In this document: one piece after another, positions 1-64,000 of the stretch
Layout: the number at the start of each line of letters is the position of its first letter
Position numbering within the stretch: position 1 is the first letter of the stretch
Assembly (NCBI RefSeq): GCF_002286975.1
Contig: NZ_NSKB01000008.1
Location: 1-64,000, forward strand
Length of the DNA stretch: 64,000 nt
Reading direction: 5' to 3'
From: Halomonas salipaludis
GTDB lineage: Bacteria > Pseudomonadota > Gammaproteobacteria > Pseudomonadales > Halomonadaceae
The notes under the pieces: generated by a model
Seen by the model: the letters and a program-made list of their open reading frames with translations, nothing else
What the model was told of the DNA's origin: nothing
Database searches by the model: none
Program-made: the position numbers and the translations under genes

Positions 1-374
<374 letters not shown>

Positions 375-477
375 ACGCGCCGCTTTTTGATCACGCCCGA
401 AGCCGCGTGACGCGCAATGAAAGCAATATGCGCCCGCGAAGGCGCCAAGGTAGCAACAACAAGAGAGGTTAACTGCC

Positions 478-1209
478 ATGCTGACACGAATGAGCCTGAA
501 CCCGGAGCGCAAGCCTATGAGCCTGATGGATATCCTGAAACGCTGGTTCGGCGGCCAGAGCGCCACGCCCGCCGCCAGCAGCCATCGCCCTGAGCCCAAG
601 GCTGCGCCCAGCGCCGCGGCGGCGACCCAGGCCCCACCCACCAGCAATACCAAGATCCATCCCGCGGTGGATGGTGGCGTAAAGGCCGGCAGCGATGCCT
701 TCAATGGCGGCACCCTGCACTGCCGCTGCGACAGCAACAAGGTCGAGGTGACGGTCAAGGCGCAGTGCGCCCACAACCACGTGTGCGGCTGCACCAAGTG
801 CTGGAAGCCCAATGGCGCAACCTTCTCGATGGTCGCGGTGGTGCCCCGCGACAGCCTCAGCGTCACCGCCAACGAGGACAAGCTCGAGGTGGTCGACGCC
901 TCGGCGGCGATTCAGCGCCACGCCTGCAAGGGCTGCGGCGTACATATGTACGGGCGCATCGAGAACACCGACCACCCCTTCCACGGACTGGACTTCATCC
1001 ACACCGAGCTCTCCAACGACAGCGGCTGGGCCGGCCCGGAGTTCGCCGCCTTCGTCTCCTCGATCATCGAGGGTGGCACCCACCCAGACAACATGGACGA
1101 CGTGCGCAGCCGCCTCAAGCAGCTTGGCCTGGAGCCCTACGACTGCCTGTCGCCGCCGCTGATGGACGCCATCGCCACCCACACCGCCAAGGCCAAGGGC
1201 GTGCTCTGA
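478..1209 (+). CDS. gfa: S-(hydroxymethyl)glutathione synthase (glutathione-dependent formaldehyde-activating enzyme) with N-terminal extension
   Basis: Gfa promotes condensation of formaldehyde with glutathione, feeding FrmA immediately upstream. The zinc-binding cysteines are all present: C82-R-C84, C103-G-C105-T-K-C108 and C150-K-G-C153. The family core begins near residue 58 ([12 protein letters not shown]-like segment) and normally sits almost at the N-terminus of proteins of about 190 residues. Here 243 residues are predicted because of a leader that contains a short amphipathic helix ([12 protein letters not shown], about residues 15-26) and an Ala/Pro-rich linker. A GAGAGG ribosome site precedes the ATG at 478. 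An internal ATG at 517 is an alternative start and would keep the helix. The enzyme call is firm; the role of the extension is unknown. Confidence 0.92.
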
Positions 1210-1227
1210 CACTGCCTGGCAACAACA

Positions 1228-1266
1228 CGCCAACGGGCCACCTCCAGGGTGGCCCGTTGGCGTTTC
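1228..1266 (+). terminator. Rho-independent terminator after gfa
   Basis: A perfect 15-bp stem (1228-1242 pairing with 1248-1262) around the loop TCCAG, followed by TTTCT. It begins 18 bases after the gfa stop codon. The T-tract is short, but the stem is very GC-rich. Confidence 0.85.
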
Positions 1267-1563
1267 TGGCTCGGAGAAACGCCCGAGAGAGGAGCCGATG
1301 AAGCTCCCTGGTTTTGTCATAATGTAGGACAGGATTAGCTGCGCATTCACCCCATAAACCTTGCGGTGCAGGCTTACCGCCATTGGTAATATTTTTTTCA
1401 AACAAGAGAACAGTCGACTCCCCAGCCAAGACACTGGCATGCCAGAGGTAGTGATAAGCATTGCGACTAGATGTTGATTAGGGATGCACTTTTCTGGCTC
1501 AGTGCGTATCATAATTTTCAGAAATATTTCGCCCCCACCATCCTAAGAACCCTTGGTATCATT
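1263..1563. other. Intergenic stretch between gfa and the LysR gene
   Basis: About 300 bases without a convincing gene. Base composition becomes clearly more AT-rich from about 1310 onward and stays so into the LysR gene. The LysR frame is open back to 1471, but the segment 1471-1563 encodes no recognisable LysR sequence and is taken as leader. No operator was recognised. Confidence 0.5.
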
Positions 1564-2448
1564 ATGAGCCATCCTCTGCCACCGCTAAATCCACTGAGAG
1601 CATTTGAGGTGGCTGCTCGCCTTCGCAGCCTGACACGTGCTGCTGATGAGCTTCATGTATCTCAGGTTGCTGTCAGTCGCCAAGTCAAGGTACTGGAAGA
1701 TTATCTAGGGGTGGCGTTATTCACGCGCCTACACCGAGGTATAGAGCTTACACAAGAAGGTGCTGAACTCTATGATGGAGTCAAGGGAGCCTTCCGTGAC
1801 ATTGAAATTGCTGCAAGGAAAGTATCAAGAAGAAATCAGCGTGACACACTATCCATACAGTCTTATACGACTTTTTCACAGCGCTGGTTAATACCTCGGC
1901 TGGCTGACTTTCATAAAAGAAACCCGCAGCTTGAGGTGAAGCTTTCTTCATCATTAAAGCCCGTCGACTTCGGCTTACAAAACGTGGATGCCGCCATCCG
2001 TTCGGGTCATGGCGACTGGCCAGGCCTGCACGCAGAAAAACTGGTCGACATCGAGCTGATCCCGATCGTATCGGCATCCCTATGGGCGACAGAAAACCTG
2101 GCAAAAGATGATATTTCACGAGTTCGTCTATTGCACTCGATGGCGCGCCCGGATGATTGGAAGAAGTGGATAGAGGCAAGCAGCAATCAGGCTGATCCTG
2201 AAATGGGGATCAAGTTCGACACCTCTGCGCTGGCCTATGAAGCTGCCTCGATGGACATTGGCTGCGCCATCGCCATCAAGGTATTTATCGAGCGCCAGCT
2301 TCAGGACGGCAGCTTCGTGGCGCTATCGGACTTCATCTGCAAGACGGGGGAGGCTTATTACTTGACCTGGCCAAAAGACGCCCACCCCTCGGATGCACTG
2401 CTGAGGTTTCTGGAGTGGATGAGAGGGTTGATAGATCAGCCGCTATGA
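1564..2448 (+). CDS. LysR-family transcriptional regulator (GcvA-like)
   Basis: A 294-residue LysR regulator. The winged helix-turn-helix covers about residues 7-66 (PLNPLRAFEVAARL, VSQVAVSRQVKVLEDYLG), followed by a periplasmic-binding-protein-like effector domain. The opening PPLNPLRAFE resembles GcvA/AmpR-type members. The start at 1564 was chosen because the conserved domain begins there; an in-frame ATG at 1471 would add 31 residues of non-conserved sequence. It is convergent with the nine-gene catabolic set at 2478-14888, separated from its last gene by 29 bases, so it is a candidate but unproven regulator of that set. The DNA is visibly less GC-rich than its neighbours, which may point to separate acquisition. 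Confidence 0.85.
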   Translation: MSHPLPPLNPLRAFEVAARLRSLTRAADELHVSQVAVSRQVKVLEDYLGVALFTRLHRGIELTQEGAELYDGVKGAFRDIEIAARKVSRRNQRDTLSIQSYTTFSQRWLIPRLADFHKRNPQLEVKLSSSLKPVDFGLQNVDAAIRSGHGDWPGLHAEKLVDIELIPIVSASLWATENLAKDDISRVRLLHSMARPDDWKKWIEASSNQADPEMGIKFDTSALAYEAASMDIGCAIAIKVFIERQLQDGSFVALSDFICKTGEAYYLTWPKDAHPSDALLRFLEWMRGLIDQPL

Positions 2449-2477
2449 TAGAAATCAACCTGGTAGAAGCCTATCTA

Positions 2478-3671
2478 TCAGTCAGCAAATTTCCGAACAA
2501 GTGTCTTGCCATAACGATGTCGAAGCCATTTAAATATCGCCAGATGCAAGAACAGCAGCACTCCGCAGATGAAATAGGCCACCGCAAAACCACCGAGCTG
2601 TGTGGCAAATCCTAGAAGCAACGGCGCGAGGAACTGCATGGCTCGGTTGGCCATGAGCCGTATCGACAAGGCTTGCGCCCTCTGCTCTTCGAGTACTTCT
2701 TCGGCGATCACCACCATCGAAAGCGGCTGAGAAAGCCCCACCCCTACCCCTACCAGGATCGAGAAGAAGCACAGCAGGTAGAAATTGCCTGCAAAGCCAG
2801 TCAGCAACAGGCCTGACGCCATGAATGCCATGGTCAATGCCATAGTCGCGTAACGTCCGCGAAGGAGACGGACGATCATGCTCGTGAAAGGCCTGATCGC
2901 CATCGAGGAGAAAGCGCGCAGGCTGACAATGAGCCCGATCGTGGTGCCGGAAAGTGCCAGGCTTTCCAGGTATACGGGGAGATAGCTGGAGTGCGCACCC
3001 AGCGCCAGCATCGCCGCGATCGACGCAATCATGGATAGCTGAACGCCATGCGTGTTCTTCACGAGCGTCAGCTGTCTCGCCAACCCCACTCGCAAGCCGA
3101 CTTTTTCCTTTGTGCCACCATGCCCCTTTCTCTTGTTGGAGATAAAGATCGCCACCAGTGAAACCAGGGACAAAAGAAAAGCAGCCTGGATAGCGCCCGC
3201 AGGACCACCCCGATAATCGATCATCCATCCGGCCAGCAAGGGTCCGAGCATTTGGCCGACGGAGAGAAACGTCGTGTACCAACCAAAATAGCGCTCCAGC
3301 TTGGTGCCCCTGCCGAAGTAGGTCACGGCCGTCTGCGCCGAGATGATCATCATCAGTTGCGCCAGGCCGATCACCAGCTGCCCTGCGACCAGCCCCGTGA
3401 AGCCAGGCAGTGCGGCCAGCAGCCATGCGCCCAGCACCATGCCCGCCGCACCCAGCTGCAGGGGGCGTGTACTCCCCCAGCGCGCGACAAGCGAGCCAAA
3501 CGACAGCGCCAGGAACAGCGGCAGAACGTAGGGCGCGCTAACCAGCAGCCCCAGGGCCAACGGCGTTGCGCCAAGCTCGATGGCTGCTAGCGGCACGGCC
3601 ACCAGCAGCATCGTTTGCACGAGGAAGGCGACGCTCAAGCTCAGGCAAATACACGCAAACTCCATTCGCAT
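2478..3671 (-). CDS. MFS transporter
   Basis: A 397-residue major facilitator with about twelve hydrophobic segments and a basic cytoplasmic loop near the middle (NKRKGHGGTKEK, about residue 180), as expected between the two six-helix halves. Loop sequences such as SLVARWGSTRPLQLG after TM2 match the MFS A-motif region in position. A GAGGGA ribosome site lies upstream of the ATG at 3671. It is the last gene of the minus-strand set and follows tctA by 114 bases, so it may import or export an intermediate of the same pathway. Substrate not predictable. Confidence 0.8.
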   Translation of the reverse strand: MRMEFACICLSLSVAFLVQTMLLVAVPLAAIELGATPLALGLLVSAPYVLPLFLALSFGSLVARWGSTRPLQLGAAGMVLGAWLLAALPGFTGLVAGQLVIGLAQLMMIISAQTAVTYFGRGTKLERYFGWYTTFLSVGQMLGPLLAGWMIDYRGGPAGAIQAAFLLSLVSLVAIFISNKRKGHGGTKEKVGLRVGLARQLTLVKNTHGVQLSMIASIAAMLALGAHSSYLPVYLESLALSGTTIGLIVSLRAFSSMAIRPFTSMIVRLLRGRYATMALTMAFMASGLLLTGFAGNFYLLCFFSILVGVGVGLSQPLSMVVIAEEVLEEQRAQALSIRLMANRAMQFLAPLLLGFATQLGGFAVAYFICGVLLFLHLAIFKWLRHRYGKTLVRKFAD

Positions 3672-3785
3672 CGCACGCTTCCCTCTTGGCCAGGCCCTGA
3701 TGGAGGTCCTGGTGCTGAATCAGCAGAAAACATGAAGGGGTGGACAGCCAACGTTGCCCACCCCATACCTTACCGGTCGCTTCAA

Positions 3786-5294
3786 CTATCTGACGATCGG
3801 GCGCTGACGACGGTATCCCTTGATCTTGTTGCGGAAAAGCCCCAGCGCCGGCAAGAGGAACGACAGCAGCGCAATCGCTAGCAGCGTGGCACTCAGGGGG
3901 TTGGTCACGAACGTCGTTACATCGCCATTCGAAATGGAAAGGGCACGGCGCAGGTTCGTTTCCAGCATATCGCCCAGCACCAGTGCCAGGATGACGGGAG
4001 CCAAGGGAATGTTGACCTTGCGCAGCACGTACCCGATGACACCGAATGCCAGCGTCACATAGACCGGGAACATCGAGCTTTCGGAAGCATAGGCGCCAAT
4101 CAGGCTGATCGAGGCAACGATGGCGGCTATCGCCGGGCGCGGAATATCGGCCACTTTGGCCCAGAATCTGGCGCCGGCCAGCCCGATGAACACCATAATC
4201 GGCACGCTGATCCACAGCGAGACAAAGACCGTATAGGGAATCTGCGGGTTGGTGGTGAACAGCAGCGGTCCGGGCTGTATGCCGTGGATCATGAGCGCAC
4301 CGATCATGATGGCCGTAGTGGCAGACCCGGGGATACCCAAGGCCAGCATCGGCGCCAACGAACCGGATACCGAGGCGTTGTTCGCCGTCTCCGAGGCGGC
4401 AATGCCCTCGTAGCTGCCCTTGCCGAACAGCTCGGGCTTTTTGGAAAAACGCTTGGCAACGGCGTAAGAGACAAAGGAGCCGACGGAGGCACCCGCGCCC
4501 GGTATCACCCCGACAAAGTAGCCGATGAGAGAGCTCCTCAGGAACAGCATCTTCATCTTGTAGAACGTCTTGAAAGGCACCGCCAAGATCCCGCTCATGG
4601 GCTGGTTCTTGGTCTTATGGCTGGCCCCCGCCTCGATCATGTACAGCACTTCAGAGAGGGCGAACAGCCCCAGCAAGGCAGGCACCAGGGGCAGCCCCTC
4701 GAAGAAATCGGGATGGTAACTGAAGCGAGGCACTCCCGTCTGGGTATCCAGGCCGATCGTGGCCAGGGCCAGCCCTATCCCCATGGCCAGGGCGCCTTTC
4801 AGCAGCGAGCCGGAGGATAGACTGGATACCAGGCTCAGGCCGAGAAGGGCGAGTGCGAAGTAAGCGGTAGGGCCGAAATTGAGCGCATATTCAGAAAGCG
4901 GCACGGCGGTCAGGAACAGCAGAACCGCGCTGGCGAAGATACCCACGCCCGAAGAGATGATGGAGATGTTCAGCGCAATGCCCGTTTTCCCCTGCTTGGT
5001 CAACGGATAGCCATCCCAGGCCGTGGCAACCGCGGCCGCCGTGCCGGGTGAGTTGAGCAATATGCCGGATATGGCGCCGCCGTACTCGGCCGCGGCAAAG
5101 AGAGAAACCAGCATGACGATGGAGACAATGGGGTCCATGCCATAGGTAAAGGGAATCATCAGTGCGATACCCAGGCTAGGCCCCAAGCCGGGGATGGCGC
5201 CGATCAGGTAACCGATGAGGGCGCCCGCGACGAGGCCAATAGGAACCATCGGATTCGCAAAGGCATCCAGGCCTATCAGGAGATTGTCAATCAT
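3786..5294 (-). CDS. tctA: Tripartite tricarboxylate transporter, large permease subunit TctA
   Basis: A 502-residue inner-membrane permease of the TTT family, which moves carboxylates delivered by a periplasmic TctC protein, usually driven by an ion gradient. The family signature is clear at the N-terminus: PGLGPSLGIALMIPFTYGMD followed by EYGGAISGILLNSPGT. The second repeat carries [18 protein letters not shown]. About eleven or twelve transmembrane segments are visible. The start was placed at the ATG at 5294, seven bases after GAGG; a GTG six bases further upstream is less well placed. It follows tctB by nine bases. The matching solute-binding gene lies three catabolic genes upstream at 11185. 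Confidence 0.93.
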   Translation of the reverse strand: MIDNLLIGLDAFANPMVPIGLVAGALIGYLIGAIPGLGPSLGIALMIPFTYGMDPIVSIVMLVSLFAAAEYGGAISGILLNSPGTAAAVATAWDGYPLTKQGKTGIALNISIISSGVGIFASAVLLFLTAVPLSEYALNFGPTAYFALALLGLSLVSSLSSGSLLKGALAMGIGLALATIGLDTQTGVPRFSYHPDFFEGLPLVPALLGLFALSEVLYMIEAGASHKTKNQPMSGILAVPFKTFYKMKMLFLRSSLIGYFVGVIPGAGASVGSFVSYAVAKRFSKKPELFGKGSYEGIAASETANNASVSGSLAPMLALGIPGSATTAIMIGALMIHGIQPGPLLFTTNPQIPYTVFVSLWISVPIMVFIGLAGARFWAKVADIPRPAIAAIVASISLIGAYASESSMFPVYVTLAFGVIGYVLRKVNIPLAPVILALVLGDMLETNLRRALSISNGDVTTFVTNPLSATLLAIALLSFLLPALGLFRNKIKGYRRQRPIVR

Positions 5295-5303
5295 GATCAC
5301 ACC

Positions 5304-5801
5304 TCAATCGAAATAGACGCCAAGTACCAGCACGAAGAGGACATAAATACCGACGGATAACAGTGGAGGCAGGCCAAGCAAAAGGAGATAACGTCTTTCG
5401 CCCCCCAGCCACATCACCAGCAACGCAAGCAGTGCAATACCGACAAGAGGCCCGGTCCACGGGAGAGTCATAACCATGGCGAGCATGACGGCGATCGTCA
5501 GCGCCACTTGAGCCGGTCGACTAATCGCAACGAAGGGCTCCACTTCGTCCTTTCGCGGCACAACCAATGAAACGACGAGAAGAGCCAGCAAGGATGCCCC
5601 GATGACCAGCGAGACGATAAAGGGAAACCCACCGGCCCCCACGCCACGAGCTGATCCCGGCAGGCCCAGGGCCTCCTTGAAGTAAAAGGCATTGACCAGG
5701 AAAAGGACGATATAAACGAAAACCTCGAACCCTTTTTTGCTTATCCTGATCTCCGAAACGACGTCATCCCTGGCTTCGGCATCATGTGATAAATCACTCA
5801 T
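5304..5801 (-). CDS. tctB: Tripartite tricarboxylate transporter, small permease subunit TctB
   Basis: A 165-residue membrane protein with four hydrophobic segments (about residues 29-47, 58-82, 97-125 and 134-162) preceded by a charged cytoplasmic N-terminus, the usual TctB layout. The segment GSARGVGAGGFPFIVSLVIG is typical of the family. A GGAGAG ribosome site lies before the ATG at 5801. It sits directly before tctA. A gap of 160 bases separates it from the FadB-like gene upstream, which could hold a promoter, although no clear one is visible. Confidence 0.9.
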   Translation of the reverse strand: MSDLSHDAEARDDVVSEIRISKKGFEVFVYIVLFLVNAFYFKEALGLPGSARGVGAGGFPFIVSLVIGASLLALLVVSLVVPRKDEVEPFVAISRPAQVALTIAVMLAMVMTLPWTGPLVGIALLALLVMWLGGERRYLLLLGLPPLLSVGIYVLFVLVLGVYFD

Positions 5802-5878
5802 TGGCGCTCTCCAGAATTCTTGTAATGTTCAACAGCACATCCAAGTCTTTTCATCATCATGGCGCATAAACATAGCCT

Positions 5879-5903
5879 GAGACACTGACTATTCTTCAGT
5901 CTC
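5879..5903. other. Imperfect hairpin between the fadB-like gene and tctB
   Basis: GAGAC-AC-TGA and TCAGTCTC can pair with a two-base bulge around a short loop. No T-tract follows on either strand, so a processing or regulatory role is as likely as termination. Confidence 0.3.
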
Positions 5904-5961
5904 GACCGACGAAAACGTTAGGGCCAAACTAGACGAAAGGAGAATGGATGATTCCTGCCGT

Positions 5962-8037
5962 CTAGCCTCTCAGCGTGTCGATGCTAACCAAGCTGGCATC
6001 GCCCCGCTCATGGCCCTTGCCGCTTACCTCGGCGAGCCATTCGAGCGCAGCCGTGAGCCGCTCGTTGCCCAGTTGGCGCGCAATGAAGACAGGCCCACCC
6101 CGCCAGCGCGGGAATCCGTAGCCATGCACGAGCGCGATGTCGATATCCTCGGGTCGCTGGCAGACACCTTCACCAAGCAACAGCAACGCCTCGTTGATCA
6201 GGGCGAGCAGCGCTCGCTGCTGAATCTCCTCGTTACTGAACGTCCTCGCCTCGATACCCTGTTCCTGGCGGTACCAGTCGATGATCGCGGCGACCTCGGG
6301 GTCCGAGACGGGGCCTTTGCCTTCGCCATAGCGGTAGTAGCCCTTGCCCGTCTTGCGCCCCAGGCGCCCGGCTTCACAGATCAGATCGGGTATCCCGACA
6401 TAGCGGCGTAGATGCCGGGTGGCCATGGTCTGCTGGCGCATCTTCCAGGCGATATCCAGCCCGGACATGTCGGCCACCTTGAACGGCCCCATGGCCAAGC
6501 CATACGCTTCCAGGGCGGCATCGATCCGTTCGGGGCTGGCGCCCTCCTCCAGCATGAACTCGCACTGGCGGCGATAGGCCGCGTACAGCCGGTTGCCGAC
6601 GAATCCCCAGCTGTTGGCGACCACAATCGCCTTTTTCTTCAAGCGCCGTGAGAACGTGATGGCGGCGCTGAGCGTTTGCTCGCTGGTCGTTCTGCAACGC
6701 ACCACCTCGAGCAGCGCCATACGCTGCGCGGGGCTGAAGAAGTGCAGTCCCAGGACGCGCTCCGGATGGGCCACGCCCTCCGCGATCCGGTCGATATCGA
6801 GATAGGAAGTATTGGTCGCCAGCAGTGTCTCCTCGCCGACAAGACCGGCAAGGTCGGCAAACAGCGCCCGCTTGACGTCGAGATCCTCGATGATGGCTTC
6901 AATGACCAGATCCGTGCCGACTACCGCCTGGATCTCCTGGGTGGGGCGCAGTCTCGCCAGCATCTCGTCGCGCCGCTCGGCTGTCATGCGACCGCGCCGG
7001 ATATTGCCTTCCAGCTCGTCTGCGATGCGCTTCACCCCCGCCTCGAGGGCCGCAGCATTGAGCTCCAGTAGATCGACCGTATAGCCGGCCTGCAGCACGC
7101 AGAGGGCGATGCCGCTGCCCATGGTGCCGGCACCGAACACCGAGACCCGCTTCAGTGAGCGCGGCTCCACGGCCTGGGTCGGAGTGAAGGGCTGGGCTCG
7201 TTCGGCGAAGAAGAGGTAGCGCAGCGCGCGTGCGGGTTCGCTGCCACGCAAGGCGAGGAAGTGAGCCCGCTCCTTGGCCACCGCTTCGGCAAAGCTCGAC
7301 TTGCCGGCGCTCATGACCACCTCAACCGCCACGGCCGCCGCAGGCAAGCCGCGGGAGCGTGCCAGGAGCCTTTTCACCAGGGCCTGCAGCGTCGATTCAT
7401 CGACGGGCGCGACCTCACGCTCGGCCAGGGGCCGCTTGCCGCCCCGGTAGCGGCTCGCGTAGGCCAGGATCTCGGCCTGCTGCGCCGCTTCTTCCGTGGC
7501 CACCAGCAGTTCGTCCACCAGCCCGACCTCGCTGGCCTCGACGGTACCGATGGGCTTGCCGCTGACGATCATCTCCAGCGCCTTGGGCAGCCCCACGGCG
7601 CGCGGCAGGCGCTGGGTACCCCCGGCGCCGGGAATGACACCGACGCTGACCTCGGGCAATCCAAGCGTGGCGCTGGGCGTCGCCAGCCGCACATCGCAGG
7701 CCAGGGCCAGCTCCAGCCCACCGCCCAGGGTGTGGCCCTTGACGACGGCAATCACCGGCAGCGGAAAGCCAGCCAGCGCTGCCGTCACTTGAGGAAGCGT
7801 CGGCTCGGTCGGCTCGCTTTCCAGCTCGTGCAGGTCGGCGCCGGCCATCAGGTGCTGGCCCGCTCCCGTCAGCACGACAGCGGTGGCGCGTTGCACGTCG
7901 ATCTCGCCCAGCGCGGCCAGGATGCCTCTGCGTACCGCATCGGTGCTGCTGTTGACCGGCGGGTTGTCGAGGGTGATGACCGCCACCGCCCCCTCCTGGC
8001 GAAGGTGGACCTGGCCGCCGCTGCACGGTTCAGCCAT
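5962..8037 (-). CDS. Bifunctional enoyl-CoA hydratase / 3-hydroxyacyl-CoA dehydrogenase (FadB/FadJ-like)
   Basis: A 691-residue fusion performing hydration and NAD+-dependent oxidation of acyl-CoA intermediates. The N-terminal crotonase part (about 1-190) has the oxyanion loop AGADLHELE and both catalytic glutamates, E109 (GGGLEL) and E129 (GLPEVSVG). The NAD-binding fold starts near 298 (GAGTMGSG, 302-309) and the dehydrogenase histidine is H432 in LHFFSP. The C-terminal 3HCDH repeats follow, ending near GFPRWRGGP. The length matches FadJ-like proteins. Its start overlaps the end of the acyl-CoA synthetase gene by eight bases, and a GAGGAAA ribosome site precedes it. The context indicates beta-oxidation of a dedicated substrate rather than general fatty acids. 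Confidence 0.93.
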
Positions 8038-10144
8038 GGGCGTTTTCCTCCCCGCGCCCCTCGTCGAGGACGAGCACCGCGTCCGCTGCCACCACGCCCT
8101 GCCCTTCCGGCATGACGAACAGCGGGTTGATTTCCGAGGTCACCACGCGCTCGCCCAGCTCTGCCATCAGGGCGGAGAAATTGACGATCGCCTGCGCCAG
8201 CGCTTCGGTATCGCGCCGCGCTGCACCGCGATACCCGTCGAGCAGGGGCCAGGTGGTCAACTGCTGCATCATCTCCCTGGCCTGTTCCAGCGTGAGACCG
8301 CCCTGCACCGGCAACAGCCGGATGGCGGTGTCCTTGAACAGCTCGGCCGTGACGCCACCGGCCCCCAGCAGGATGGCCGTGCCCAGGGCATCGCGGTTGG
8401 CGCCCAGGATCAGCTCATGGCCGCCGGCCACCATTGCCTCCACCAGATAGGCGTCGGCACGACGTCCCACGTGGGACTCCACCTGATGTGCCATCTGCTC
8501 CAGGCGATCGCCAATGGTATCGGCATTCAGGTGCAGCGCCACGCCGCCAATGTCGCTCTTGTGCAGCAGGTTGGCGTCCAGCACCTTCAGCACGACCGGC
8601 GCTCCCACTTCACTGGCGGCGCGCTCGGCCTCTTCACGAGTGCGCACGACGCGGCTCGCCGGTACGGCAATGCCGGCCTGGGAGAACAGCTGCTTGGCGG
8701 CCGCTTCGTCAATCGCCCCCTGGGGCAGACCGCTCAGGTCGGGCAGTTGGACGCTCGGCTGGCTGGCCCCAGCACTCAGCGGCTGGCCGGTGAGATACAG
8801 GGCTTCCAGTACCGCGCTGCAGCTTTCCGGCGAGCTGAAACCGGGAATCGCCGCCCGGTTCAGGCGCTGCAGCGTATTCGGTGCATAGGGGCTGACGTAG
8901 GCCAGCACCGGCTTGTCGCTGGCACCGAGGCTGTCGCTGATCGCACCAACCACCAGGTCCGGCATGGCCAGGCCCGAGGAGCCGATGATCACGATCAAGG
9001 CATCGTAGCTGTCGCTTTCGAGCAGGATACGAATCGCTTGCCGCAGCAGATCGGGCTGCAGCCCCGCCAGGGTCACGTCGATGGGGTTACGGTCGAGCGC
9101 CGTTGGCGTATCGCCCTGCAGGGCGCGCAGTTTCTCCGCGGTGGCCTGGTCCGGCGGTGGCGTCTCGAAGCCATTGATCCCCAGGCTGTCGGCGATGAGC
9201 GTACCGGCACCACCGGTGGAGGTCAGCACGGCGACGCGACGCCCCGCCAGTTGGCGGCCGGCCACCAGCACGGCGGGCACGTCGAGGAATTCGTCGAAGG
9301 TATTGACGCGGATGACGCCCAGTTCGCGGAAGAAGGCATCGTAGACCCGGTCCTCTCCCGCGAGTGCTCCCGTGTGCGAGCTGGCGGCGCTGGCTCCCGC
9401 CTCGGAGCGCCCGATCTTGAACACCACCAGAGGCTTGCCTGCTTCGCGGGCCCGGATCGCCACCTCACGGAAACGTGCCGGGTGACGAATGCTCTCCAGG
9501 TAGAGCGCAATCACCTTGGTGTTGGGATCGTCGATCAGATACTCGACGAAGTCGCTCACTTCCAGGTCCACCTCGTTGCTGGTGGAGATGAGCGAGGAGA
9601 GGCCGATGCCCCGGCCCGCCGCACGCGAAAGCAGCGCCCCCAGGATGCCGCCGCTCTGCGAGACGACCGCCACGCTACCGGCAGGCAGCTCGCTGACCTC
9701 CAAGGCCCCGCTGGCGGAAAGGGGGATGCCGGCCGTCAGGTTGACCAGACCGATGGTGTTCGGCCCCAGGATGCGCATGGAGCCGGCGGCCTCCTTCAGC
9801 TGTGCCTGAAGATTCTGGCCCTCTTCTCCCGCTTCCGCATAACCGCTGGCGAGCACCACCGCGGCCTTGCAGCCCAGTTGGGCCAGTCCGCGAACCGCAT
9901 CGATGCTGCGCCTGGCATTGAGCAGCACCAAGCCGACATCCGGGGCCTCCGGCAGCGCCTCCACGTTCGGGTAGCAGGTGAGGCCCTGAATCTCCTCGGC
10001 CTTGGGGTTGACCGGATAAATCGCTCCTTCGAAGCCGTGCTTGATCAGGTAGGAAACGGGCAGCCCCGAGGTCTTTTTCGGATCGGCGGAAGCGCCGATC
10101 ACCGCAATGCTGCGCGGATTGAGGAGGGCATCGATCTGGTTCAC
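8030..10144 (-). CDS. NDP-forming acyl-CoA synthetase (acetate-CoA ligase family)
   Basis: A 704-residue single-chain acyl-CoA synthetase with CoA-binding Rossmann domain (about 1-130), succinyl-CoA-synthetase-like domains (about 150-440) and C-terminal ATP-grasp domain (about 470-700). The phospho-histidine site is visible as SSHTG with H257, and the swinging-loop region VSQSGGILGA is present. Such enzymes activate acids to CoA thioesters or run in reverse to make ATP. The start is a GTG whose GTGA overlaps the stop of the upstream hydratase gene; AGGAGG lies seven bases before it. It is tightly coupled to both neighbours, so its substrate is probably the product or substrate of the same pathway. 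Substrate unknown. Confidence 0.9.
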   Translation of the reverse strand: MNQIDALLNPRSIAVIGASADPKKTSGLPVSYLIKHGFEGAIYPVNPKAEEIQGLTCYPNVEALPEAPDVGLVLLNARRSIDAVRGLAQLGCKAAVVLASGYAEAGEEGQNLQAQLKEAAGSMRILGPNTIGLVNLTAGIPLSASGALEVSELPAGSVAVVSQSGGILGALLSRAAGRGIGLSSLISTSNEVDLEVSDFVEYLIDDPNTKVIALYLESIRHPARFREVAIRAREAGKPLVVFKIGRSEAGASAASSHTGALAGEDRVYDAFFRELGVIRVNTFDEFLDVPAVLVAGRQLAGRRVAVLTSTGGAGTLIADSLGINGFETPPPDQATAEKLRALQGDTPTALDRNPIDVTLAGLQPDLLRQAIRILLESDSYDALIVIIGSSGLAMPDLVVGAISDSLGASDKPVLAYVSPYAPNTLQRLNRAAIPGFSSPESCSAVLEALYLTGQPLSAGASQPSVQLPDLSGLPQGAIDEAAAKQLFSQAGIAVPASRVVRTREEAERAASEVGAPVVLKVLDANLLHKSDIGGVALHLNADTIGDRLEQMAHQVESHVGRRADAYLVEAMVAGGHELILGANRDALGTAILLGAGGVTAELFKDTAIRLLPVQGGLTLEQAREMMQQLTTWPLLDGYRGAARRDTEALAQAIVNFSALMAELGERVVTSEINPLFVMPEGQGVVAADAVLVLDEGRGEENAHG

Positions 10145-10938
10145 TGCTGGGCCTCCTTCATGCGATCGAGAAAGGCCTGCACCGAGCTGCGATGCTCTTG
10201 TGATGTGTAACAGATGCCCTGGGCCTTGCTGCCCTCGGCGAACACCTGGTGCTCGGACATCTCGTAGCTCTTGTTGATGACCGATTTGGTCAGCGCGATG
10301 GCCGTACGCGAGCCGCTGCTCATCTCATCCGCCATGGCCTGGGCCGAGCTCAACAGCGCATCGGCACTGCAAAGCTGATCCGCGATGCCCAATTGCAGGG
10401 CCTCTTCGGCATTTACCCGGCGACCGCTGAAGATCAGCGCCTTGGCACGCGCCAGGCCGACACGACGGGGCAGGAAGTACATGCCGCCGCCGTCCGGCAC
10501 CAGCCCACGGGCGATATAGGCCCAGGTGAAATGGGCATACTCGGATGCCACGACGAAGTCACAGGAGAGGGCCAGGTCCGCCCCCAAACCGGCCGCCGCC
10601 CCGTTCACGGCAGCCACGGTGGGAATCGGCAGATTAAGGAGCAGGCTGGCGGCGTAGTGGACGCCTTGCTGGCGCTCCCAGCCGTTGAATCCCACCGTGG
10701 CAGGGTCGGCCTCCATCCGCGTTTTCATGCCGGCAATATCACCGCCGGCACAAAAACCCTTGCCGCTCCCGGTGATGACCAAGGCGCGAATGGAGCGATC
10801 AGTGCGGATCGACAGCAGATGCGCCACCAGTTCGGCCCGCATGGCATCGCTCATGGCGTTGCGCTTGTCGGGACGGTTCAGCGTCAGCAGGGCGATTCCG
10901 TTATCGACCGTACAGTTGACCAGCTCGTTCTGGCTCAT
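10141..10938 (-). CDS. Enoyl-CoA hydratase/isomerase family protein
   Basis: A 265-residue crotonase. The CoA-binding and oxyanion loop GKGFCAGGDIAGM and the second loop around NGAAAGLGADLALSCD are clear. The position of the usual second glutamate (EFTWAYIARGLVPDGG-like region) carries H-F-T-W-A-Y-I, so the exact chemistry (hydratase, isomerase or hydrolase) cannot be read. The start at 10938 was chosen because GAGGGG lies just upstream and the domain begins there; the open frame extends further upstream but encodes no conserved sequence. A 246-base gap separates it from tctC, so a promoter may lie there. Confidence 0.87.
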   Translation of the reverse strand: MSQNELVNCTVDNGIALLTLNRPDKRNAMSDAMRAELVAHLLSIRTDRSIRALVITGSGKGFCAGGDIAGMKTRMEADPATVGFNGWERQQGVHYAASLLLNLPIPTVAAVNGAAAGLGADLALSCDFVVASEYAHFTWAYIARGLVPDGGGMYFLPRRVGLARAKALIFSGRRVNAEEALQLGIADQLCSADALLSSAQAMADEMSSGSRTAIALTKSVINKSYEMSEHQVFAEGSKAQGICYTSQEHRSSVQAFLDRMKEAQQ

Positions 10939-11184
10939 GACACACCCCTCTTGAATGACAGCCGTCATGTAGAAAAAATTATTTAAAGAATGAAGCCCAA
11001 CGGCTTTTTCTATAAACCAGGCCATTACCTGTTCGAACTTGAATTCGAAGGAGAAAAGGCCCCGCCCATGGCCGAGTGAAAATTTCGTAGCCACAGGAAA
11101 AACGGGGCATAAACAGGACACGTAATTCTTGAATAAGCCAGCGAGGCAGAGACATTAACCTTGCCGCACCGACTTATAAACTTC

Positions 11185-12183
11185 CTAATCGTCAGACTTT
11201 TCCAGTTCGCCCTTGGCGACTTCACTTATCCTTCTTGCAAACTCCGTATACTCCTCCGGCCCCATCCATGAATCGGTGACACCGGCGTTCCGTGCATACT
11301 CCTGGTAATGCTCGGAGCGCATGGCTTCATGGAATGCATCGGCGATCTGCTGCTGTGTCTCCATCGGGATGCCGGCGGGACCAAAGACGCCACGAACCTG
11401 AACCCAACCGGTATCGATGTCGACTCCTTGCTCTGCGAAGGTGGGAACGTCCGGCAGTCCTTCTAGTCTTTCATCCGCAATGACACCGACTCCTTGAATG
11501 CGGTCAGCATCAAAAAAGCTCTTTAGTGCACTGAGGTTGGAGATACCCACGTCCACGTGACCACCCATGACAGCGGCAATGATGTCGGGCGTGCCGTTAT
11601 AGGCGATCCACTCGAATTCGACATCGGCCTCATTTTCAAGCATGGAAATCGCGATATTCTGCGTAGATCCGCGTGGACCAAAGCCCCCTATGCTGACTTT
11701 CTCACTCCCATTCCCAGCCTTTTCGATCAGTTCCCCAACGCTCTCGATCCCCGTCTCACTCCTGGAGAAGACGATATGCACGTCTTCCTGCGCCGAGGCG
11801 ATCCAGGCAAAGTCATCCAGCGCGAAAACGCCGTTGAGATTGGTCAGCATCCCGGTGAAGTGGGAAAGCGTATTGATGCCCAGCGCCAGGCCGTCGGGCT
11901 TCGCACTGCGAACGCGGGACATCTGGGTAGCACCCGCACCGCCTGGCGAATTGATAACGACGATCTGCTGCCCGATCATGGGCTCCATCGTTTCAGCCAG
12001 CGTTCTGATGAAAACATCGGCCGAACCGCCCGCCTGGGTATGCATGACGAAATTGACAGTGCCTGTCGGCCAATCGCTATCGTCTGCGGCCGCAAAGCTT
12101 CCAGCAAAAGTTGCGGTCAACAACGAAGCGGCGGCAGCGCTAACAACCGTTTTAGAAAACGTGCTCTTGAAGTTATTGTTCAT
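11185..12183 (-). CDS. tctC: Tripartite tricarboxylate transporter periplasmic solute-binding protein TctC
   Basis: A 332-residue periplasmic binding protein of the Bug/TctC family. The N-terminal signal peptide (KTVVSAAAASLLTATFAGSFAAA) is followed by the family sequence WPTGTVNFVMHTQAGGSADVFIR and GGAGATQMSRV. The start is the ATG at 12183 with GAGGTG six bases upstream; an in-frame GTG further out lies inside that ribosome site and is rejected. It would deliver a carboxylate to TctAB, whose genes lie three catabolic genes downstream on the same strand. This scattered order, with acyl-CoA genes between binding protein and permease, ties the transporter to the pathway. Confidence 0.92.
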   Translation of the reverse strand: MNNNFKSTFSKTVVSAAAASLLTATFAGSFAAADDSDWPTGTVNFVMHTQAGGSADVFIRTLAETMEPMIGQQIVVINSPGGAGATQMSRVRSAKPDGLALGINTLSHFTGMLTNLNGVFALDDFAWIASAQEDVHIVFSRSETGIESVGELIEKAGNGSEKVSIGGFGPRGSTQNIAISMLENEADVEFEWIAYNGTPDIIAAVMGGHVDVGISNLSALKSFFDADRIQGVGVIADERLEGLPDVPTFAEQGVDIDTGWVQVRGVFGPAGIPMETQQQIADAFHEAMRSEHYQEYARNAGVTDSWMGPEEYTEFARRISEVAKGELEKSDD

Positions 12184-12318
12184 TTGTTTCACCTCATTGA
12201 CTTATCAATCACAAGAACCAAGCATCAACATTGACAATGCTGGCATGCCCTAAAAAACGCTTCCACCGACGATAAATTGGTGCTTGGCCAACCTTTGGTT
12301 CAGCGAATGCTAGATCGA

Positions 12319-13656
12319 CTACCCAAGCCCACCTGGCAGTTCATTGCCCCACAAGATGTTGTTCTTGATCTGTTCGAGCTCGGGTCGTGGAAGAATGCCT
12401 GTCGTCAACTCATCGTATTTCTCGATCAGCTCATCATCCGACATGGGATCTTCCGGATCCCCCTTGCGGGTCTCCTGGAAATGAATGTGCTTCTTGCCGT
12501 CATTGGTCGTCACGATGATGTTGGCCATCCGCTTCGCGGGATATTCTTTGGCGATGTCCGATCTTTCCGATACCGTCACTCTTTTCATCAGGTCGCGTAC
12601 TCGCGTATCGCTCAGCATGGCGCTTTCGAACGCCTGCAGTCTGACTTTCCCTAATACCACAAAAGCAGCAATGCAATACTGCAGACTGAACCTGGCTTCC
12701 TGATCTGAGTTCGGTGCGGGCCGATTGCACATCGAGTAGGTTGCACCATACCCCTCGATGTGGATCCTCTGGATCTGGTTAAGCGGTATGTTCTCTCTTT
12801 CTCTGAGCACCTTAAGTCCATCAAGGGCTGGAAAGATATGCCCGCAACAGCCGTGATTCTTGATCGTCATTCGCGTGATGGGTGTCCATTCACCTAGGCC
12901 ATCCAGAGCAACATCCCAGTTCCCTGTGGAGTCACTTGTCGCAGCAGCGAAGCCGTTGGGCGCATTTAGGCTATCGAGCGATGCCGTTACACCATGCGAT
13001 GCCGCCATTCCGGCCATCAGCCCAGCATCCGCCGCATGGCCGGCATGCAGCGGCTTGGCCATGCCTTCGCCTTGCAGGTTCTGTTGATGCCCGCCAGCGA
13101 AGCTGCTCGAAAGGGCAATGGCGTGGCCGATTTGCGGCTGGCTAGCGCCGAGGAGCATCGCCGTAGAGACTGCCGCGCCGATGGTGCCCACGGTGGCCGA
13201 GGTGTGCCAGTAGGTGTAGTGGCTTGGCTGTATGGCTAGTGCAATGCGGCAGCCGACTTCGTAGCCACCGATAATGGCTCGATGAAGCCTGTCCCGAGAC
13301 GCACTAACGTCCTGTGCAATGGCTAGCGCCGCTGCAATGGTCGAACTACCTGGATGGTAACCACCGTCCTTGAAGATATCGTCGAACTCGACGGTATGGC
13401 TGGCCGTGGCGTTCAACAAGGCGGCATACCTTGGCGTGCCTTCGAGCCCATCCACATAGCACATGGCCTTGCCAGTACCACGGGTAGTCGAAAAGGCCTC
13501 GGATAACAGAGTTGCCGGGGCATGACGCGTACCAGGCAGCGTAGTAGCGAACCAGTCCAGCAACGCCCTGCGTGTCGCCCAGTCGACCTCTGGCGTCAGC
13601 GGCCGGTGCTGCCAGTCGTTAGCGACTTGCGCTAAGCGCTCGATAGGATTCTTCAT
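12319..13656 (-). CDS. MmgE/PrpD family protein
   Basis: A 445-residue member of the MmgE/PrpD family, whose best known members are 2-methylcitrate dehydratase (PrpD) and cis-aconitate decarboxylase; many members act on other tricarboxylates. The all-helical N-terminal domain contains the usual VDGLEGTPRYAALLNATASHTVEFDD and FKDGGYHPGSSTIAAALA, and the later G-NHGCCGHIFPALDGL motif matches the family's KxYPCC-like position. Its start overlaps the CoA-transferase stop by four bases (ATGA), so the two are translationally coupled. Context suggests dehydration or decarboxylation of a branched or unsaturated polycarboxylate. Substrate unknown. Confidence 0.9.
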   Translation of the reverse strand: MKNPIERLAQVANDWQHRPLTPEVDWATRRALLDWFATTLPGTRHAPATLLSEAFSTTRGTGKAMCYVDGLEGTPRYAALLNATASHTVEFDDIFKDGGYHPGSSTIAAALAIAQDVSASRDRLHRAIIGGYEVGCRIALAIQPSHYTYWHTSATVGTIGAAVSTAMLLGASQPQIGHAIALSSSFAGGHQQNLQGEGMAKPLHAGHAADAGLMAGMAASHGVTASLDSLNAPNGFAAATSDSTGNWDVALDGLGEWTPITRMTIKNHGCCGHIFPALDGLKVLRERENIPLNQIQRIHIEGYGATYSMCNRPAPNSDQEARFSLQYCIAAFVVLGKVRLQAFESAMLSDTRVRDLMKRVTVSERSDIAKEYPAKRMANIIVTTNDGKKHIHFQETRKGDPEDPMSDDELIEKYDELTTGILPRPELEQIKNNILWGNELPGGLG

Positions 13657-14888
13657 CGAGTTCCCCTGCGATCTGTCTGAACCGACGACGTGGGATACCC
13701 GATCACACCCGCCGCTTCCAATGCCCCCAGATCGCTCATTGAATAACCCAGGCTGGCGAGCAGTTCGACCGTCTGGGCGCCGACCTTCTGCGGTGGAGAT
13801 GTGATACGCCGCTCGCCTGAGGACATCGTAAACGCCGAGATCGGCACGACCAGCTCACGCTCGTCGTTCTCCTCGATGGGTTGGCTGTGCAACATGCCTC
13901 TCGCGCCGACGTGAGGGTCGGCCAGGGTTTCTTCCAGACGCCTGATCCTCGCCGCCGGGATGCGCCGCTTCTGCAGGAACGTCTCCCAGTAATCCGCCGT
14001 CATGGTGCTGATGATTTCTGCAATGACCTTGGCTTCTTCCTCATGGCTATCGAGGCGCTGGTTGTTGTTCTCCTTGATCATGTCCTCCCGCCCCAGCGCC
14101 GTCCACAGGCGTTTTTGCTGGGTCAGATTGGAGGCAGCGATCATCAAGGGCTCATCGGAGGCCTGGTAGCACCCGATGGTGGCAAACGGAAACGTGTTGC
14201 CCTTTGGCTCCGGCTTTTTGCCGTTCCACAGTAGCGCGGTCAAATAGGGGCTTGTCAGCATCAAGGCCGTATCCAGCATCGACACATCGACGAACTGCCC
14301 CTTTCCCCCATTACGCTCGCGCTGAAAAAGCGCCGTCGTGATAGCAAAAGCCGCCGTCGTACCCGTGGCATAGTCGACGACCGGTGCACCGCTCTTGAGC
14401 GGTCCCGTCTGACGGTCTCCCGTCATTGCCATCATGCCTGAGAAGGCCTGAATCACATTATCGTAGGCCGTGAGCTCTCGGCGCGGCCCTGAGGAGCCAA
14501 AGGCAGAGATGGAACAGTAGATCAACGCTGGGTTGATGGCTGCCAGATCTTCATAGCCCAGCCCAAGCTGCTCCATGGCGCCCGGACGATAGTTTTCGAC
14601 GAACACATCGGCCGTTGCCAACAGCTTCTTCATGATCTCTTGCCCTTCGGGTTTCTTTAAATCGATAGCGACGGCTTTTTTATTGCTGGCCTGAGACATA
14701 AAGGCGGTTCCCATACCCGCATCGTTCATCCCCCTATCAGCCCCCTGGAGACGCGCCTGATCCGGATCATCGGGAGACTCTACCTTGATGACGTCCGCCC
14801 CCAGAACGGCCACTTGATAAGTAGCAAAAGGACCCGCCAACACATGAGTAGCATCAATGATACGGATATTCTGAAATGGCGGATTCAT
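13653..14888 (-). CDS. CaiB/BaiF (family III) CoA-transferase
   Basis: A 411-residue family III CoA-transferase. The catalytic aspartate is D172 in GAPVVDYATG, and the N-terminal motif VLAGPFATYQVAVLGADVIKVE is typical. Such enzymes move CoA between acyl-CoA and a free acid, e.g. succinyl-CoA to oxalate, carnitine or itaconate. It is the first gene of the minus-strand set and is coupled to MmgE/PrpD by an ATGA overlap. The 400-base region upstream should hold the promoter. The final 30 residues are less conserved. Substrate not identifiable, but activation of the imported carboxylate is the simplest role. Confidence 0.92.
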   Translation of the reverse strand: MNPPFQNIRIIDATHVLAGPFATYQVAVLGADVIKVESPDDPDQARLQGADRGMNDAGMGTAFMSQASNKKAVAIDLKKPEGQEIMKKLLATADVFVENYRPGAMEQLGLGYEDLAAINPALIYCSISAFGSSGPRRELTAYDNVIQAFSGMMAMTGDRQTGPLKSGAPVVDYATGTTAAFAITTALFQRERNGGKGQFVDVSMLDTALMLTSPYLTALLWNGKKPEPKGNTFPFATIGCYQASDEPLMIAASNLTQQKRLWTALGREDMIKENNNQRLDSHEEEAKVIAEIISTMTADYWETFLQKRRIPAARIRRLEETLADPHVGARGMLHSQPIEENDERELVVPISAFTMSSGERRITSPPQKVGAQTVELLASLGYSMSDLGALEAAGVIGYPTSSVQTDRRGTR

Positions 14889-15290
14889 AAGCTTCCTTAT
14901 GGCATATATATTCTTTTATTATATCGAGACGACACGCCTAGTCTGCACACCGTCAACAGCCGGAAAGTGGTGGAAGGTTTTCACTATTCTGATGGTAGGG
15001 AAATCAGCAGAGACCGTGTAGTGACAATAAATCAGGCCTTGGACAACTTTATGTTTGCAGTCTTGCCAACTCAGAACACAACGAGCAGCGCCCAAGTGTC
15101 TGTATGGCGCGTTCGCTGCACGCCACCGAACGTACCCAGGCGAGCCATCCCGTCGAGCTGCAGCTAGAGTCGCAGGATGCCCCCTCGACCCAACTCATAC
15201 GCAAGACCCGCTTCCTGGGGCCGGCCACCCTGCTCGAGGAGTAGCTAACGCCAATAGGGGTTGGCTTTCGTCGGCTTCTTCATTGAGCGC
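14889..15290. other. Intergenic stretch with a probable gene remnant
   Basis: About 400 bases between the CoA-transferase start and the MarR gene stop. The first part (14889-15060) is AT-rich and probably holds the promoter for the minus-strand operon. The second half (15100-15244) has GC-rich coding-like composition; see the separate entry. Other open frames here have poor composition and no recognisable sequence. Confidence 0.5.
15104..15244 (+). pseudogene. Possible 3' remnant of a lost gene
   Basis: A 46-codon open frame ending in TAG encodes a chain including ERTQASHPVELQLESQ and IRKTRFLGPATLLEE. Codon composition is typical of this genome, and the chain reads like the end of a longer protein, perhaps a transcriptional regulator. 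There is no ribosome site and no recognisable upstream domain. I do not recognise the family; it may also be a chance open frame. Confidence 0.25.
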
Positions 15291-15767
15291 TCAAAGCGCA
15301 TTCAGATTGCGGAACATCTTGCTCAAGCACTGGTTGATGTAGACGACCTCGTCCTTGCGCAGCCCCCTAAAGGCCTTTTCCACCACCTGAGCGGTGAGCT
15401 CTCTGGCCACGGCCAGCTTGGCCTCACCGCCCTCGGTCAGCTCCACTTCCGTGACCCGGCCATCCTGGGGCGAGGGAGCGGTCTTGAGCAGCTCTGCCTC
15501 CTGCATCTTGTAGACGATCTTAGTGATGGTGGAGAGCTTGGCCACGGCATGCACGGCGATGTCCGACATGCTCAGGCGACCTTGCTCATGCAGGATCATC
15601 AGTATCCGCCACTTGGAGGAGCTCAAGCCATGAGGCTTGAGCAGCGTGTCCACATCGGCACTGTACTTGGCGTTCAGCCGGGCCACCCAGTAGAACGGGA
15701 AGTCCTGGGCCCGGTAATCATCGGACAGCGGGAAGAAGGAGGATGCCAGTTCGTCCTTATCAACCAT
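15291..15767 (-). CDS. MarR-family transcriptional regulator (candidate IacR)
   Basis: A 158-residue MarR regulator with the winged helix-turn-helix in the middle: SSSKWRILMILHEQGRLSMSDIA, then KLSTITKIVYKMQEAELLK and the wing PSPQDGRVTEVELTEGG. The start at 15767 is favoured by a GGAG site ten bases upstream and by the domain limits; an ATG at 15812 is an alternative. MarR proteins usually bind palindromes as dimers and release them on binding an aromatic ligand. Known iac clusters include a MarR-type iacR, and this is the only complete MarR gene in the window. It sits about 6 kb beyond the end of the iac unit, so the assignment is only a candidate. Confidence 0.85.
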   Translation of the reverse strand: MVDKDELASSFFPLSDDYRAQDFPFYWVARLNAKYSADVDTLLKPHGLSSSKWRILMILHEQGRLSMSDIAVHAVAKLSTITKIVYKMQEAELLKTAPSPQDGRVTEVELTEGGEAKLAVARELTAQVVEKAFRGLRKDEVVYINQCLSKMFRNLNAL

Positions 15768-15796
15768 AGGGTGGGCGCTCCAGGGCGGCAAAATAG

Positions 15797-15808
15797 TGGA
15801 ATATTCTA
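15797..15808. promoter_or_regulatory. Near-palindrome upstream of the MarR gene
   Basis: The 8-base palindrome GAATATTC with one further matching outer pair (TgGAATATTCtA) lies 30 bases upstream of the chosen MarR start. It is a reasonable autoregulatory site by position. It resembles, but does not match, the TGAAATTTCA element found farther right. Confidence 0.35.
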
Positions 15809-15871
15809 GCATATGCCCACCATAGCGAAAGCCGCGGCCTAAGGGTTGCGAACCGCGACGTTGGTCGTCAT

Positions 15872-16804
15872 CTACTCCAACCGCCGTGTCTCGGAAGGGT
15901 ATTCCCCAAACAGCTTGCAGTAGCTTGCCGAGAAGTGGCTCAAATGGCGGAACCCCATTTCATACGCCGCATCACCCACCGTGCACTCGCAAGCGGATGT
16001 GCTTGCCAGCCTCCTGCGCACCGCATTCAGCCGGATGCTACGCAGGAACTCCACCGGGCGGATGCCCACCACTCGCTGAAAGCTGTTCTGCAACGTCCGG
16101 CGACTCACCCGCAAGCGCTCGCACAGCTCGAGCACGCTGAGTGGATTGCTCGGATCGGCCAAGGCAAGCTCCTGGCTGCGCTTGACGATGTACGAACTCA
16201 CCGCGAGTTCGCTGCGTTTCTGCTCGACATGCGCCTGCAGAAAAAGATCGAGCAGCGCAGCCATCAAGGTGTCCTCGATCTCCTTCTCGAGGACGGGCGC
16301 CTCGTGCTCCCCCAGTCGCAGGAAGCCATCGAAGTTCCGGCACACCTGCCCCTTCATCTCTTTCAACAGCCGCATCGGCACGTTGATGCCCGGCATGGAG
16401 AGCAGATGAGAGAACTGGGCTGAACCCAGCTCGATCTCCGCCAAACGGATAAAGCGCTCGAGATCGACGTTCAACGACATGAACGCCATCCCCTCCGGGG
16501 CATGCAGCAGGAACTCTTCGCCATCGCGCAGCAGCAGAACGCTGTTGGAGCTTACCTTGCAGCCTTGGATGATGGGGGGCCTTCCCGTGGCAAAGGCCAT
16601 GCAGAACCGCTGCCTGGGCGCGTGTCCATGCTGGACGACGCGCTTGTCGAGCACCTCGTGAAAGACTTGAAAGCGCTCGCCCGAGACCTGGAAAAGCTCG
16701 CTCGAGAGGCGACCGGCACCGAGCTGGTCGTAGACCTGCTGCCACCCCTGTATCGCAGCCGCATGCTGCTGAGGGTCATGGAAGGAACGAACGTCGTAGC
16801 GCAT
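15872..16804 (-). CDS. AraC-family transcriptional regulator (EutR-like)
   Basis: A 310-residue regulator. The C-terminal AraC DNA-binding domain (about residues 205-308) shows both helix-turn-helix units: LSVLELCERLRVSRRTLQNSFQRVVGI and CTVGDAAYEMGFRHLSHFSASYCKLFGEYPSE. The PVEFLRSIRLNAVRRRL linker is typical of the subgroup near EutR. The N-terminal part is an effector domain of unknown ligand. The gene lies immediately downstream of the porin, aldehyde dehydrogenase and permease genes on the same strand, so it may control them. A second, related AraC protein is encoded at 53139. Confidence 0.88.
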   Translation of the reverse strand: MRYDVRSFHDPQQHAAAIQGWQQVYDQLGAGRLSSELFQVSGERFQVFHEVLDKRVVQHGHAPRQRFCMAFATGRPPIIQGCKVSSNSVLLLRDGEEFLLHAPEGMAFMSLNVDLERFIRLAEIELGSAQFSHLLSMPGINVPMRLLKEMKGQVCRNFDGFLRLGEHEAPVLEKEIEDTLMAALLDLFLQAHVEQKRSELAVSSYIVKRSQELALADPSNPLSVLELCERLRVSRRTLQNSFQRVVGIRPVEFLRSIRLNAVRRRLASTSACECTVGDAAYEMGFRHLSHFSASYCKLFGEYPSETRRLE

Positions 16805-16904
16805 ACCCCCCCCCCGGGAAACGTCGCGTCATTAGCGACTCAGCAGCATGGGTCAGCTCATGGCACCGGCCGTCTAACACAATAGAGCTACCAGAATAGA
16901 GCGA

Positions 16905-18233
16905 TCAGAAGAACGCCGCCAAGACGAGCTGGGCGTAAACGTTGGTGCCGTTGCCGCCCACCTGGGTGCCGCCCTCGGTTGCGTCCCTCTTGGGCTTGTA
17001 CAGGCCCAGCAGGGGGCTGATGACGACGTTGTCGGTCACGGCCCACTCCGCGTACAGGTCCAGTTCCCTGGCATCCAGATTCTGCATACCGCGTCCCTTC
17101 AGGGTACTGAAGTCGAAGAACAGCGCCCCCAGGGTGAGGTTCTCCCTGGGGCTGGCCCTCAAGGCGACATGGTGGACATCGTTGTTGCGTGCAAAGGGCC
17201 CCGCATAGTTGGCCGCCACTTCGCCCTGCAGCCAGGTACCCAGTTGGGGACTGCTCAGGCCAGTGAACAGCGAATCCCAGTCTTCCGAATAGCGGGTATA
17301 GCGGTACGTCAGGCTGGGCGTCCAGGGAGTATCCGCAAAGGTGTAGCCGGCCTCGGCATACCAGGCGGTTTCCGAGCCGGCCTCCTTGTCCTGCCAGGCG
17401 TATTCGAAGGCGAAGTTGGCGTTCTCGATGCCGGCGTCGCCCTCCCCACGCAGGCCGTAGACGTTCATGCCGTCACGCTGCTCGAGAAAGTCGTCGGCCC
17501 ACTCACGATTGACGTCAAGGCCATGCACCCAGGTCAGCCCGATAAGGCCTGCATCACCGGCATAGTCGAGGGTAGCGGCGGCCAGCTCGGTTTCTGCCTG
17601 GGCCAGGTTATCGGACTTGAGCCAGGCGGCCGTCCCATGCAGGCCCTGCTCCCCGCCGAGGCGCAGCACCGCGGTACGGTCAAAGGCATGCCTGGCCGCC
17701 AGGTAATAGGCGCCGCCACGATCCAGGGCACCATCGGCCGGCCCCCTGCCCAGATTCAACCCATCGTCGTTGATGATGAAGCCCCTGCCAAGCTGGACGG
17801 CCTGCCGGCCAAACGAGACATCCATACCATCCGTACCCAGGGCGGGAAAGAGATCCGCGGAGCGCCATCCCAGGTAGGCGTCCTCGAGGGTGGTGCTGCG
17901 TTCCGTACCGATGCTGTTGCCGCCAGCATCGCCATCCCCCCAGGTGGCGGAGCTGACCCAGTTGAGGCCACCATACACAGTGCCGGCGCCGCCCAGCCCC
18001 TGATGGCCGTTGACGCCGTACTTGACGAAGCCCTCGCGCCAGCTGGAGCCATCCTCCCTGCCGTCGTAGTTCTTGCGGCTGTTCATCCAACCATGCACGG
18101 CCAGCAGATCGAGATTCAAGGCCCCATCGGCACTCGTTGCCAGTTCGTAGGCCTGGGCCTGACCCGCCTGCCCAATGGAAACCGTCAGCGCCAGAATCCC
18201 ACTGGCTACCCAAGTCGTCTTGAAAGCATTCAT
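16905..18233 (-). CDS. Outer-membrane porin-like beta-barrel protein
   Basis: A 442-residue secreted protein with a signal peptide (ASGILALTVSIGQAGQAQA) and alternating aromatic-rich strands throughout, ending in F-F, the usual signal for outer-membrane barrel insertion. Segments such as DMSFGRQ-like VSFGRQAVQLGRGFI and TPSLTYRYTRYSED resemble the alginate-export/OprD-type porin group. The long open frame extends upstream into the aldehyde dehydrogenase gene, but the start at 18233 is fixed by the signal peptide and by AAGGTGA upstream. It probably lets the substrate of the neighbouring dehydrogenase and permease enter the periplasm. Substrate unknown. Confidence 0.8.
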   Translation of the reverse strand: MNAFKTTWVASGILALTVSIGQAGQAQAYELATSADGALNLDLLAVHGWMNSRKNYDGREDGSSWREGFVKYGVNGHQGLGGAGTVYGGLNWVSSATWGDGDAGGNSIGTERSTTLEDAYLGWRSADLFPALGTDGMDVSFGRQAVQLGRGFIINDDGLNLGRGPADGALDRGGAYYLAARHAFDRTAVLRLGGEQGLHGTAAWLKSDNLAQAETELAAATLDYAGDAGLIGLTWVHGLDVNREWADDFLEQRDGMNVYGLRGEGDAGIENANFAFEYAWQDKEAGSETAWYAEAGYTFADTPWTPSLTYRYTRYSEDWDSLFTGLSSPQLGTWLQGEVAANYAGPFARNNDVHHVALRASPRENLTLGALFFDFSTLKGRGMQNLDARELDLYAEWAVTDNVVISPLLGLYKPKRDATEGGTQVGGNGTNVYAQLVLAAFF

Positions 18234-18285
18234 CTTGTCACCTTGATGGTCTTGTTGTTGTTGGCCCATTTGATGGATGAGCCAC

Positions 18286-19704
18286 TCAGTTCGTGCGCTG
18301 TCGCACGAACAGCAGCTGCGGGGTGGTGAATTCGAGCAGTCCCTGCAGGCCGAACTCGACGCCGAAGCCGGACATCTTGCAGCCGCCGAACGGCGTATTG
18401 GGTTGAATCTGGGCGTGGCAGTTGACCCAGGCCACACCGCTCTCCAGCCGGCTGGCGATGGCCTGCGCCTGGGCTTCATCCTCGCCCCACACCGAGCCGC
18501 CCAAGCCCATCTGCGATGCATTGGCACGCCGCAGGGCATCCTCGATGTCGCGGTAGGCGATCAATGGCAGCACCGGGCCGAACTGCTCTTCATCCACCAG
18601 CCGGTGGCCATCGCTGACCCCGGTGACGATGGTGGGCGGATAGAAGAAGCCCCGGCGCTCCAGGCGGGTGCCGCCACACAGCACCTGCGCGCCCTGGGCA
18701 CGGGCATCGTCGACGAGTTCGCTCACCAGCTCGAGCTGGTCGAGGTTCTGGATCGGACCGAAGGTCACGCCCTCCTCCAGGCCAGCGCCGACTACCTGCC
18801 GCTCGGCAATGGCCGCCAGGGCCTCGGCGAACTCGCGGTACTGGGACTCGTGCACGTAGAGCCGCTTCAGTGCCGCGCAGGTCTGCCCCATGTTGAGGAA
18901 CGCCGCCTGGAAGATCTCCTCTACCACCGCATCCACCGGCGTGCCCGACAGCACGATGGCGGCATCGTTGCCTCCCAGCTCCAAGGTCAGGCGCTTGAGG
19001 TTGCCGGCCGCCGCCTGCATGACTCGCTGCCCGGTTTCGGTGGAACCGGTGAAGACGATCTTGTCGATACCCGGGTGAGCGGTGATGGCGCTGCCGAAGC
19101 CCTGCCCGCCGGTGACGACATTGATGACCCCCTTGGGCACGTGGCGGGCGATGATCTCCCCCAGGCGAATCGTGCTCAGCGGGGTGAGGCTGGAGGGCTT
19201 GCTCACTACACAGTTACCCGCTCGCAGCGCCGGCATGATATGCCACACCGCGATCATGAAGGGCCAGTTCCAGGGCGTGATGGAGGCCACCACGCCCACC
19301 GGCTTGTGGTGTAGCTCGATGCGCTGGGCAGGCGTCTCTTCCACCAGCTCGACCGGCACTTCCTGGCTGGCCGCATAGCGTGTCCAGGCCGCACCGCCGC
19401 CCACCTCGGAGTAGGCCAGGGCCAGCGGCTTGCCCTGCTCCATGACGATCAGCCTTGCCAGCTCGTCCGCCTCACGCTCGATGTCGTCAGCGATGCGACT
19501 GAGCAACTCGCATCTCTGCTCATGAGTACTGAGCTTCCACTGACCGAAGGCATCGCGGGCGGCGCTGACCGCCTGATCCAGCTGCGCGGTCGAGCCTGCC
19601 GGACACCGTGCGAAGGGCGCCCCCATGGCCGGGTCGATGACCTCGAAATGCCCTGCGGCACCCGGTACGCTGTCGCCATTGATCAACAATTCGTAGTTAC
19701 GCAT
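18286..19704 (-). CDS. NAD(P)-dependent aldehyde dehydrogenase
   Basis: A 472-residue aldehyde dehydrogenase. The cofactor site (PWNWPFMIAVW, FTGSTETGQRVM), the catalytic glutamate in LTLELGGNDAAIV and the catalytic cysteine in NMGQTCAALKRLY are all present. The start at 19704 was chosen because AAGGA lies nine bases upstream. It resembles the enzyme encoded at 46727 in subgroup motifs (GQxC followed by KRLYV). The neighbouring porin and amino-acid-type permease suggest oxidation of an aldehyde made from an imported amine or amino acid. That link is inference. Confidence 0.92.
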   Translation of the reverse strand: MRNYELLINGDSVPGAAGHFEVIDPAMGAPFARCPAGSTAQLDQAVSAARDAFGQWKLSTHEQRCELLSRIADDIEREADELARLIVMEQGKPLALAYSEVGGGAAWTRYAASQEVPVELVEETPAQRIELHHKPVGVVASITPWNWPFMIAVWHIMPALRAGNCVVSKPSSLTPLSTIRLGEIIARHVPKGVINVVTGGQGFGSAITAHPGIDKIVFTGSTETGQRVMQAAAGNLKRLTLELGGNDAAIVLSGTPVDAVVEEIFQAAFLNMGQTCAALKRLYVHESQYREFAEALAAIAERQVVGAGLEEGVTFGPIQNLDQLELVSELVDDARAQGAQVLCGGTRLERRGFFYPPTIVTGVSDGHRLVDEEQFGPVLPLIAYRDIEDALRRANASQMGLGGSVWGEDEAQAQAIASRLESGVAWVNCHAQIQPNTPFGGCKMSGFGVEFGLQGLLEFTTPQLLFVRQRTN

Positions 19705-19773
19705 ACAACCGTCCTTCATGCTTTGACGCCTCGCCGGGAAAGGCAAACCTTCCCCACGATCAAGGCATAGGGC

Positions 19774-21225
19774 TTACAGCCGATGAGAGCCGAGCTGCTG
19801 GAATTGCTCGGGAGAGGTTTGGCGCAGACGCATGGCCATCGCCCCACCCACGGCAAGCGCCAGGGCGATGAGAATGCAGAGTCCGTAGGAGAGCACCTTG
19901 CTGGACCCGGTTAGAACGTCGAAGTGCATCACCGCGATGACCAGCATGGTGAGCAGCGCGAGACTGGAGAAGGCGGGCAGGATCTTGCTTCTCCACGGGC
20001 CCACACCCAGCTCGGGGTGGCGGCGAAAATAGCGCAATACCGCCAGCGAGGTGATCGCCATCAGCAGGATCAGGGAGAGCGCAGCCAGGCTGGAGAACCA
20101 GGCGAACAGTTGCAGGATGGGATCACCGCCGGAAGCCGCAAAGATCATCACCGCCGTTGCCGCGATCAGCGTCTGCAACAGCGAGCCGATGTGGGGGCTC
20201 TGATGCACGGGGTGGGTGGTGCCCAGGACGCTTGGCAGCAGGCCATCACGACCGATGGCTTAGAAATAGCGGGCGGCCGAATTGTGGAACGCCACCAGGC
20301 CGGCATAGATCCCCACCAGGAATAGGACGCGAATGACCTGGGTCATTTCAGGCCCGACGTAGTGATCGGACAGCCCGTAGATCAACGTGGTCGGATCCTC
20401 GAGCGCGTACAGAGTGGGTACGATCTTGTCGGCGCCGACCCCGATGATCATCGACCAGATGGAGAGCGCATAGAAGCAGCCGATCAAGAGGATGGAGGCA
20501 TAGGTCGCCAGCGGAATGTCGCGCCGGGGATTCTTCGCCTCTTCACCATAGATGGTGGTCGCTTCGAAGCCGATGAACGCGGCAAAGCAGAACAGTAAGC
20601 CGATGGAGGGAGCGCCGCTGAACACGTGCCTGGCCTGGAAAGAGTCGAAATTCACGCCGCTGTCGCCACCGCTGGAGAGTATGGCCACGTTCAACACCAG
20701 GATGACGAGATACTCCACCATGACGATCACGCAGAGCACCTTGGCCGAGAGATCGATCTGGCGATAGCCGAGGAACGCGATACTGCCCATCGCCAGCAGC
20801 GAATAGATCCACCATGGCAGGTGCAGATCGAATACGGCACTCATGGTGCCGGCGGCGACGCCACCGAACATGCCGTAGAGAGCGATCTGCAAAATATTGT
20901 AGGCAAAGATCGCCAACCCCGCGGCCGCACCGCCGGCAATCCCGCCCAGGCCCCGCGCCGAGAAGGCATAGAAACCGCCAGCATTGGTCACGTAGCGGGC
21001 CATGGTGGTATAGCCCACCGAGAAGATCAGCAGCACCGTCAATACCAGGCCAATCAACACGGGGGTCCCCGCACCATTGCCCAGCATCATGCCGATCGGA
21101 AAGCCGCCGGCCAGAACACTGAATGGACTCGCCGCGGATACGACGAAGAAGATAATGAAACCGACACCCAAGGCGCCACGCCTTAGCTCTGTCGAAGCTA
21201 TCGCAGGAGAAGTGGTTACACTCAT
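19774..21225 (-). pseudogene. APC-family amino acid/amine permease interrupted by an in-frame stop codon
   Basis: Read through, this is a 484-codon amino acid-polyamine-organocation permease with about twelve membrane segments. The N-terminal half (21225 to 20263) contains the usual SPFSVLAGGFPIGMMLG and FYAFSARGLGGIAGG segments. A TAA at 20260-20262 falls inside the conserved stretch AARYF-stop-AIGRDGLLPSVLG, and the same frame continues without any shift for another 161 codons with perfectly good permease sequence, including a restart-capable ATG at 20208. Family members usually have a tyrosine or another residue here, so a single base change from TAC or TAT explains it. The lesion looks recent. 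A sequencing error or programmed readthrough cannot be excluded. Confidence 0.8.
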
Positions 21226-21385
21226 TTTTTTGACCTTCGTATTGTGATTATAGGAGTTATCAACATCACAGGCTTTATATTATTCTCACCCAGGCAAGTG
21301 GCGTTATCCCAAATCGGCACTACGATCTTCTTTTAATTCAATAAGATAAAACATGCCCAAAAACCGAAAACTCACCCACTCTTCG

Positions 21386-21408
21386 CCAAAATAAAAAACT
21401 TATTTTGG
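21386..21408. repeat. AT-rich perfect inverted repeat
   Basis: CCAAAATAA and TTATTTTGG form a perfect 9-bp stem around AAAAC, between the permease start and the dioxygenase stop. It could be a weak terminator for the iac unit or an operator for the permease promoter. There is no adequate T-tract on either side. Confidence 0.4.
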
Positions 21409-21469
21409 ATAGACTGAGCGTTTTTCACGGCTTCCAATTGCGTTAATAGTCCGCTTCTTTTAGATCGCT

Positions 21470-22315
21470 TTATTTCCTCATCATGACGAAATCGAAGTTT
21501 GCCTCCCATGCCACACTTTCATCCGTTGACTCACGGTAATCCACGACCAGCGATTCCTTGACCCCGAACACCGTATCCGATGTCAGGTAGTCATCGCCCG
21601 AGACGAAGGTGTGGGTGACGATCCGCTCATAGTCGGGATGCTCGAGCATGAAATGCATATGCGCAGGCCGCCACGGATGACGCCCCAGGCTTGCCAGCAT
21701 CTTGCCCACCGGGCCATCGTCGGGGATCGGGTAAGGCACCGGCTTGATGCCGATGAAGTCGTAGCGGCCATCGGCACCGGTAATGAACACGCCGCGATTG
21801 TTCCATTCCGGTTGCTGGTTCGGCTGCTGGACGTCATAGAAGCCGTCGCTGTTGTCCGACCAGACGTCGATACGCACCCCCTCGATGGGGTTGCCCTCCA
21901 GGTCGAGCACTCGGCCCTGGTAGCGGCAGGCTTCGCCCTTGCCATCCAGCGAGATGGAAGTCCCCATGGGCAGCTCCGGCGCGCCGTCCACATGGAAGGG
22001 GCCGAACACCGTGTTCTCGGTCGCGCCCGCCGGGCGGCGGTGCTGAATGGCATCCACCAGCATGGAGACCCCGAGGGTATCGGAGAGCAGGATGAACTCC
22101 TGGCGCTTGTCGTCGCACAGCTGCCCGGTGCGAGTCAGGAAGTCGATAGCCACTTCCCACTCGGCCTGGGTCAGCCCGACTTCCTTGACGAAGCCATGCA
22201 GGTGGCGGATCAGCGACGCCATGATCTCACGCAGCCTGGGGTCGGTCTCCTCGCCCATGCGCGCATTGACCGCTTCGACGGAGTTCGCTTCGGTGAAATA
22301 GTCGATCTCGGACAT
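21470..22315 (-). CDS. Hydroxyquinol 1,2-dioxygenase-type intradiol dioxygenase
   Basis: A 281-residue intradiol ring-cleavage dioxygenase. The four iron ligands are visible: Y160 (GFYDVQ), Y195 (PVPYPIP), H219 and H221 (RPAHMHF). The active-site segment WSDNSDGFYDVQQP matches hydroxyquinol 1,2-dioxygenases and differs from the GNYSFFD of the catechol enzyme encoded at 38765. It would cleave 1,2,4-trihydroxybenzene to maleylacetate, which the next gene upstream, maleylacetate reductase, converts to 3-oxoadipate. The start at 22315 has a GAGGAGAATGGAG site. It is the last gene of the long unit that begins with iacH. A chlorocatechol or catechol preference is the main alternative. Confidence 0.87.
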   Translation of the reverse strand: MSEIDYFTEANSVEAVNARMGEETDPRLREIMASLIRHLHGFVKEVGLTQAEWEVAIDFLTRTGQLCDDKRQEFILLSDTLGVSMLVDAIQHRRPAGATENTVFGPFHVDGAPELPMGTSISLDGKGEACRYQGRVLDLEGNPIEGVRIDVWSDNSDGFYDVQQPNQQPEWNNRGVFITGADGRYDFIGIKPVPYPIPDDGPVGKMLASLGRHPWRPAHMHFMLEHPDYERIVTHTFVSGDDYLTSDTVFGVKESLVVDYRESTDESVAWEANFDFVMMRK

Positions 22316-22377
22316 GCTCCATTCTCCTCGATGGCCCCATTGCTCGGATCCGGGTGAGCCGCTCAGGCCTGAAGACA

Positions 22378-23436
22378 TCACTGGGGCCGGCCGCCACGCC
22401 AGGCGCGCTGGAGCAGCTCACGTATGGCGTCGCGCTCGATCGGCCGGGGGTTCCAGTAAGGATTCATAGCCGCCAGGTCAGCCGCCTCGTCCAGCTCGGA
22501 CTCGCGCAGCCCCAGCGCCGCGAGGGCAAGGGGCGCCCCAAGGGAGCCGGCGAAGTCGTAGAGGCCGCCGCCCAGCTCGCCGCCGAACAGGCTCGCCGCC
22601 GGCGCCAGGACCTCGGCGGCAGCCTGGGCGTTGTAGGCCGCGGTATGCGGCAGCAGGATGGCGTGGGTCTCAGCGTGGGGCAGGTCGAAGCGGCCGCCCA
22701 GGGTGTGACAGAGCTTATGGTGTAGCGCCATGCCCACGCTGCCCAGCACGCTGCCGCACAGCCAGGCGCCATACAGCGCATCGCTGCGTGCCTGCAGGTC
22801 CTGCGGGCGTTCGACGATGGCCGGCAGCGCCTGCTTGAGACTGCGCAACCCCTCCATGGCCATCAGCCCGGTCAGGGGGTTGCGGTCCTTGGCGTAGAGC
22901 CCCTCCACCGCATGGGCCATGGCGTTGAGGCCGCTGGTCACGCTGGTCGCCACCGGCAGCCCCAAGGTGAGTTCGGCGTCGTAGATCACCACCTCGGGCA
23001 GGATGGCAGCGCCCTTGACGGTGGTCTTCACGCCGTTCTCGGTCTGGCCCAGGATCGGCGTGACCTCGGAGCCGGCATAGGTGGTCGCCACCACCACCTG
23101 CGGCACACCATTGCGATAGGCGATCGCCTTGCTCAAGCCGATGGTCGAGCCCCCGCCCAGGGCGACGATGCCATCGGCAGCGGCGTCCTCGAACGCCGCC
23201 ATGGCCTGCTCGGTCACGTGCACCGGGGTGTGCATCACCGCCCCGCTGAAGACCCCGCCCCCCAGTTCGCCGAGCTGCGCGTTAAGGCGTAGGGCATCCT
23301 CGCGCCGGGAAGGCGTCGACAGCACCAGAGCCCTGCGGCAGCCCAGCAGGCGCACTTCGTCGGCGATCCGGGCCAGGCTGCCGGGCCCGAAGAGCACGCG
23401 CGCCGGGTTGGCCGTGTAGAGGAAATCGTGTGGCAT
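22378..23436 (-). CDS. Maleylacetate reductase (iron-containing alcohol dehydrogenase family)
   Basis: A 352-residue reductase that converts maleylacetate to 3-oxoadipate with NAD(P)H. The N-terminal nucleotide fold (RRALVLSTPSRREDALRL) with GGGSTIGLSKAIAYRNGVP, and the metal-binding helix with MALHHKLCHTLGG and LPHAETHAILLPH, are typical of the family. The start at 23436 has a GGAGAAAGG site; the open frame upstream is out-of-family sequence. It lies ten bases after iacI and 62 bases before the hydroxyquinol dioxygenase gene. The pair is the standard hydroxyquinol lower pathway. Confidence 0.92.
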   Translation of the reverse strand: MPHDFLYTANPARVLFGPGSLARIADEVRLLGCRRALVLSTPSRREDALRLNAQLGELGGGVFSGAVMHTPVHVTEQAMAAFEDAAADGIVALGGGSTIGLSKAIAYRNGVPQVVVATTYAGSEVTPILGQTENGVKTTVKGAAILPEVVIYDAELTLGLPVATSVTSGLNAMAHAVEGLYAKDRNPLTGLMAMEGLRSLKQALPAIVERPQDLQARSDALYGAWLCGSVLGSVGMALHHKLCHTLGGRFDLPHAETHAILLPHTAAYNAQAAAEVLAPAASLFGGELGGGLYDFAGSLGAPLALAALGLRESELDEAADLAAMNPYWNPRPIERDAIRELLQRAWRGGRPQ

Positions 23437-23446
23437 ACCTTTCTCC

Positions 23447-24013
23447 TCAGGGCTTGAGCAATACCGATTGCGTTGGGTAATCGCTCGCCCAGCCCTCTTG
23501 CAGCGGCGCGACAAAGACGTTCTCCGTGCGCGTCCGGGTGATCTTCCAGGTGCCATCAGGCTCCTTGCGGAAGGCGTTGTTGAGCCGCGACGAGCGCAGC
23601 AGCGCCTTGCCATCGGAGAAGATCCACGGCTGGCAGTGCACCCACTGGCCCTCTGCGACATCGCCCCTGACGTGGATCTGCTCCGAGGTCAGGTAGTGAA
23701 CGTTGAGTAGCAGCTTGGGATCCTGATCCTTCTTCCAGAACCCCTGGAAATGGCGCCGGATGGCCGCCGCCCCTTCGGCACGGCCGAACTGGTTGTCGTA
23801 GTACTCGCCAACGCCTTCCCACACAGCGTCTTCGGTATACAGCGCCATGATCAGCTCGATGCGCTCCTCATCACTCTTCACGCCATATTCGGGAATCGGC
23901 GTGTCGCACAGGAACATGTAGCGCGCCTGGAGACGACGGATCTCGGCCTCGGCCTCCAACGTTTCGATGCGTGCCACCAGGGCTTTCATTTCAGCATTCG
24001 TCACTTGCGACAT
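23447..24013 (-). CDS. iacI: IacI-like SnoaL/NTF2-fold protein
   Basis: A 188-residue protein with a SnoaL/NTF2-like fold. The helix EAEIRRLQARYMFLCD is followed by the cone-shaped sheet (YTEDAVWEGVG, VHYLTSEQIHVRGDVAEGQWVHCQPWIF, WKITRTRTENVFV). The family includes the small subunits of ring-hydroxylating dioxygenases and isomerases or dehydratases. Known indole-3-acetate clusters contain a protein of this class, IacI, needed for full activity in the middle of the pathway. GGAGAGAG precedes the start. Position between iacG and maleylacetate reductase supports the name. The chemical role is not readable from the sequence. Confidence 0.72.
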   Translation of the reverse strand: MSQVTNAEMKALVARIETLEAEAEIRRLQARYMFLCDTPIPEYGVKSDEERIELIMALYTEDAVWEGVGEYYDNQFGRAEGAAAIRRHFQGFWKKDQDPKLLLNVHYLTSEQIHVRGDVAEGQWVHCQPWIFSDGKALLRSSRLNNAFRKEPDGTWKITRTRTENVFVAPLQEGWASDYPTQSVLLKP

Positions 24014-24029
24014 TTCTCTCTCCTTTTTC

Positions 24030-24275
24030 CAACGGAATGGTTTCGCGGGCTACGCAGCGCTGAACAAATCGACGAGCGAGATGAAGCGCAAGGCGCACGG
24101 AGCACAGTACCGAGCGAAGCGACAAACAGCCGTAGGCTGGCCCCGAAGGGGCGAGAAGCCGAAGGCTGCGAGTCAACCGGAGCCTATGGGGTATAGGTGA
24201 GGATCCGACGGTCCGACGCTTCGGCACCGCGCAACGCAGCGATTCGCTCGCGCAGGCATTTGTGCAGTGCTTGCG
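24030..24275. repeat. Structured intergenic element between iacG and iacI
   Basis: A non-coding stretch inside an otherwise compact operon. It carries three short hairpins in a row near 24130-24170: AGCC-gta-GGCT, GCCCC-gaa-GGGGC and AGCC-gaa-GGCT. The flanking sequence has the low-complexity look (GAAGCGCAAGGCGCACGGAGCAC, split here as GAAGCGCAAGG and CGCACGGAGCAC) of dispersed intergenic repeats in this group of bacteria. It may affect mRNA stability or expression ratio between iacG and iacI. Copy number elsewhere is unknown. Confidence 0.5.
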
Positions 24276-25202
24276 CTATAGAGGGGCGCCGAGGCGCTCG
24301 ATCACGCGCCCCAGCCCCGACTTGATCGCGCTCACTTCGGCCGGCGCCAGGTTCTCGAACAGGCGTCGCTCGTAGTCGTCGGCCATGGCCAGCAAGCGCA
24401 GCGCCAACGCCTGCCCCTCATCGCTGAGCCGGACGCAACCGTCTTCGCCCGGGCCGACCAGGCCACGCTCGCGCAGTCCGTCGAGCGTGTCCTCGAGATC
24501 CGCCTGGGGCTGGGCCACGCGCTCAGCCAAGGCCTCGGCGGCCTGAGGACCGCGGTCTGCCAGCAGGGTCAGAATCCGCCATTCGTTGTCGTTGACTCCC
24601 AGGCTGCCGAGACGCGGATAGAAGTCGCTGCGGTAGGCGGCTAGCGCCTGGCGCATCAGGTAGAGCAGGTGCTTGCCGAGTCGGCCGTTCAATGCCGGGC
24701 GCTCGCCGACGTTGAGTAGCAGAGGATGCGGCTCGGGCACGGCATAGCGCCCGTTGTGGAAGACCAGGGCGCTGCCCTCGTTGCGATAGGCGTAGCGCAC
24801 CACTTCGCCGACGATGATCAGATGATCGCCGCCCTCGTAGACGTTCCACGTGCGGCATTCGAAATGCGCCGCGGCGCCCTTCACCTTGGCTACGCCGCCG
24901 AGCCCCTCCTCGATGTCGATGCCGACGAACTTGTCCTCACCCCGCCGTGCAAAGCGATTGGAGATGTCGACCTGCTCATTGCTAAGCACGTTGACCACGA
25001 AGTGTTCGGCATGGCGGTAGGCATTCAGGCTGTAGGCGCCCTTGTCGATGCTCCACAGGATCAGCGGCGGCTCCATCGACACCGAATTGAAGCTGCTGGC
25101 GGTGACGCCATGGTTCTCCTCGCCCTCGCACGCGGTGACCACCGTCACACCGGTGGCGAACTTGCCCAGCGCGCTGCGGAAATCTCTCGTATCGAAGCTC
25201 AT
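24276..25202 (-). CDS. iacG: IacG-like flavin reductase with C-terminal MarR-like domain
   Basis: A 308-residue protein with two parts. Residues 1 to about 155 are a short-chain flavin reductase (SALGKFATGVTVVTA, GVTASSFNSVSMEPPLILWSI, NVYEGGDHLIIVGEVV), which supplies reduced flavin to a partner monooxygenase, here IacA. Residues from about 170 form a MarR-like winged-helix domain (DNEWRILTLLADRGPQAAEALAERV). The same architecture is known in the reductase C1 of p-hydroxyphenylacetate hydroxylase of Acinetobacter baumannii, where the tail senses the aromatic substrate and speeds flavin reduction. The start at 25202 is fixed by the reductase fold. The order iacF-tautomerase-iacG supports the name. 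Confidence 0.85.
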   Translation of the reverse strand: MSFDTRDFRSALGKFATGVTVVTACEGEENHGVTASSFNSVSMEPPLILWSIDKGAYSLNAYRHAEHFVVNVLSNEQVDISNRFARRGEDKFVGIDIEEGLGGVAKVKGAAAHFECRTWNVYEGGDHLIIVGEVVRYAYRNEGSALVFHNGRYAVPEPHPLLLNVGERPALNGRLGKHLLYLMRQALAAYRSDFYPRLGSLGVNDNEWRILTLLADRGPQAAEALAERVAQPQADLEDTLDGLRERGLVGPGEDGCVRLSDEGQALALRLLAMADDYERRLFENLAPAEVSAIKSGLGRVIERLGAPL

Positions 25203-25237
25203 AAGCGGCTCTCCCTCCCACACGGGGACTATTATTT

Positions 25238-25429
25238 TCAGCGCCCCAATTTCTCGCCGGTGGTGCCGGCGATGCCGTAGTCGCTCTTGGGTATTTCGCT
25301 GATGATGACCCGCACGTTCGCTGCGGGGGCATCGATGGATTCGGCGATGGCGTCCGTCACCTTACGGATCAGAGTCTCCTTCTGATCCTGGCTACGACCC
25401 GCCATCATGTAGACGTGAACGGTTGGCAT
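25238..25429 (-). CDS. 4-oxalocrotonate tautomerase family enzyme
   Basis: A 63-codon gene; after loss of the initiator methionine the protein starts with the catalytic proline. It matches the short hexameric 4-oxalocrotonate tautomerases over its whole length: P1, R11 (AGRS), the QKETLIR helix, R39 (NVRVII) and an aromatic residue near position 50 (DYGIAG, where the classic enzyme has phenylalanine). A ribosome site AAGGAC precedes it. It lies between iacF and iacG, 35 bases from each, so it is part of the operon. Such enzymes shift a keto-enol double bond; the substrate here is unknown, since no meta-cleavage pathway is encoded nearby. Confidence 0.9.
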   Translation of the reverse strand: MPTVHVYMMAGRSQDQKETLIRKVTDAIAESIDAPAANVRVIISEIPKSDYGIAGTTGEKLGR

Positions 25430-25464
25430 TGTCTTGTCCTTTTCTTGTCGTCAGATTCTGGCCG

Positions 25465-26436
25465 TCAGAGATCGAGAACGATCCGTTTACCCTTAGCCCG
25501 AGAGCAGCAGACGCACATCATCTCGCCCTCCTGCTTCTCCTCTTCGGTGAGAAAGTGATCGCGATGATCGATCTCACCTTCGATGACGTCGGCCACACAA
25601 GTACCGCACACGCCCTCCTCGCATTTCACTTCCACTTTCACGCCGGCCTTGGCGAGGGCCTTGGCAATGGTCTCCTCGCTACCCACGGAGACAGTGACGC
25701 CAGACCTTTCGGCAATCACCTCGAAAACGTCGCCCGAGACATCGACGTCCACCGAAAAGAATTCGCGATGAATACGCTCATCGCCGATGCCGGACTCCCG
25801 GGCCCGCGAGATCACCCACTCCATGAATCCCTGGGGACCGCATACGTAGACGTGCGCGCCTTCCCTGGCAGCGGCGAGCTCGGCGTTCAGATCGAGCTTG
25901 GTCTCCAACTCGTCGTCATGGTGATAGACGACGACGTCGGAAAGCCCGGCCGCCTCCACCTCGCCGCGGAAGGCCGTCACGCTGCGCGAGCGCGTGCAGT
26001 AGTGCAGCGTGAAGTCCTTGCCCAGCGCGCGCAGGCGGCGAGCCATCGCCATCATCGGCGTGACCCCGATGCCGCCGCCGAACAGCAGGCTCTGCGGCGC
26101 CTCCTCGTGTAGCGGGAAGTGATTTCTCGGCCCCTCTATCTCGAGCGTCTCCCCCACCCTGGCGATTCGATGCAGGGCCTCCGAGCCACCGCGGCTGTTG
26201 GGGTCGCGCAGCACGCCGATCTCGTAGAACTCGTTCACTTGCGGATCCGAGCAGAGCGAGTACTGGCGCCACAGGTCGATCTCGCCATCGCGCACGTGCA
26301 CGTCCAGATGCGCGCCGGCGGTGAAGGGCGCCAGCGGCGCGCCGTCGAGCGAGCGCAGCCGCAGCCTGGCAATGCCGCCCGGCTCATCGATGCGCTGGTC
26401 GATCGCCAGCGTCAGGCGTTGGTTAGCGGTATCCAT
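25465..26436 (-). CDS. iacF: IacF-like dioxygenase reductase (FMN, NADH and plant-type 2Fe-2S domains)
   Basis: A 323-residue reductase of the phthalate dioxygenase reductase/VanB type. The flavin site is RQYSLCS (about residues 57-63), the NADH domain has GGGIGVTPM (about 120-128) and CGPQGFM (about 199), and the C-terminal ferredoxin has C-x4-C-x2-C-x29-C (C272, C277, C280, C310). It passes electrons from NADH to the Rieske oxygenase IacCD. The start was set at the ATG at 26436, eight bases after GAGG; upstream GTG and ATG codons are too close to that site. It follows iacE by five bases. Confidence 0.88.
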   Translation of the reverse strand: MDTANQRLTLAIDQRIDEPGGIARLRLRSLDGAPLAPFTAGAHLDVHVRDGEIDLWRQYSLCSDPQVNEFYEIGVLRDPNSRGGSEALHRIARVGETLEIEGPRNHFPLHEEAPQSLLFGGGIGVTPMMAMARRLRALGKDFTLHYCTRSRSVTAFRGEVEAAGLSDVVVYHHDDELETKLDLNAELAAAREGAHVYVCGPQGFMEWVISRARESGIGDERIHREFFSVDVDVSGDVFEVIAERSGVTVSVGSEETIAKALAKAGVKVEVKCEEGVCGTCVADVIEGEIDHRDHFLTEEEKQEGEMMCVCCSRAKGKRIVLDL

Positions 26437-26441
26437 TGGCA

Positions 26442-27200
26442 TCACCTCATGTAGATTCCACCGTTGACGTCCCAGCAGGCGCCGTTGACGAAGGCCGCCC
26501 TGGGGCTCGCCAGCAGCACCACCAGCTCGGCGACGAAGTGCGGGTCACCCAGGCTGCCCACCGGGATGTTGGCGATGGCCTGCTCGAGATTGCCGCCCAG
26601 CACGGAGCGCACCATGGGCGTATCCATGGGGCCGGGCGCGATGGCATTGCAGGTGACGCCAAAGGGCGCGAGATCGCGGGCGAAGATCTTCGTCAGCGTG
26701 AGGATGGCGCCCTTGGAGGCGGCATAGTGCGCCCCGGTGGCCGTGCCGCCGTTCTGCCCCGCCAGGGAGGCGAGATTGACGATTCGCCCGTAGCCGCGCG
26801 CCTTGAAGTGGCGGCCGAAGACCTGGCTGCCGGCGAAGGTGCCGCCGGCGTTGGTGGCCAGCACGGCATTGAAGTCCGCGGGGTCGATCTCCAGCAGCCC
26901 CTGCACCACCGTGCGCGCCGCGTTGTTGACCAGCACCTCGACCGCCCCCCAGCGCTCGATGCACTTGTCGAGCACGGCCTGGAAGTCTTCGGGTTGCGAC
27001 ACGTCCAGGGTGGCGGAGACGGCAGTGTCGCCCGCCAGGTCGAGTTCGGCGGCCAGCGCCGCAGCCGGCTCGGGCTCGATGTCCGAAATCACCACCCGGA
27101 AACCGGCCCGATGCAGGGCGCGCACGGCTTCGGCGCCGAAACCACGCGCCCCACCGGTCACCACCGCCGTCTGGATCTTGTCAGGAGTCGGCATCGTCAT
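26442..27200 (-). CDS. iacE: IacE-like short-chain dehydrogenase
   Basis: A 252-residue short-chain dehydrogenase. The cofactor loop TGGARGFG (about 15-22), the NNAA motif and the catalytic YxxxK in HYAASKG are present, followed by the usual NAIAPGPMDTPM. In the indole-3-acetate pathway IacE has been linked to conversion of the hydroxylated indole acetate toward dioxindole-3-acetate. The ATG at 27200 shares one base with the TGA of iacD, so translation is coupled and no separate ribosome site is seen. The open frame upstream of 27200 belongs to another frame of iacD. Confidence 0.87.
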   Translation of the reverse strand: MTMPTPDKIQTAVVTGGARGFGAEAVRALHRAGFRVVISDIEPEPAAALAAELDLAGDTAVSATLDVSQPEDFQAVLDKCIERWGAVEVLVNNAARTVVQGLLEIDPADFNAVLATNAGGTFAGSQVFGRHFKARGYGRIVNLASLAGQNGGTATGAHYAASKGAILTLTKIFARDLAPFGVTCNAIAPGPMDTPMVRSVLGGNLEQAIANIPVGSLGDPHFVAELVVLLASPRAAFVNGACWDVNGGIYMR

Positions 27201-27694
27201 CAGAACAAATAGCTGAACGAGTTCAGCATCCCGTCGGAGTTGAGCAGACGCGCCACCTTGTGGCGGATCTTGAAGCCGCCCGGCGTGACGATGAGGGTGT
27301 AGCTCAGGTTCGCGGCCCAGATCCGCTGGCGCCCGAACTTGTCTTCGATCAAGTGCTCGGCGCAGCGCACCGTTACTTCGTCGCCCTCGACCTCGTCGAT
27401 GACGAAGCGCGACACTGTGCGAATGGTGCGGGCCGGCGGCGCCGAGGAGATCGAGAACCCCTGCTGGAAGCGGGCGATGCGGTCGCGCCGCATCTTGGCA
27501 TCGTCGTGGCAGAGGTTGAGCGTGTTGGCGAAGTCCTCGCCGTCGCCGATGGGCAGGGTGTAGAAGCCCTCCTCGCTCCACAGGGCGAGCCAGGCGTCGT
27601 AGTCCTGACGGTCCAGCATGTCCGCCTCGGCCCAGATGAAGGCTTCCGCATCGCGCAGCAGGGAGTCATTATCTCGCTTGATCATCTCGTTCAT
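27200..27694 (-). CDS. iacD: IacD-like ring-hydroxylating dioxygenase, small (beta) subunit
   Basis: A 164-residue small subunit with the NTF2-like fold of Rieske dioxygenase beta chains: AFIWAEADMLDRQDYDAWLALW, GFYTLPIGD, then the strand set ending VRCAEHLIEDKFGRQRIWAANLSYTL. It is structural and partners IacC. The start at 27694 overlaps the iacC stop by four bases (ATGA). The longer open frame upstream lies inside iacC and is rejected. Confidence 0.88.
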   Translation of the reverse strand: MNEMIKRDNDSLLRDAEAFIWAEADMLDRQDYDAWLALWSEEGFYTLPIGDGEDFANTLNLCHDDAKMRRDRIARFQQGFSISSAPPARTIRTVSRFVIDEVEGDEVTVRCAEHLIEDKFGRQRIWAANLSYTLIVTPGGFKIRHKVARLLNSDGMLNSFSYLF

Positions 27695-28959
27695 GCCTGC
27701 ATCATCCTCTTCCACATGTCGTACGCCGCCCGCATGCCGGTCTCGGCACTGATATGGCCGCGGGGCCCCACCTCGCCCGGCTGCTCGTCGACGAGACCGC
27801 GATTGAGCAGAATGGGCAGCTCCGCGCCCCCTTTGACGCCGCGTTGTATGCGCTCCCACACCTCCGCGTCGTCGGGCGAGCCGAAGCCCATCGGCCCCTG
27901 GAAGTGTTCGTGCAGGCGCAGGCGCACCTGGTTGGCCGCCTCCGGGCCGCCGTCCATGCCGATGGCGATGTGACGAATGTCGGTCCGCTCGACGTTCACC
28001 GGCGTCAAGACGCGGAAGAAGGCCAGCGAGAACGAGACGTTGGGAAACAGATTGAGGTTGAAGCCGGCCCCGCCCACGGCGCGCACGATGCGCCTCACCT
28101 GCTCATCGGGGTAGCCTTCGTCGCGCAGCTCCCGGGCCAGCTCCGTAAAGCGCTCGGGGATCGGCGCCTCGAGGTTGTCGTCGAGATCCACCAGCTCGGG
28201 GATCATGACCATCACCGAGTGGCCGTTGCCGAGATCCTCGACGTACCCCTTGCCCTGATCCAGGAAGGAGAAGACCTCCTCGGTCTCGTCATCCAACGAC
28301 TGCAGGAAGGACTTGTGCACGACGGGGAAATGATAGGCGTCAGTGGTGTTCTCGAGCTGGACCTTCCAGTTCATCGGCACGCTGAACTGATGCTCGCCCA
28401 GCACCTTGACTGGATAGCCCGCCCCCTGCTTCATGAACAGGTCGATCCACTTGGTGACCGGACCGAGGAAATCGACCAGCGGTTCGGCTTCTTCATTGAA
28501 GGTGGCGAAGACCATGCCGGCGTAGGACTCGGTGCGCAGCTTGAGCAGGCCGTGCTGCGCCTTGTCGAAATCGTCGCCGTACTGCTCGGGGTAAGGCAGC
28601 GCCCGCAGCGAGCCATCCAGCCCGTAGCCCCAGCCGTGGTAAGGGCACTGGAACGAGGAGGTCTTGCCCTTCTTCACCTCGCACACCGTGGCGGCACGAT
28701 GGCGGCAGCGGTTCACCATGACGTGGATCGCACCCTTCCTGTCGCGCACCACGATCACCGGCTCGAGCCCCACCTGGGAGAGCCTGAACGAACCCTTTTC
28801 GGGGAACTCGCTTTCGTGGGCAACCCACACCCAGGTTTTCTTGAAGATTTTCTGCATCTCCTCCTCGAACAGCCTGGGATCCTCGTACATGGGCGTGCGA
28901 ATGTGATCCTTGAACACCAGCTCGTGAGGGGTGATGTCGATCTTGTTTTGGCTATTCAT
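27691..28959 (-). CDS. iacC: IacC-like Rieske ring-hydroxylating dioxygenase, large (alpha) subunit
   Basis: A 422-residue oxygenase subunit. The Rieske cluster ligands are C85-R-H87 and C105-P-Y-H108. The mononuclear iron site is in NTTDAYHFPVVH (H210 and H215, with D207 as the inter-subunit bridge) and a C-terminal acidic residue near 363 (SPDDAEVW). In known Iac systems this oxygenase acts late, on the dioxindole-acetate intermediate, leading to catechol. GAGGT precedes the start. It is encoded 60 bases after iacB and is coupled to iacD. The assignment to IacC rests on the full cluster content as well as the sequence. Confidence 0.9.
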   Translation of the reverse strand: MNSQNKIDITPHELVFKDHIRTPMYEDPRLFEEEMQKIFKKTWVWVAHESEFPEKGSFRLSQVGLEPVIVVRDRKGAIHVMVNRCRHRAATVCEVKKGKTSSFQCPYHGWGYGLDGSLRALPYPEQYGDDFDKAQHGLLKLRTESYAGMVFATFNEEAEPLVDFLGPVTKWIDLFMKQGAGYPVKVLGEHQFSVPMNWKVQLENTTDAYHFPVVHKSFLQSLDDETEEVFSFLDQGKGYVEDLGNGHSVMVMIPELVDLDDNLEAPIPERFTELARELRDEGYPDEQVRRIVRAVGGAGFNLNLFPNVSFSLAFFRVLTPVNVERTDIRHIAIGMDGGPEAANQVRLRLHEHFQGPMGFGSPDDAEVWERIQRGVKGGAELPILLNRGLVDEQPGEVGPRGHISAETGMRAAYDMWKRMMQA

Positions 28960-29019
28960 GATGACCTCGAATTAGCTATTGGCGGCCCTTTTCGAAACGG
29001 CTTGCCGATGGTTTTTCCG

Positions 29020-29367
29020 TCACTCGGGCACGACCAGTTCGCGCCCGATTCGCGCCTCGACCCGGCAGTATTTCCACAGCTTGTAGGTGCCGTCGCCCAC
29101 CGGCGTGGTGCGGAAGAAGTTGCAGGCCTCGACGATGGATTCGTAGTCCTCCACGTCGGCCATGATGTAGAAGGTCCAGGGGGCGGCGAGGGAGGGGCCG
29201 ACCTGAATGCGGTCGTCGTCCATGATGCCCAGGATCGTCAAGCCGGGCAGGCCGTCGATGCCCTGCAACATCTCGCGGGTGGCCTCCCACACCTGCTTGG
29301 CCTCCTCGGCGGTGGCGTTCATGAAGTTCTGATTGATGCCGCAGCAAAACAGTACGCGATGCATCAT
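29020..29367 (-). CDS. iacB: IacB-like small protein of unknown function
   Basis: A 115-residue protein without a recognised catalytic motif. It has a two-strand, helix pattern (RVLFCCGINQ, AKQVWEATREML, WTFYIMADVEDYESIVEACNFF) that suggests a ferredoxin-like alpha-beta barrel, as in small mono-oxygenase or EthD-type proteins. Every described iac cluster carries a small protein next to iacA named IacB, with no established function. The start has tandem ATG codons at 29367 and 29364 after GGAG. It lies 31 bases from the iacA stop. Name given by position and size. Confidence 0.65.
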   Translation of the reverse strand: MMHRVLFCCGINQNFMNATAEEAKQVWEATREMLQGIDGLPGLTILGIMDDDRIQVGPSLAAPWTFYIMADVEDYESIVEACNFFRTTPVGDGTYKLWKYCRVEARIGRELVVPE

Positions 29368-29398
29368 GATGCTCTCCTTTCTCAGTTATCGTTTCGGC

Positions 29399-30544
29399 TC
29401 ACAGGTAACCCGGCAGGGGGTCGTGATCGAAGAAGATGGCCCCGGCGTTCTTCCAGGTGATCTCGCCCATGAAGGCGTGCTGGGTGCACAGCGATGCGTC
29501 ACGCAAAATGCGTGACAAGGGGTGGCCGTTCTCGGCACCGGTCATGCCGCTGATCTGGTACACGCTGCGGATGGCCTCGGCGCACTCATGGGTCAGGTGG
29601 GTAGCGGAGAGTCGCAGCAGGTTGATCTGCTCGCGGCTCGGCTCGCCGCCGGCCTCGACGGCACTCCAGGCCGATTCGGTGCTGTCGTAGAAGAAGGCAC
29701 GGGCGGCACGCACCCGGGCCTCGGCCTTGGCCAGGCCGATCTGGGCGTACTCGCGTTCGCCCAGATTGGGCGCCCCGGTGACCGACTTGCGCCCTCCGGC
29801 CATGGCCCGCACCACGTCCAGAGCCTCCCGCGCCAGCCCCAGGGTGGTGACCGCCAGTACCTGGGTGGCAAAGGAGAGGGCGGGGTAGCGGAAGAAGGGC
29901 GCGTCGATGGTGGCCCTGGCGCCGCGCACGAAGGTCCACTCCTCGGCAACGTAGGCCTCGTCCACCACCAGGTCGTGGCTGCCGGTGGCGACCATGCCCA
30001 GCATGTTCCAGGTGGGGTCGATGCGAACCTGCTCGCGGGGCAGCACCGCCATGCGCGGCAGGGCGCCGGGGTCGTCGGGCTGGATGCCGACACCGCACAG
30101 CGAGGCGCTCATGCAACCGCTGGCGAATTTCCAGCGCCCCTTGATGCGAAAGCCGCGGTCGACCCGCTCGGCGGGATGGGGCGGAAAGATACCCCCCGCG
30201 AACACCACGTCGGGAGAGTCCTTCCAGATCTGGGTGATGGTCGCCTCGGGCAACGCCGCCAGGTAGGCGGGGTTCATGCCGAAGCTAGCCACCCAGCCGG
30301 CGGAACCGTCGGCCGCCGAAATGGCTTCGACCATCTTCAGGAACTCGGCGGGGGATTTCTCATCGCCGCCGTACCTGGCCGGCACCATGGCGCGATAGAC
30401 GCCAATGGCCTTGAACTCCTCGACGATGTCCGGCGAGAGGTGTCGCTGTGCTTCGAACTCTTCTCGCCGCTGGCGGATATTGTCGAGCAGCGCATCGAAG
30501 CGCTCCTCTCCGCCCCACTGGGCTTTATCGACCTGGCTGTGCAT
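29399..30544 (-). CDS. iacA: IacA-like flavin-dependent monooxygenase (acyl-CoA dehydrogenase fold)
   Basis: A 381-residue group D flavin monooxygenase with the acyl-CoA dehydrogenase fold. Segments include VPARYGGDEKSPAEFLKMVEAI, ADGSAGWVASFG, IKGRWKFASGCM and the C-terminal helix bundle ending near HPLSRILRDASL. In known systems IacA begins indole-3-acetate breakdown by hydroxylating the indole ring at C2 with reduced flavin from IacG. The start at 30544 has CAGGAGAAG and overlaps the end of iacH by 20 bases. Proteins of this fold also act on dibenzothiophene and 4-hydroxyphenylacetate, so the substrate rests on the cluster content. Confidence 0.85.
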   Translation of the reverse strand: MHSQVDKAQWGGEERFDALLDNIRQRREEFEAQRHLSPDIVEEFKAIGVYRAMVPARYGGDEKSPAEFLKMVEAISAADGSAGWVASFGMNPAYLAALPEATITQIWKDSPDVVFAGGIFPPHPAERVDRGFRIKGRWKFASGCMSASLCGVGIQPDDPGALPRMAVLPREQVRIDPTWNMLGMVATGSHDLVVDEAYVAEEWTFVRGARATIDAPFFRYPALSFATQVLAVTTLGLAREALDVVRAMAGGRKSVTGAPNLGEREYAQIGLAKAEARVRAARAFFYDSTESAWSAVEAGGEPSREQINLLRLSATHLTHECAEAIRSVYQISGMTGAENGHPLSRILRDASLCTQHAFMGEITWKNAGAIFFDHDPLPGYL

Positions 30545-31697
30545 GGGCTTCTCCTGTTGTTTGAATGGCCTCGTCAGGCCCTGTACCCACCAAGTAGCGC
30601 GCGACCAGATAGCGCGCGGCCCGGCAGACACTGGCGTCATCGCCACGCCGGCCAATGAGCTGCAGGCTCACCGGCCGTCCCCGGCTCGGGGGCAGAGGCA
30701 GGCTCAGGGCGGGATGCCCCGAAAGATTGAAGGGCCGCACCAGGGACGAGACGCTCAGGTCCTGCTGCCCCACCTCGGCTGCCGCGCGGGTCAGCGGAAA
30801 GTGCGGCAGTGTCGGCAGCGCCAGCACCTCGTAAGTCTCGAGCAGCCGGTCGACGGCGGCAGTGAAGGCCAGGCGCACCGCTTCGGCCTCGCGCAGTTCG
30901 GCGTCGGTGGTCTCGGCGGCCGCACGCAGGCGGCGCTCCACGTCACTTCCCAGGCGGCCGCTGTCGAGCCAGGCGGCACAGGCCATGTAGGTTTCGCGCT
31001 TGATCAGCGCCATGGCGGCATCAAAAGCTTCGTCCATCAGCGGCAGATCGCCCTTCTTGCCGGCCAGCCCGGCGCCTTCGAGACACGCCTCCACCGCAGC
31101 GAGAACCGTCGTATCGGCCGCCACCTCTAGCCTGCACAGGCGTGGCATCGCCGCGCCCTCTCCGACCGCGAAACCGTCGTCCACGGCCGCCATGAAGGCG
31201 ATCAGCTCATCGAGATCGGCGCTGAGCGGTCCCACGCAGTCCAGGCTGCTGAACGTGGGCATGACCCCGTGCCGACCGAGCCGACCGAAGGTGGGCTTCA
31301 ATCCGTACACACCGCAGCAGGCTGCCGGCACCCGGATCGAGCCGCCCGTGTCGGTGCCGATGCCGATCTCGGCCAGGCCCGCCGCGACCGCCGCCGCCGA
31401 GCCGCTGGAAGACCCACCCGGGATCAGTGCCGGGAAGCGCGGATTCTCGGGGGTGCCTGTCCAAGCGTTGAGCCCGGTCATGCCGAACGCCAGCTCATGC
31501 AGGTTGGCCTTGCCGACGATGCGGTAACCGGCTGCCAGCGTGCGCTCGACGATCTCGGCATGCCTCTTGGCCGCCGGCGCACCGGCCAGCGCCGCCGAGC
31601 CCGCCCGGGTCGGGTAGCCGGCGATATCGATGCTGTCCTTGACCACGACTCGCTTGGGGCCCGTGCCGAGGTCGAGAGCTTGGATGAGAGATGACAT
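30525..31697 (-). CDS. iacH: IacH-like amidase
   Basis: A 390-residue amidase-signature hydrolase with the complete Ser-cisSer-Lys triad: K20 (VVVKDS), S96 (PGGSSSGS) and S120 (DTGGSIR). In iac clusters IacH is the amidase that could release indole-3-acetate from its amide or act on an amide intermediate. It is the first gene of the twelve-gene unit. The start at 31697 is used because the amidase fold begins there; the frame is open to 31733 but crosses the palindromic operator. Relatives are GatA and indoleacetamide hydrolase. Confidence 0.85.
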   Translation of the reverse strand: MSSLIQALDLGTGPKRVVVKDSIDIAGYPTRAGSAALAGAPAAKRHAEIVERTLAAGYRIVGKANLHELAFGMTGLNAWTGTPENPRFPALIPGGSSSGSAAAVAAGLAEIGIGTDTGGSIRVPAACCGVYGLKPTFGRLGRHGVMPTFSSLDCVGPLSADLDELIAFMAAVDDGFAVGEGAAMPRLCRLEVAADTTVLAAVEACLEGAGLAGKKGDLPLMDEAFDAAMALIKRETYMACAAWLDSGRLGSDVERRLRAAAETTDAELREAEAVRLAFTAAVDRLLETYEVLALPTLPHFPLTRAAAEVGQQDLSVSSLVRPFNLSGHPALSLPLPPSRGRPVSLQLIGRRGDDASVCRAARYLVARYLVGTGPDEAIQTTGEAHAQPGR

Positions 31698-31717
31698 GGC
31701 AGCCTTTTGTTTATTTC

Positions 31718-31733
31718 TCACATGAAATTTCAA
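31718..31733 (-). promoter_or_regulatory. Palindromic operator, copy 1, upstream of iacH
   Basis: Plus-strand block TCACATGAAATTTCAA containing the perfect 10-base palindrome TGAAATTTCA (31723-31732). It begins 21 bases upstream of the iacH start codon. On the minus strand a weak -10-like TTAAAT lies directly upstream, so a bound protein would sit at the transcription start region. The same block occurs at 34754 and 37064. Confidence 0.72.
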
Positions 31734-31808
31734 GTATTTAATGGCACGCTGATTCGTTTCTTGACCTACTTTCGCCCTACCTATTTACCTTCACTTCCTA
31801 CCTTTACT

Positions 31809-33098
31809 TCAGAGAACGAACAGCACGATCTCGGGCACCAACAGCAGCAGCGCGATGCATATCAGATAAGGCGACATGAAGTAGCCGACGCCGCGAAAGA
31901 TCTCGCCGAAGCTGAGCTCGGGATCGAGGCTCTTGACGATGAAGGCATTGACCCCCACCGGCGGTGTGATCGCTCCCATGCTGGTCACGATGCAGACCAT
32001 GATGCCGAACCAGATCGGGTCGTAGCCCAGCACCAGCGCCACCGGGAAGAAGATGGGAATCGAGATGATCAAGAAGCCCATGGCATCCATCAACGCCCCA
32101 CCGATCACGTAGATCAGCAGCACGCAGGCCATGACCAGCACCGCCGGCAGGGGCAGCGCCGCGGCCCACTCGCCAACCAGGAAGGGCAGCCGTGTCACGG
32201 TCAGGAAGCGCCCGAACACCACCGCTCCTGCCACCAGCATCAGGATCATCGCCGAGGTTCTGAGGGTGTTGCTCAAGGCGTCACGCAGCATCGCCCATGT
32301 GAACCGTCCACGCAGGCCGATGATGGCGATGGCGCCGACGCAGCCAACCGCCGCCGCCTCGGTGGAGGTGAACCAGCCGGCGAACAGCCCGCCCAACACC
32401 AGGATGAAGAGCGCGAATATCTCCAGCACGCCCTTGAGCGAGGCTAGTCGCACGCCCCAGCTGGAGCGCACGCCGGCCGGCGCCATCTCCGGGTTGCGCC
32501 AGCAGAGATAGGCAATGGTCAGCACGAAGAGCGTCATCAGGATCAAGCCGGGCACGATGCTGGCGATGAAGAGGTCGCGAATGGCCAGCTCGGCCTGCAG
32601 CGCGATCACGATCAACACGGCACTCGGCGGAATGATGATGCCCAGGGTGCCGCCGGTGGCGACGCTGCCGGCGCTCAGCGCCTTCTGGTAGCCGAACTTC
32701 TTCATTTCCGGCAGGGCAATGGTACCCACCGTGGCGGCCGTCGCCGTGTTGGAACCGCACACCGCGGCGAACCCGGCGCTGCTCAGGATCGTCGTCGTGG
32801 CCATGGAGCCCTGACGATGCCCCGTCCAGGCGTATGAGGCAGCGAAGAGTTTCTCGGTGATTCCCGAGCGGAACAGCAGCTCCCCCATGAAAACGAACAG
32901 CGGTATGACGCTCAGGGAGTAGGAGGAGAGCTGCTCCCAGATACCCGAGCTGATGATGTTGTATGCCGCCATGGGGCTGGTGATGTGCAGCATCCCGAAG
33001 AAGCCGACGATGAACATGGCAAAGCTGATGGGCATTTTCAGCACGATCAGCAGGAAAAGCGCCAGCACGCCAACGATGGCCAACATGGTGAAGCTCAT
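31809..33098 (-). CDS. dctM: TRAP transporter large permease subunit DctM
   Basis: A 429-residue inner-membrane protein with about twelve hydrophobic segments and the DctM hallmarks: MPISFAMFIVGFFGM near the N-terminus, GSNTATAATVGTIALPEM near residue 125 and GGTLGIIIPPSAVLIV near 150. The TRAP large subunit moves an organic acid using a sodium gradient after delivery by DctP. Its start overlaps the dctQ stop by four bases. It ends 112 bases before iacH, and that gap contains operator copy 1. Confidence 0.93.
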   Translation of the reverse strand: MSFTMLAIVGVLALFLLIVLKMPISFAMFIVGFFGMLHITSPMAAYNIISSGIWEQLSSYSLSVIPLFVFMGELLFRSGITEKLFAASYAWTGHRQGSMATTTILSSAGFAAVCGSNTATAATVGTIALPEMKKFGYQKALSAGSVATGGTLGIIIPPSAVLIVIALQAELAIRDLFIASIVPGLILMTLFVLTIAYLCWRNPEMAPAGVRSSWGVRLASLKGVLEIFALFILVLGGLFAGWFTSTEAAAVGCVGAIAIIGLRGRFTWAMLRDALSNTLRTSAMILMLVAGAVVFGRFLTVTRLPFLVGEWAAALPLPAVLVMACVLLIYVIGGALMDAMGFLIISIPIFFPVALVLGYDPIWFGIMVCIVTSMGAITPPVGVNAFIVKSLDPELSFGEIFRGVGYFMSPYLICIALLLLVPEIVLFVL

Positions 33099-33571
33099 GC
33101 TTGCTTACTCCGAGTCAGGCACTCCAGCACGTCCACCAGCAGCACCAGGCAGAACGCGGTGAAGCCGAAGGCGACCATGTAGATGATGGGATAGATGGCC
33201 AAGCGCAGAGACTGCGAGACGGTGCCACGCTGCATGGCCAGGATGCCGTACTCCCAGAGCTTGAACGCCACCATGGCGAAGAACAGCAGGCTCGTCAGCG
33301 CCACCAGGGCCTGTATGAGACGCTGTAATCCCCGAGGCATTCGAGCCACCAGCATATCCAGCTCGATGTGCGCCTTGGTGGCCTGGGCATAGGCCAGGGA
33401 TAACGCCACCACCACCGCCGTGAGCCAGCCCACCACCTCGGTGGTACCGCCGAATGAGGAGGCGAACTGGCGCATGACGATATTGGTCACCACCAGCAGC
33501 ATCATCGCCAGCAAGGCCGTCCCGGCGAGGGCAAGCAATAACCGACTGACCAAAAGAGAGAGTCTATTCAT
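33095..33571 (-). CDS. dctQ: TRAP transporter small permease subunit DctQ
   Basis: A 158-residue protein with four membrane helices (about residues 8-30, 45-65, 85-108, 127-150). WLTAVVVALSLAYAQATKAHIELDML is the conserved DctQ core with its buried acidic/basic pair. The start at 33571 was chosen from the first hydrophobic helix; the frame upstream encodes no membrane or conserved sequence. It is coupled to dctM by ATGA and follows dctP by 74 bases. Confidence 0.9.
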   Translation of the reverse strand: MNRLSLLVSRLLLALAGTALLAMMLLVVTNIVMRQFASSFGGTTEVVGWLTAVVVALSLAYAQATKAHIELDMLVARMPRGLQRLIQALVALTSLLFFAMVAFKLWEYGILAMQRGTVSQSLRLAIYPIIYMVAFGFTAFCLVLLVDVLECLTRSKQA

Positions 33572-33645
33572 GAGCCAGCACTCATCGTGTCGAATGTTTC
33601 CCGGGCCAAGGCCCGGGCACCTGTCGCTACTAGCTGGTCCTGTCA

Positions 33646-34692
33646 CTACTGCTGATATTGCTCGAACAGCTCGAGCATGCGCTCATGAAATTCATGCGCC
33701 GGCAGGCCCAGCTCGGCCACGCGGGCCAGCCGCGCCTCATTGATCGGTACCAGCCGCTCGGTCCAGCGGGCCGCCTCTTTATCGCTTAGCGAAAGCACTT
33801 CGACGCCCTCTTCCTCGCGCGCCCACTCCAGCGTCGCCTCGACGTGGGAATCGAGATAATCCCCGGCGAAGAAGGCCATTTCGGCGCCCAGCTCATCGAT
33901 GACCTGCTGAACGTCCTCGGGCAGCGACTCCCAGCGCTGGCGGTTCATGACCGCCACCAGTACCGCATTGGTCAAGGGGTAGTCGGTGACGTACTTGACG
34001 GTGCGCGCATAGCGCAGATCCCTCAGCACTTCCCGTGAACTGATATAGCCGTCGACGACACCGGCCTGCAGCGCCTCGCCGGTATCGGCCTGGGAGAGCG
34101 CTACCGGCACCCCGCCCAGCGCCGCTAGTACATCGGTGCTGTCGCCAGGTACACGGATCTCCTGACCGTGTAGCGCCTCCAGCGAGGTGATCGGGTCCTT
34201 GGTCTGCAAATAGCCGGGTTCGGAGGTGAAGGCTGTAATCACCTTGAAGTCCTCGAGCCCCAACTGCTCAGGGGGGAATTCCTGAATCAGGTCGTAGAGT
34301 GTCTGACTGGCCACGGTCGAGTTGACCGCCTGGCCGGTGATACTGCCCACCAGGTTGAGCAGCGGAAAGCGGCTCGGCTCATAGGAAGTGATCGAAAGGC
34401 CGATGTCGGCGACGCCGTTCAGCACGCCGTCGTACATGTTGTTGGCGGATAGGAGGGTACTGCCGGGAAAGGTGTTCACCGTCACACGTCCGTCAGTGCG
34501 GCGCTCAAGCTCCTCCGCCCAACGCTCCATCTGCACGCCGGGAAAGGTGCTGGCAGGCGAAATGAAGGCATAGCTGAGGGTGATGTCGCTGGCTGCTACG
34601 AGCGGGCTTGCCAGGGCACTCATCAGCACACCCGCCAGCCCGATGGCACCGGCCACGCGCCGAAGGCTCGACACTGGATTCTTCGTCATCAT
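33646..34692 (-). CDS. dctP: TRAP transporter periplasmic solute-binding protein DctP
   Basis: A 348-residue secreted binding protein. The signal peptide (VAGAIGLAGVLMSALASPLVAA) is followed by ITLSYAFISPASTFPGVQMERWAEELE, the usual DctP start. The ligand-anchoring arginine region is GQEIRVPGDSTDVLAALGG (about residue 165). Tandem ATG codons at 34692 and 34689 follow an AGGTAGGA site. The gene starts 61 bases downstream of operator copy 2, which ties this transporter to the iac unit. Substrate may be indole-3-acetate or another aromatic acid; inference only. Confidence 0.92.
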   Translation of the reverse strand: MMTKNPVSSLRRVAGAIGLAGVLMSALASPLVAASDITLSYAFISPASTFPGVQMERWAEELERRTDGRVTVNTFPGSTLLSANNMYDGVLNGVADIGLSITSYEPSRFPLLNLVGSITGQAVNSTVASQTLYDLIQEFPPEQLGLEDFKVITAFTSEPGYLQTKDPITSLEALHGQEIRVPGDSTDVLAALGGVPVALSQADTGEALQAGVVDGYISSREVLRDLRYARTVKYVTDYPLTNAVLVAVMNRQRWESLPEDVQQVIDELGAEMAFFAGDYLDSHVEATLEWAREEEGVEVLSLSDKEAARWTERLVPINEARLARVAELGLPAHEFHERMLELFEQYQQ

Positions 34693-34747
34693 GGGTCCTA
34701 CCTCTCTTATCGTTGTTGTCCGGATGCTTCTGTGTCATCCGATACAC

Positions 34748-34769
34748 TCAATATCACATGAAATTTCAA
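34748..34769 (-). promoter_or_regulatory. Palindromic operator, copy 2, upstream of the TRAP dctP gene
   Basis: Contains TCACATGAAATTTCAA (34754-34769) and six further bases (TCAATA) that are identical in copy 3. On the minus strand the palindrome falls between a TTGCAT and a TGATAT in roughly -35/-10 spacing (16 bases), which would suit a repressor. Confidence 0.7.
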
Positions 34770-34820
34770 GCAATGCAAATTGCACACATCTGTCCGCAGA
34801 GCGAACGTTAGCTGCCTGGC

Positions 34821-36941
34821 TTACCGATCATGATCGGCCATGAGCTGCTCATGATTGGCCACAATCTGCTTGTGCTGGCGCTCGAGCAGGACGAACGAGC
34901 CGACTGTCGCCGCCAGGCGCAACGCCTGCTCCTCGAGCCTGTCGGCCGCCGCGGCGGACTCTTCGACCAATGCTGCGTTCTGCTGGGTCATGCGGTCGAG
35001 CCCCACCACCGCCTGATTGACTTGACCGATACCCTGGCTCTGCTCGCTGGAGGCAGCGCTGATTTCGTCTAGAACATGGGTGACCCGCGCCACGCTGGCC
35101 ACGACTTCGCTCATGGTAGCGCCGGCGGCCCGCACGAGCTCCGAACCTGCCTGGGTCTTGGCGGTGGCGTCCTCGATCAGCTCCTTGATCTGCCGGGCGG
35201 CGGCAGCGCTGCGACTGGCCAGCTGACGCACTTCGCCGGCCACCACCGCAAAGCCACGGCCCTGCTCGCCAGCACGAGCCGCCTCCACCGAGGCGTTGAG
35301 CGCGAGCAGGTTGGTCTGAAAGGCAATGCCGTCCATCACCGAGACGATCTCGGCGATCCGCTGCGACGAGCTGTCGATGTCGTTCATGGTCCGCACGGCT
35401 TGCGACACCACTTCCCCGCCGCGGGAAGCGACCTGCGAGGCGCTGCGGGAGAGTTCATTCGCCTGCTGGGACGAGATGGCGGTGTGCTCGACGGTACTGG
35501 TCAACTGCTCCATGGAGGCCGAGGTCTCCTGCAGGTTGGCGGCCGCGGTTTCGGTTCGCGCCGACAGGTCCTGGCTGCCCATGGCAATCTCGCCGGCGGC
35601 GACACGCACCGAGTCGCTGCTGTCACGCACGTCAAGCAGCACGTCGTTCATCTTGTCGACGAAGGCATTGAACTGGATCGCCAGCCTGGCGCTTTCATCG
35701 CGGCCAGTGACCGGCAGACGCCGGGTCAGGTCGCCATTGCCGGCGGCGATGTCCTGCATGCGTTCGGCCAACCGCCGCAGCGGGCGCGCGATGCTCTCCC
35801 CCACGAGCCATGCCGCCACCAGCCCCAGGCCGGCAATCAGCAGTCCGATCAGGGTCATGCCCAGGATGTCTCTATCGAGCTGTTCCTCGGTCTGCCGCTG
35901 CAGCCCGTGCAGCCCGGCGAGCACCGCCTCTTCGGGCTGCCGAATCATCAGCACCCAGGTGCGGTCGACCTCACCGATGGTGAAAGGCCAGTAGAGCTCG
36001 ATCACACCCTGCTCGGCATCGTGCAGGTAGATCGCCTCACCGTGCTGGGCCTGCCGTATGCGCTCCTGCAGGGCGGCATCGAACACCTCGTTGAAAGGCT
36101 CACCCAGCCTGGCCTCCTCCCGGGTATGCGCTACCACTCCACCCAGCGGCGCCATCAGGGCCATTTCCCCCGCCCCTTGGTAGAGGTTGCGGTTTTCCGC
36201 TTCGAGCATGGATTGAATGAAGTCGACCGTCAGGTCGACGCCGGCAATGCCGCGAAACTCGCCGTCGACCAGCACCGGAGCAACGAAGGAGGTCAGCATC
36301 ACCTCCTCGTCTCCCACCTGGTAGACATCCGGGTCGGTAATGCAGGGCCGCAGCGTCTCCCTTGGACAGAGATAGTACTCACCGACGCGCAGACCATTAG
36401 ACTGCATGGCGTCGTTCTCCATGACCTCCTCATCCTGAGCCATGATCTCGAGTCGGCCGCTCTCGTCCCGATACCAGAGCGGCATGAAGCGGCCGTTCGG
36501 GCCATGCCCGGGAAGACCCTGACGGGAATAGACACCGTCCGGCCCAAAGGCATTGGGCTCCCAGGCGATATAAGCGACCGGAAGCTCCTGGTTGACTTCC
36601 AAAAACCTGCGAATGACATCGCTCAAGTCCCGGCGGCTCAAGCCAACCCCGGACGTCCCTTCCTCGGACTCCGAACCCATCAGCGAGTTGATCGCCGCCA
36701 GCCCCTTGGCCACCTCGAGCGCCTGGACCAACTGCACCTGAATGCGCTGCGCTTGATAGGAAGCCATGGCATGCAAGCGGCCTTCCGTCTCGTTGAGCAG
36801 TATGTCCTGCGCCCCAGAGCGAGTAGCTTGCTGGGATCTTGAATTTGCCATGACGAAGTATGCGGACAAGCCCAGCACGGCCAGGGTGATGGAAACGCCG
36901 ACCAGCAGCGTGACGAATGAGCGCAATGATTTGAATTTCAT
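34821..36941 (-). CDS. Methyl-accepting chemotaxis protein with dCACHE sensor domain
   Basis: A 706-residue chemoreceptor. A first membrane helix (about 9-31) leads to a periplasmic double-CACHE sensor (about 40-340; WEPNAFGPDGVYSRQG and FRGIAGVDLTVDF are typical), a second helix (about 359-380), HAMP (about 381-435) and a long signalling helix pair with the hairpin EQGRGFAVVAGEVRQLASRSA. There is no C-terminal CheR-binding pentapeptide. The start at 36941 places the first helix at the N-terminus. Operator copy 3 lies 117 bases upstream, so this receptor is likely co-regulated with iac and the TRAP genes and may sense the same compound. Ligand not proven. Confidence 0.92.
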   Translation of the reverse strand: MKFKSLRSFVTLLVGVSITLAVLGLSAYFVMANSRSQQATRSGAQDILLNETEGRLHAMASYQAQRIQVQLVQALEVAKGLAAINSLMGSESEEGTSGVGLSRRDLSDVIRRFLEVNQELPVAYIAWEPNAFGPDGVYSRQGLPGHGPNGRFMPLWYRDESGRLEIMAQDEEVMENDAMQSNGLRVGEYYLCPRETLRPCITDPDVYQVGDEEVMLTSFVAPVLVDGEFRGIAGVDLTVDFIQSMLEAENRNLYQGAGEMALMAPLGGVVAHTREEARLGEPFNEVFDAALQERIRQAQHGEAIYLHDAEQGVIELYWPFTIGEVDRTWVLMIRQPEEAVLAGLHGLQRQTEEQLDRDILGMTLIGLLIAGLGLVAAWLVGESIARPLRRLAERMQDIAAGNGDLTRRLPVTGRDESARLAIQFNAFVDKMNDVLLDVRDSSDSVRVAAGEIAMGSQDLSARTETAAANLQETSASMEQLTSTVEHTAISSQQANELSRSASQVASRGGEVVSQAVRTMNDIDSSSQRIAEIVSVMDGIAFQTNLLALNASVEAARAGEQGRGFAVVAGEVRQLASRSAAAARQIKELIEDATAKTQAGSELVRAAGATMSEVVASVARVTHVLDEISAASSEQSQGIGQVNQAVVGLDRMTQQNAALVEESAAAADRLEEQALRLAATVGSFVLLERQHKQIVANHEQLMADHDR

Positions 36942-37057
36942 AGCAATAGCCTGAATGGGGAGTTTCGTTGTTATTGGCAAGCAACCTCGTTGCGCACGGC
37001 GACACGAGCCTTAGACCTCGGGCCGCTCGGTCTGAGATGGCGAAGGCTGGCTTTCTT

Positions 37058-37079
37058 TCAATATCACATGAAATTTCAA
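37058..37079 (-). promoter_or_regulatory. Palindromic operator, copy 3, upstream of the chemoreceptor gene
   Basis: Identical over 22 bases to copy 2, with the palindrome TGAAATTTCA at 37069-37078. On the minus strand TTGGGT and TGATAT flank it at about 18 bases spacing. It lies in the 195-base gap between the DASS transporter stop and the chemoreceptor start. Confidence 0.7.
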
Positions 37080-37136
37080 CAAACACCCAAACTGATTTTC
37101 AACGCAGCATGGAGCAGCGACCGACAGAACTCAGTC

Positions 37137-38651
37137 TCAAGGAACCAGGCCAGCTATGCCGACCCCGAACACCAGTGGAGTGATGGTATAAAGCACCGCC
37201 ACGATCACCAACAGGCCGATCATGTTCATCCAGATACCGGCACGGATCATGTGGCGAATGGGCAGCTCGCCAGTGGCGAAGGCTACCGCATTGGAAGGCG
37301 TGGCCACTGGCAGCATGAAGGCGCAGCTGACAGCAAAGGTGACCACGATGGTCATTAACAGCGGATCGATGCCGAGTCCCGTGGCGATGGCTCCCATGAT
37401 GGGGAAGAAGGCGGCAGCCGTTGCGGTGTTACTGGTCAACTCAGTAAGCAGGATGATGATGAGGGCGGTGACCACCAGCACCAGCAGCGGCGGCAACCCC
37501 GCCAGCCCCGAGACGCTTGCGCCGATCCAGGCACTCAGCCCGGTGGCGGTGAACTGGGCCGAGAGGGTCAGACCACCGCCGAACAGGATCAGTACGCCCC
37601 ATGGCACTTCACGGGTCGCCGACCATTCCAGCAGGGTCCCCTGCCCGCGTGATGCGGGAATGACGAACATCAGGATAGCCGCCAGAATTGCGACACTGGT
37701 ATCGTTGATATTGGTCAGCCAGGGCAAGGTCGCGGCGATGGCTGGTACCCGCGCCAACAGCGGCAGGAACACCCAGCAGAACACCGCTCCGGCGAAGACC
37801 ATCAACACCCGACGCTCCTCGGGCGTCAGACGCCCCATCGCATTGAGCTCCGACTCGATCATCGCCCGGCCCCCCTGGATGTTCCCAACTTCGGCACGGA
37901 ACACCAGCTTGTTGAGCACCCACCAGGCCAGCAGCAGCATGACGAAGGAGAATGGCAGGCCCATCAACATCCAGTGTCCGAAACCGATGACGACTCCGTG
38001 GGAATCCTCCAGATAGGCACGCATCAGCGCCATGGGCGGCTGACCGATCAGGGTCGCCATGGAACCGATGGTGATCGCGTAGGCGATGCCGACCAGCACC
38101 GCTGCGGAGAACTTGGGTGTCGCCTCGCCATTGCCCAGCGACTTCACCAAAGCAATGATGGAGCCACCAATGGGCATCATGATCACCGCCGTGGCAGTAT
38201 TGCTGACCCACATGGTGATGAACCAACTGGCCGCCATCAGACCAAAAACGATCTGGGCTGGCCGGGTGCCGACCAGTAGCACCGTCATCAGCGCGAAACG
38301 CCGGTGCAGATTCCAGCGCTGGGTTGCCAGGCCCAGCAGCACACCGCCCAGTACCAGAAAGACGATGGAATGCGCATAGGGTGAGGCGGTTGCCCCTACG
38401 GTGGCGATACCGAAGAAGGGAAAGAGCACCAGCGGCAGCAGCGAGGTTACCGGAATCGGGATCGCCTCGGTCATCCACCACACCGCCATCAGCATGGCGA
38501 TTCCCGCCACCATACGTGCATCGAGGTCGAGGCTATTGGGCAACAGCGAGTAGGTGGCCAGGGCGATCAGCATGCCTGCGACTAGGGAAAGTGGCTTGAA
38601 GCCAGTGACGGCAGTGCCAGCAGGCGACGCGCTCATTTCGGCTGAATTCAT
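37137..38651 (-). CDS. DASS/SLC13-family anion transporter
   Basis: A 504-residue inner-membrane carrier of the divalent anion:sodium symporter family. Both copies of the SNT motif are present, in MWVSNTATAVIMMP and ELTSNTATAAAFFP, and the family opening MAVWWMTEAIPIPVTSLLP is clear. Such carriers bring in C4-C6 dicarboxylates, and some prefer other anions. The start at 38651 has CCAGGAG. It follows catA by 113 bases on the same strand, so it is probably the last gene of the cat operon and may carry cis,cis-muconate or an aromatic acid. Substrate is inferred from position only. Confidence 0.9.
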   Translation of the reverse strand: MNSAEMSASPAGTAVTGFKPLSLVAGMLIALATYSLLPNSLDLDARMVAGIAMLMAVWWMTEAIPIPVTSLLPLVLFPFFGIATVGATASPYAHSIVFLVLGGVLLGLATQRWNLHRRFALMTVLLVGTRPAQIVFGLMAASWFITMWVSNTATAVIMMPIGGSIIALVKSLGNGEATPKFSAAVLVGIAYAITIGSMATLIGQPPMALMRAYLEDSHGVVIGFGHWMLMGLPFSFVMLLLAWWVLNKLVFRAEVGNIQGGRAMIESELNAMGRLTPEERRVLMVFAGAVFCWVFLPLLARVPAIAATLPWLTNINDTSVAILAAILMFVIPASRGQGTLLEWSATREVPWGVLILFGGGLTLSAQFTATGLSAWIGASVSGLAGLPPLLVLVVTALIIILLTELTSNTATAAAFFPIMGAIATGLGIDPLLMTIVVTFAVSCAFMLPVATPSNAVAFATGELPIRHMIRAGIWMNMIGLLVIVAVLYTITPLVFGVGIAGLVP

Positions 38652-38764
38652 GTTGGGCTCCTGGTTATAGCGCTGGCACACACGCCATCAGAGGGACATG
38701 GGGGGCGTAGCTGACAGGCGTGCTGCCGGCGAGTGGATCGCTGCATGCGTCAGGCAGCGGGTGC

Positions 38765-39730
38765 TCAGGCCCTGGCGGAATCTCGCTTGGCCATCGCCTC
38801 GTCCTCCAATGCCCGCGGGCGCTTGTGACGGCTCTGCTGCTCGGGGTCGGTGGTGGGAGCGAGCTCAACATCGAACACCACCTCGGTGAAGGGAGCTTCG
38901 AGCCCGCGCTTGGCGGCCTCGGCGGCGTCCTCGATGCGGGTGGCGTCGACCACCAGCTCCTCGCGCGTGGCAAAGGCGAAGTCGTCCCAGGTGTACTCGT
39001 CGCCGGCCAGGTTGATCTGGGTGGTCAGGTGACGATGGCCCGGAGCGGAGACGAAGAAATGGATGTGCGCCGGGCGCTGGCCGTGACGGCCCAGCAGCTT
39101 GAGCACCTGGTCGGTGGGGCTGCCGGCCGGTACACCGTAACCGGAGGGGATGATGCTGCGCGCGCGGTAACGCCCCTCGGCATCGGCAATGATGGTGCGG
39201 CGCAGATTGTAGTCCGACTGCGAGGGGTCGAAGAACGAGTAGTTGCCCTTGGAGTTACAGTGCCAGATCTCGACCTTGGCGCTAGGGATCGGCTGGCCAT
39301 TCACGTCGTGTACCTGACCGGTCAGCCACATCACCTCGCCGTCGGGATCACTGCCGTCATCCAGCCGCGCGAAGCCCTCGACTTCCGGGGCGCCGGCCAC
39401 GTAGAGCGGGCCCTCGATGGTGCGCGGCGTGCCGCCGCTCAGACCCGCCTGCTCGTCGGCGGCGTCCATGCGCATGTCGAGGTAGTGGTCGAAACCGAGC
39501 CCCGGGGCCAGCAGGCCGAACTGGCTCTCCTTGCCCAGCTCGTTGAGCAGGCCCACCGCCGACCAGAACTCCTCGGGGCTGATGTCGAAGTCGTCGATCA
39601 GGCGGTACACGTCGGAGAGCAGGCGGTGCAGGATCTGCTTGGCGCGCTCGTTGCCGCCCTGCTGATCGCAGCCGGCCACGGCCCTGAGGAAGTTCTGCAC
39701 GTCGGGGGTGTCATGGATCTTCACGGTCAT
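38765..39730 (-). CDS. catA: Catechol 1,2-dioxygenase
   Basis: A 321-residue intradiol dioxygenase that opens catechol to cis,cis-muconate. The iron ligands are Y164 (GNYSFFD), Y198 (PSGYGVP), H222 and H224 (RPAHIHF), in almost the same positions as in the Acinetobacter enzyme. The N-terminal helical linker domain that forms the dimer and lipid tunnel is present (about 1-100). The C-terminal 25 residues are charged and poorly conserved. It lies in the order catB-catC-catA, the usual muconate branch. The start ATG at 39730 is the natural domain start. Confidence 0.95.
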   Translation of the reverse strand: MTVKIHDTPDVQNFLRAVAGCDQQGGNERAKQILHRLLSDVYRLIDDFDISPEEFWSAVGLLNELGKESQFGLLAPGLGFDHYLDMRMDAADEQAGLSGGTPRTIEGPLYVAGAPEVEGFARLDDGSDPDGEVMWLTGQVHDVNGQPIPSAKVEIWHCNSKGNYSFFDPSQSDYNLRRTIIADAEGRYRARSIIPSGYGVPAGSPTDQVLKLLGRHGQRPAHIHFFVSAPGHRHLTTQINLAGDEYTWDDFAFATREELVVDATRIEDAAEAAKRGLEAPFTEVVFDVELAPTTDPEQQSRHKRPRALEDEAMAKRDSARA

Positions 39731-39786
39731 GGGTTATACCTCGTTGTCATTGGATGCCCCGCAGGGCTGGCGTGATGGTTCGTGAA

Positions 39787-40077
39787 TCAGCTGTCGTCGT
39801 CGCGAATGGATGACGGATGGCGGCACAGCGGCTTGACGCCGATCTCCATCCACGGGAAGAGCGGCAGGCCCGCGACCAGCTCCTGCAACTCGGCGTTGTC
39901 GCGCACGTCGAATATGCTGACGTTGGCGTAGCTGCCGGCAACCCGCCACAGGTGGCGCCACTTGCCTCGGCGCTGTAGCTCCTGGGCGTACGCCTTCTCC
40001 CGCGCCTTGATCGCAGCGGCCTCATCGGCCGGCATCGTCGGCGGCAGCTTGACGGTCATTTCCACTTGGAAAAGCAT
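39787..40077 (-). CDS. catC: Muconolactone delta-isomerase
   Basis: A 96-residue ferredoxin-like enzyme that converts muconolactone to 3-oxoadipate enol-lactone. The opening MLFQVEMTVKLPP and the GKWRHLWRVAGSYANVSIFDV core are diagnostic. The length matches the decameric CatC family. A GAGGAGAA site precedes the ATG at 40077. It lies ten bases after catB and 56 bases before catA, clearly in one transcript. Confidence 0.96.
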   Translation of the reverse strand: MLFQVEMTVKLPPTMPADEAAAIKAREKAYAQELQRRGKWRHLWRVAGSYANVSIFDVRDNAELQELVAGLPLFPWMEIGVKPLCRHPSSIRDDDS

Positions 40078-40087
40078 GGATTTCTCC

Positions 40088-41206
40088 TCAACGGCGGACG
40101 TAATGCGCCAGTTTGTCTTCATCCAGGGCTACTCCCAGCCCCGGGCCTTGCGGCAGTGCAACGCCGAACTCGCCGTAGGCCAACGGCTCGGCGACGATGT
40201 CGTCCTCGAGCAGTAGCGGACCGAACATCTCGCTGCCCCAGGCCAGCTCGGGCAGCGTGGCCCAGGCGTGCAGAGAGGCGGCGGTGCCGATGGTGCCCTC
40301 CAGCAGAGTGCCGCCGTAAAGACCGATGCCAGCCGCCTGGGCCACCTCGCCCAGCGCCAAGGCACCGCGCGGGCCGCCAGACTTGGCGATCTTCAGTGCA
40401 TAGGCGCCGCTGAAGCCGGCAGCGGCCAGGGCGAAGCCGTCGCGGGCGTCGGCCACCGCCTCGTCGGCCAGCATCGGCACCTCGAAGCGCTTGGCCAGGC
40501 GCACCAGCCCGGCATGATCACGGGCGCAGATGGGCTGCTCGATCAGATCGATGCCGGCGGCCTGCAGCGCGGCGATGCCGCGCACGGCGGTGCTCTCGTC
40601 CCAGGCCTGGTTGACGTCGACACGCACGCTTGCCCGCTCGCCCAGCGCTTCCTTGATCGCGGCCACATGGCGCACGTCGTCATCCACGCCATTGGCGCCG
40701 ATCTTGAGCTTGAAGTCGCAGTGGCGGCGCTGCTCCAGGCGCTGGAAGGCCTCGTCGATGTCGCGGGAGGTATCGCCGCTGGCCAGGGTCCACAGCACCG
40801 GCAAGTGGTCGTGGCGCGTACCGCCGAGCAGCACGGCCATGGGCAGCCTCAGGCGCTTGCCCTGGGCGTCGAGCAGCGCGGTCTCCAGCGCCGACTTGGC
40901 GATGGCGTTGCCGCGGGCATGGCGGTCGAGCCGGGCGCGCAGCGTAGCGACGGCGTCTGCCGGCTGGCCGATCAGCAGCGGCGCCAGGTAGGCGTCGATA
41001 TTGCGCTTGATGCTCTCGGGGCTCTCGGGGCCGTAGGCGAGCCCGCCGATGGTGGTGCCTTCGCCCAGGCCCTCTACGCCGTCGCTGTCGCGCAGGCGCA
41101 CGATGACCAGCGTCTGGCAGGCCATGGTGGTCATTGAGAGCTTGTGGGGGCGGATGGTCGGCAGATCGACCAGCAGCGTTTCGATGGACTCGATGACAGA
41201 TGACAT
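40088..41206 (-). CDS. catB: Muconate cycloisomerase
   Basis: A 372-residue enolase-superfamily enzyme that closes cis,cis-muconate to muconolactone. The general-base pair K166-x-K168 (FKLKIG), the metal ligands D197 (RVDVNQ), E223 (LIEQP) and D248 (LADEA), and the opposite lysine K272 (ALKIAKSGG) are all visible. The start at 41206 gives the family length; the frame upstream is not conserved. It is the first gene of the cat operon and is divergent from catR, from which it is presumably activated. Confidence 0.96.
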   Translation of the reverse strand: MSSVIESIETLLVDLPTIRPHKLSMTTMACQTLVIVRLRDSDGVEGLGEGTTIGGLAYGPESPESIKRNIDAYLAPLLIGQPADAVATLRARLDRHARGNAIAKSALETALLDAQGKRLRLPMAVLLGGTRHDHLPVLWTLASGDTSRDIDEAFQRLEQRRHCDFKLKIGANGVDDDVRHVAAIKEALGERASVRVDVNQAWDESTAVRGIAALQAAGIDLIEQPICARDHAGLVRLAKRFEVPMLADEAVADARDGFALAAAGFSGAYALKIAKSGGPRGALALGEVAQAAGIGLYGGTLLEGTIGTAASLHAWATLPELAWGSEMFGPLLLEDDIVAEPLAYGEFGVALPQGPGLGVALDEDKLAHYVRR

Positions 41207-41308
41207 GCGCGCTCCGGCGGTTCGGTGTTTCGATACCATGGCAGTCTGATTGCCCCGACGCGGCCGAACCAATATCGTTTAGGTCCGGATCCATACCCTG
41301 GAGGTATC
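41207..41308. promoter_or_regulatory. catB-catR divergent control region
   Basis: A 102-base gap between two divergent start codons, the normal place for a LysR operator. An inverted repeat ATACC-N5-GGTAT lies at 41293-41307 and overlaps the catR ribosome site, which would suit autorepression. A second ATACC occurs near 41235 as GATACCATGG. No promoter hexamers are obvious. Confidence 0.5.
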
Positions 41309-42211
41309 ATGGAGCTGCGACATCTACGCTACTTCTGCGCCGTGGCGGAGGAGCTCAACCTGACCCGCGCGGCCGCCAAGCTACATATGGCACAGCCGCC
41401 TTTATCAAGACAAATCAAGCAGCTGGAGAGCGAGATAGGCGCCAGGCTGTTCGAGCGCAGTACCCGCGGGCTGCGCCTGACGCCGGCGGGCCAGTTTTTC
41501 CATGAGCATACCTTGCAGATACTGGAGAAGGTCGACACCACCGTTGCCGCGACCCAGCGCATGGCCCGCAGCAGACGCGTGATATTCGGCATCGGCTTCG
41601 TGCCGTCGATGTTCTACGGGCAGCTGCCGCTGTTGGTGCGGGAACTACGACAAAAGGATGGCATCGAGCTGGTGTTAGCCGAGCTGACCACGGTGCAACA
41701 GGTGAAGGCGCTCAAGAGCGGGCGCATCGACCTGGGCTTCGGACGGTTGCGCATCGACGACCCCGACGTGGAGCAGGACAACCTGTTCGACGAGCCGCTG
41801 CTGGCGGCCCTGCCCGAAGGCCACCCGCTGGCGGACACCAAACCGACCCTGGCCCAGCTCGCCGAGTACCCGCTGGTGCTGTTTCCGGCCCAGCCACGTC
41901 CGAGTTTTGCCGACATGACGCTGGGGCTATTTCGCCGCCGCGGCCTCAAGGTCAGCGTGGCCCATGAAGCCAACGAGCTGCAGACGGCGCTGGCGCTGGT
42001 CGCTTCGGAGATCGGCATCACCCTGGTGCCGGAGCAGGTCAAGCGAGTGAAACGCGATGGCATCGTCTACGTTTACCTCGCCGACCCGGGGCTCACCTCG
42101 CCGGTGATCTGCAGCCGGCGCAAGGGCGAAGCCCCCTCGCCGGTCATGCAGGAAGCCAACGCCATTCTCGAGGCCCTGCTGGAGAACCGGCGCAGCGGGC
42201 GCTATCCGTGA
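41309..42211 (+). CDS. catR: LysR-family regulator CatR/BenM-like
   Basis: A 300-residue LysR regulator whose N-terminus MELRHLRYFCAVAEELNLTRAAAKLHMAQPPLS (shown here in parts: MELRHLRYFCAVAEELN and AQPPLSRQIKQLE) closely follows the CatR/BenM group. The effector domain holds the inducer-loop sequences VPSMFYGQLP and EVASEIGITLVPE-like ALVASEIGITLVP. Known members respond to cis,cis-muconate and activate catB-type promoters. GGAGGT lies just before the ATG at 41309. It is divergent from catBCA. Confidence 0.9.
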   Translation: MELRHLRYFCAVAEELNLTRAAAKLHMAQPPLSRQIKQLESEIGARLFERSTRGLRLTPAGQFFHEHTLQILEKVDTTVAATQRMARSRRVIFGIGFVPSMFYGQLPLLVRELRQKDGIELVLAELTTVQQVKALKSGRIDLGFGRLRIDDPDVEQDNLFDEPLLAALPEGHPLADTKPTLAQLAEYPLVLFPAQPRPSFADMTLGLFRRRGLKVSVAHEANELQTALALVASEIGITLVPEQVKRVKRDGIVYVYLADPGLTSPVICSRRKGEAPSPVMQEANAILEALLENRRSGRYP

Positions 42212-42240
42212 AGACACCGTTCCCACCTCGCCCCCACGCT

Positions 42241-42273
42241 ATTAAAAAGGGCGCCCACTAGTGGACGCCCCCC
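42241..42273 (-). terminator. Rho-independent terminator between convergent catR and the crotonase gene
   Basis: Stem 42249-42258 with 42261-42270 (one mismatch), followed on the minus strand by TTTTTAAT. It serves the minus-strand crotonase gene and may also stop catR transcripts from the other side. Confidence 0.82.
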
Positions 42274-42310
42274 TGTTGGATCTCGCCTGATCATCGCCGC
42301 GGCGGTCGCC

Positions 42311-43084
42311 TCAACCATTCCGACCTTGACCCGCTGACATTTGCCTGGCGAAGAAGCCATCGATCGCCGCCTGCGCTTCGGGCGAGCGACAACGTTCCAG
42401 CAACTGCTGTTCTTCGTGGTCGAAGGCGCGGCTGATCGCCTCGGCGTCGCCTTCCCGCAGCAGCGCCTTGGTGGCCAGTAGCGCATCGAAGGGCTTGGCG
42501 ATCAGGTGGGTGGCACAGGTGAATGCTTGTTCCAAGGCCATCCCATCGGGAGTGGTATCGGTCAACAGGCCCAGTTCACAGGCGCGGGCCGCGGAAAAGG
42601 AGGTACCCAGCATGAGCATCTCGCTGGCCGCCTTGTTGCCGGCCAGCTTGGGCAGCATATGCGTGGTGGCCCCCAGGGGCGTCAGGGCAAAATTGACGAA
42701 TGGCAGGTAGAAAGAGGTCGAATTTCCCGCGTAGGCGAAATCGCAGTGCATCAGGATCGATGAGCCGAGCCCCAGGGCGAGGCCCTCCGCGGCGGCGATG
42801 ACCGGCTTGGGAAAGGCGTAAAGACGGCGCAGGAAGGTGATGGCCGGCACCTCCGTCGCCTCCGCCAGCGCCTTGTAGTTGGCCAGGTCATTGCCTGCAG
42901 TAAAGCAGTTCTCGCTGCCGGTGATGATCAGGACCTTGGCCGCGTCGTCTGCCTTGGCCGCGGCAAGCGCATCGATCAGTTGAGCGTAGCTTGCCTCATC
43001 CAGGATATTGCGCCGTTCGGGCCCGCTGATCTTCAGCAGCGTAATGCCATCCGCTCGGTGGGACGTCGTGATTCGAGTCGCCAT
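42311..43084 (-). CDS. Enoyl-CoA hydratase/isomerase family protein
   Basis: A 257-residue crotonase with the oxyanion loop ENCFTAGNDLANYKAL and the second loop EGLALGLGSSILMHCD. The second catalytic position is PFVNFALTPLGATT, where hydratases usually carry glutamate, so isomerase or hydrolase chemistry is possible. The sequence AGND in place of AGAD and the long C-terminal helix are typical of the Eci/PaaG-like branch. GGAGGT precedes the ATG. It stands alone between catR and pobA with its own terminator. Confidence 0.85.
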   Translation of the reverse strand: MATRITTSHRADGITLLKISGPERRNILDEASYAQLIDALAAAKADDAAKVLIITGSENCFTAGNDLANYKALAEATEVPAITFLRRLYAFPKPVIAAAEGLALGLGSSILMHCDFAYAGNSTSFYLPFVNFALTPLGATTHMLPKLAGNKAASEMLMLGTSFSAARACELGLLTDTTPDGMALEQAFTCATHLIAKPFDALLATKALLREGDAEAISRAFDHEEQQLLERCRSPEAQAAIDGFFARQMSAGQGRNG

Positions 43085-43183
43085 GCGCTACCTCCATTGC
43101 AGACAGAGAACCTATTCCTAGCATAAGTAGTTTTTGATGAGCGTGCTAAATTTTCTTTGGCACGACGCCGGTGGTATCTCGGT

Positions 43184-43214
43184 AAACAAAAAAGCCCGAG
43201 CGTAGTGCCCGGGC
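43184..43214 (-). terminator. Rho-independent terminator after pobA
   Basis: On the minus strand GCCCGGGC and GCTCGGGC pair around ACTAC and are followed by TTTTTTGTTT. It starts 30 bases after the pobA stop codon. Confidence 0.85.
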
Positions 43215-43243
43215 CAAGGAGGACGAAATGATCGATTGGCGTG

Positions 43244-44582
<1,339 letters not shown>

Positions 44583-45494
44583 ATGCCTGCCCTAAGCCAC
44601 GATGCCGTGCCGGTGTTCAAACTCTATGGCGAGACACGGCACTGGCCGACACCGGATCTGCTGCACTGCGAGTCCATCGCCGAGCGCAGCCGGTTGCATG
44701 ATTGGCATATCAAGACCCACCGCCATGCCGACCTGCTGCACCTGCTGCATATCGCCGCCGGCGAGGTGGTGCTCGACCTGGAAGGCACCCAGACACGCTT
44801 CTGCGGCCCGGCGCTGATCGTGGTACCGGCCATGGCGATTCACGGCTTTCACTTCGAACAGCAGATTCGCGGCCATATCATTACCCTGGCCCAGCCGCTG
44901 GCCGAGCACCTGATCGTTGCCCTCAGCCATCAGGGTGCCGCCCTGCAACGCAGCGGCCACTACCGGCTGGTGGATAGCGGCGAAGCCCAGACCATCGCCC
45001 TGCTGGTAGCGCAGATCGCCGACGAGTACCGCCGCCCAGCGATCAATCGCGACCTGGTATTGCACGCGCTCATTCAGGCCCTGGCCGCCCAGGTCGCGCG
45101 TCGCGCCGAGCGCCAACGTAGCCATCCCCCAGCGCTGCGGCCGACGCCGAGTACCAGCGAGCGGGCGCGCAGCCACCTGCAGCGCTTCCAGGCGCTGATC
45201 GAGGCCCACTACCGCGAGCAGCCCACCGTCGGCGCCCTGGCCAAGCAGCTCGGCATCACCGCCGCCCACCTCAATACCCTGTGCCGCCAGTTGGCCGACC
45301 GCAGCGCCCTGCAATTGCTGCATGAGCGCATCCTGCTGGAGGCCAAGCGCCAGCTCACCTACACCAACATGACCATCAGCGAGGTCGCCGATAGCCTCGG
45401 CTTCTCCGAGCCGGCCTACTTCACACGCTTCTTCAAGCGGCTTACCGGGCTCAATCCACGTGATTTTCGCATGCGCCAACACGCTCCCTGCTAA
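44583..45494 (+). CDS. pobR: AraC-family regulator PobR
   Basis: A 303-residue AraC-type activator. The N-terminal cupin part (HRHADLLHLLHIAAGEVVLDLEG) is the effector-binding domain. The C-terminal pair of helix-turn-helix units reads PTVGALAKQLGITAAHLNTLCRQL and MTISEVADSLGFSEPAYFTRFFKRLTGLNP. Pseudomonas-type PobR proteins belong to this family and activate pobA with 4-hydroxybenzoate. The divergent position to pobA supports the name. Confidence 0.9.
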   Translation: MPALSHDAVPVFKLYGETRHWPTPDLLHCESIAERSRLHDWHIKTHRHADLLHLLHIAAGEVVLDLEGTQTRFCGPALIVVPAMAIHGFHFEQQIRGHIITLAQPLAEHLIVALSHQGAALQRSGHYRLVDSGEAQTIALLVAQIADEYRRPAINRDLVLHALIQALAAQVARRAERQRSHPPALRPTPSTSERARSHLQRFQALIEAHYREQPTVGALAKQLGITAAHLNTLCRQLADRSALQLLHERILLEAKRQLTYTNMTISEVADSLGFSEPAYFTRFFKRLTGLNPRDFRMRQHAPC

Positions 45495-45497
45495 GGA

Positions 45498-45519
45498 AGC
45501 GCTGCGAATGCCCAGCGCT
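45498..45519. terminator. Possible bidirectional hairpin between pobR and an AraC gene
   Basis: AGCGCTG and CAGCGCT form a 7-bp stem between two convergent stop codons. It lacks a T-tract, so it is a weak candidate. Confidence 0.35.
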
Positions 45520-46496
45520 CAATGTGGCACGCACGCTTCCCGCTTGCGCAGCTCCCCCGGCGACACCCCGTAGCGCTCACGAAACACCTTCGCGAAGTGC
45601 GCGCTATCGAGGAACCCATGCGCCAGGGCGATATGCGTAATGCTGCACCGCCGCTGGGCCGTGTCCAGCAGTGCCAGATAGCACTGCTCCAGGCGCAGCT
45701 CGCGAATGAAGGCGGCCGGCGGCAGCGTGCCGTAGCGACGAAACTCGTCGTAGAGACCGCGCATCGAGACGTTAAGGGCAGACGCCAGATCCTCGGGCGC
45801 CAGCGTGGGATCGGCGATGCGCTGCAGTATCACCCGGCGTGCCTTGGTGATGCGTTCGCTGGGCAGCGGGGCGCAGTGCAACTGCTGGCGTTGATGACGC
45901 CACAGGGAGCCAAACGCCAGCTCGAGTGCTGCATCCTCCACCTGGGCAACGGGTGGACCACTCGGCCAAGTCAGCTGAGAGCGCAGTACCGCCAAGGCCG
46001 CATGCGCACCGGCATCCCAAGGTAGCGCCTGCCCCTGGCAGCCTTCAGCCAATCGCCGCCACTCCGGCACCTCGGCCAGGTCGATGCTCAGCATCAGGGC
46101 ACGATAGTCGCCGAAGGTCTGTAACCGATAGGGGGTCGAGAGGCGATAGACCGTCATCTTGCCGGGGCTGAGGCGAATGCTGCGCCCGCCCTGCTCCATC
46201 TTCGCTTCGCCATGCAGTTGCCAGACGAGCTTGAAGGTGTGATCGCCGCCAGAGAGTCCCACGAGCCGTGGCGTACGCGTCACCCGTACCGGCGAACTGG
46301 TGAGCTTTATCAGGTGGCTTCTGTGCAAACCCCGCCCGCGCAATCTGGCATGGAACAGCGGCGACTGCGGGACCACCTCCAGCGGCGGCAGGTGCGCCTC
46401 ACTGGCCTGCAGGAAGCACTCCAGGTTGGTCGTGGTCAGGGCAGGCGGCGGCGCGCGATCAGGACGTGCCGCCGAGGCTGGGGAGGCATTGTTCAT
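45519..46496 (-). CDS. AraC-family regulator of the benzyl-alcohol type dehydrogenase pair (candidate)
   Basis: A 325-residue AraC/XylS-type regulator. The N-terminal AraC-binding-like domain (LIKLTSSPVRVTRTPRLVG, IRLSPGKMTVYRLSTPYRL) is followed by the DNA-binding domain (about 215-320) with LAPEDLASALNVSMRGLYDEFRRYGT and CSITHIALAHGFLDSAHFAKVFRERYGVSPGEL. It is divergent from the aldehyde and alcohol dehydrogenase genes. Two direct repeats with a 21-base period in the gap fit its likely mode of binding. Ligand unknown. Confidence 0.88.
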   Translation of the reverse strand: MNNASPASAARPDRAPPPALTTTNLECFLQASEAHLPPLEVVPQSPLFHARLRGRGLHRSHLIKLTSSPVRVTRTPRLVGLSGGDHTFKLVWQLHGEAKMEQGGRSIRLSPGKMTVYRLSTPYRLQTFGDYRALMLSIDLAEVPEWRRLAEGCQGQALPWDAGAHAALAVLRSQLTWPSGPPVAQVEDAALELAFGSLWRHQRQQLHCAPLPSERITKARRVILQRIADPTLAPEDLASALNVSMRGLYDEFRRYGTLPPAAFIRELRLEQCYLALLDTAQRRCSITHIALAHGFLDSAHFAKVFRERYGVSPGELRKREACVPH

Positions 46497-46527
46497 AGGC
46501 TGGCGACTCCGTAGCTAATGTTATAGA

Positions 46528-46558
46528 TATAATTTATTGCTACTTACAACTATATAAT
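46528..46558. promoter_or_regulatory. AT-rich promoter-like segment in the AraC-ALDH gap
   Basis: Two perfect TATAAT hexamers (46528-46533 and 46553-46558) lie in a markedly AT-rich stretch. They could serve as -10 elements for plus-strand transcription or as upstream elements. No good -35 at 17 bases is visible. Confidence 0.35.
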
Positions 46559-46591
46559 CTGGTCCAAGCGGCCGAGCTTGGCAAGTCGTCG

Positions 46592-46630
46592 TGCAGGGAC
46601 CAACAAGAGGTCTGCAGGGATCGACAAGAC
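46592..46630 (+). promoter_or_regulatory. Direct repeats with 21-base period, probable AraC/XylS-family operator
   Basis: GCAGGGACCAACAAGA (46593-46608) and GCAGGGATCGACAAGA (46614-46629) agree at 14 of 16 positions with a period of exactly 21 bases, two helical turns. AraC/XylS activators typically bind such tandem sites just upstream of -35. The dehydrogenase start lies about 97 bases downstream. Each copy begins TGCA, as XylS half-sites do. Confidence 0.6.
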
Positions 46631-46660
46631 GGGGAGGGCAGCACGCGGCAGGCTAGGTGC

Positions 46661-46683
46661 TGTACGCAGACAGTTTTCGTACA
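46661..46683. promoter_or_regulatory. Inverted repeat TGTACG-N11-CGTACA
   Basis: A perfect 6-bp inverted repeat located between the direct repeats and the aldehyde dehydrogenase start. It could be a second regulator site or chance. Confidence 0.3.
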
Positions 46684-46726
46684 CAGGCATGATAAATCCA
46701 AATAGCCATGCTGCAGGAGACACGCC

Positions 46727-48136
46727 ATGACGCAGACACACACCTTCCACGCCCTGGTCGGCGGCCAGCTGAGCACGGGTAGCCGCCAGATGCCGGTGAT
46801 CAACCCCAGTAGTGAAGAGGTGATCACCCACTGCCCACAAGCCACCTCCGAGGAGGTCGAGCACGCCATTCGCGTGGCACGAGAGGCCTGGCCTGGCTGG
46901 CGGGATACGCCCCTGGAACAGCGCCGCCGCGTGCTGCACGCCATCGCCGATCGCATCGAGGCGAACGCCGAGGAGCTGCAGCGCTGGCTCACCCTGGAGC
47001 AGGGCAAACCGCTGGCAGGGGCAGCCGTGGAGACCTCCCAGGCGCCCGCCATCCTGCGCTATTTCGCTGAAGCCGACCTGTCGCCGCGCACCCTGCAGGA
47101 CGACGAGCAGCAGTGTGCCGAGCTACACCGCCGCCCGCTGGGCGTCGTCGCCGCCATCGTGCCCTGGAACTTCCCCCTGGTAATGGCCTGCTACAAGTTG
47201 GGCCCGGCACTGATTACCGGCAATGTATGCCTGATCAAACCGAGCCCTACCACCCCGCTGGCGACACTGCGCCTCGGCGAGCTGATTGCCGACTTGGTGC
47301 CACCCGGGGTGGTCAGCATCCTGCCGGATGGCGGGGATATCGGCCCCTTGCTGACCGGCCACCCAGACATCGACAAGATCTCCTTCACCGGCTCCACCAC
47401 CACCGGGCGAAGCGTGATGCGCGCCGCCGCCGATAACCTGCAGCGCATCACCCTGGAGCTGGGCGGCAACGACGCCGCCATCGTGCTCGATGACGTGGAC
47501 GTCGACGCCGTGGCACCGCAGCTGTTCGGCCTGGCCTTCGTCAACTCCGGCCAGGTGTGCATGTCGATCAAGCGCCTTTACATTCAGTCCGGCATCTACG
47601 AGCGCATGTGTGATGCCCTCGCCGAGCTGGCGCGCAACGCCAAGGTCGGCGACGGGCTGGATCCGGCTACCCAGTTTGGGCCGCTGCAGAATCGCAAGCA
47701 GTTCGAGACGGTGAAACGAATGCTCGAACTGGCACCACAGCACGGTCGAATCATTGCCGGCGGCCGTGCTTATGGGCCGGGGTATTTCGTCGAGCCGACG
47801 CTGATCCGCGATATCGAGGAGGGCAACCCGGTGGTCGACGAGGAGATCTTCGGCCCGGTTCGCTCGCTGCTGCGCTTCGACGACGTCGAGGATGCCATAC
47901 GGCGCGCCAATCGCTCGCCCTATGGCCTGGGCAGCTCGGTATGGACGCGGGATAGCGCGCGCGGCAAGCAGATCGCCTGTCGATTGGAGAGCGGCAGTGC
48001 CTGGGTCAACCAGCACTTCGCCATGGCGCCGCACATACCCTTTGGGGGCCATAAACAGTCGGGGATCGGCGTGGAGTTTGGCGAGGCGGGACTTAACGAA
48101 TACACCGCTATCCAGTCGGTGGTCGTTGCCAAATAA
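46727..48136 (+). CDS. Benzaldehyde dehydrogenase-like aldehyde dehydrogenase
   Basis: A 469-residue NAD(P)-dependent aldehyde dehydrogenase. The cofactor segment is PWNFPLVMACYK with FTGSTTTGRSVM, the catalytic glutamate is in TLELGGNDAAIV and the catalytic cysteine in SGQVCMSIKRLY. CAGGAG precedes the start. It lies 19 bases before a benzyl-alcohol dehydrogenase gene, so the pair probably oxidises an arylmethanol to the acid. The sequence alone would also allow a semialdehyde substrate. Confidence 0.87.
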   Translation: MTQTHTFHALVGGQLSTGSRQMPVINPSSEEVITHCPQATSEEVEHAIRVAREAWPGWRDTPLEQRRRVLHAIADRIEANAEELQRWLTLEQGKPLAGAAVETSQAPAILRYFAEADLSPRTLQDDEQQCAELHRRPLGVVAAIVPWNFPLVMACYKLGPALITGNVCLIKPSPTTPLATLRLGELIADLVPPGVVSILPDGGDIGPLLTGHPDIDKISFTGSTTTGRSVMRAAADNLQRITLELGGNDAAIVLDDVDVDAVAPQLFGLAFVNSGQVCMSIKRLYIQSGIYERMCDALAELARNAKVGDGLDPATQFGPLQNRKQFETVKRMLELAPQHGRIIAGGRAYGPGYFVEPTLIRDIEEGNPVVDEEIFGPVRSLLRFDDVEDAIRRANRSPYGLGSSVWTRDSARGKQIACRLESGSAWVNQHFAMAPHIPFGGHKQSGIGVEFGEAGLNEYTAIQSVVVAK

Positions 48137-48155
48137 CCCCTTGCAGGAGCACATT

Positions 48156-49268
48156 ATGAATATCCATGCAGCCGTTACCCGCTCGCCTCGGGCGCCCTTC
48201 TCGCTGGAGACCTTGCAGCTCGAGCCGCCCCGCGCCGGCGAAATCCTGGTGCGGGTGGTAGCGACCGGCATCTGCCACACCGATATCGCCATGCGCGACC
48301 AGCTTCTCCCCACGCCACAGCCGGTGGTGCTCGGACATGAAGGATCCGGCATCGTCGAGCAAGTGGGCCCGGGGGTTGCCAAGGTCAAGCCTGGCGATCA
48401 TGTGGTCATGACCTTCAACTCGTGCGGACACTGCCCCAGCTGCTTCGATGGCGAAGCCAGCTACTGCCACGAGTTCTTCCCACGCAATTTTCTCGGCACG
48501 CGAGCGGACGGCTCCAGTGGCCTGTCGAAGGATAGTGAGCCGGTGCATGGCAACATCTTTGGCCAGTCCTCCTTCGCCAGCCACGCCCTCTGCCATGAGC
48601 GCAATATCGTCAAGGTGCCGCAAACGGCACCGCTGGAGCTGCTCGGCCCCCTCGCCTGCGGCGTGCAAACCGGCGCCGGTGCAGTGCTCAATGCGCTTGG
48701 GGTCGTACCAGGCAGCAGCATCGCCGTGTTCGGGGTGGGCTCGGTGGGCCTATCGGCCATCATGGCCAGCGTGGTGGCGGGTGCGACCACGATCATCGCG
48801 GTGGATCGCCATGCGACACGCCTGGCCATGGCCGAGGAGCTCGGCGCCACCCACGTCTGCCTGTCTGACAATCCCGAAATGGAGCAACGCATTGTGCAGG
48901 TCACGAATGACCTCGGCGTCGACTACGCACTGGATACGACCGGTATCGCCGCGGTCATCCAGCAGGCGGTGGCCGTTCTGGCTCCGCGTGGCAGCTGTGG
49001 CATTCTCGGCGCCTCGGCACCGGGCAGCCTGATGGAGCTGGACCTGGCGCACATGATGTCGGCGGGCCGCAGTCTGCGCGGCATCGTCGAGGGAGACGCT
49101 CATTCCGATACTTTCATCCCCACGCTGATACGCCTTTATCAGCAGGGCCGCTTCCCGTTCGACCGGCTGGTCACGTTCTACGACTTCCACCAGATCAACC
49201 AGGCGATCGACGATGCCGAACACGGCCGGGTCATCAAGCCCATCGTTCGCCATTCCCGCGACGTCTAA
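48156..49268 (+). CDS. Aryl/benzyl alcohol dehydrogenase (zinc-dependent, XylB-like)
   Basis: A 370-residue medium-chain zinc alcohol dehydrogenase. The catalytic zinc site is TGICHTDIAMRD with GHEGSGIV, and the structural zinc site is CGHCPSCFDGEASYC. The NAD fold contains VFGVGSVGLSA. Sequence features such as NFLGTRADGSS and HGNIFGQSSFASHAL resemble aryl-alcohol dehydrogenases of the XylB type. The start at 48156 has CAGGAG; the longer open frame upstream lies inside the previous gene. Together with the aldehyde dehydrogenase it converts a benzyl alcohol to a benzoate, which could enter the cat branch. Confidence 0.88.
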   Translation: MNIHAAVTRSPRAPFSLETLQLEPPRAGEILVRVVATGICHTDIAMRDQLLPTPQPVVLGHEGSGIVEQVGPGVAKVKPGDHVVMTFNSCGHCPSCFDGEASYCHEFFPRNFLGTRADGSSGLSKDSEPVHGNIFGQSSFASHALCHERNIVKVPQTAPLELLGPLACGVQTGAGAVLNALGVVPGSSIAVFGVGSVGLSAIMASVVAGATTIIAVDRHATRLAMAEELGATHVCLSDNPEMEQRIVQVTNDLGVDYALDTTGIAAVIQQAVAVLAPRGSCGILGASAPGSLMELDLAHMMSAGRSLRGIVEGDAHSDTFIPTLIRLYQQGRFPFDRLVTFYDFHQINQAIDDAEHGRVIKPIVRHSRDV

Positions 49269-49309
49269 CCCGTCGACTTCTTGCCCCCATCACCAGGTGT
49301 TCACAGTAC

Positions 49310-49338
49310 AACGGCAGCTTCGGTCTGCCGTTTTTTTT
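49310..49338 (+). terminator. Rho-independent terminator after the alcohol dehydrogenase gene
   Basis: Stem ACGGCAG / CTGCCGT around CTTCGGT, followed by eight T residues. Confidence 0.92.
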
Positions 49339-49513
49339 GGTATCTCCCGTCACTCTGTACACATGCTCCACCAAAGGTGTAATACCCAGTCAATGACCTG
49401 ATGGACAGGATGGTGTAAAATCCACAATGTTTATCGATACAACAGTATGCCTTGTCAACTAGACTGTCAGCATCGCCCAATAACTCGTGAACCCTTCATC
49501 GCCGAGGCCCACC

Positions 49514-50284
49514 ATGACCGAGCCCCTCGTCAAGACGTCACTGGACGACAGCATCTACACCATTACCCTGGCACGACCGGAAAAGCGCAACGCCGTGAGC
49601 GACCGCCTGCTCGGTGCCCTGGAGGAGGCTCTGATCGCCATTCCCGAGGGCACCCGGGTGATCATCCTGGCCGCCGAAGGCAAGCACTTCTGCGCCGGAC
49701 TGGACCTCGCCGAGCACCAGCACCGCGACCCCTTCGGTGTGGTGCAGCACTCGCGCGGCTGGCACCGCATCTTCGACCGCCTGCAGAATGGCGGCCTACC
49801 GGTGGTCACCGCCATGCAGGGCGCGGTGATCGGTGGCGGCCTAGAGCTGGCCACCGCCACCCATGTGCGGGTCGCCGAAACCAACACCCTCTACCAGCTC
49901 CCCGAGGGGCGCCACGGCATCTTCGTCGGCGGCGGCGCCTCGGTGCGGGTGTCCTCTATCATCGGCCCCGGCCGCATGTGCGAGATGATGCTCACCGGCC
50001 GCGTCATGGAGGCCGACGAGGGCCAGCGTCTGGGGCTGTCCCACTACGTGGTCGGTGAAGGCGAGAGCCTCGACAAGGCGCGCCAGCTCGCCGCGCGCAT
50101 CGCCGAGAACGCACCCATGGCCAATTGGGCCATGGTCTCCGCCATCTCACGCATCGACAACATGGCCAGCGACGATGGCCTGTTCGTCGAGTCGCTGACC
50201 GCGGCCCTGACCCAGACCAGCCCCGAAGTGACCGAGCGCATCGGCAGCTTTTTCAATCACAAGGGCCAGGGCCCACGCATCTGA
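49514..50284 (+). CDS. Crotonase / enoyl-CoA hydratase family protein
   Basis: A 256-residue crotonase. The loop [13 protein letters not shown] forms the oxyanion hole and [15 protein letters not shown] carries the first catalytic glutamate. The second active-site position is [14 protein letters not shown], with glutamate conserved, so hydratase activity is likely. The start at 49514 follows GAGG; a GTG at 49487 is an alternative. It leads a three-gene set with an HSD10-like dehydrogenase and an acyl-CoA dehydrogenase, a beta-oxidation series without a visible ligase. Confidence 0.87.
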
Positions 50285-50294
50285 GGAGAGCATC

Positions 50295-51080
50295 ATGAAG
50301 TTCCAGGACAATAGCTTCATCGTTTCCGGTGGGGCCTCAGGGCTTGGCGAGGCCACGGTGCGCGCCCTGCACGGCGCCGGCGGCAGGGTCGTGATCGCCG
50401 ATATCAATGCCGAGCGCGGCGAGGCGCTGGCCGCCGAGCTGAATGGCCAGGGCGCCGCGGAGCGCGTGCGCTTCCGGCGCACCGACGTGACCAGCGAAGC
50501 CGATGCCCAGGCCGTGGTCGACCTCGCCCTGGAAACCTTCGGCGGCCTGCAGGGACTGATCAACTGCGCCGGGGTCGGCGACCCCGCCAAGGTAGTCAGC
50601 CGCGACGGCGAGCCGCTGCCTCTCGAGGCCTTCTCGCGCATCGTCAATATCAACCTGCTGGGCAGCTTCAATATGCTGCGCCTGGCCGCCGCGGCCATGG
50701 CCAAGGGCGAGCCCCAGGCCGACGGCGAGCGCGGAGTGATCATCAACACCGCCTCGGTGGCCGCCTTCGACGGCCAGATCGGCCAGCCGGCCTACGCGGC
50801 CTCCAAGGGCGGCATCGTCGCCATGACCCTGCCCATCGCCCGGGAGATGGCGCGCCACGGCATCCGCGTAATGACCATCGCCCCGGGGCTGTTCAAGACC
50901 CCGCTGATGGAGTCGCTGCCGGAAGAAGTCCAGCAGTCGCTGGCCGCGTCCATCCCCTTCCCCAGCCGCCTCGGCGAGCCCGACGAGTTTGCGCGCCTGG
51001 CCTGCCATATCGTCGATAACCCCATGCTCAACGGCGAGACCATTCGCCTGGATGGTGCTATCCGCATGGCGCCGCGTTAA
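50295..51080 (+). CDS. Short-chain dehydrogenase, 3-hydroxyacyl-CoA dehydrogenase type II-like
   Basis: A 261-residue short-chain dehydrogenase. It has the NAD loop [16 protein letters not shown], then [11 protein letters not shown], and the catalytic YxxxK in [21 protein letters not shown], followed by [11 protein letters not shown]. The order and residues match the HSD10 group, which oxidises 3-hydroxyacyl-CoAs. It starts ten bases after the crotonase stop with a GAGGAGAG site, so the two are co-transcribed. Confidence 0.88.
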
Positions 51081-51110
51081 TTAAGGCCACATTTCCAAGC
51101 ATCGTCCGAT

Positions 51111-51224
51111 GGAGGGCGCCGGGGGCAAGCTGACGCGAGGGTCCTATTCCAGGGATGGAATAGGTAGCGCCCAGGGATGGGTTCACAGCGCCCTCGCGAA
51201 GGCTTGCCGCCGGGGAAGCCCTCC
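51111..51224. repeat. Long imperfect inverted repeat between the SDR and acyl-CoA dehydrogenase genes
   Basis: A 114-base element whose ends pair: GGAGGGC at 51111 with GCCCTCC at 51218, GGCAAGC with GCTTGCC, and GCGAGGG with CCCTCGC. Inside it CCTATTCC and GGAATAGG form a further perfect 8-bp stem around AGGGAT. The inner text contains two CAGGGATGG units. It looks like a dispersed palindromic repeat of the REP/MITE type carried between genes; no coding potential. Confidence 0.7.
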
Positions 51225-51272
51225 CTCACCAAGCAACAGTCCGGCCAGCATCGCCACGAGGACGCCATCACC

Positions 51273-53057
51273 ATGCTCGACTACCAAGCCCCCCTGCGTG
51301 ATATGCAGTTTATCCTCGACGAGCTCGCCGGCCTGGAGGGCATCGGAGAGCTGCCCGGCTGCGAGGATGCCTCGCCGGATCTGGTCAGCGCCGTACTGGA
51401 GGAGGCCAGCAAGTTCGCCAGCGGTGTACTCGCCCCCCTCAACCAGGCCGGCGACCGCCAGGGCTGCCGCCTGGAAGGCGAGCGGGTGATCACCCCCGAC
51501 GGCTGGCAGGACGCCTATGACCAGTTTCGTGACGCCGGCTGGATCGGTCTCTCATTGCCTCCGGTGCACGGCGGCCAGGGCCTGCCCAAGCTGGTCTCCA
51601 CGCCGGTGTGGGAGATGTGGTTCTCGGCCAACATGGCCTTCGCCATGCTGCCCCAGCTCAACGTGGGCCAGACCGAGGCGCTGATGATCGCCGCCAGCGA
51701 AGAGCAGAAAGCCACCTGGCTCGACAAGATCGTCAGCGGCGAGTGGGCCGCCACCATGAACCTCACCGAGCCCCAGGCCGGCTCGGACCTGGCCGCCACC
51801 CGCATGCGTGCCGAGCCGGCTGGTGAAGGGCGCTACCGGCTGTTTGGGCAGAAGATCTATATCTCCTACGGCGAGCACGAGCTGACGCCCAACATCGTGC
51901 ACCTGGTGCTGGCCCGGCTCCCCGACGCCCCGCCCGGCATCAAGGGGCTGTCGCTGTTCCTGGCCCCCAAGTACCTGCTCGACGAACACGGCGAGCCGGG
52001 GGAGCAGAACGATATCCGCTGCATCTCCATCGAGCACAAGATGGGTATCCACGGCAGCCCCACCTGCACCCTCAGCTACGGCGACGCTGGCGGCGCCCTG
52101 GGCTACCTGGTCGGCGAGCCGCACCAGGGGCTCAAGACCATGTTCGTGATGATGAACGACGCCCGCTTCAACGTCGGAGTGCAGGGCGTGGCACTGGGCG
52201 AGCGCGCCTACCAGGCGGCGCTCGACTATGCCCGCGAACGCGTTCAGGGCCGTGATATCGTGACCGGCGAGAGCGGCAGGCCGATCATCGTTCACCCCGA
52301 CGTCAAGCGCATGCTGGTGTCGATGCGCGCCCGGCTGATGGCCATGCGCGGCTTGCTCTACACCGCCGCCAGTTGGTTCGACATCGCCCGCCACCACCAG
52401 CAGGCCGGGGTCACCGACAAGCACCGCCGCTACGTCGACCTGCTGATGCCGGTGGCCAAGGGCTGGTGCACCGAGGTCGGCAACGACCTCTGCGACGAGG
52501 CGATCCAGGTATTCGGCGGCATGGGCTTCGTCGAGGAGACCGGCGTCGCCCAGCTGTTCCGCGACGCTCGGGTCACCACCATCTTCGAGGGCACCACCGG
52601 CATCCAGGCCAACGACCTGCTGGGCCGCAAGATCCTGCGTGAGGACGCCGCCACCCTGCGCGAGCTGATTAGTGATATCCGCGGGACCGCCACCCAGCTC
52701 GCAGACCATCAGCGCCTCGCCGACCTGGCGGAACCGCTTGGCGACCAGGTAGCGCTTCTCGACGAAACCACCGACTGGCTGCTCGAGCACAAGGCCGATA
52801 CCGCCAACCTGTATGCCGGCGCCGTGCCCTTGCTGCACCTGCTCGGCATCGCCTGCGGCGCCTGGCAGATGGCGCGCCTGGCACTCGCCGCCGACACCCG
52901 CATCGAGAAGGGGCAAGGCGACACCGATTATCTACGGGGGCTGGTGGCGCTGGCCCGCTTCTACATGGCCACCCAAGCGCCCCAGGCTCACGCCCACGCC
53001 CATGCCGTCCGCCATGCCGGGGCGGTGCTGAGCCGTTTTCCTGAGAGAGGGTTATGA
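51273..53057 (+). CDS. Acyl-CoA dehydrogenase (long form, DmdC/FadE-like)
   Basis: A 594-residue acyl-CoA dehydrogenase with the three standard domains and a C-terminal extension (about 475-590) found in the 3-methylmercaptopropionyl-CoA dehydrogenase group. Flavin and substrate segments are MNLTEPQAGSDLAATRMRA and ISYGEHELTPNIVHLVLA, and the C-terminal IQVFGGMGFVEETGVAQLFRDARVTTIFEGTTGIQA contains the catalytic glutamate in the usual EGTTGIQ. The start at 51273 is chosen by the family N-terminus YQAPLRDMQF. It is separated from the SDR gene by the repeat element. Substrate unknown. Confidence 0.9.
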   Translation: MLDYQAPLRDMQFILDELAGLEGIGELPGCEDASPDLVSAVLEEASKFASGVLAPLNQAGDRQGCRLEGERVITPDGWQDAYDQFRDAGWIGLSLPPVHGGQGLPKLVSTPVWEMWFSANMAFAMLPQLNVGQTEALMIAASEEQKATWLDKIVSGEWAATMNLTEPQAGSDLAATRMRAEPAGEGRYRLFGQKIYISYGEHELTPNIVHLVLARLPDAPPGIKGLSLFLAPKYLLDEHGEPGEQNDIRCISIEHKMGIHGSPTCTLSYGDAGGALGYLVGEPHQGLKTMFVMMNDARFNVGVQGVALGERAYQAALDYARERVQGRDIVTGESGRPIIVHPDVKRMLVSMRARLMAMRGLLYTAASWFDIARHHQQAGVTDKHRRYVDLLMPVAKGWCTEVGNDLCDEAIQVFGGMGFVEETGVAQLFRDARVTTIFEGTTGIQANDLLGRKILREDAATLRELISDIRGTATQLADHQRLADLAEPLGDQVALLDETTDWLLEHKADTANLYAGAVPLLHLLGIACGAWQMARLALAADTRIEKGQGDTDYLRGLVALARFYMATQAPQAHAHAHAVRHAGAVLSRFPERGL

Positions 53058-53138
53058 ACCGGGCCCACTAACCAAGCATCTCAAAGCCGAATAGCATGAG
53101 AGCAAATAATATAAGAACAGTGACGGAGGCGTTCCCTG

Positions 53139-54131
53139 ATGCATACGACCGTCCCCTATACAGCAACGTTTTCGGGCTTTCGCCATCGGCAGAGCAGCGA
53201 TGTCGAGGAGCATGCGCGACAGTTCAGTGGCTGGCAGTGCCGCTACGACCAGGTCACCCCCGGCCGTTTCGCCGGCAGCGTGACCGAGCTTCACCTGGAA
53301 GGCATGCAGGTGGCACGCGACCAGGCCAATCAGGCCATCGTCAAGAATGGCAACGCCTGGCCCAATGCGATTACCTTCAGCCTGCCACTCGAAACCAGAG
53401 ATCCCGGCTTTCATTGCGATGGCCACGCCGTCAGTGGTCCGTGTCTGCTGACGGCCCATAGCGACCGGCTCCCCGAGGTGCGCGCGCCTGCCTATCTGGA
53501 CCTGCTACGCGTCACCATCGACGAATCGCTGCTCGAGGAGGTGCAGGAACACCAGCAGCGCAGCCTGAACCTGCCCGCGGTGGCCCATTGCTACCGGCTG
53601 GCCAGCCACGTCGAGCGGGACGAGCTGATTCCGCTGGCACGCAGTCTGATGCAAGGTGCCAGCCCCCGCAGCCAGGCACTGTTGATCCACGCCGCCATCC
53701 GCAGCGGTTTCCGGGATATGATGCTGCTGCATCTGCTCGATCTGATCGACAACGAACGCATCACACTGCTGGCGCCCCATGCGCGCAAGCGTATCGTCGA
53801 CCGCGCCTGCGACTATGCACTGGCGCATCGCGACGCCCCTCCCTCCATTGTCGATCTGTGCAATCGGGTCGGTGCCAGCCGTCGTAAATTGCAGTACTGC
53901 TTCCAGGAAACCCTGGGCATCAACCCGGTCGCTTACCTGCGTACCTTGCGCCTCAACGCCGCCCACCGCGACCTGCTACAGGCCGGCGGCACCAGGAACG
54001 TACAGGACATTGCCGCTCACTGGGGCTTCTGGCACCTGAGTCGCTTCGCCGCCGACTATCGCCAGCTTTTCGGGGAGTCTCCCTCCGCTACCCTGCAGCG
54101 CGCCAAGCGCGATTTTGCCGAATCCGGATAA
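53139..54131 (+). CDS. AraC-family transcriptional regulator (EutR-like)
   Basis: A 330-residue AraC regulator, related in layout to the one encoded at 15872. The DNA-binding domain reads PSIVDLCNRVGASRRKLQYCFQETLGINPVAYLRTLRLNAAHRDL (in parts: VDLCNRVGASRRKLQ, PVAYLRTLRLNAA) and VQDIAAHWGFWHLSRFAADYRQLFGESPS. GGAGGC lies before the ATG. It is followed by an outer-membrane channel, MFS and amidase, which it may control. The inverted repeat just after its stop codon is a candidate target. Confidence 0.88.
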   Translation: MHTTVPYTATFSGFRHRQSSDVEEHARQFSGWQCRYDQVTPGRFAGSVTELHLEGMQVARDQANQAIVKNGNAWPNAITFSLPLETRDPGFHCDGHAVSGPCLLTAHSDRLPEVRAPAYLDLLRVTIDESLLEEVQEHQQRSLNLPAVAHCYRLASHVERDELIPLARSLMQGASPRSQALLIHAAIRSGFRDMMLLHLLDLIDNERITLLAPHARKRIVDRACDYALAHRDAPPSIVDLCNRVGASRRKLQYCFQETLGINPVAYLRTLRLNAAHRDLLQAGGTRNVQDIAAHWGFWHLSRFAADYRQLFGESPSATLQRAKRDFAESG

Positions 54132-54155
54132 CCCTACCTCCAGCGCTCTCAGTAA

Positions 54156-54184
54156 TGTGTTTGTTGACAACCACAACAAACACA
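54156..54184. promoter_or_regulatory. 11-bp perfect inverted repeat before the outer-membrane gene
   Basis: TGTGTTTGTTG and CAACAAACACA, separated by seven bases, with a consensus -35 hexamer TTGACA embedded at 54164-54169. No T-tract follows, so an operator or mRNA hairpin is more likely than a terminator. Confidence 0.6.
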
Positions 54185-54200
54185 TCAAGAGAGTTGCCCC

Positions 54201-55121
54201 ATGCGTTATTCCAATCTGAAATCCGCCCTTTTCGGCACCGCCCTGCTCTTCCTGTCCAGCAGCGGTCACGCCACGGAGAACGGCTCTCCCACCACGCCGG
54301 CGGGCCTGTACGACTTCGGCGCCGGCTTCACGCCCCCGCCTTCTCCTGTAGGCACCTTCGGCCTGCGTACCGCCTTCTACTCCGCCAACACGCTCAAGGA
54401 CGGCAGCGGCAACGATCAGCCGGTAGACTTCTCCCTGGACCTACTCTCCATCGGACTGGCCTACCTGCGCATGACCGACCGGCAGATCCTTGGCGCCAGA
54501 TACGGTTGGGGGGCAGTGCTACCGTTCTTCCATATGGACGCCTCACTCGAAGTTCCCACTCCCTTCGGCATTGTCTCCGACAGCGCCGAGGTGTTCCGCC
54601 AGGCCGACCTGCAGGTGCTGCCGCTGATCCTGCAGTGGAATCCGTCCCCCAATCTGGGCATCAATACCCAGTTCCAGATCCAGGCGCCTACCGGCGATTA
54701 CGATCAGGATCGCCTGGTCTCCCCCGGCCTTAACCGCTGGGCCTTCTCGCCCATTCTCAATGCCACCTACATCACCGAGAGCGGCTTCGAGGTCTCCTCG
54801 AGCTTCCAGCTCGATTTCAATACCCGCAACCCCGACACCGACTATCGCAGCGGCGTGGAGTATCGCCATGACTTCGCCCTGGGCCAGCATATCGGCAGTT
54901 GGACGGCGGGAATCGGCGGCTACTACTACCGCCAGCTCACCGATGACGACGCCCCGGGGCTGACGGATGGCAACCGCGCCCAGGTGATGGCGCTGGGGCC
55001 GGCCATCAGCTTCTTCCAGCCCGGCCTGCCAGCGGTCTCGCTGCACGCCTACAAGGAGTTCGAGGCCCGCAACCGGGCCGAGGGCTATAGCGTGGCGCTG
55101 CGTATCGGCAAGACCTTCTGA
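54201..55121 (+). CDS. Outer-membrane channel of the phenol MetA-pathway type
   Basis: A 306-residue secreted beta-barrel. The signal peptide (FGTALLFLSSSGHA) is followed by PAGLYDFGAGFTPPPSPVGTFGLRT, the typical opening of the transporter family named after the meta pathway of phenol degradation. The barrel strands alternate (INTQFQIQAPTGDYD, FEVSSSFQLDFN) and the chain ends in F. Such channels bring aromatic or hydrophobic compounds across the outer membrane. It starts with an AAGAGAG site and precedes an MFS gene by 14 bases. Confidence 0.88.
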   Translation: MRYSNLKSALFGTALLFLSSSGHATENGSPTTPAGLYDFGAGFTPPPSPVGTFGLRTAFYSANTLKDGSGNDQPVDFSLDLLSIGLAYLRMTDRQILGARYGWGAVLPFFHMDASLEVPTPFGIVSDSAEVFRQADLQVLPLILQWNPSPNLGINTQFQIQAPTGDYDQDRLVSPGLNRWAFSPILNATYITESGFEVSSSFQLDFNTRNPDTDYRSGVEYRHDFALGQHIGSWTAGIGGYYYRQLTDDDAPGLTDGNRAQVMALGPAISFFQPGLPAVSLHAYKEFEARNRAEGYSVALRIGKTF

Positions 55122-55135
55122 CCAGGAGTCTCATC

Positions 55136-56359
55136 ATGACAGATCCTAATGTGAGTCCCCGTCAGGCCACGGGGCGGCGGGAAGGGGCGGTGATCCTGCT
55201 GGGCAGCAGCCTGACCATCGTCGGCTCGGTGATGGTAGCGCCGATTCTGCCCAAACTCTTCGCGGAGTTCGGCCCGGTGGAGCCCAAGGCGCAGCTCCTG
55301 GTGCCGCTAGCCATCACCGGCCCAGCCCTGGCGATCGCACTCTGCGCGCCTCTCGCCGGTTGGCTGGCAGACCGCTTCGGTCGCAAGAACCTGCTGATAC
55401 TGGCCACCCTGCTGTATGCCCTGCTGGGCGCCACTCCAGCGTTGCTCAATGACCTCACCGCCATCGTCGGCGTGCGCCTGCTGTTCGGCTGCGCCGAGGC
55501 GGCGATCATGACCTGCTGCGCCACGCTGATCGCCGACTACTGGAAGGGCGAGGAGCGCTTGAAATACGTCAACTACCAGGTGGTCACCATCGGCGTGATG
55601 GGCGCCCTGTTCTTCGTCGTCGGCGGCGTTCTGGGCGAACACTCCTGGCGGTCGCCCTTCTATCTCTACCTGCTGCCGCTGCTGCTGATTCCCGCCATGC
55701 TGAAAGTGCTATGGGAGCCGGTCCGGCACACTCCCGGCCCCGCACAAGAGTTCCCCCTGGGGCGGGTCAACAAGGTCGCCCTGCTGGTCGGTTACCTGCT
55801 GATATTCTCCGGCATGGTACTGGGCTTCATCGTCACTGTGCAGACGCCGATCCTGCTGGTCGGTCTTGGCATCACCTCGAGCACCCTGATCGGCATGGCT
55901 GCCGGGTTCGGCCTGCTTTCCACGCTGATGGGCTCACTGTTCTGGCCGCTGATGCGCCGCCTGCTCGGCACCAGCGGCTGCAATGCCCTGCTACTGTCAT
56001 TGATTGCCCTGGGGCTGTGGCTGCTGGCCAACGCGCAGAGTTACAACACGGTGCTACTGGGTGTCTTTATTCACGGTATCGGCGTCGGCATGCTGGTTCC
56101 CAACGCCATGGCGCCCGTGATGAATGCCCTGACTCCCCGAACCCTGGGCCGCGGCATGGGCGGCTTCACCGCCAGCCTCTACATCGGCCAGTTCGCCAGC
56201 CCCCTGGTAGTTGCCGCGGTGATCGCCGCCCTGGGCACCGACGTGCGCGGCGCGATCTCGGCGCTCGCCCTGGCCAGCCTGGGCGGCGCCTGCCTCTGGC
56301 TGCTGGCCCGGTTGCGCGCCAGTCGCTCAGCCCCGTCCACCCCGACCTCGGCCACTTGA
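55136..56359 (+). CDS. MFS transporter
   Basis: A 407-residue major facilitator with twelve membrane segments. The A-motif GWLADRFGRKNLLILA lies between helices 2 and 3 and the central loop around residue 200 is charged. The N-terminal PRQATGRREGAVILLGSSLTIVG pattern resembles aromatic-acid and bicyclomycin-type carriers. It is tightly linked to the outer-membrane channel gene and followed by the amidase gene, so a substrate entering by these two could be an aromatic amide. Confidence 0.88.
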   Translation: MTDPNVSPRQATGRREGAVILLGSSLTIVGSVMVAPILPKLFAEFGPVEPKAQLLVPLAITGPALAIALCAPLAGWLADRFGRKNLLILATLLYALLGATPALLNDLTAIVGVRLLFGCAEAAIMTCCATLIADYWKGEERLKYVNYQVVTIGVMGALFFVVGGVLGEHSWRSPFYLYLLPLLLIPAMLKVLWEPVRHTPGPAQEFPLGRVNKVALLVGYLLIFSGMVLGFIVTVQTPILLVGLGITSSTLIGMAAGFGLLSTLMGSLFWPLMRRLLGTSGCNALLLSLIALGLWLLANAQSYNTVLLGVFIHGIGVGMLVPNAMAPVMNALTPRTLGRGMGGFTASLYIGQFASPLVVAAVIAALGTDVRGAISALALASLGGACLWLLARLRASRSAPSTPTSAT

Positions 56360-56446
56360 AGCCCCCGGGCGCGCCGGTCTCGACTCCGCCGGCAACTGAC
56401 TCTGCCAAGAGTGGCAATGTTCATCCCCCACTGAACAGGTAACACC

Positions 56447-57886
56447 ATGCGCGATATCCAAACCTTGATCGATCGATCGGATGCCACGGCACTGGCGGCA
56501 CTCATCAAAGGCGGCGACCTCCAGCCCGGCGAACTGCTGGAGGCAACGATCCAACGCCTGGAGAAGGTCGAGCCACAGCTCAACGCGGTAGCGGAAAAGC
56601 TCTATGATCGGGCCCGGGAGCAGCAGCCGGCAGCGGGGCCCTTCCATGGCGTTCCCACCCTGGTGAAGGATCTTTTCGCGCCTCTGGCCGAGGCGCGCAT
56701 GACCAACGGCTCCCTGGCCCTGGGTGAAGCACGCCCGGGCATGGACGACGAAATGGTCAGCCGTCTGCGTCGGGCCGGCTGCGTCTTCCTCGGCACTAGT
56801 ACCTCACCCGAGTTCGGCACCTCCTACAGCACCGAGTCGACCCGCTTCGGTGCCACTCGCAACCCCTGGAACACCGAGCACAGCGCCGGTGGTTCCAGCG
56901 GCGGTGCTGCGGCGCTGGTGGCCGCCAGGGCCGTCCCCTTCGCCCACGGCAATGACGGCGGCGGCTCTCTGCGCGTGCCTGCCTCCTGCTGCGGCGTATT
57001 CGGTTTCAAGCCCAGCCGTGGCTTGATGCCCAACGGACCACTCGCCGGCGAAGGCTGGGGCGGCATGGGCGTGGCCCATGCCATCACGCTCTCGGTTCGC
57101 GACAGCGCGGCGCTGCTGGATGCGACCGCCGGTGCCGACCTGGGGGCTCCCTACGCGGCCCCTGCCCGACCTTCCAGCTATGTCGAGTCGATGCAGCGTC
57201 CGTTGCGACCGCTCAGGATCGCCCTGGTAGAGCACCTCGACCCCTGGCCGTCGTCAGCGGAGGCCCTGGCGGCCGTGCGCCACTCCGCCACCCTGTGCGA
57301 GCAGTTGGGCCATCAGGTGATTCCCGCCACCCTGCCGGTCGACCTGCCCCGCTTCCTCGACCAGGCCTTCGATATCATCGGGCCCAACACCCGCAACTAC
57401 GTCGAGCTGCTCGGGCAGATGCGCGGCGCAGCGGTCAGAGATGAAGAGCTGGAGCCGAGAACCCGTATCTATCTCAGGGAGAAAGGCGGCATCGGTGCCA
57501 CCCAGTACATCCAGGCCATCGAGGGCATTCATGCCCTTGGCCGCACGCTGGCCAATTTCATGCGCGACTACGACCTGATCCTGACCCCGACGCTGACCCG
57601 CGAGCCACCGCGGATCGGCGCTATGGACGTCACCGACCCCAACGCTGATCTGGCAATGCTGATCGAGTGCTTCCACCGCTATTCACCGTTTACCGCCCTG
57701 TTCAATGCCAGCGGTCAACCCGCCATGTCGGTACCGCTGTACTGGACGAGCACCGGTCTGCCGATCGGCGCTCACTTCGCCGGCCGCTTCGGCGACGAAA
57801 CGACCCTGCTGGCGCTAGCCCATCAGTTGGAGGCACTACAGCCCTGGGCGTCACGCCGTCCACCGCTGAACGCCTGCGCGGTGTAA
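56447..57886 (+). CDS. Amidase signature family hydrolase (6-aminohexanoate-cyclic-dimer hydrolase-like)
   Basis: A 479-residue amidase with the triad K74 (TLVKDL), S150 (AGGSSGG) and S174 (DGGGSLR). The spacing of 24 residues between the two serines is canonical. The sequence pattern VPASCCGVFGFKPSRGLMP resembles the NylA-like branch more than GatA. It ends the operon with the channel and MFS genes. It may hydrolyse an amide or cyclic amide of the imported compound. Substrate unknown. Confidence 0.9.
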   Translation: MRDIQTLIDRSDATALAALIKGGDLQPGELLEATIQRLEKVEPQLNAVAEKLYDRAREQQPAAGPFHGVPTLVKDLFAPLAEARMTNGSLALGEARPGMDDEMVSRLRRAGCVFLGTSTSPEFGTSYSTESTRFGATRNPWNTEHSAGGSSGGAAALVAARAVPFAHGNDGGGSLRVPASCCGVFGFKPSRGLMPNGPLAGEGWGGMGVAHAITLSVRDSAALLDATAGADLGAPYAAPARPSSYVESMQRPLRPLRIALVEHLDPWPSSAEALAAVRHSATLCEQLGHQVIPATLPVDLPRFLDQAFDIIGPNTRNYVELLGQMRGAAVRDEELEPRTRIYLREKGGIGATQYIQAIEGIHALGRTLANFMRDYDLILTPTLTREPPRIGAMDVTDPNADLAMLIECFHRYSPFTALFNASGQPAMSVPLYWTSTGLPIGAHFAGRFGDETTLLALAHQLEALQPWASRRPPLNACAV

Positions 57887-57938
57887 CCTTGCAGATCAGC
57901 TATGAAAAGACGCTCGCGTCAGCAGTCGCTTCGCAAAG

Positions 57939-57976
57939 ATGCCCAATATGATGCACAATAGCATCTAATTAGATGC
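57939..57976. promoter_or_regulatory. vapBC operator with GATGC repeats and a 16-bp palindrome
   Basis: The perfect palindrome GCATCTAATTAGATGC (57961-57976) ends 12 bases before vapB. Two further GATGC copies lie upstream at 57939 and 57950. This arrangement fits cooperative binding of a VapB-VapC complex that represses its own promoter. Confidence 0.75.
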
Positions 57977-57988
57977 AGAGCCTTTGCC

Positions 57989-58198
57989 ATGCGCACCACT
58001 ATCACCATCGACGACGCACTCTACGAGCAGGCCTTGAGCCTCGCCGAACCTGGGATGGATAAGCCCGCCGATATCGTCCGCGAGGCCATCCAGACCTATG
58101 TGCGGGTACAAGCAGGCCGGCGCCTTGCCGCCTTGGGGGCCACGGCACCCGACATGCAGGATGTCCCTCGACGTCGGGAAGAGCCCACGAGGTCATGA
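57989..58198 (+). CDS. vapB: Antitoxin of a type II toxin-antitoxin pair, VapB family
   Basis: A 69-residue protein with an N-terminal ribbon-helix-helix-like DNA-binding part (MRTTITIDDALYEQALSLA, then KPADIVREAIQTYVRV) and a disordered basic/acidic tail (PDMQDVPRRREEPTRS) that would wrap the toxin. Short length and overlap of its stop with the toxin start (ATGA, 58195-58198) are typical. Operator repeats lie directly upstream. Confidence 0.9.
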   Translation: MRTTITIDDALYEQALSLAEPGMDKPADIVREAIQTYVRVQAGRRLAALGATAPDMQDVPRRREEPTRS

Positions 58199-58578
58199 GC
58201 GTACTCGTCGACACCTCGGTATGGATAGATCACTTCAGGCACCGCAACGATGCCCTGGTCGAGCTGCTCGAGGGCGATCAAGTAATGAGTCATCCGATGG
58301 TGGTGGTCGAACTGGCCTGCGGGACACCCCCAGCACCGCGTGTGCAAACTCTCAATGCCATTGAGTTGCTACGCCCATGTCAGCAGGCAAGTTTGCTCGA
58401 AGTGAGAGAGTTCATCGAGCACAACGCGCTCTATGGGCTGGGATGCGGCCTGGTGGATATGGCCTTGCTAGCCTCGACACTGATTACCCCTGAGGGCCAG
58501 TTATGGACGCTGGACAAGCGCCTCGCCGAGATGGCAAGGCGCTTTGGTGTGGCATATCAGCCCACCCACTACATCTGA
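58195..58578 (+). CDS. vapC: PIN-domain ribonuclease toxin, VapC family
   Basis: A 127-residue PIN-domain endoribonuclease. The acidic metal ligands are in VDTSVWIDHF near the start, VVVELACG near residue 42 and CGLVDMALLAST near 90, the latter two being standard PIN positions. VapC toxins cut specific RNAs, often tRNA. The stop codon overlaps the end of the opposite dctM gene by ten bases, so the pair was probably inserted or evolved right beside the TRAP operon. Confidence 0.92.
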   Translation: MSVLVDTSVWIDHFRHRNDALVELLEGDQVMSHPMVVVELACGTPPAPRVQTLNAIELLRPCQQASLLEVREFIEHNALYGLGCGLVDMALLASTLITPEGQLWTLDKRLAEMARRFGVAYQPTHYI

Positions 58579-59867
58579 TTCGGCAGGAAGAGCACCAACG
58601 CCGGGAACAGGATCAGCAGAGCCAGGCGGACCAGATCCGCCGCCACGAACGGCATGACCCCCTTGAAGATTCGGCCCAGCGGCACATCGGGCGCCACCGA
58701 GCGGATCACGAAGACGTTGATACCAATCGGCGGCGTGATCATGCCGAGCTCAACCGCCACCACCACGATGATGCCGAACCAGATCGGGTCGAAGCCCAGG
58801 CCGGTGACCACCGGGTAGAGGATCGGCACCATCAGGATGATCATCGCCATCGGATCGAGCACGCAGCCAAGCACCAGAAACAGCGCCAGGATAAGCAGCA
58901 GCACGCCATACTCCCCCACCGGCAGCGCGGTGAGCCAGGCGGTCAGCAGCTGCGGGGTCTGGGTCACGGTCAGGAAGTAGCCGAACAGCAGCGCACCGAT
59001 CAGGATGGTAAAGATGGCCACCGAGGTGCGCAGCGCATCGAGCAGGCAGGCCAGGGTCGTACGCAGGGTAAGCCGCCGGCGCAGCACGCCAATCAGGAAG
59101 GTACAGAAGGCGCCCAGCGCCGCGGCCTCCACCGGCGTTACCACGCCCAGATAGATACCCCCGACAATGGCGATGAACAGCAGCATCACCGCCCAGACGC
59201 CGCGCAGCGCGGCGAATTTCTCGCCCCAGTTGGAACGCTCCCCCGCCGGCATGGAATCTGGCCGCAGCATGCCCAGCACACGGATGGTGACGAAGGCGAG
59301 CAGGATCGACAGCAGGCCGGGGATCACGCCGGCCACGAACAGCTGGCCAATATCCTGGTCGGTGAGGAAGCCGTAGAGCACCAGCACCACCGACGGCGGA
59401 ATCAGGATACCCAGGGTGCCGCCGGAGGCGATCAACCCGGTAGAGAGGCTATCGGCATAGCCGGCGCGACGCATCTCCGGCAGCGCGACACGGGTCATGG
59501 TAGCGGCGGTGGCCACCGAGGAGCCGCAGATCGCCGCGAAACCGCCACAGGCGGTCATGGTGGACATCGCCGCGCCGCCGCGGAAGCCACCCAGCCAGGC
59601 CTGGCCGGCACGAAACAGCTCGCGACTCATGCCGGTGGCCGAGGCGAACACTCCCATCAGAATGAACATCGGGATCAGGCTGAGATTGTAGTTGGTAACG
59701 GTGCGCAGCGGCGACGTGGTCAGCACGCCCAGCGCCGCATCCAGGCTGGTGACCGCCGCGAAGCCGATCACGCCAACGATCCCCATGGCGATCCCTACCG
59801 GCACGCGCAGCGCGATCATGCCGAACAAGCCAACGAAGCCCAGCAGGGCAATCAGGTTGTTATCCAT
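58569..59867 (-). CDS. dctM: TRAP transporter large permease subunit DctM (second system)
   Basis: A 432-residue inner-membrane permease with about twelve helices. The DctM core is clear: RVPVGIAMGIVGVIGFAAV, CGSSVATAATMTRVALPEM and SGGTLGILIPPSVVLVLYG. The start was placed at 59867, where the first helix begins; it overlaps the dctQ stop by eight bases. It belongs to the operon CoA-transferase, thiolase, dctP, DUF3237, dctQ, dctM. It is distinct from the TRAP system at 31809 and has no palindromic operator upstream. Confidence 0.93.
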   Translation of the reverse strand: MDNNLIALLGFVGLFGMIALRVPVGIAMGIVGVIGFAAVTSLDAALGVLTTSPLRTVTNYNLSLIPMFILMGVFASATGMSRELFRAGQAWLGGFRGGAAMSTMTACGGFAAICGSSVATAATMTRVALPEMRRAGYADSLSTGLIASGGTLGILIPPSVVLVLYGFLTDQDIGQLFVAGVIPGLLSILLAFVTIRVLGMLRPDSMPAGERSNWGEKFAALRGVWAVMLLFIAIVGGIYLGVVTPVEAAALGAFCTFLIGVLRRRLTLRTTLACLLDALRTSVAIFTILIGALLFGYFLTVTQTPQLLTAWLTALPVGEYGVLLLILALFLVLGCVLDPMAMIILMVPILYPVVTGLGFDPIWFGIIVVVAVELGMITPPIGINVFVIRSVAPDVPLGRIFKGVMPFVAADLVRLALLILFPALVLFLPNQM

Positions 59868-60396
59868 CGCGGGGCTCCTTGGCGGCATCGTCGACGATCG
59901 AGACCGACGCCGGCAGCGACGCAGGACGCCAGATCAGCAGCACCAACCGCGCCAGCGCCAGCAGGGTGGCGGCCAATACGCCCAGCCAGGCCATCGCGTA
60001 GAAGGGCCACAGCGGCAGCTGCAGGTCGGAGGTGGTCTGGCCGGCATGCATGATGGTCATCACGCGGCTGAACAGCGCCCAGGCCAGTGCCACGATGAAG
60101 GCAGTCACCAGCAGATGAGCTAAGATATCCATCAGCCGCCGCAGCGGCGCTGGGCACAGCTGCCAGACCAGGTCCACGGCAATATGGTCGTTGCGCCAGG
60201 TGGTGGAGCCGAGGCCCCACAGGATGGCGATGCCCAGTAGCAGGCTGGCAATCGCATGGGCATCGGGGATCGAGGTCGCGAACAGATAGCGCGACAGCGA
60301 CGCCACGAAAATCAGCAGGGTGATCACCGCCAGGCTGAGGCTGGCGATGCGCTCGATCAGCGTCGCGGCAGCCGTGATCATGGAAGGCGTTGCCAT
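59860..60396 (-). CDS. dctQ: TRAP transporter small permease subunit DctQ (second system)
   Basis: A 178-residue protein with four membrane helices (about 13-38, 47-66, 88-110, 131-155). WGLGSTTWRNDHIAVDLVW corresponds to the DctQ core between helices 2 and 3. It follows the DUF3237 gene by 18 bases and overlaps dctM. The C-terminal tail after residue 155 is unusually long and polar. Confidence 0.9.
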   Translation of the reverse strand: MATPSMITAAATLIERIASLSLAVITLLIFVASLSRYLFATSIPDAHAIASLLLGIAILWGLGSTTWRNDHIAVDLVWQLCPAPLRRLMDILAHLLVTAFIVALAWALFSRVMTIMHAGQTTSDLQLPLWPFYAMAWLGVLAATLLALARLVLLIWRPASLPASVSIVDDAAKEPRDG

Positions 60397-60414
60397 ACGA
60401 AGATTCCCTCGGCG

Positions 60415-60900
60415 CTAGCCGACACGAAAGACCTGGATCAATACGCGCTCGGGTTCACGAATGCCCCGCGCCACGAACAGGTCGCGGGTCAGCCAGGCGA
60501 GCGCTGGGTCGGCGGTCTGAAAGGTCGGCACGGTGCGGAAGTAGTACTGATCGGGCGCCACGTGCTCGCCCTTGATTAGCTGCTGCATGATCGGCTCGGG
60601 GGCGTGGCGCACCCCGCGGTTCTCGACCTCGATCAAGCTGCCTTGCGCGGTTCTCAAGGTATAGCGGGCCAGCACCTCGGCGCAGCCGTCGGCACGAATC
60701 GACTGCCAGTCCGCGCCTCCAGGCAATACCTCACCGGCAAGCCGAGGGCCGTCGAAGGAGCCCCCAAGGATGGGAATGATGCGCCGACGGCCAGTTACCA
60801 GCTCGCCGATCTCGAGGGGCTCGTCGACGTGTACGACCAGGGTGGTGACGGGCTCTAGCCGCGGCGGTGCGTCGAGGTGGGGGTGAGAATCAGTGGCCAT
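60415..60900 (-). CDS. DUF3237 family protein
   Basis: A 161-residue soluble protein of the DUF3237 family, with the family segments TGRRRIIPILGGSFDGPRLAGEVLPGGADWQ and RADGCAEVLARYTL, and the C-terminal YFRTVPTFQTADPALAWL (each quoted in part). The fold is thought to be a beta barrel; function is not established. The start at 60900 has GTGGAG. It is encoded between dctP and dctQ of a TRAP system and behind thiolase and CoA-transferase genes, so it probably acts on the imported compound or its product. Confidence 0.82.
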   Translation of the reverse strand: MATDSHPHLDAPPRLEPVTTLVVHVDEPLEIGELVTGRRRIIPILGGSFDGPRLAGEVLPGGADWQSIRADGCAEVLARYTLRTAQGSLIEVENRGVRHAPEPIMQQLIKGEHVAPDQYYFRTVPTFQTADPALAWLTRDLFVARGIREPERVLIQVFRVG

Positions 60901-60959
60901 GCGGATCTCCACAGGCTAGTGGGTCACACCGGCCCCGCGGGGCCGGTCGCTCCTCTCCA

Positions 60960-61979
60960 TTACTCGAACAGCGCATCCACTGCTGCCAGGCGCTCTTCCA
61001 GATCGGCCCGCAGCTGCTCTGGATCATGCCCCGCATCGCGCACGCGCTCGGCCCAGGCCTCGCGCAGCGGTTCGGCAGCCTCACGCCAGGCCGTCATCTC
61101 CTCGTCGCTCAGCTCGATCATGGTGTGGTCGGGCGAGTCACGGAACTGCTCATGGCCCTCGCGTTCCATCTCTTCCCAGCCGCGGGTGATCCGTGTCGCC
61201 CACTCCCCGGTGCAGTGGTCGTCGATCACGCCCTGTTGCTCGGCGCTCATCTGCTGGTAGGCATTCTGGTTGATGAGCAGCGCCTGCCATGAGGAGTACA
61301 TCGGAAATTCGATGTGGTAGGTGGTAATCTCATCGATGCCGAACAGGATCGTCGAGCCGGACGGGAAGGTGATAGCGTCCGCCACACCCCGCGACAGCGC
61401 TTCGCGGGTCTCCGGTGCGGATACCTGCACGCTGGCTCCGCCCAGCTCGCTGACGAAGCTGGCGATCGAGGAGTTGGCCGGCCGGATCGTCATGCCACTG
61501 ATCTGGCCGGGATGGCGGATCTCCTCCTTGGTATGCAGGGTCCCAGGGTAGTGGCCATGGATCAGGCACATCACCACGCCGTCCATCTCCTGGTCGGCGT
61601 GCTGCTGGTACCACTCGGTCGCCGCCGCAGCGCCGTTCAGGGTATCGCTTGCCACGAAGGGCAACTGAAGCAGGTCGGAGATCGGGAAGCGTCCCGCGCT
61701 GTAGCCGGGATTGACCCAGGCGATATCGGCGATGCCATTGGCGACCATATCGAAATGATCTTCGGCGCTGCCGAGCTGCTGGGCGGGGAACATCTGAAAG
61801 TCGATGGTACCGTCAGAGGCTTCGTTGATTGACTCGGTCCACTCCTTGAAGCCGGTGGACGGGAGGGCGTGCTGCTCCGGCAGCCAGTGAGCGAACCTCA
61901 GGGTCTGGGCTTCGGCGATGGCCGGGGCAGACCAGAGTCCCACGCACAGCGTGCCGATCAGGAGTTTGCGGTGTGTCAT
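60960..61979 (-). CDS. dctP: TRAP transporter periplasmic solute-binding protein DctP (second system)
   Basis: A 339-residue secreted protein. The signal peptide (LLIGTLCVGLWSAPAIAEA) is followed by QTLRFAHWLPEQHALPSTGFKEW, the usual DctP opening. The ligand-anchoring region is ISGMTIRPANSSIASFVSELGG (about residue 150), with the conserved arginine. GAGGAGATAA precedes the ATG at 61979. It lies 82 bases after the thiolase gene. The compound imported is probably an acid that ends as a CoA thioester. Confidence 0.92.
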   Translation of the reverse strand: MTHRKLLIGTLCVGLWSAPAIAEAQTLRFAHWLPEQHALPSTGFKEWTESINEASDGTIDFQMFPAQQLGSAEDHFDMVANGIADIAWVNPGYSAGRFPISDLLQLPFVASDTLNGAAAATEWYQQHADQEMDGVVMCLIHGHYPGTLHTKEEIRHPGQISGMTIRPANSSIASFVSELGGASVQVSAPETREALSRGVADAITFPSGSTILFGIDEITTYHIEFPMYSSWQALLINQNAYQQMSAEQQGVIDDHCTGEWATRITRGWEEMEREGHEQFRDSPDHTMIELSDEEMTAWREAAEPLREAWAERVRDAGHDPEQLRADLEERLAAVDALFE

Positions 61980-62061
61980 TGTTATCTCCTCGGGGTCGTT
62001 GAGGCATCGGCGCCTCACTCAAGCAGAGGGCCTGGCGTGGCCCTTCACGGTCTTACCTGTT

Positions 62062-63252
62062 TCACCCCACCTTGACGATCAGCGCTGCGGCAGAGTCACC
62101 GGCGGCACAGCCGGTCACCAGGGCGTAGCCGCCGCCCTTCAGCGCGGTCTCCTCGATGGCCTCGATCAGTAGGCGCGCCAGGGTCGGGGCCTGGGGGTGG
62201 CCGTAGACCAGCGAAGTGCCGTAGTTGTTGAAGGTGTTGGCATCCAGCCCCAGCGCCTTGGCCAAGTGCAGGTCGTTGGCAATGAACGGCGAGTGATTCT
62301 TGACCGTCTTGATCTGGTCGAGCGTCAGGCCGGCCTGGTTGAGCGCGCGCTTGACCGATTCCGCCGGCGCCATGGGCATGTGCGCCGGCTTGGTGCGCGC
62401 ATGGCCGTAGGCCACCACCTGCACGACCATCCGCGGGTCGCTGCTCATCGCCTCGGCGCGCTCGCGGGTGGTGACGATGATGCCGGCGTTGGCATCCGCC
62501 GGGTGCGTCTGGGCGCCGAAGGTGTGTATGCCGTCGGGCTGTACCGTGCGCAGCCGGGCCAGTGCCTCGGCGCTGGTGGCCGTGACGCCTTCATCGGCCT
62601 CGATAGTGCGCGTCTCCTTGCGCGACACGGCGACCTCGAGCGGGAACATGTAGCGCTTCTGGAAGGCACGGTCGTCGGCCAGCGCCGCGGCGTACTGCTC
62701 GTAGCGACGCAGGGTCAGTTCATCGGCCTGCTCACGGGTGAAGCCGTGCTCGCGGGCGACGTTCTCGGCGGTGGTCAGCATGTCCTTGCCGGTGGCCGGG
62801 TCGGCGGCAATGTTGTCCATGTTCCAGTTTTCGGCAATCACCTCGCCCCCCGGCCCGTTGGGGTTGGGCCAGATGGTGTGCGGGCCGTTGGAGGGGCGAT
62901 CGGCGAGCAGGCAGTAGGTGGTCTCGAAGTTGCCGGCACTCACCGCCAGCGCGGCGTTGAACACCGCGGTGGTGGCGGTGGCACAGGCCTGGGTGATGTT
63001 CTGGCCTGGCGCCTGCGGGGCCCCCATCATCGCCGCCGCCCAGGGCGCGCCGTAGAAGATCGACTTCTGGCCCACCGAGACGCCGAGGTAGAGGTAGTCG
63101 ATCAGGGTGGGATCGACATCCCGCGCGTCGAACCAACGCTTGCTGGTGGCGGCACCCAGTTCGATGGAATTGACATTGGCCAGGCTGCCCATCCATTTGC
63201 AGAACGGGCTGGAGTAGTAGCCACCGTAGGGGATGTAGGCGTTGTTGAGCAT
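62062..63252 (-). CDS. Thiolase family protein with unusual NHSPF motif
   Basis: A 396-residue thiolase. The acylated cysteine is C90 (TQACATATTA), the histidine H352 (YGHPQAP) and the second cysteine C382 (TGCAAGDS), so the catalytic set is complete. The usual NEAFA motif is replaced by NHSPF (in KNHSPFIANDL), and the C-terminal glycine-rich loop differs from acetyl-CoA acetyltransferases. The start at 63252 was chosen by the family N-terminus. Together with the CoA-transferase gene upstream it may split a 3-oxoacyl-CoA. It is not close to PcaF-type 3-oxoadipyl-CoA thiolases as far as can be judged. Confidence 0.85.
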   Translation of the reverse strand: MLNNAYIPYGGYYSSPFCKWMGSLANVNSIELGAATSKRWFDARDVDPTLIDYLYLGVSVGQKSIFYGAPWAAAMMGAPQAPGQNITQACATATTAVFNAALAVSAGNFETTYCLLADRPSNGPHTIWPNPNGPGGEVIAENWNMDNIAADPATGKDMLTTAENVAREHGFTREQADELTLRRYEQYAAALADDRAFQKRYMFPLEVAVSRKETRTIEADEGVTATSAEALARLRTVQPDGIHTFGAQTHPADANAGIIVTTRERAEAMSSDPRMVVQVVAYGHARTKPAHMPMAPAESVKRALNQAGLTLDQIKTVKNHSPFIANDLHLAKALGLDANTFNNYGTSLVYGHPQAPTLARLLIEAIEETALKGGGYALVTGCAAGDSAAALIVKVG

Positions 63253-63327
63253 ATCGGCTTCTCGTTGGGGAAGAAAAAGGGGGCTCGCCGACCTCACCGG
63301 GTGCGAAGAGCCCCAACCTGATGATCG

Positions 63328-64000
63328 TTATGCCACTAGATGTGCACGCAGCTCGCCCCACTGGGGCTGGAAGATGCCCGCGGGCATCTCGCGCAGCTCC
63401 TCGGCAATGCGCGGCACGAAGTCCATGGCGGCCAGGATGTCGCGCTCGACGTCGATGCCCGGCGCCACTTCGGTCAGGGTGATCTCGCCATCGATCAGTT
63501 CGAAAACGCAGCGCTCGGTGACGAACAGCACCGGCTTGCCGGTTTCCTGGGCATAGCGTCCGCTGAAGGTGATCTGGTCGACGCACTGCACGAACTTGCG
63601 CCGCGGCCCCTCCTTGTCGATCTTGATGCTCCCGTCGCTGACCGCCACGTCGCCGCCGTTGGTGAAGGTGCCGCAGCACACCACCTTGCGCGCGTTCTGG
63701 CTGATGTTGATGAAGCCCCCCGGGCCGACCACCTTGTCGCCGAACTTGCTGACGTTGAGGTTGCCCTCGTGGTCGGTCTGGGCCAGGCCCAGGAAGCACA
63801 CGTCCAAGCCGCCGCCGTCGTAGAAATCGAACTGGTAGCCGTGGTCGATGATCGCCTCGGCGTTGTAGGCGGTAGCGAAGTCGCCGCCGCTGGCGGGCAC
63901 GCCGCCGTAGGTACCCAGCTCGGTGGTCAGGGTCATCAAGTCACTGACGCCCTCCTCGGCCGCCACGCTGGAGACCCCTTCGGGCATGCCGATGCCGAGA
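63328..64000 (-). CDS. Acyl-CoA:acetate / 3-ketoacid CoA-transferase, 3' part only
   Basis: The C-terminal 220 or so residues of a family I CoA-transferase of the single-chain propionate/3-ketoacid type. The frame stays open to the window end (LGIGMPEGVSSVAAEEGV), which is the start of the beta-half motif. Further in are GGLDVCFLGLAQTDHEGNLNVSKFG and GPGGFINISQNARKVV (quoted in part), both typical. The catalytic glutamate region lies outside or near the cut. It precedes the thiolase gene by 75 bases and opens this operon as far as can be seen. Confidence 0.88.
   Translation of the reverse strand, partial: LGIGMPEGVSSVAAEEGVSDLMTLTTELGTYGGVPASGGDFATAYNAEAIIDHGYQFDFYDGGGLDVCFLGLAQTDHEGNLNVSKFGDKVVGPGGFINISQNARKVVCCGTFTNGGDVAVSDGSIKIDKEGPRRKFVQCVDQITFSGRYAQETGKPVLFVTERCVFELIDGEITLTEVAPGIDVERDILAAMDFVPRIAEELREMPAGIFQPQWGELRAHLVA

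Follow-up and report, generated by a model that had tools for sequence, protein, structure and literature searches.

The iac locus and its neighbors

The 64-kb stretch of DNA analyzed here (the window) carries an iac catabolic cluster, in which iacA, iacB, iacC, iacD, iacE, iacF, and iacH are found together with a gene for a MarR-family regulator. The iac genes lie on the minus strand, beginning with iacH (30525..31697), which encodes an amidase (Pfam Amidase), and iacA (29399..30544), which encodes a flavin-dependent monooxygenase of the acyl-CoA dehydrogenase type with 55% identity to its homolog in a Klebsiella iac cluster. The product of iacB (29020..29367) had no match in Pfam, and the gene was assigned from its position, which matches that of an annotated IacB in locus L160. 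These genes are followed by iacC (27691..28959) and iacD (27200..27715), encoding the alpha subunit of a Rieske dioxygenase and a dioxygenase beta subunit, iacE (26442..27200), encoding an SDR dehydrogenase, and iacF (25465..26436), encoding an oxidoreductase; iacC, iacE, and iacF were assigned from sequence and position together. The last gene (24276..25202) encodes an IacG-like flavin reductase, the C-terminal part of which is MarR-like. The gene order is that of the Klebsiella cluster, except that a further gene lies between iacB and iacC there. The MarR-family gene, iacR (15291..15767, minus strand), is adjoined by a gene for an AraC protein (15872-16804), and a gene for a LysR protein (41309-42211) stands beside cat genes.

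The minus strand also carries dctP (33646..34692), dctQ (33095..33646), and dctM (31809..33098), which encode the substrate-binding protein, small permease, and large permease of a TRAP transporter. DctM matches TIGR00786 above the cut-off, and DctQ, which had no NCBIfam match, was recognized by its position and hydrophobic sequence, the true start of its gene probably being internal. DctP is a member of the TRAP substrate-binding family, and its nearest relatives, aromatic-acid TRAP binding proteins (TarP) and Dde_0634, are binders of aromatic acids: in both sequence and fold it is closest to 4n6d and Dde_0634 (38-40% identity), and binders of coumarate, ferulate, and other compounds follow at 21-27% identity. 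The ligands in PDB entries 4pgn and 4pgp are, we presume, indoles. An importer of the aromatic-acid type is the best explanation of dctPQM, the ligand of DctP being predicted from its relatives. The third minus-strand unit is a chemoreceptor gene (34821..36941), the product of which has a PctD-like dCache sensor domain with an altered pocket.

A 16-base box precedes three transcription units

The window contains three copies of the 16-mer TCACATGAAATTTCAA and no more, at 31718, 34754, and 37064, and, as the first-pass annotation had noticed, each copy precedes a different minus-strand unit. Box 1 (31718..31733, minus strand; TTGAAATTTCATGTGA, or 31718-31735 with the preceding AC) lies 20 bases before the ATG of iacH, box 2 (34754..34769, minus strand) 61 bases before dctP, and box 3 (37064..37079, minus strand) 122 bases before the start of the chemoreceptor gene. 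Boxes 2 and 3 are identical over 22 bases, also as first reported. The earlier statement that the window holds no fourth copy was borne out, since the 16-mer had no further match there at up to 3 mismatches; an intergenic search at up to 5 mismatches returned the three sites, their opposite-strand overlaps, and one 5-mismatch match at 44473. A promoter scan of positions 31600-37300 gave no sigma-70-like pair, a result that does not favor the repressor model proposed below.

The first-pass annotation had named many random copies across the genome, inside coding regions, as one outcome that would speak against its proposal, and no such abundance was seen. In the whole genome (G000; 5,475,884 bases), TCACATGAAATTTCAA is confined to the same three places. 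Twelve further places match the 16-mer at 3 mismatches, against two for the reversed control pattern; gene calling put 2 of these 12 inside genes and left 10 unplaced, with a caller that misses genes, and one of the 10 (L016) does lie within an ORF. Another 3-mismatch place, L013, is found upstream of a gene for another TRAP-like binding protein and is a weak lead. The palindromic 10-mer at the core of the box, TGAAATTTCA (31723, 34759, and 37069), would be expected by chance in 0.02 copies, judged from dinucleotide shuffles of the window, and has five copies genome-wide. Of the two that lie outside the boxes, one (L001) is within an ORF resembling an ABC binding protein, and the other (L005) is covered by no ORF of at least 100 amino acids and overlaps a ATGAAATTTCAA stretch that by eye resembles a gene start. 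Comparison of the sites showed that the conserved unit is longer than this palindrome and asymmetric, with ACTTGAAATTTCATGTGA arranged around the 10 bases.

The box is conserved at iac loci

Across 275 genomes of the family, the 16-mer was found at up to 1 mismatch in 48 places, distributed over 29 genomes, and the reversed pattern gave no match at all. Of the 48 places, 44 belong to iac loci, spread over 25 genomes, and the other 4 are isolated. All 26 iacH genes examined are preceded by a box (19 exact, 5 with one mismatch, 1 with two, and 1 with three), and in 25 of them the best-matching box lies 18-23 bases before the start. Among dctP genes of at least 64% identity, all 24 have a box with no more than 3 mismatches at a distance of 48-90 bases upstream, 12 of these at up to 2 mismatches and 12 at 3. 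In 11 of the latter 12, the mismatches are in the left half, which speaks against an IacR operator, as does the lack of any box in 12 of the 42 DctP entries overall (30 have one). The left half is changed in 11 of the 24 dctP boxes, mostly to TTTACT, and the right half, TTCATGTGA, is kept. At the chemoreceptor gene, the box is present in all three members of the closest clade, with the same placement in the relatives G283 and G291 as in the window. It is absent from two of the five iac-linked chemoreceptor genes (G225 and G245), a further point against the operator interpretation.

The family scan, the empty reversed control, and the iacH-linked spacing together indicate that the box is a conserved site and not a product of chance. 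It is extremely improbable that the three copies are coincidental or represent a recently duplicated, functionless repeat. The 22 bases common to boxes 2 and 3 might be read as a trace of such a duplication, but the flanks of the copies are unlike each other, the spacing to the start codons is nearly fixed, the boxes are conserved in the family when most of the flanking sequence is not, and the whole-genome and family scans against the reversed pattern both reject chance.

Related sites are also found outside the family. Among the best 80 of at least 496 confirmed relatives, 43 of 55 loci have, no farther than 150 bases from iacH, a site matching at 12 or more of 16 positions, compared with 4 of 1,100 random windows (0.4%), 23 of 1,100 shuffles, and 3 of 55 loci for the reversed consensus. 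Klebsiella aerogenes has a perfect 16-base palindrome, ACTTGAAATTTCAAGT, before iacH, and palindromic boxes are present upstream of iacH on two Klebsiella plasmids. In two of the five plasmid loci, those of Neorhizobium and Thioclava, the 16-mer was not found at up to 3 mismatches, which again weighs against an IacR operator.

The left half of the site reads TTGACA or TTGAAA in Pseudomonas, Klebsiella, and Acinetobacter, where by eye a possible -10 element follows some 17 bases on, so that the repeat might be a -35 box, conserved as part of a promoter, instead of an operator. We consider this very unlikely. The dctP boxes described above alter the left half and keep the right one, the end of the iacH box, about 20 bases from the start codon, is too near to serve as a -35 element, and a bare -35 sequence would not be expected to be confined to iac loci across 275 genomes.

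The box accompanies an IacR-type MarR regulator

The first-pass annotation had named the MarR protein encoded at 15291-15767 for footprinting on the three sites, and the closest PDB match of this protein places it in the IacR group. The protein has a MarR winged-helix domain (44.3 bits for Pfam MarR, cut-off 24.6), and its best PDB match is 7KUA (E = 1.5e-42), given in PMC9613470 as P. putida IacR. It also matches 7l19 (3.1e-30) and 7l1i (7.6e-18), and with a value of 1.5e-7 against 7kfo (IadR) it is nearer to the solved IacR proteins than to IadR. Tyr35 aligns with a tyrosine of 7kua and is shared by all 7 IacR-like proteins compared; it corresponds to Tyr44, the tyrosine that contacts the carboxylate of indole-3-acetate (IAA) in P. 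putida IacR, only if the 7kua chain has a 24-residue tag.

An IacR-type MarR homolog is encoded in 27 of the 275 family genomes, including all 25 that have iac-linked sites. Among the outside loci (the best 80 of at least 496 relatives), 19 of those with a related site have no iacR in the flank, and in all 14 of these that were searched genome-wide (the set leaving out L231, L244, L248, L268, and L273) an IacR-type gene lies elsewhere in the genome. Two observations run the other way: iacR itself has no box within the window, and in one family genome (G036) the 60 kb around the MarR gene contain neither an iac gene nor a box.

Another regulator of the cluster could own the box, such as the AraC or LysR protein, although this seems quite unlikely. 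The AraC gene does adjoin iacR in the window and has a homolog in the relatives G154, G177, G283, and G291. Such a homolog is, however, present in only 5 of 32 region sets and is missing from regions that have both the MarR gene and the box (G011, G118, G121, G159, G161, and G274, among others). The LysR gene stands with cat genes, the near-palindromic box fits a dimeric MarR protein, and outside the family IacR was present in every iac-bearing genome searched, as noted above.

Judged by the comparative evidence, an auxin-sensing repressor very probably binds at the box. The three sites are likely to be operators, ACTTGAAATTTCATGT(GA), through which the IacR-type repressor would coordinate auxin catabolism, the TRAP importer, and the chemoreceptor. 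We infer that, without inducer, an IacR dimer would sit on ACTTGAAATTTCATGT, the two ACWTGAAA half-sites being face to face, and would block RNA polymerase at three minus-strand units: iacHABCDEFG, predicted to break down IAA or a close indole acid, dctPQM, predicted to import the same kind of compound, and the chemoreceptor gene. Binding of inducer to IacR would then free the DNA and turn on the three units together. With one switch before catabolism, transporter, and chemotaxis sensor, detection, uptake, and breakdown are probably directed at a single compound. The single regulon for catabolism, uptake, and chemoreception first proposed for this locus is therefore supported by the genome-unique sites, their near-fixed spacing in the family, and their tracking of the IacR gene. 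Membership of the chemoreceptor gene in a predicted IacR regulon is the best explanation of its box in three family genomes.

The chemoreceptor and its ligand

The sensor domain of the chemoreceptor, about 310 residues long and dCache-like, has PctD (7prq; E = 3e-69) as its nearest solved structure, and the counterparts of PctD residues R103, Y206, S217, and D235 are kept. These features would suit a ligand other than the auxin, for example an amine, and it is possible, if not the reading we favor, that the operator and the co-regulation are as proposed and the ligand is of this kind. In all five iac-linked copies, including the one in the window, Trp155 of PctD is nevertheless replaced by Leu and Met169 by Gln. 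In PctD, Trp155 makes a cation-pi contact, and the W155A mutant is reported to bind choline about 175-fold less well (PMC10104139). Assignment as an amine receptor of the dCache_1AM (PctD) type was rejected for lack of this aromatic residue, and assignment as a PcpI-type receptor was rejected on the length and fold of the domain, the sensor of PcpI being short. Many unlinked paralogs, however, are likewise unlike PctD at residues 169, 188, and 215.

The suggestion that the chemoreceptor responds to the compound handled by the rest of the regulon comes from its linkage, its copy of the box, and a pocket unlike that of PctD. More tentatively, IacR might run a find-import-eat program in which the chemoreceptor, an amine-type dCache protein retuned by the changes Trp155 to Leu, Met169 to Gln, and Met215 to Leu, binds IAA directly and is made only with auxin; we hold this more specific proposal to be somewhat doubtful. 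If true, it would be an auxin chemoreceptor with direct binding, unlike PcpI. In P. putida 1290, an IAA degrader, PcpI is required for IAA taxis (PMC9543091), and a heading of that paper says that it does not recognize IAA directly. The sensor domain of PcpI is short (a construct of residues 38-174), and its gene lies beside an ABC transporter; the receptor of the window has a dCache-type domain.

Conclusions

The iac loci of Pseudomonas putida 1290, Enterobacter soli LF7, and Acinetobacter baumannii likewise combine an IacR-group MarR gene with iac genes, and IacR is described in PMC9613470 and PMC11753152 as a repressor that is relieved by IAA. An IacR operator is cited in PMC9711524 as having been identified earlier by Shu et al. 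2015. By that citation an operator for IacR has been reported already, and what would be new is the predicted extension of the regulon to uptake and a chemoreceptor: in contrast to the loci just named, the Halomonas box is found upstream of genes for a TRAP importer and for a chemoreceptor as well. A comparable repressor, IadR (MarR_73) of Variovorax paradoxus CL14, is freed by IAA from its 24-bp site before an auxin operon (PMC9613470), but it belongs to a MarR group other than that of IacR, one such site is named (PMC9613470, section 7), and that paper nowhere contains the word TRAP. A widened IacR regulon was described in none of the openly licensed papers searched (CC0, CC BY, and CC BY-SA), a weak guide to novelty given that scope; the same searches gave no fitting paper on iac genes with a TRAP transporter and none on iac genes in Halomonas, and among the matches listed there was no fitting paper on an auxin chemoreceptor-TRAP regulon.

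Overall, these data provide a concrete candidate operator for the IacR group that spans several proteobacterial groups. They suggest that the regulon for auxin catabolism has come, in halophiles, to include uptake and, in a few species, chemotaxis as well, and they point to a candidate auxin chemoreceptor and a candidate auxin importer, the ligands of which are directly measurable.

Three operator-like boxes in the window

Read along the minus strand, the window carries a chemoreceptor gene (34821-36941), the TRAP importer genes dctPQM (34692 down to 31809), iacH (31697-30525) and then, down to 24276, iacA, iacB, iacC, iacD, iacE, iacF and an iacG-like reductase gene, with C, E and F named solely from sequence and position. 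One box, a putative IacR operator, lies ahead of each of the units chemoreceptor, dctPQM and iacH. A window search confirmed the copies of the 16-mer that the first-pass annotation had placed at 31718, 34754 and 37064, and sequence comparison bore out the 22 bases said to be common to the second and third. When the whole 5.48-Mb genome was scanned for random copies, the exact 16-mer occurred nowhere beyond these three sites, no match had one or two mismatches, and 12 other places matched with three; the bare 10-mer palindromic core had two further copies, one within an ORF and one across a start-like stretch. Chance is excluded as the origin of the three copies. A simple scan of 31600-37300 detected no sigma-70-like promoter. 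On contig 12 of the same genome (positions 1501-1516 of locus L013), the gene of a further TRAP-like binding protein is preceded by a three-mismatch site, ATGAATTTTCATATGA, possibly a weak fourth target of the regulon.

Farther on from the iac genes lies the MarR gene proposed to encode the regulator, IacR (15291-15767). The encoded protein is closest in the PDB to 7kua, 7l19 and 7l1i, which passages of PMC9613470 and PMC11630574 identify as IacR-group proteins from P. putida, E. soli and A. baumannii, respectively. The iacG-like flavin reductase (24276-25202) matches 4-hydroxyphenylacetate 3-hydroxylase reductases along its length, and its C-terminal part weakly resembles MarR proteins. No box accompanies the neighbouring module (15872-23436), which holds, with names assigned by eye, an AraC-type gene, a porin, an aldehyde dehydrogenase, a permease, an intradiol dioxygenase and a maleylacetate-reductase-like gene; an APC-type permease, its family also judged by eye, seems to occupy two minus-strand ORFs in the same frame (19774-20208 and 20260-21171), as if split by one in-frame stop.

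Conservation of the box within Halomonadaceae

The evidence for a shared regulon is comparative throughout, and the family set comprised 275 genomes judged to be Halomonadaceae by named relatives; these are mutually related, so that site and gene counts are not independent events. Family counts were made with tblastn because gene calls are incomplete in the lower-G+C relatives. When up to one mismatch was allowed, the 16-mer was found at 48 places in 29 of the 275 genomes, and a reversed control pattern gave no match at this stringency. By neighbourhood, 44 of the 48 places, in 25 genomes, fall within iac loci; around the single sites in G081, G145, G191 and G218, the 20 kb fetched contained no match to iac genes, dctP, the chemoreceptor or IacR. 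Close homologs of DctP (E <= 1e-90) were present in 23/275 genomes, 22 of them with the site, and the remaining one, G253, has site variants with two and three mismatches. IacR homologs (E <= 1e-25) occurred in 27/275, namely in each of the 25 genomes with iac-linked sites and additionally in G253 and G036. G036 showed neither iac genes nor box in 60 kb fetched; its IacR homolog lies on contig 66 near DASS and catA homologs. Stops inside the MarR match in G245 and G184, and iacH and iacA in pieces in G215, reflect either decay or sequencing error.

The distance from box to start codon is nearly fixed. All 26 family iacH genes have one upstream (19 exact, five with one mismatch, G121 with two and G253 with three), and in 25 of the 26 the best-matching copy ends 18-23 bases ahead of the start; G184 has its exact copy at 263 and a second copy, with one mismatch, at about 22. 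Upstream of dctP, a box with at most three mismatches lies 48-90 bases ahead of the start in 24/24 rows of at least 64% identity, a count that left out 18 rows of lower identity. Twelve of the 24 have at most two mismatches and 12 have three, eight of the latter being TTTACTTTTCATGTGA, in which the right half is unchanged. Among the lower-identity rows (<64%), six showed a three-mismatch box and 12 showed none, giving 30/42 overall. The extended family consensus is approximately ACTTGAAATTTCATGTGA, most of the flank being variable, and a TRTTGA-type stretch downstream of the dctP box is also conserved. The three-box arrangement recurs in G283, G291 and the named Halomonas ventosae locus L205. 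Further boxes lie near 4898-4913 of L091 (G121) and 6754-6769 of L095 (G159), and the units behind them include, by eye, an octopine-dehydrogenase-like gene, a hydroxyacyl-CoA-dehydrogenase-like gene and another dctP; the regulon therefore seems larger in some relatives.

The box outside the family

Among the best 80 of 496 IacA relatives, 62 lay outside Halomonadaceae, and 55 of these had a usable iacH start. Each locus was scored by the closest fit to the Halomonas consensus no more than 150 bases from iacH. At least 12/16 positions matched in 43 of the 55 loci, compared with 4/1100 random same-locus windows, 23/1100 shuffles and 3/55 for the reversed consensus. Pseudomonas, for example, has AATTGACATTTCACGT and Neptuniibacter AGTTGACATTTCAAGT; by eye, the box overlaps a -35-like TTGACA in several outside groups. 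Of five plasmid loci, those of K. aerogenes (ACTTGAAATTTCAAGT) and K. pneumoniae (ACTTGAACTTTCAAGT) carry the box before iacH, Sagittula has a weaker match there, and Thioclava and Neorhizobium have none at up to three mismatches. In one Acinetobacter locus, ACTTGACAATTCCATT (12/16) lies shortly ahead of iacH, and one other place in 17 kb scores equally. IacR was absent from the fetched flank in 19 outside loci among these best 80 relatives; a genome-wide search of 14 of the 19 recovered an IacR-type gene in every case. In L260, one such gene lies about 3 kb past the locus edge, if its contig is C1.

The transporter and the chemoreceptor

Sequence comparison places DctP closest to 4n6d, 4pgn/4pgp and 4nap. 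The ligands of 4pgn and 4pgp are probably indole-3-pyruvate and indole-3-acetate. The predicted structure (pLDDT 86.6) is nearest in fold to 4n6d and Dde_0634 (4nap), followed by binders of coumarate, cinnamate, ferulate, caffeate and 4-hydroxyphenylacetate. Thioclava and Sagittula likewise have TRAP genes adjoining iac, and the link to uptake is therefore wider than Halomonadaceae. In Sagittula, a set partly like the 15872-23436 module also adjoins iac.

Sensor domains like that of the amine chemoreceptor PctD are common, occurring in 130/275 family genomes (E <= 1e-60). Among the matches listed, the window receptor has close counterparts only in G283 and G291 (72%), the others being 60% or less identical; the window genome has a second PctD-like copy (46%) on contig 23. 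With pocket positions taken from portions of PMC9040839 and PMC10104139, all five iac-linked receptors (G000, the window genome; G283; G291; G225; and G245, a partial copy) carry Leu, Gln and Leu at the positions of PctD W155, M169 and M215, respectively. Gln169 or Leu215 occurs in no other receptor of the comparison, and Leu155 elsewhere only in L175, L176, L177 and L182, the remainder having Trp155. Paralogs without iac linkage depart from PctD as well, with Leu169, Val215 and mostly Tyr188, which counsels against an overly simple reading of the pocket. As judged from the aligned residues, the pocket changes are specific to the iac-linked receptors. We did not adopt an amine-receptor assignment for the window protein, given Leu in place of the key motif residue W155 of PctD; it is a candidate auxin sensor. 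The iac-linked receptor genes of G225 and G245 have no box.

Relation to known IacR regulation

For relatives, sections of PMC9613470 and PMC11753152 describe IacR repression that is relieved by indole-3-acetate, and the case of IadR, a different MarR group, is set out in section 7 of the former. Passages of PMC8242030 and PMC9711524 refer to an IacR operator as previously identified by others, and the box as such may in part be known already. As far as literature searches reach, its conservation across many groups is new, as is its spread to TRAP transporter and chemoreceptor genes.
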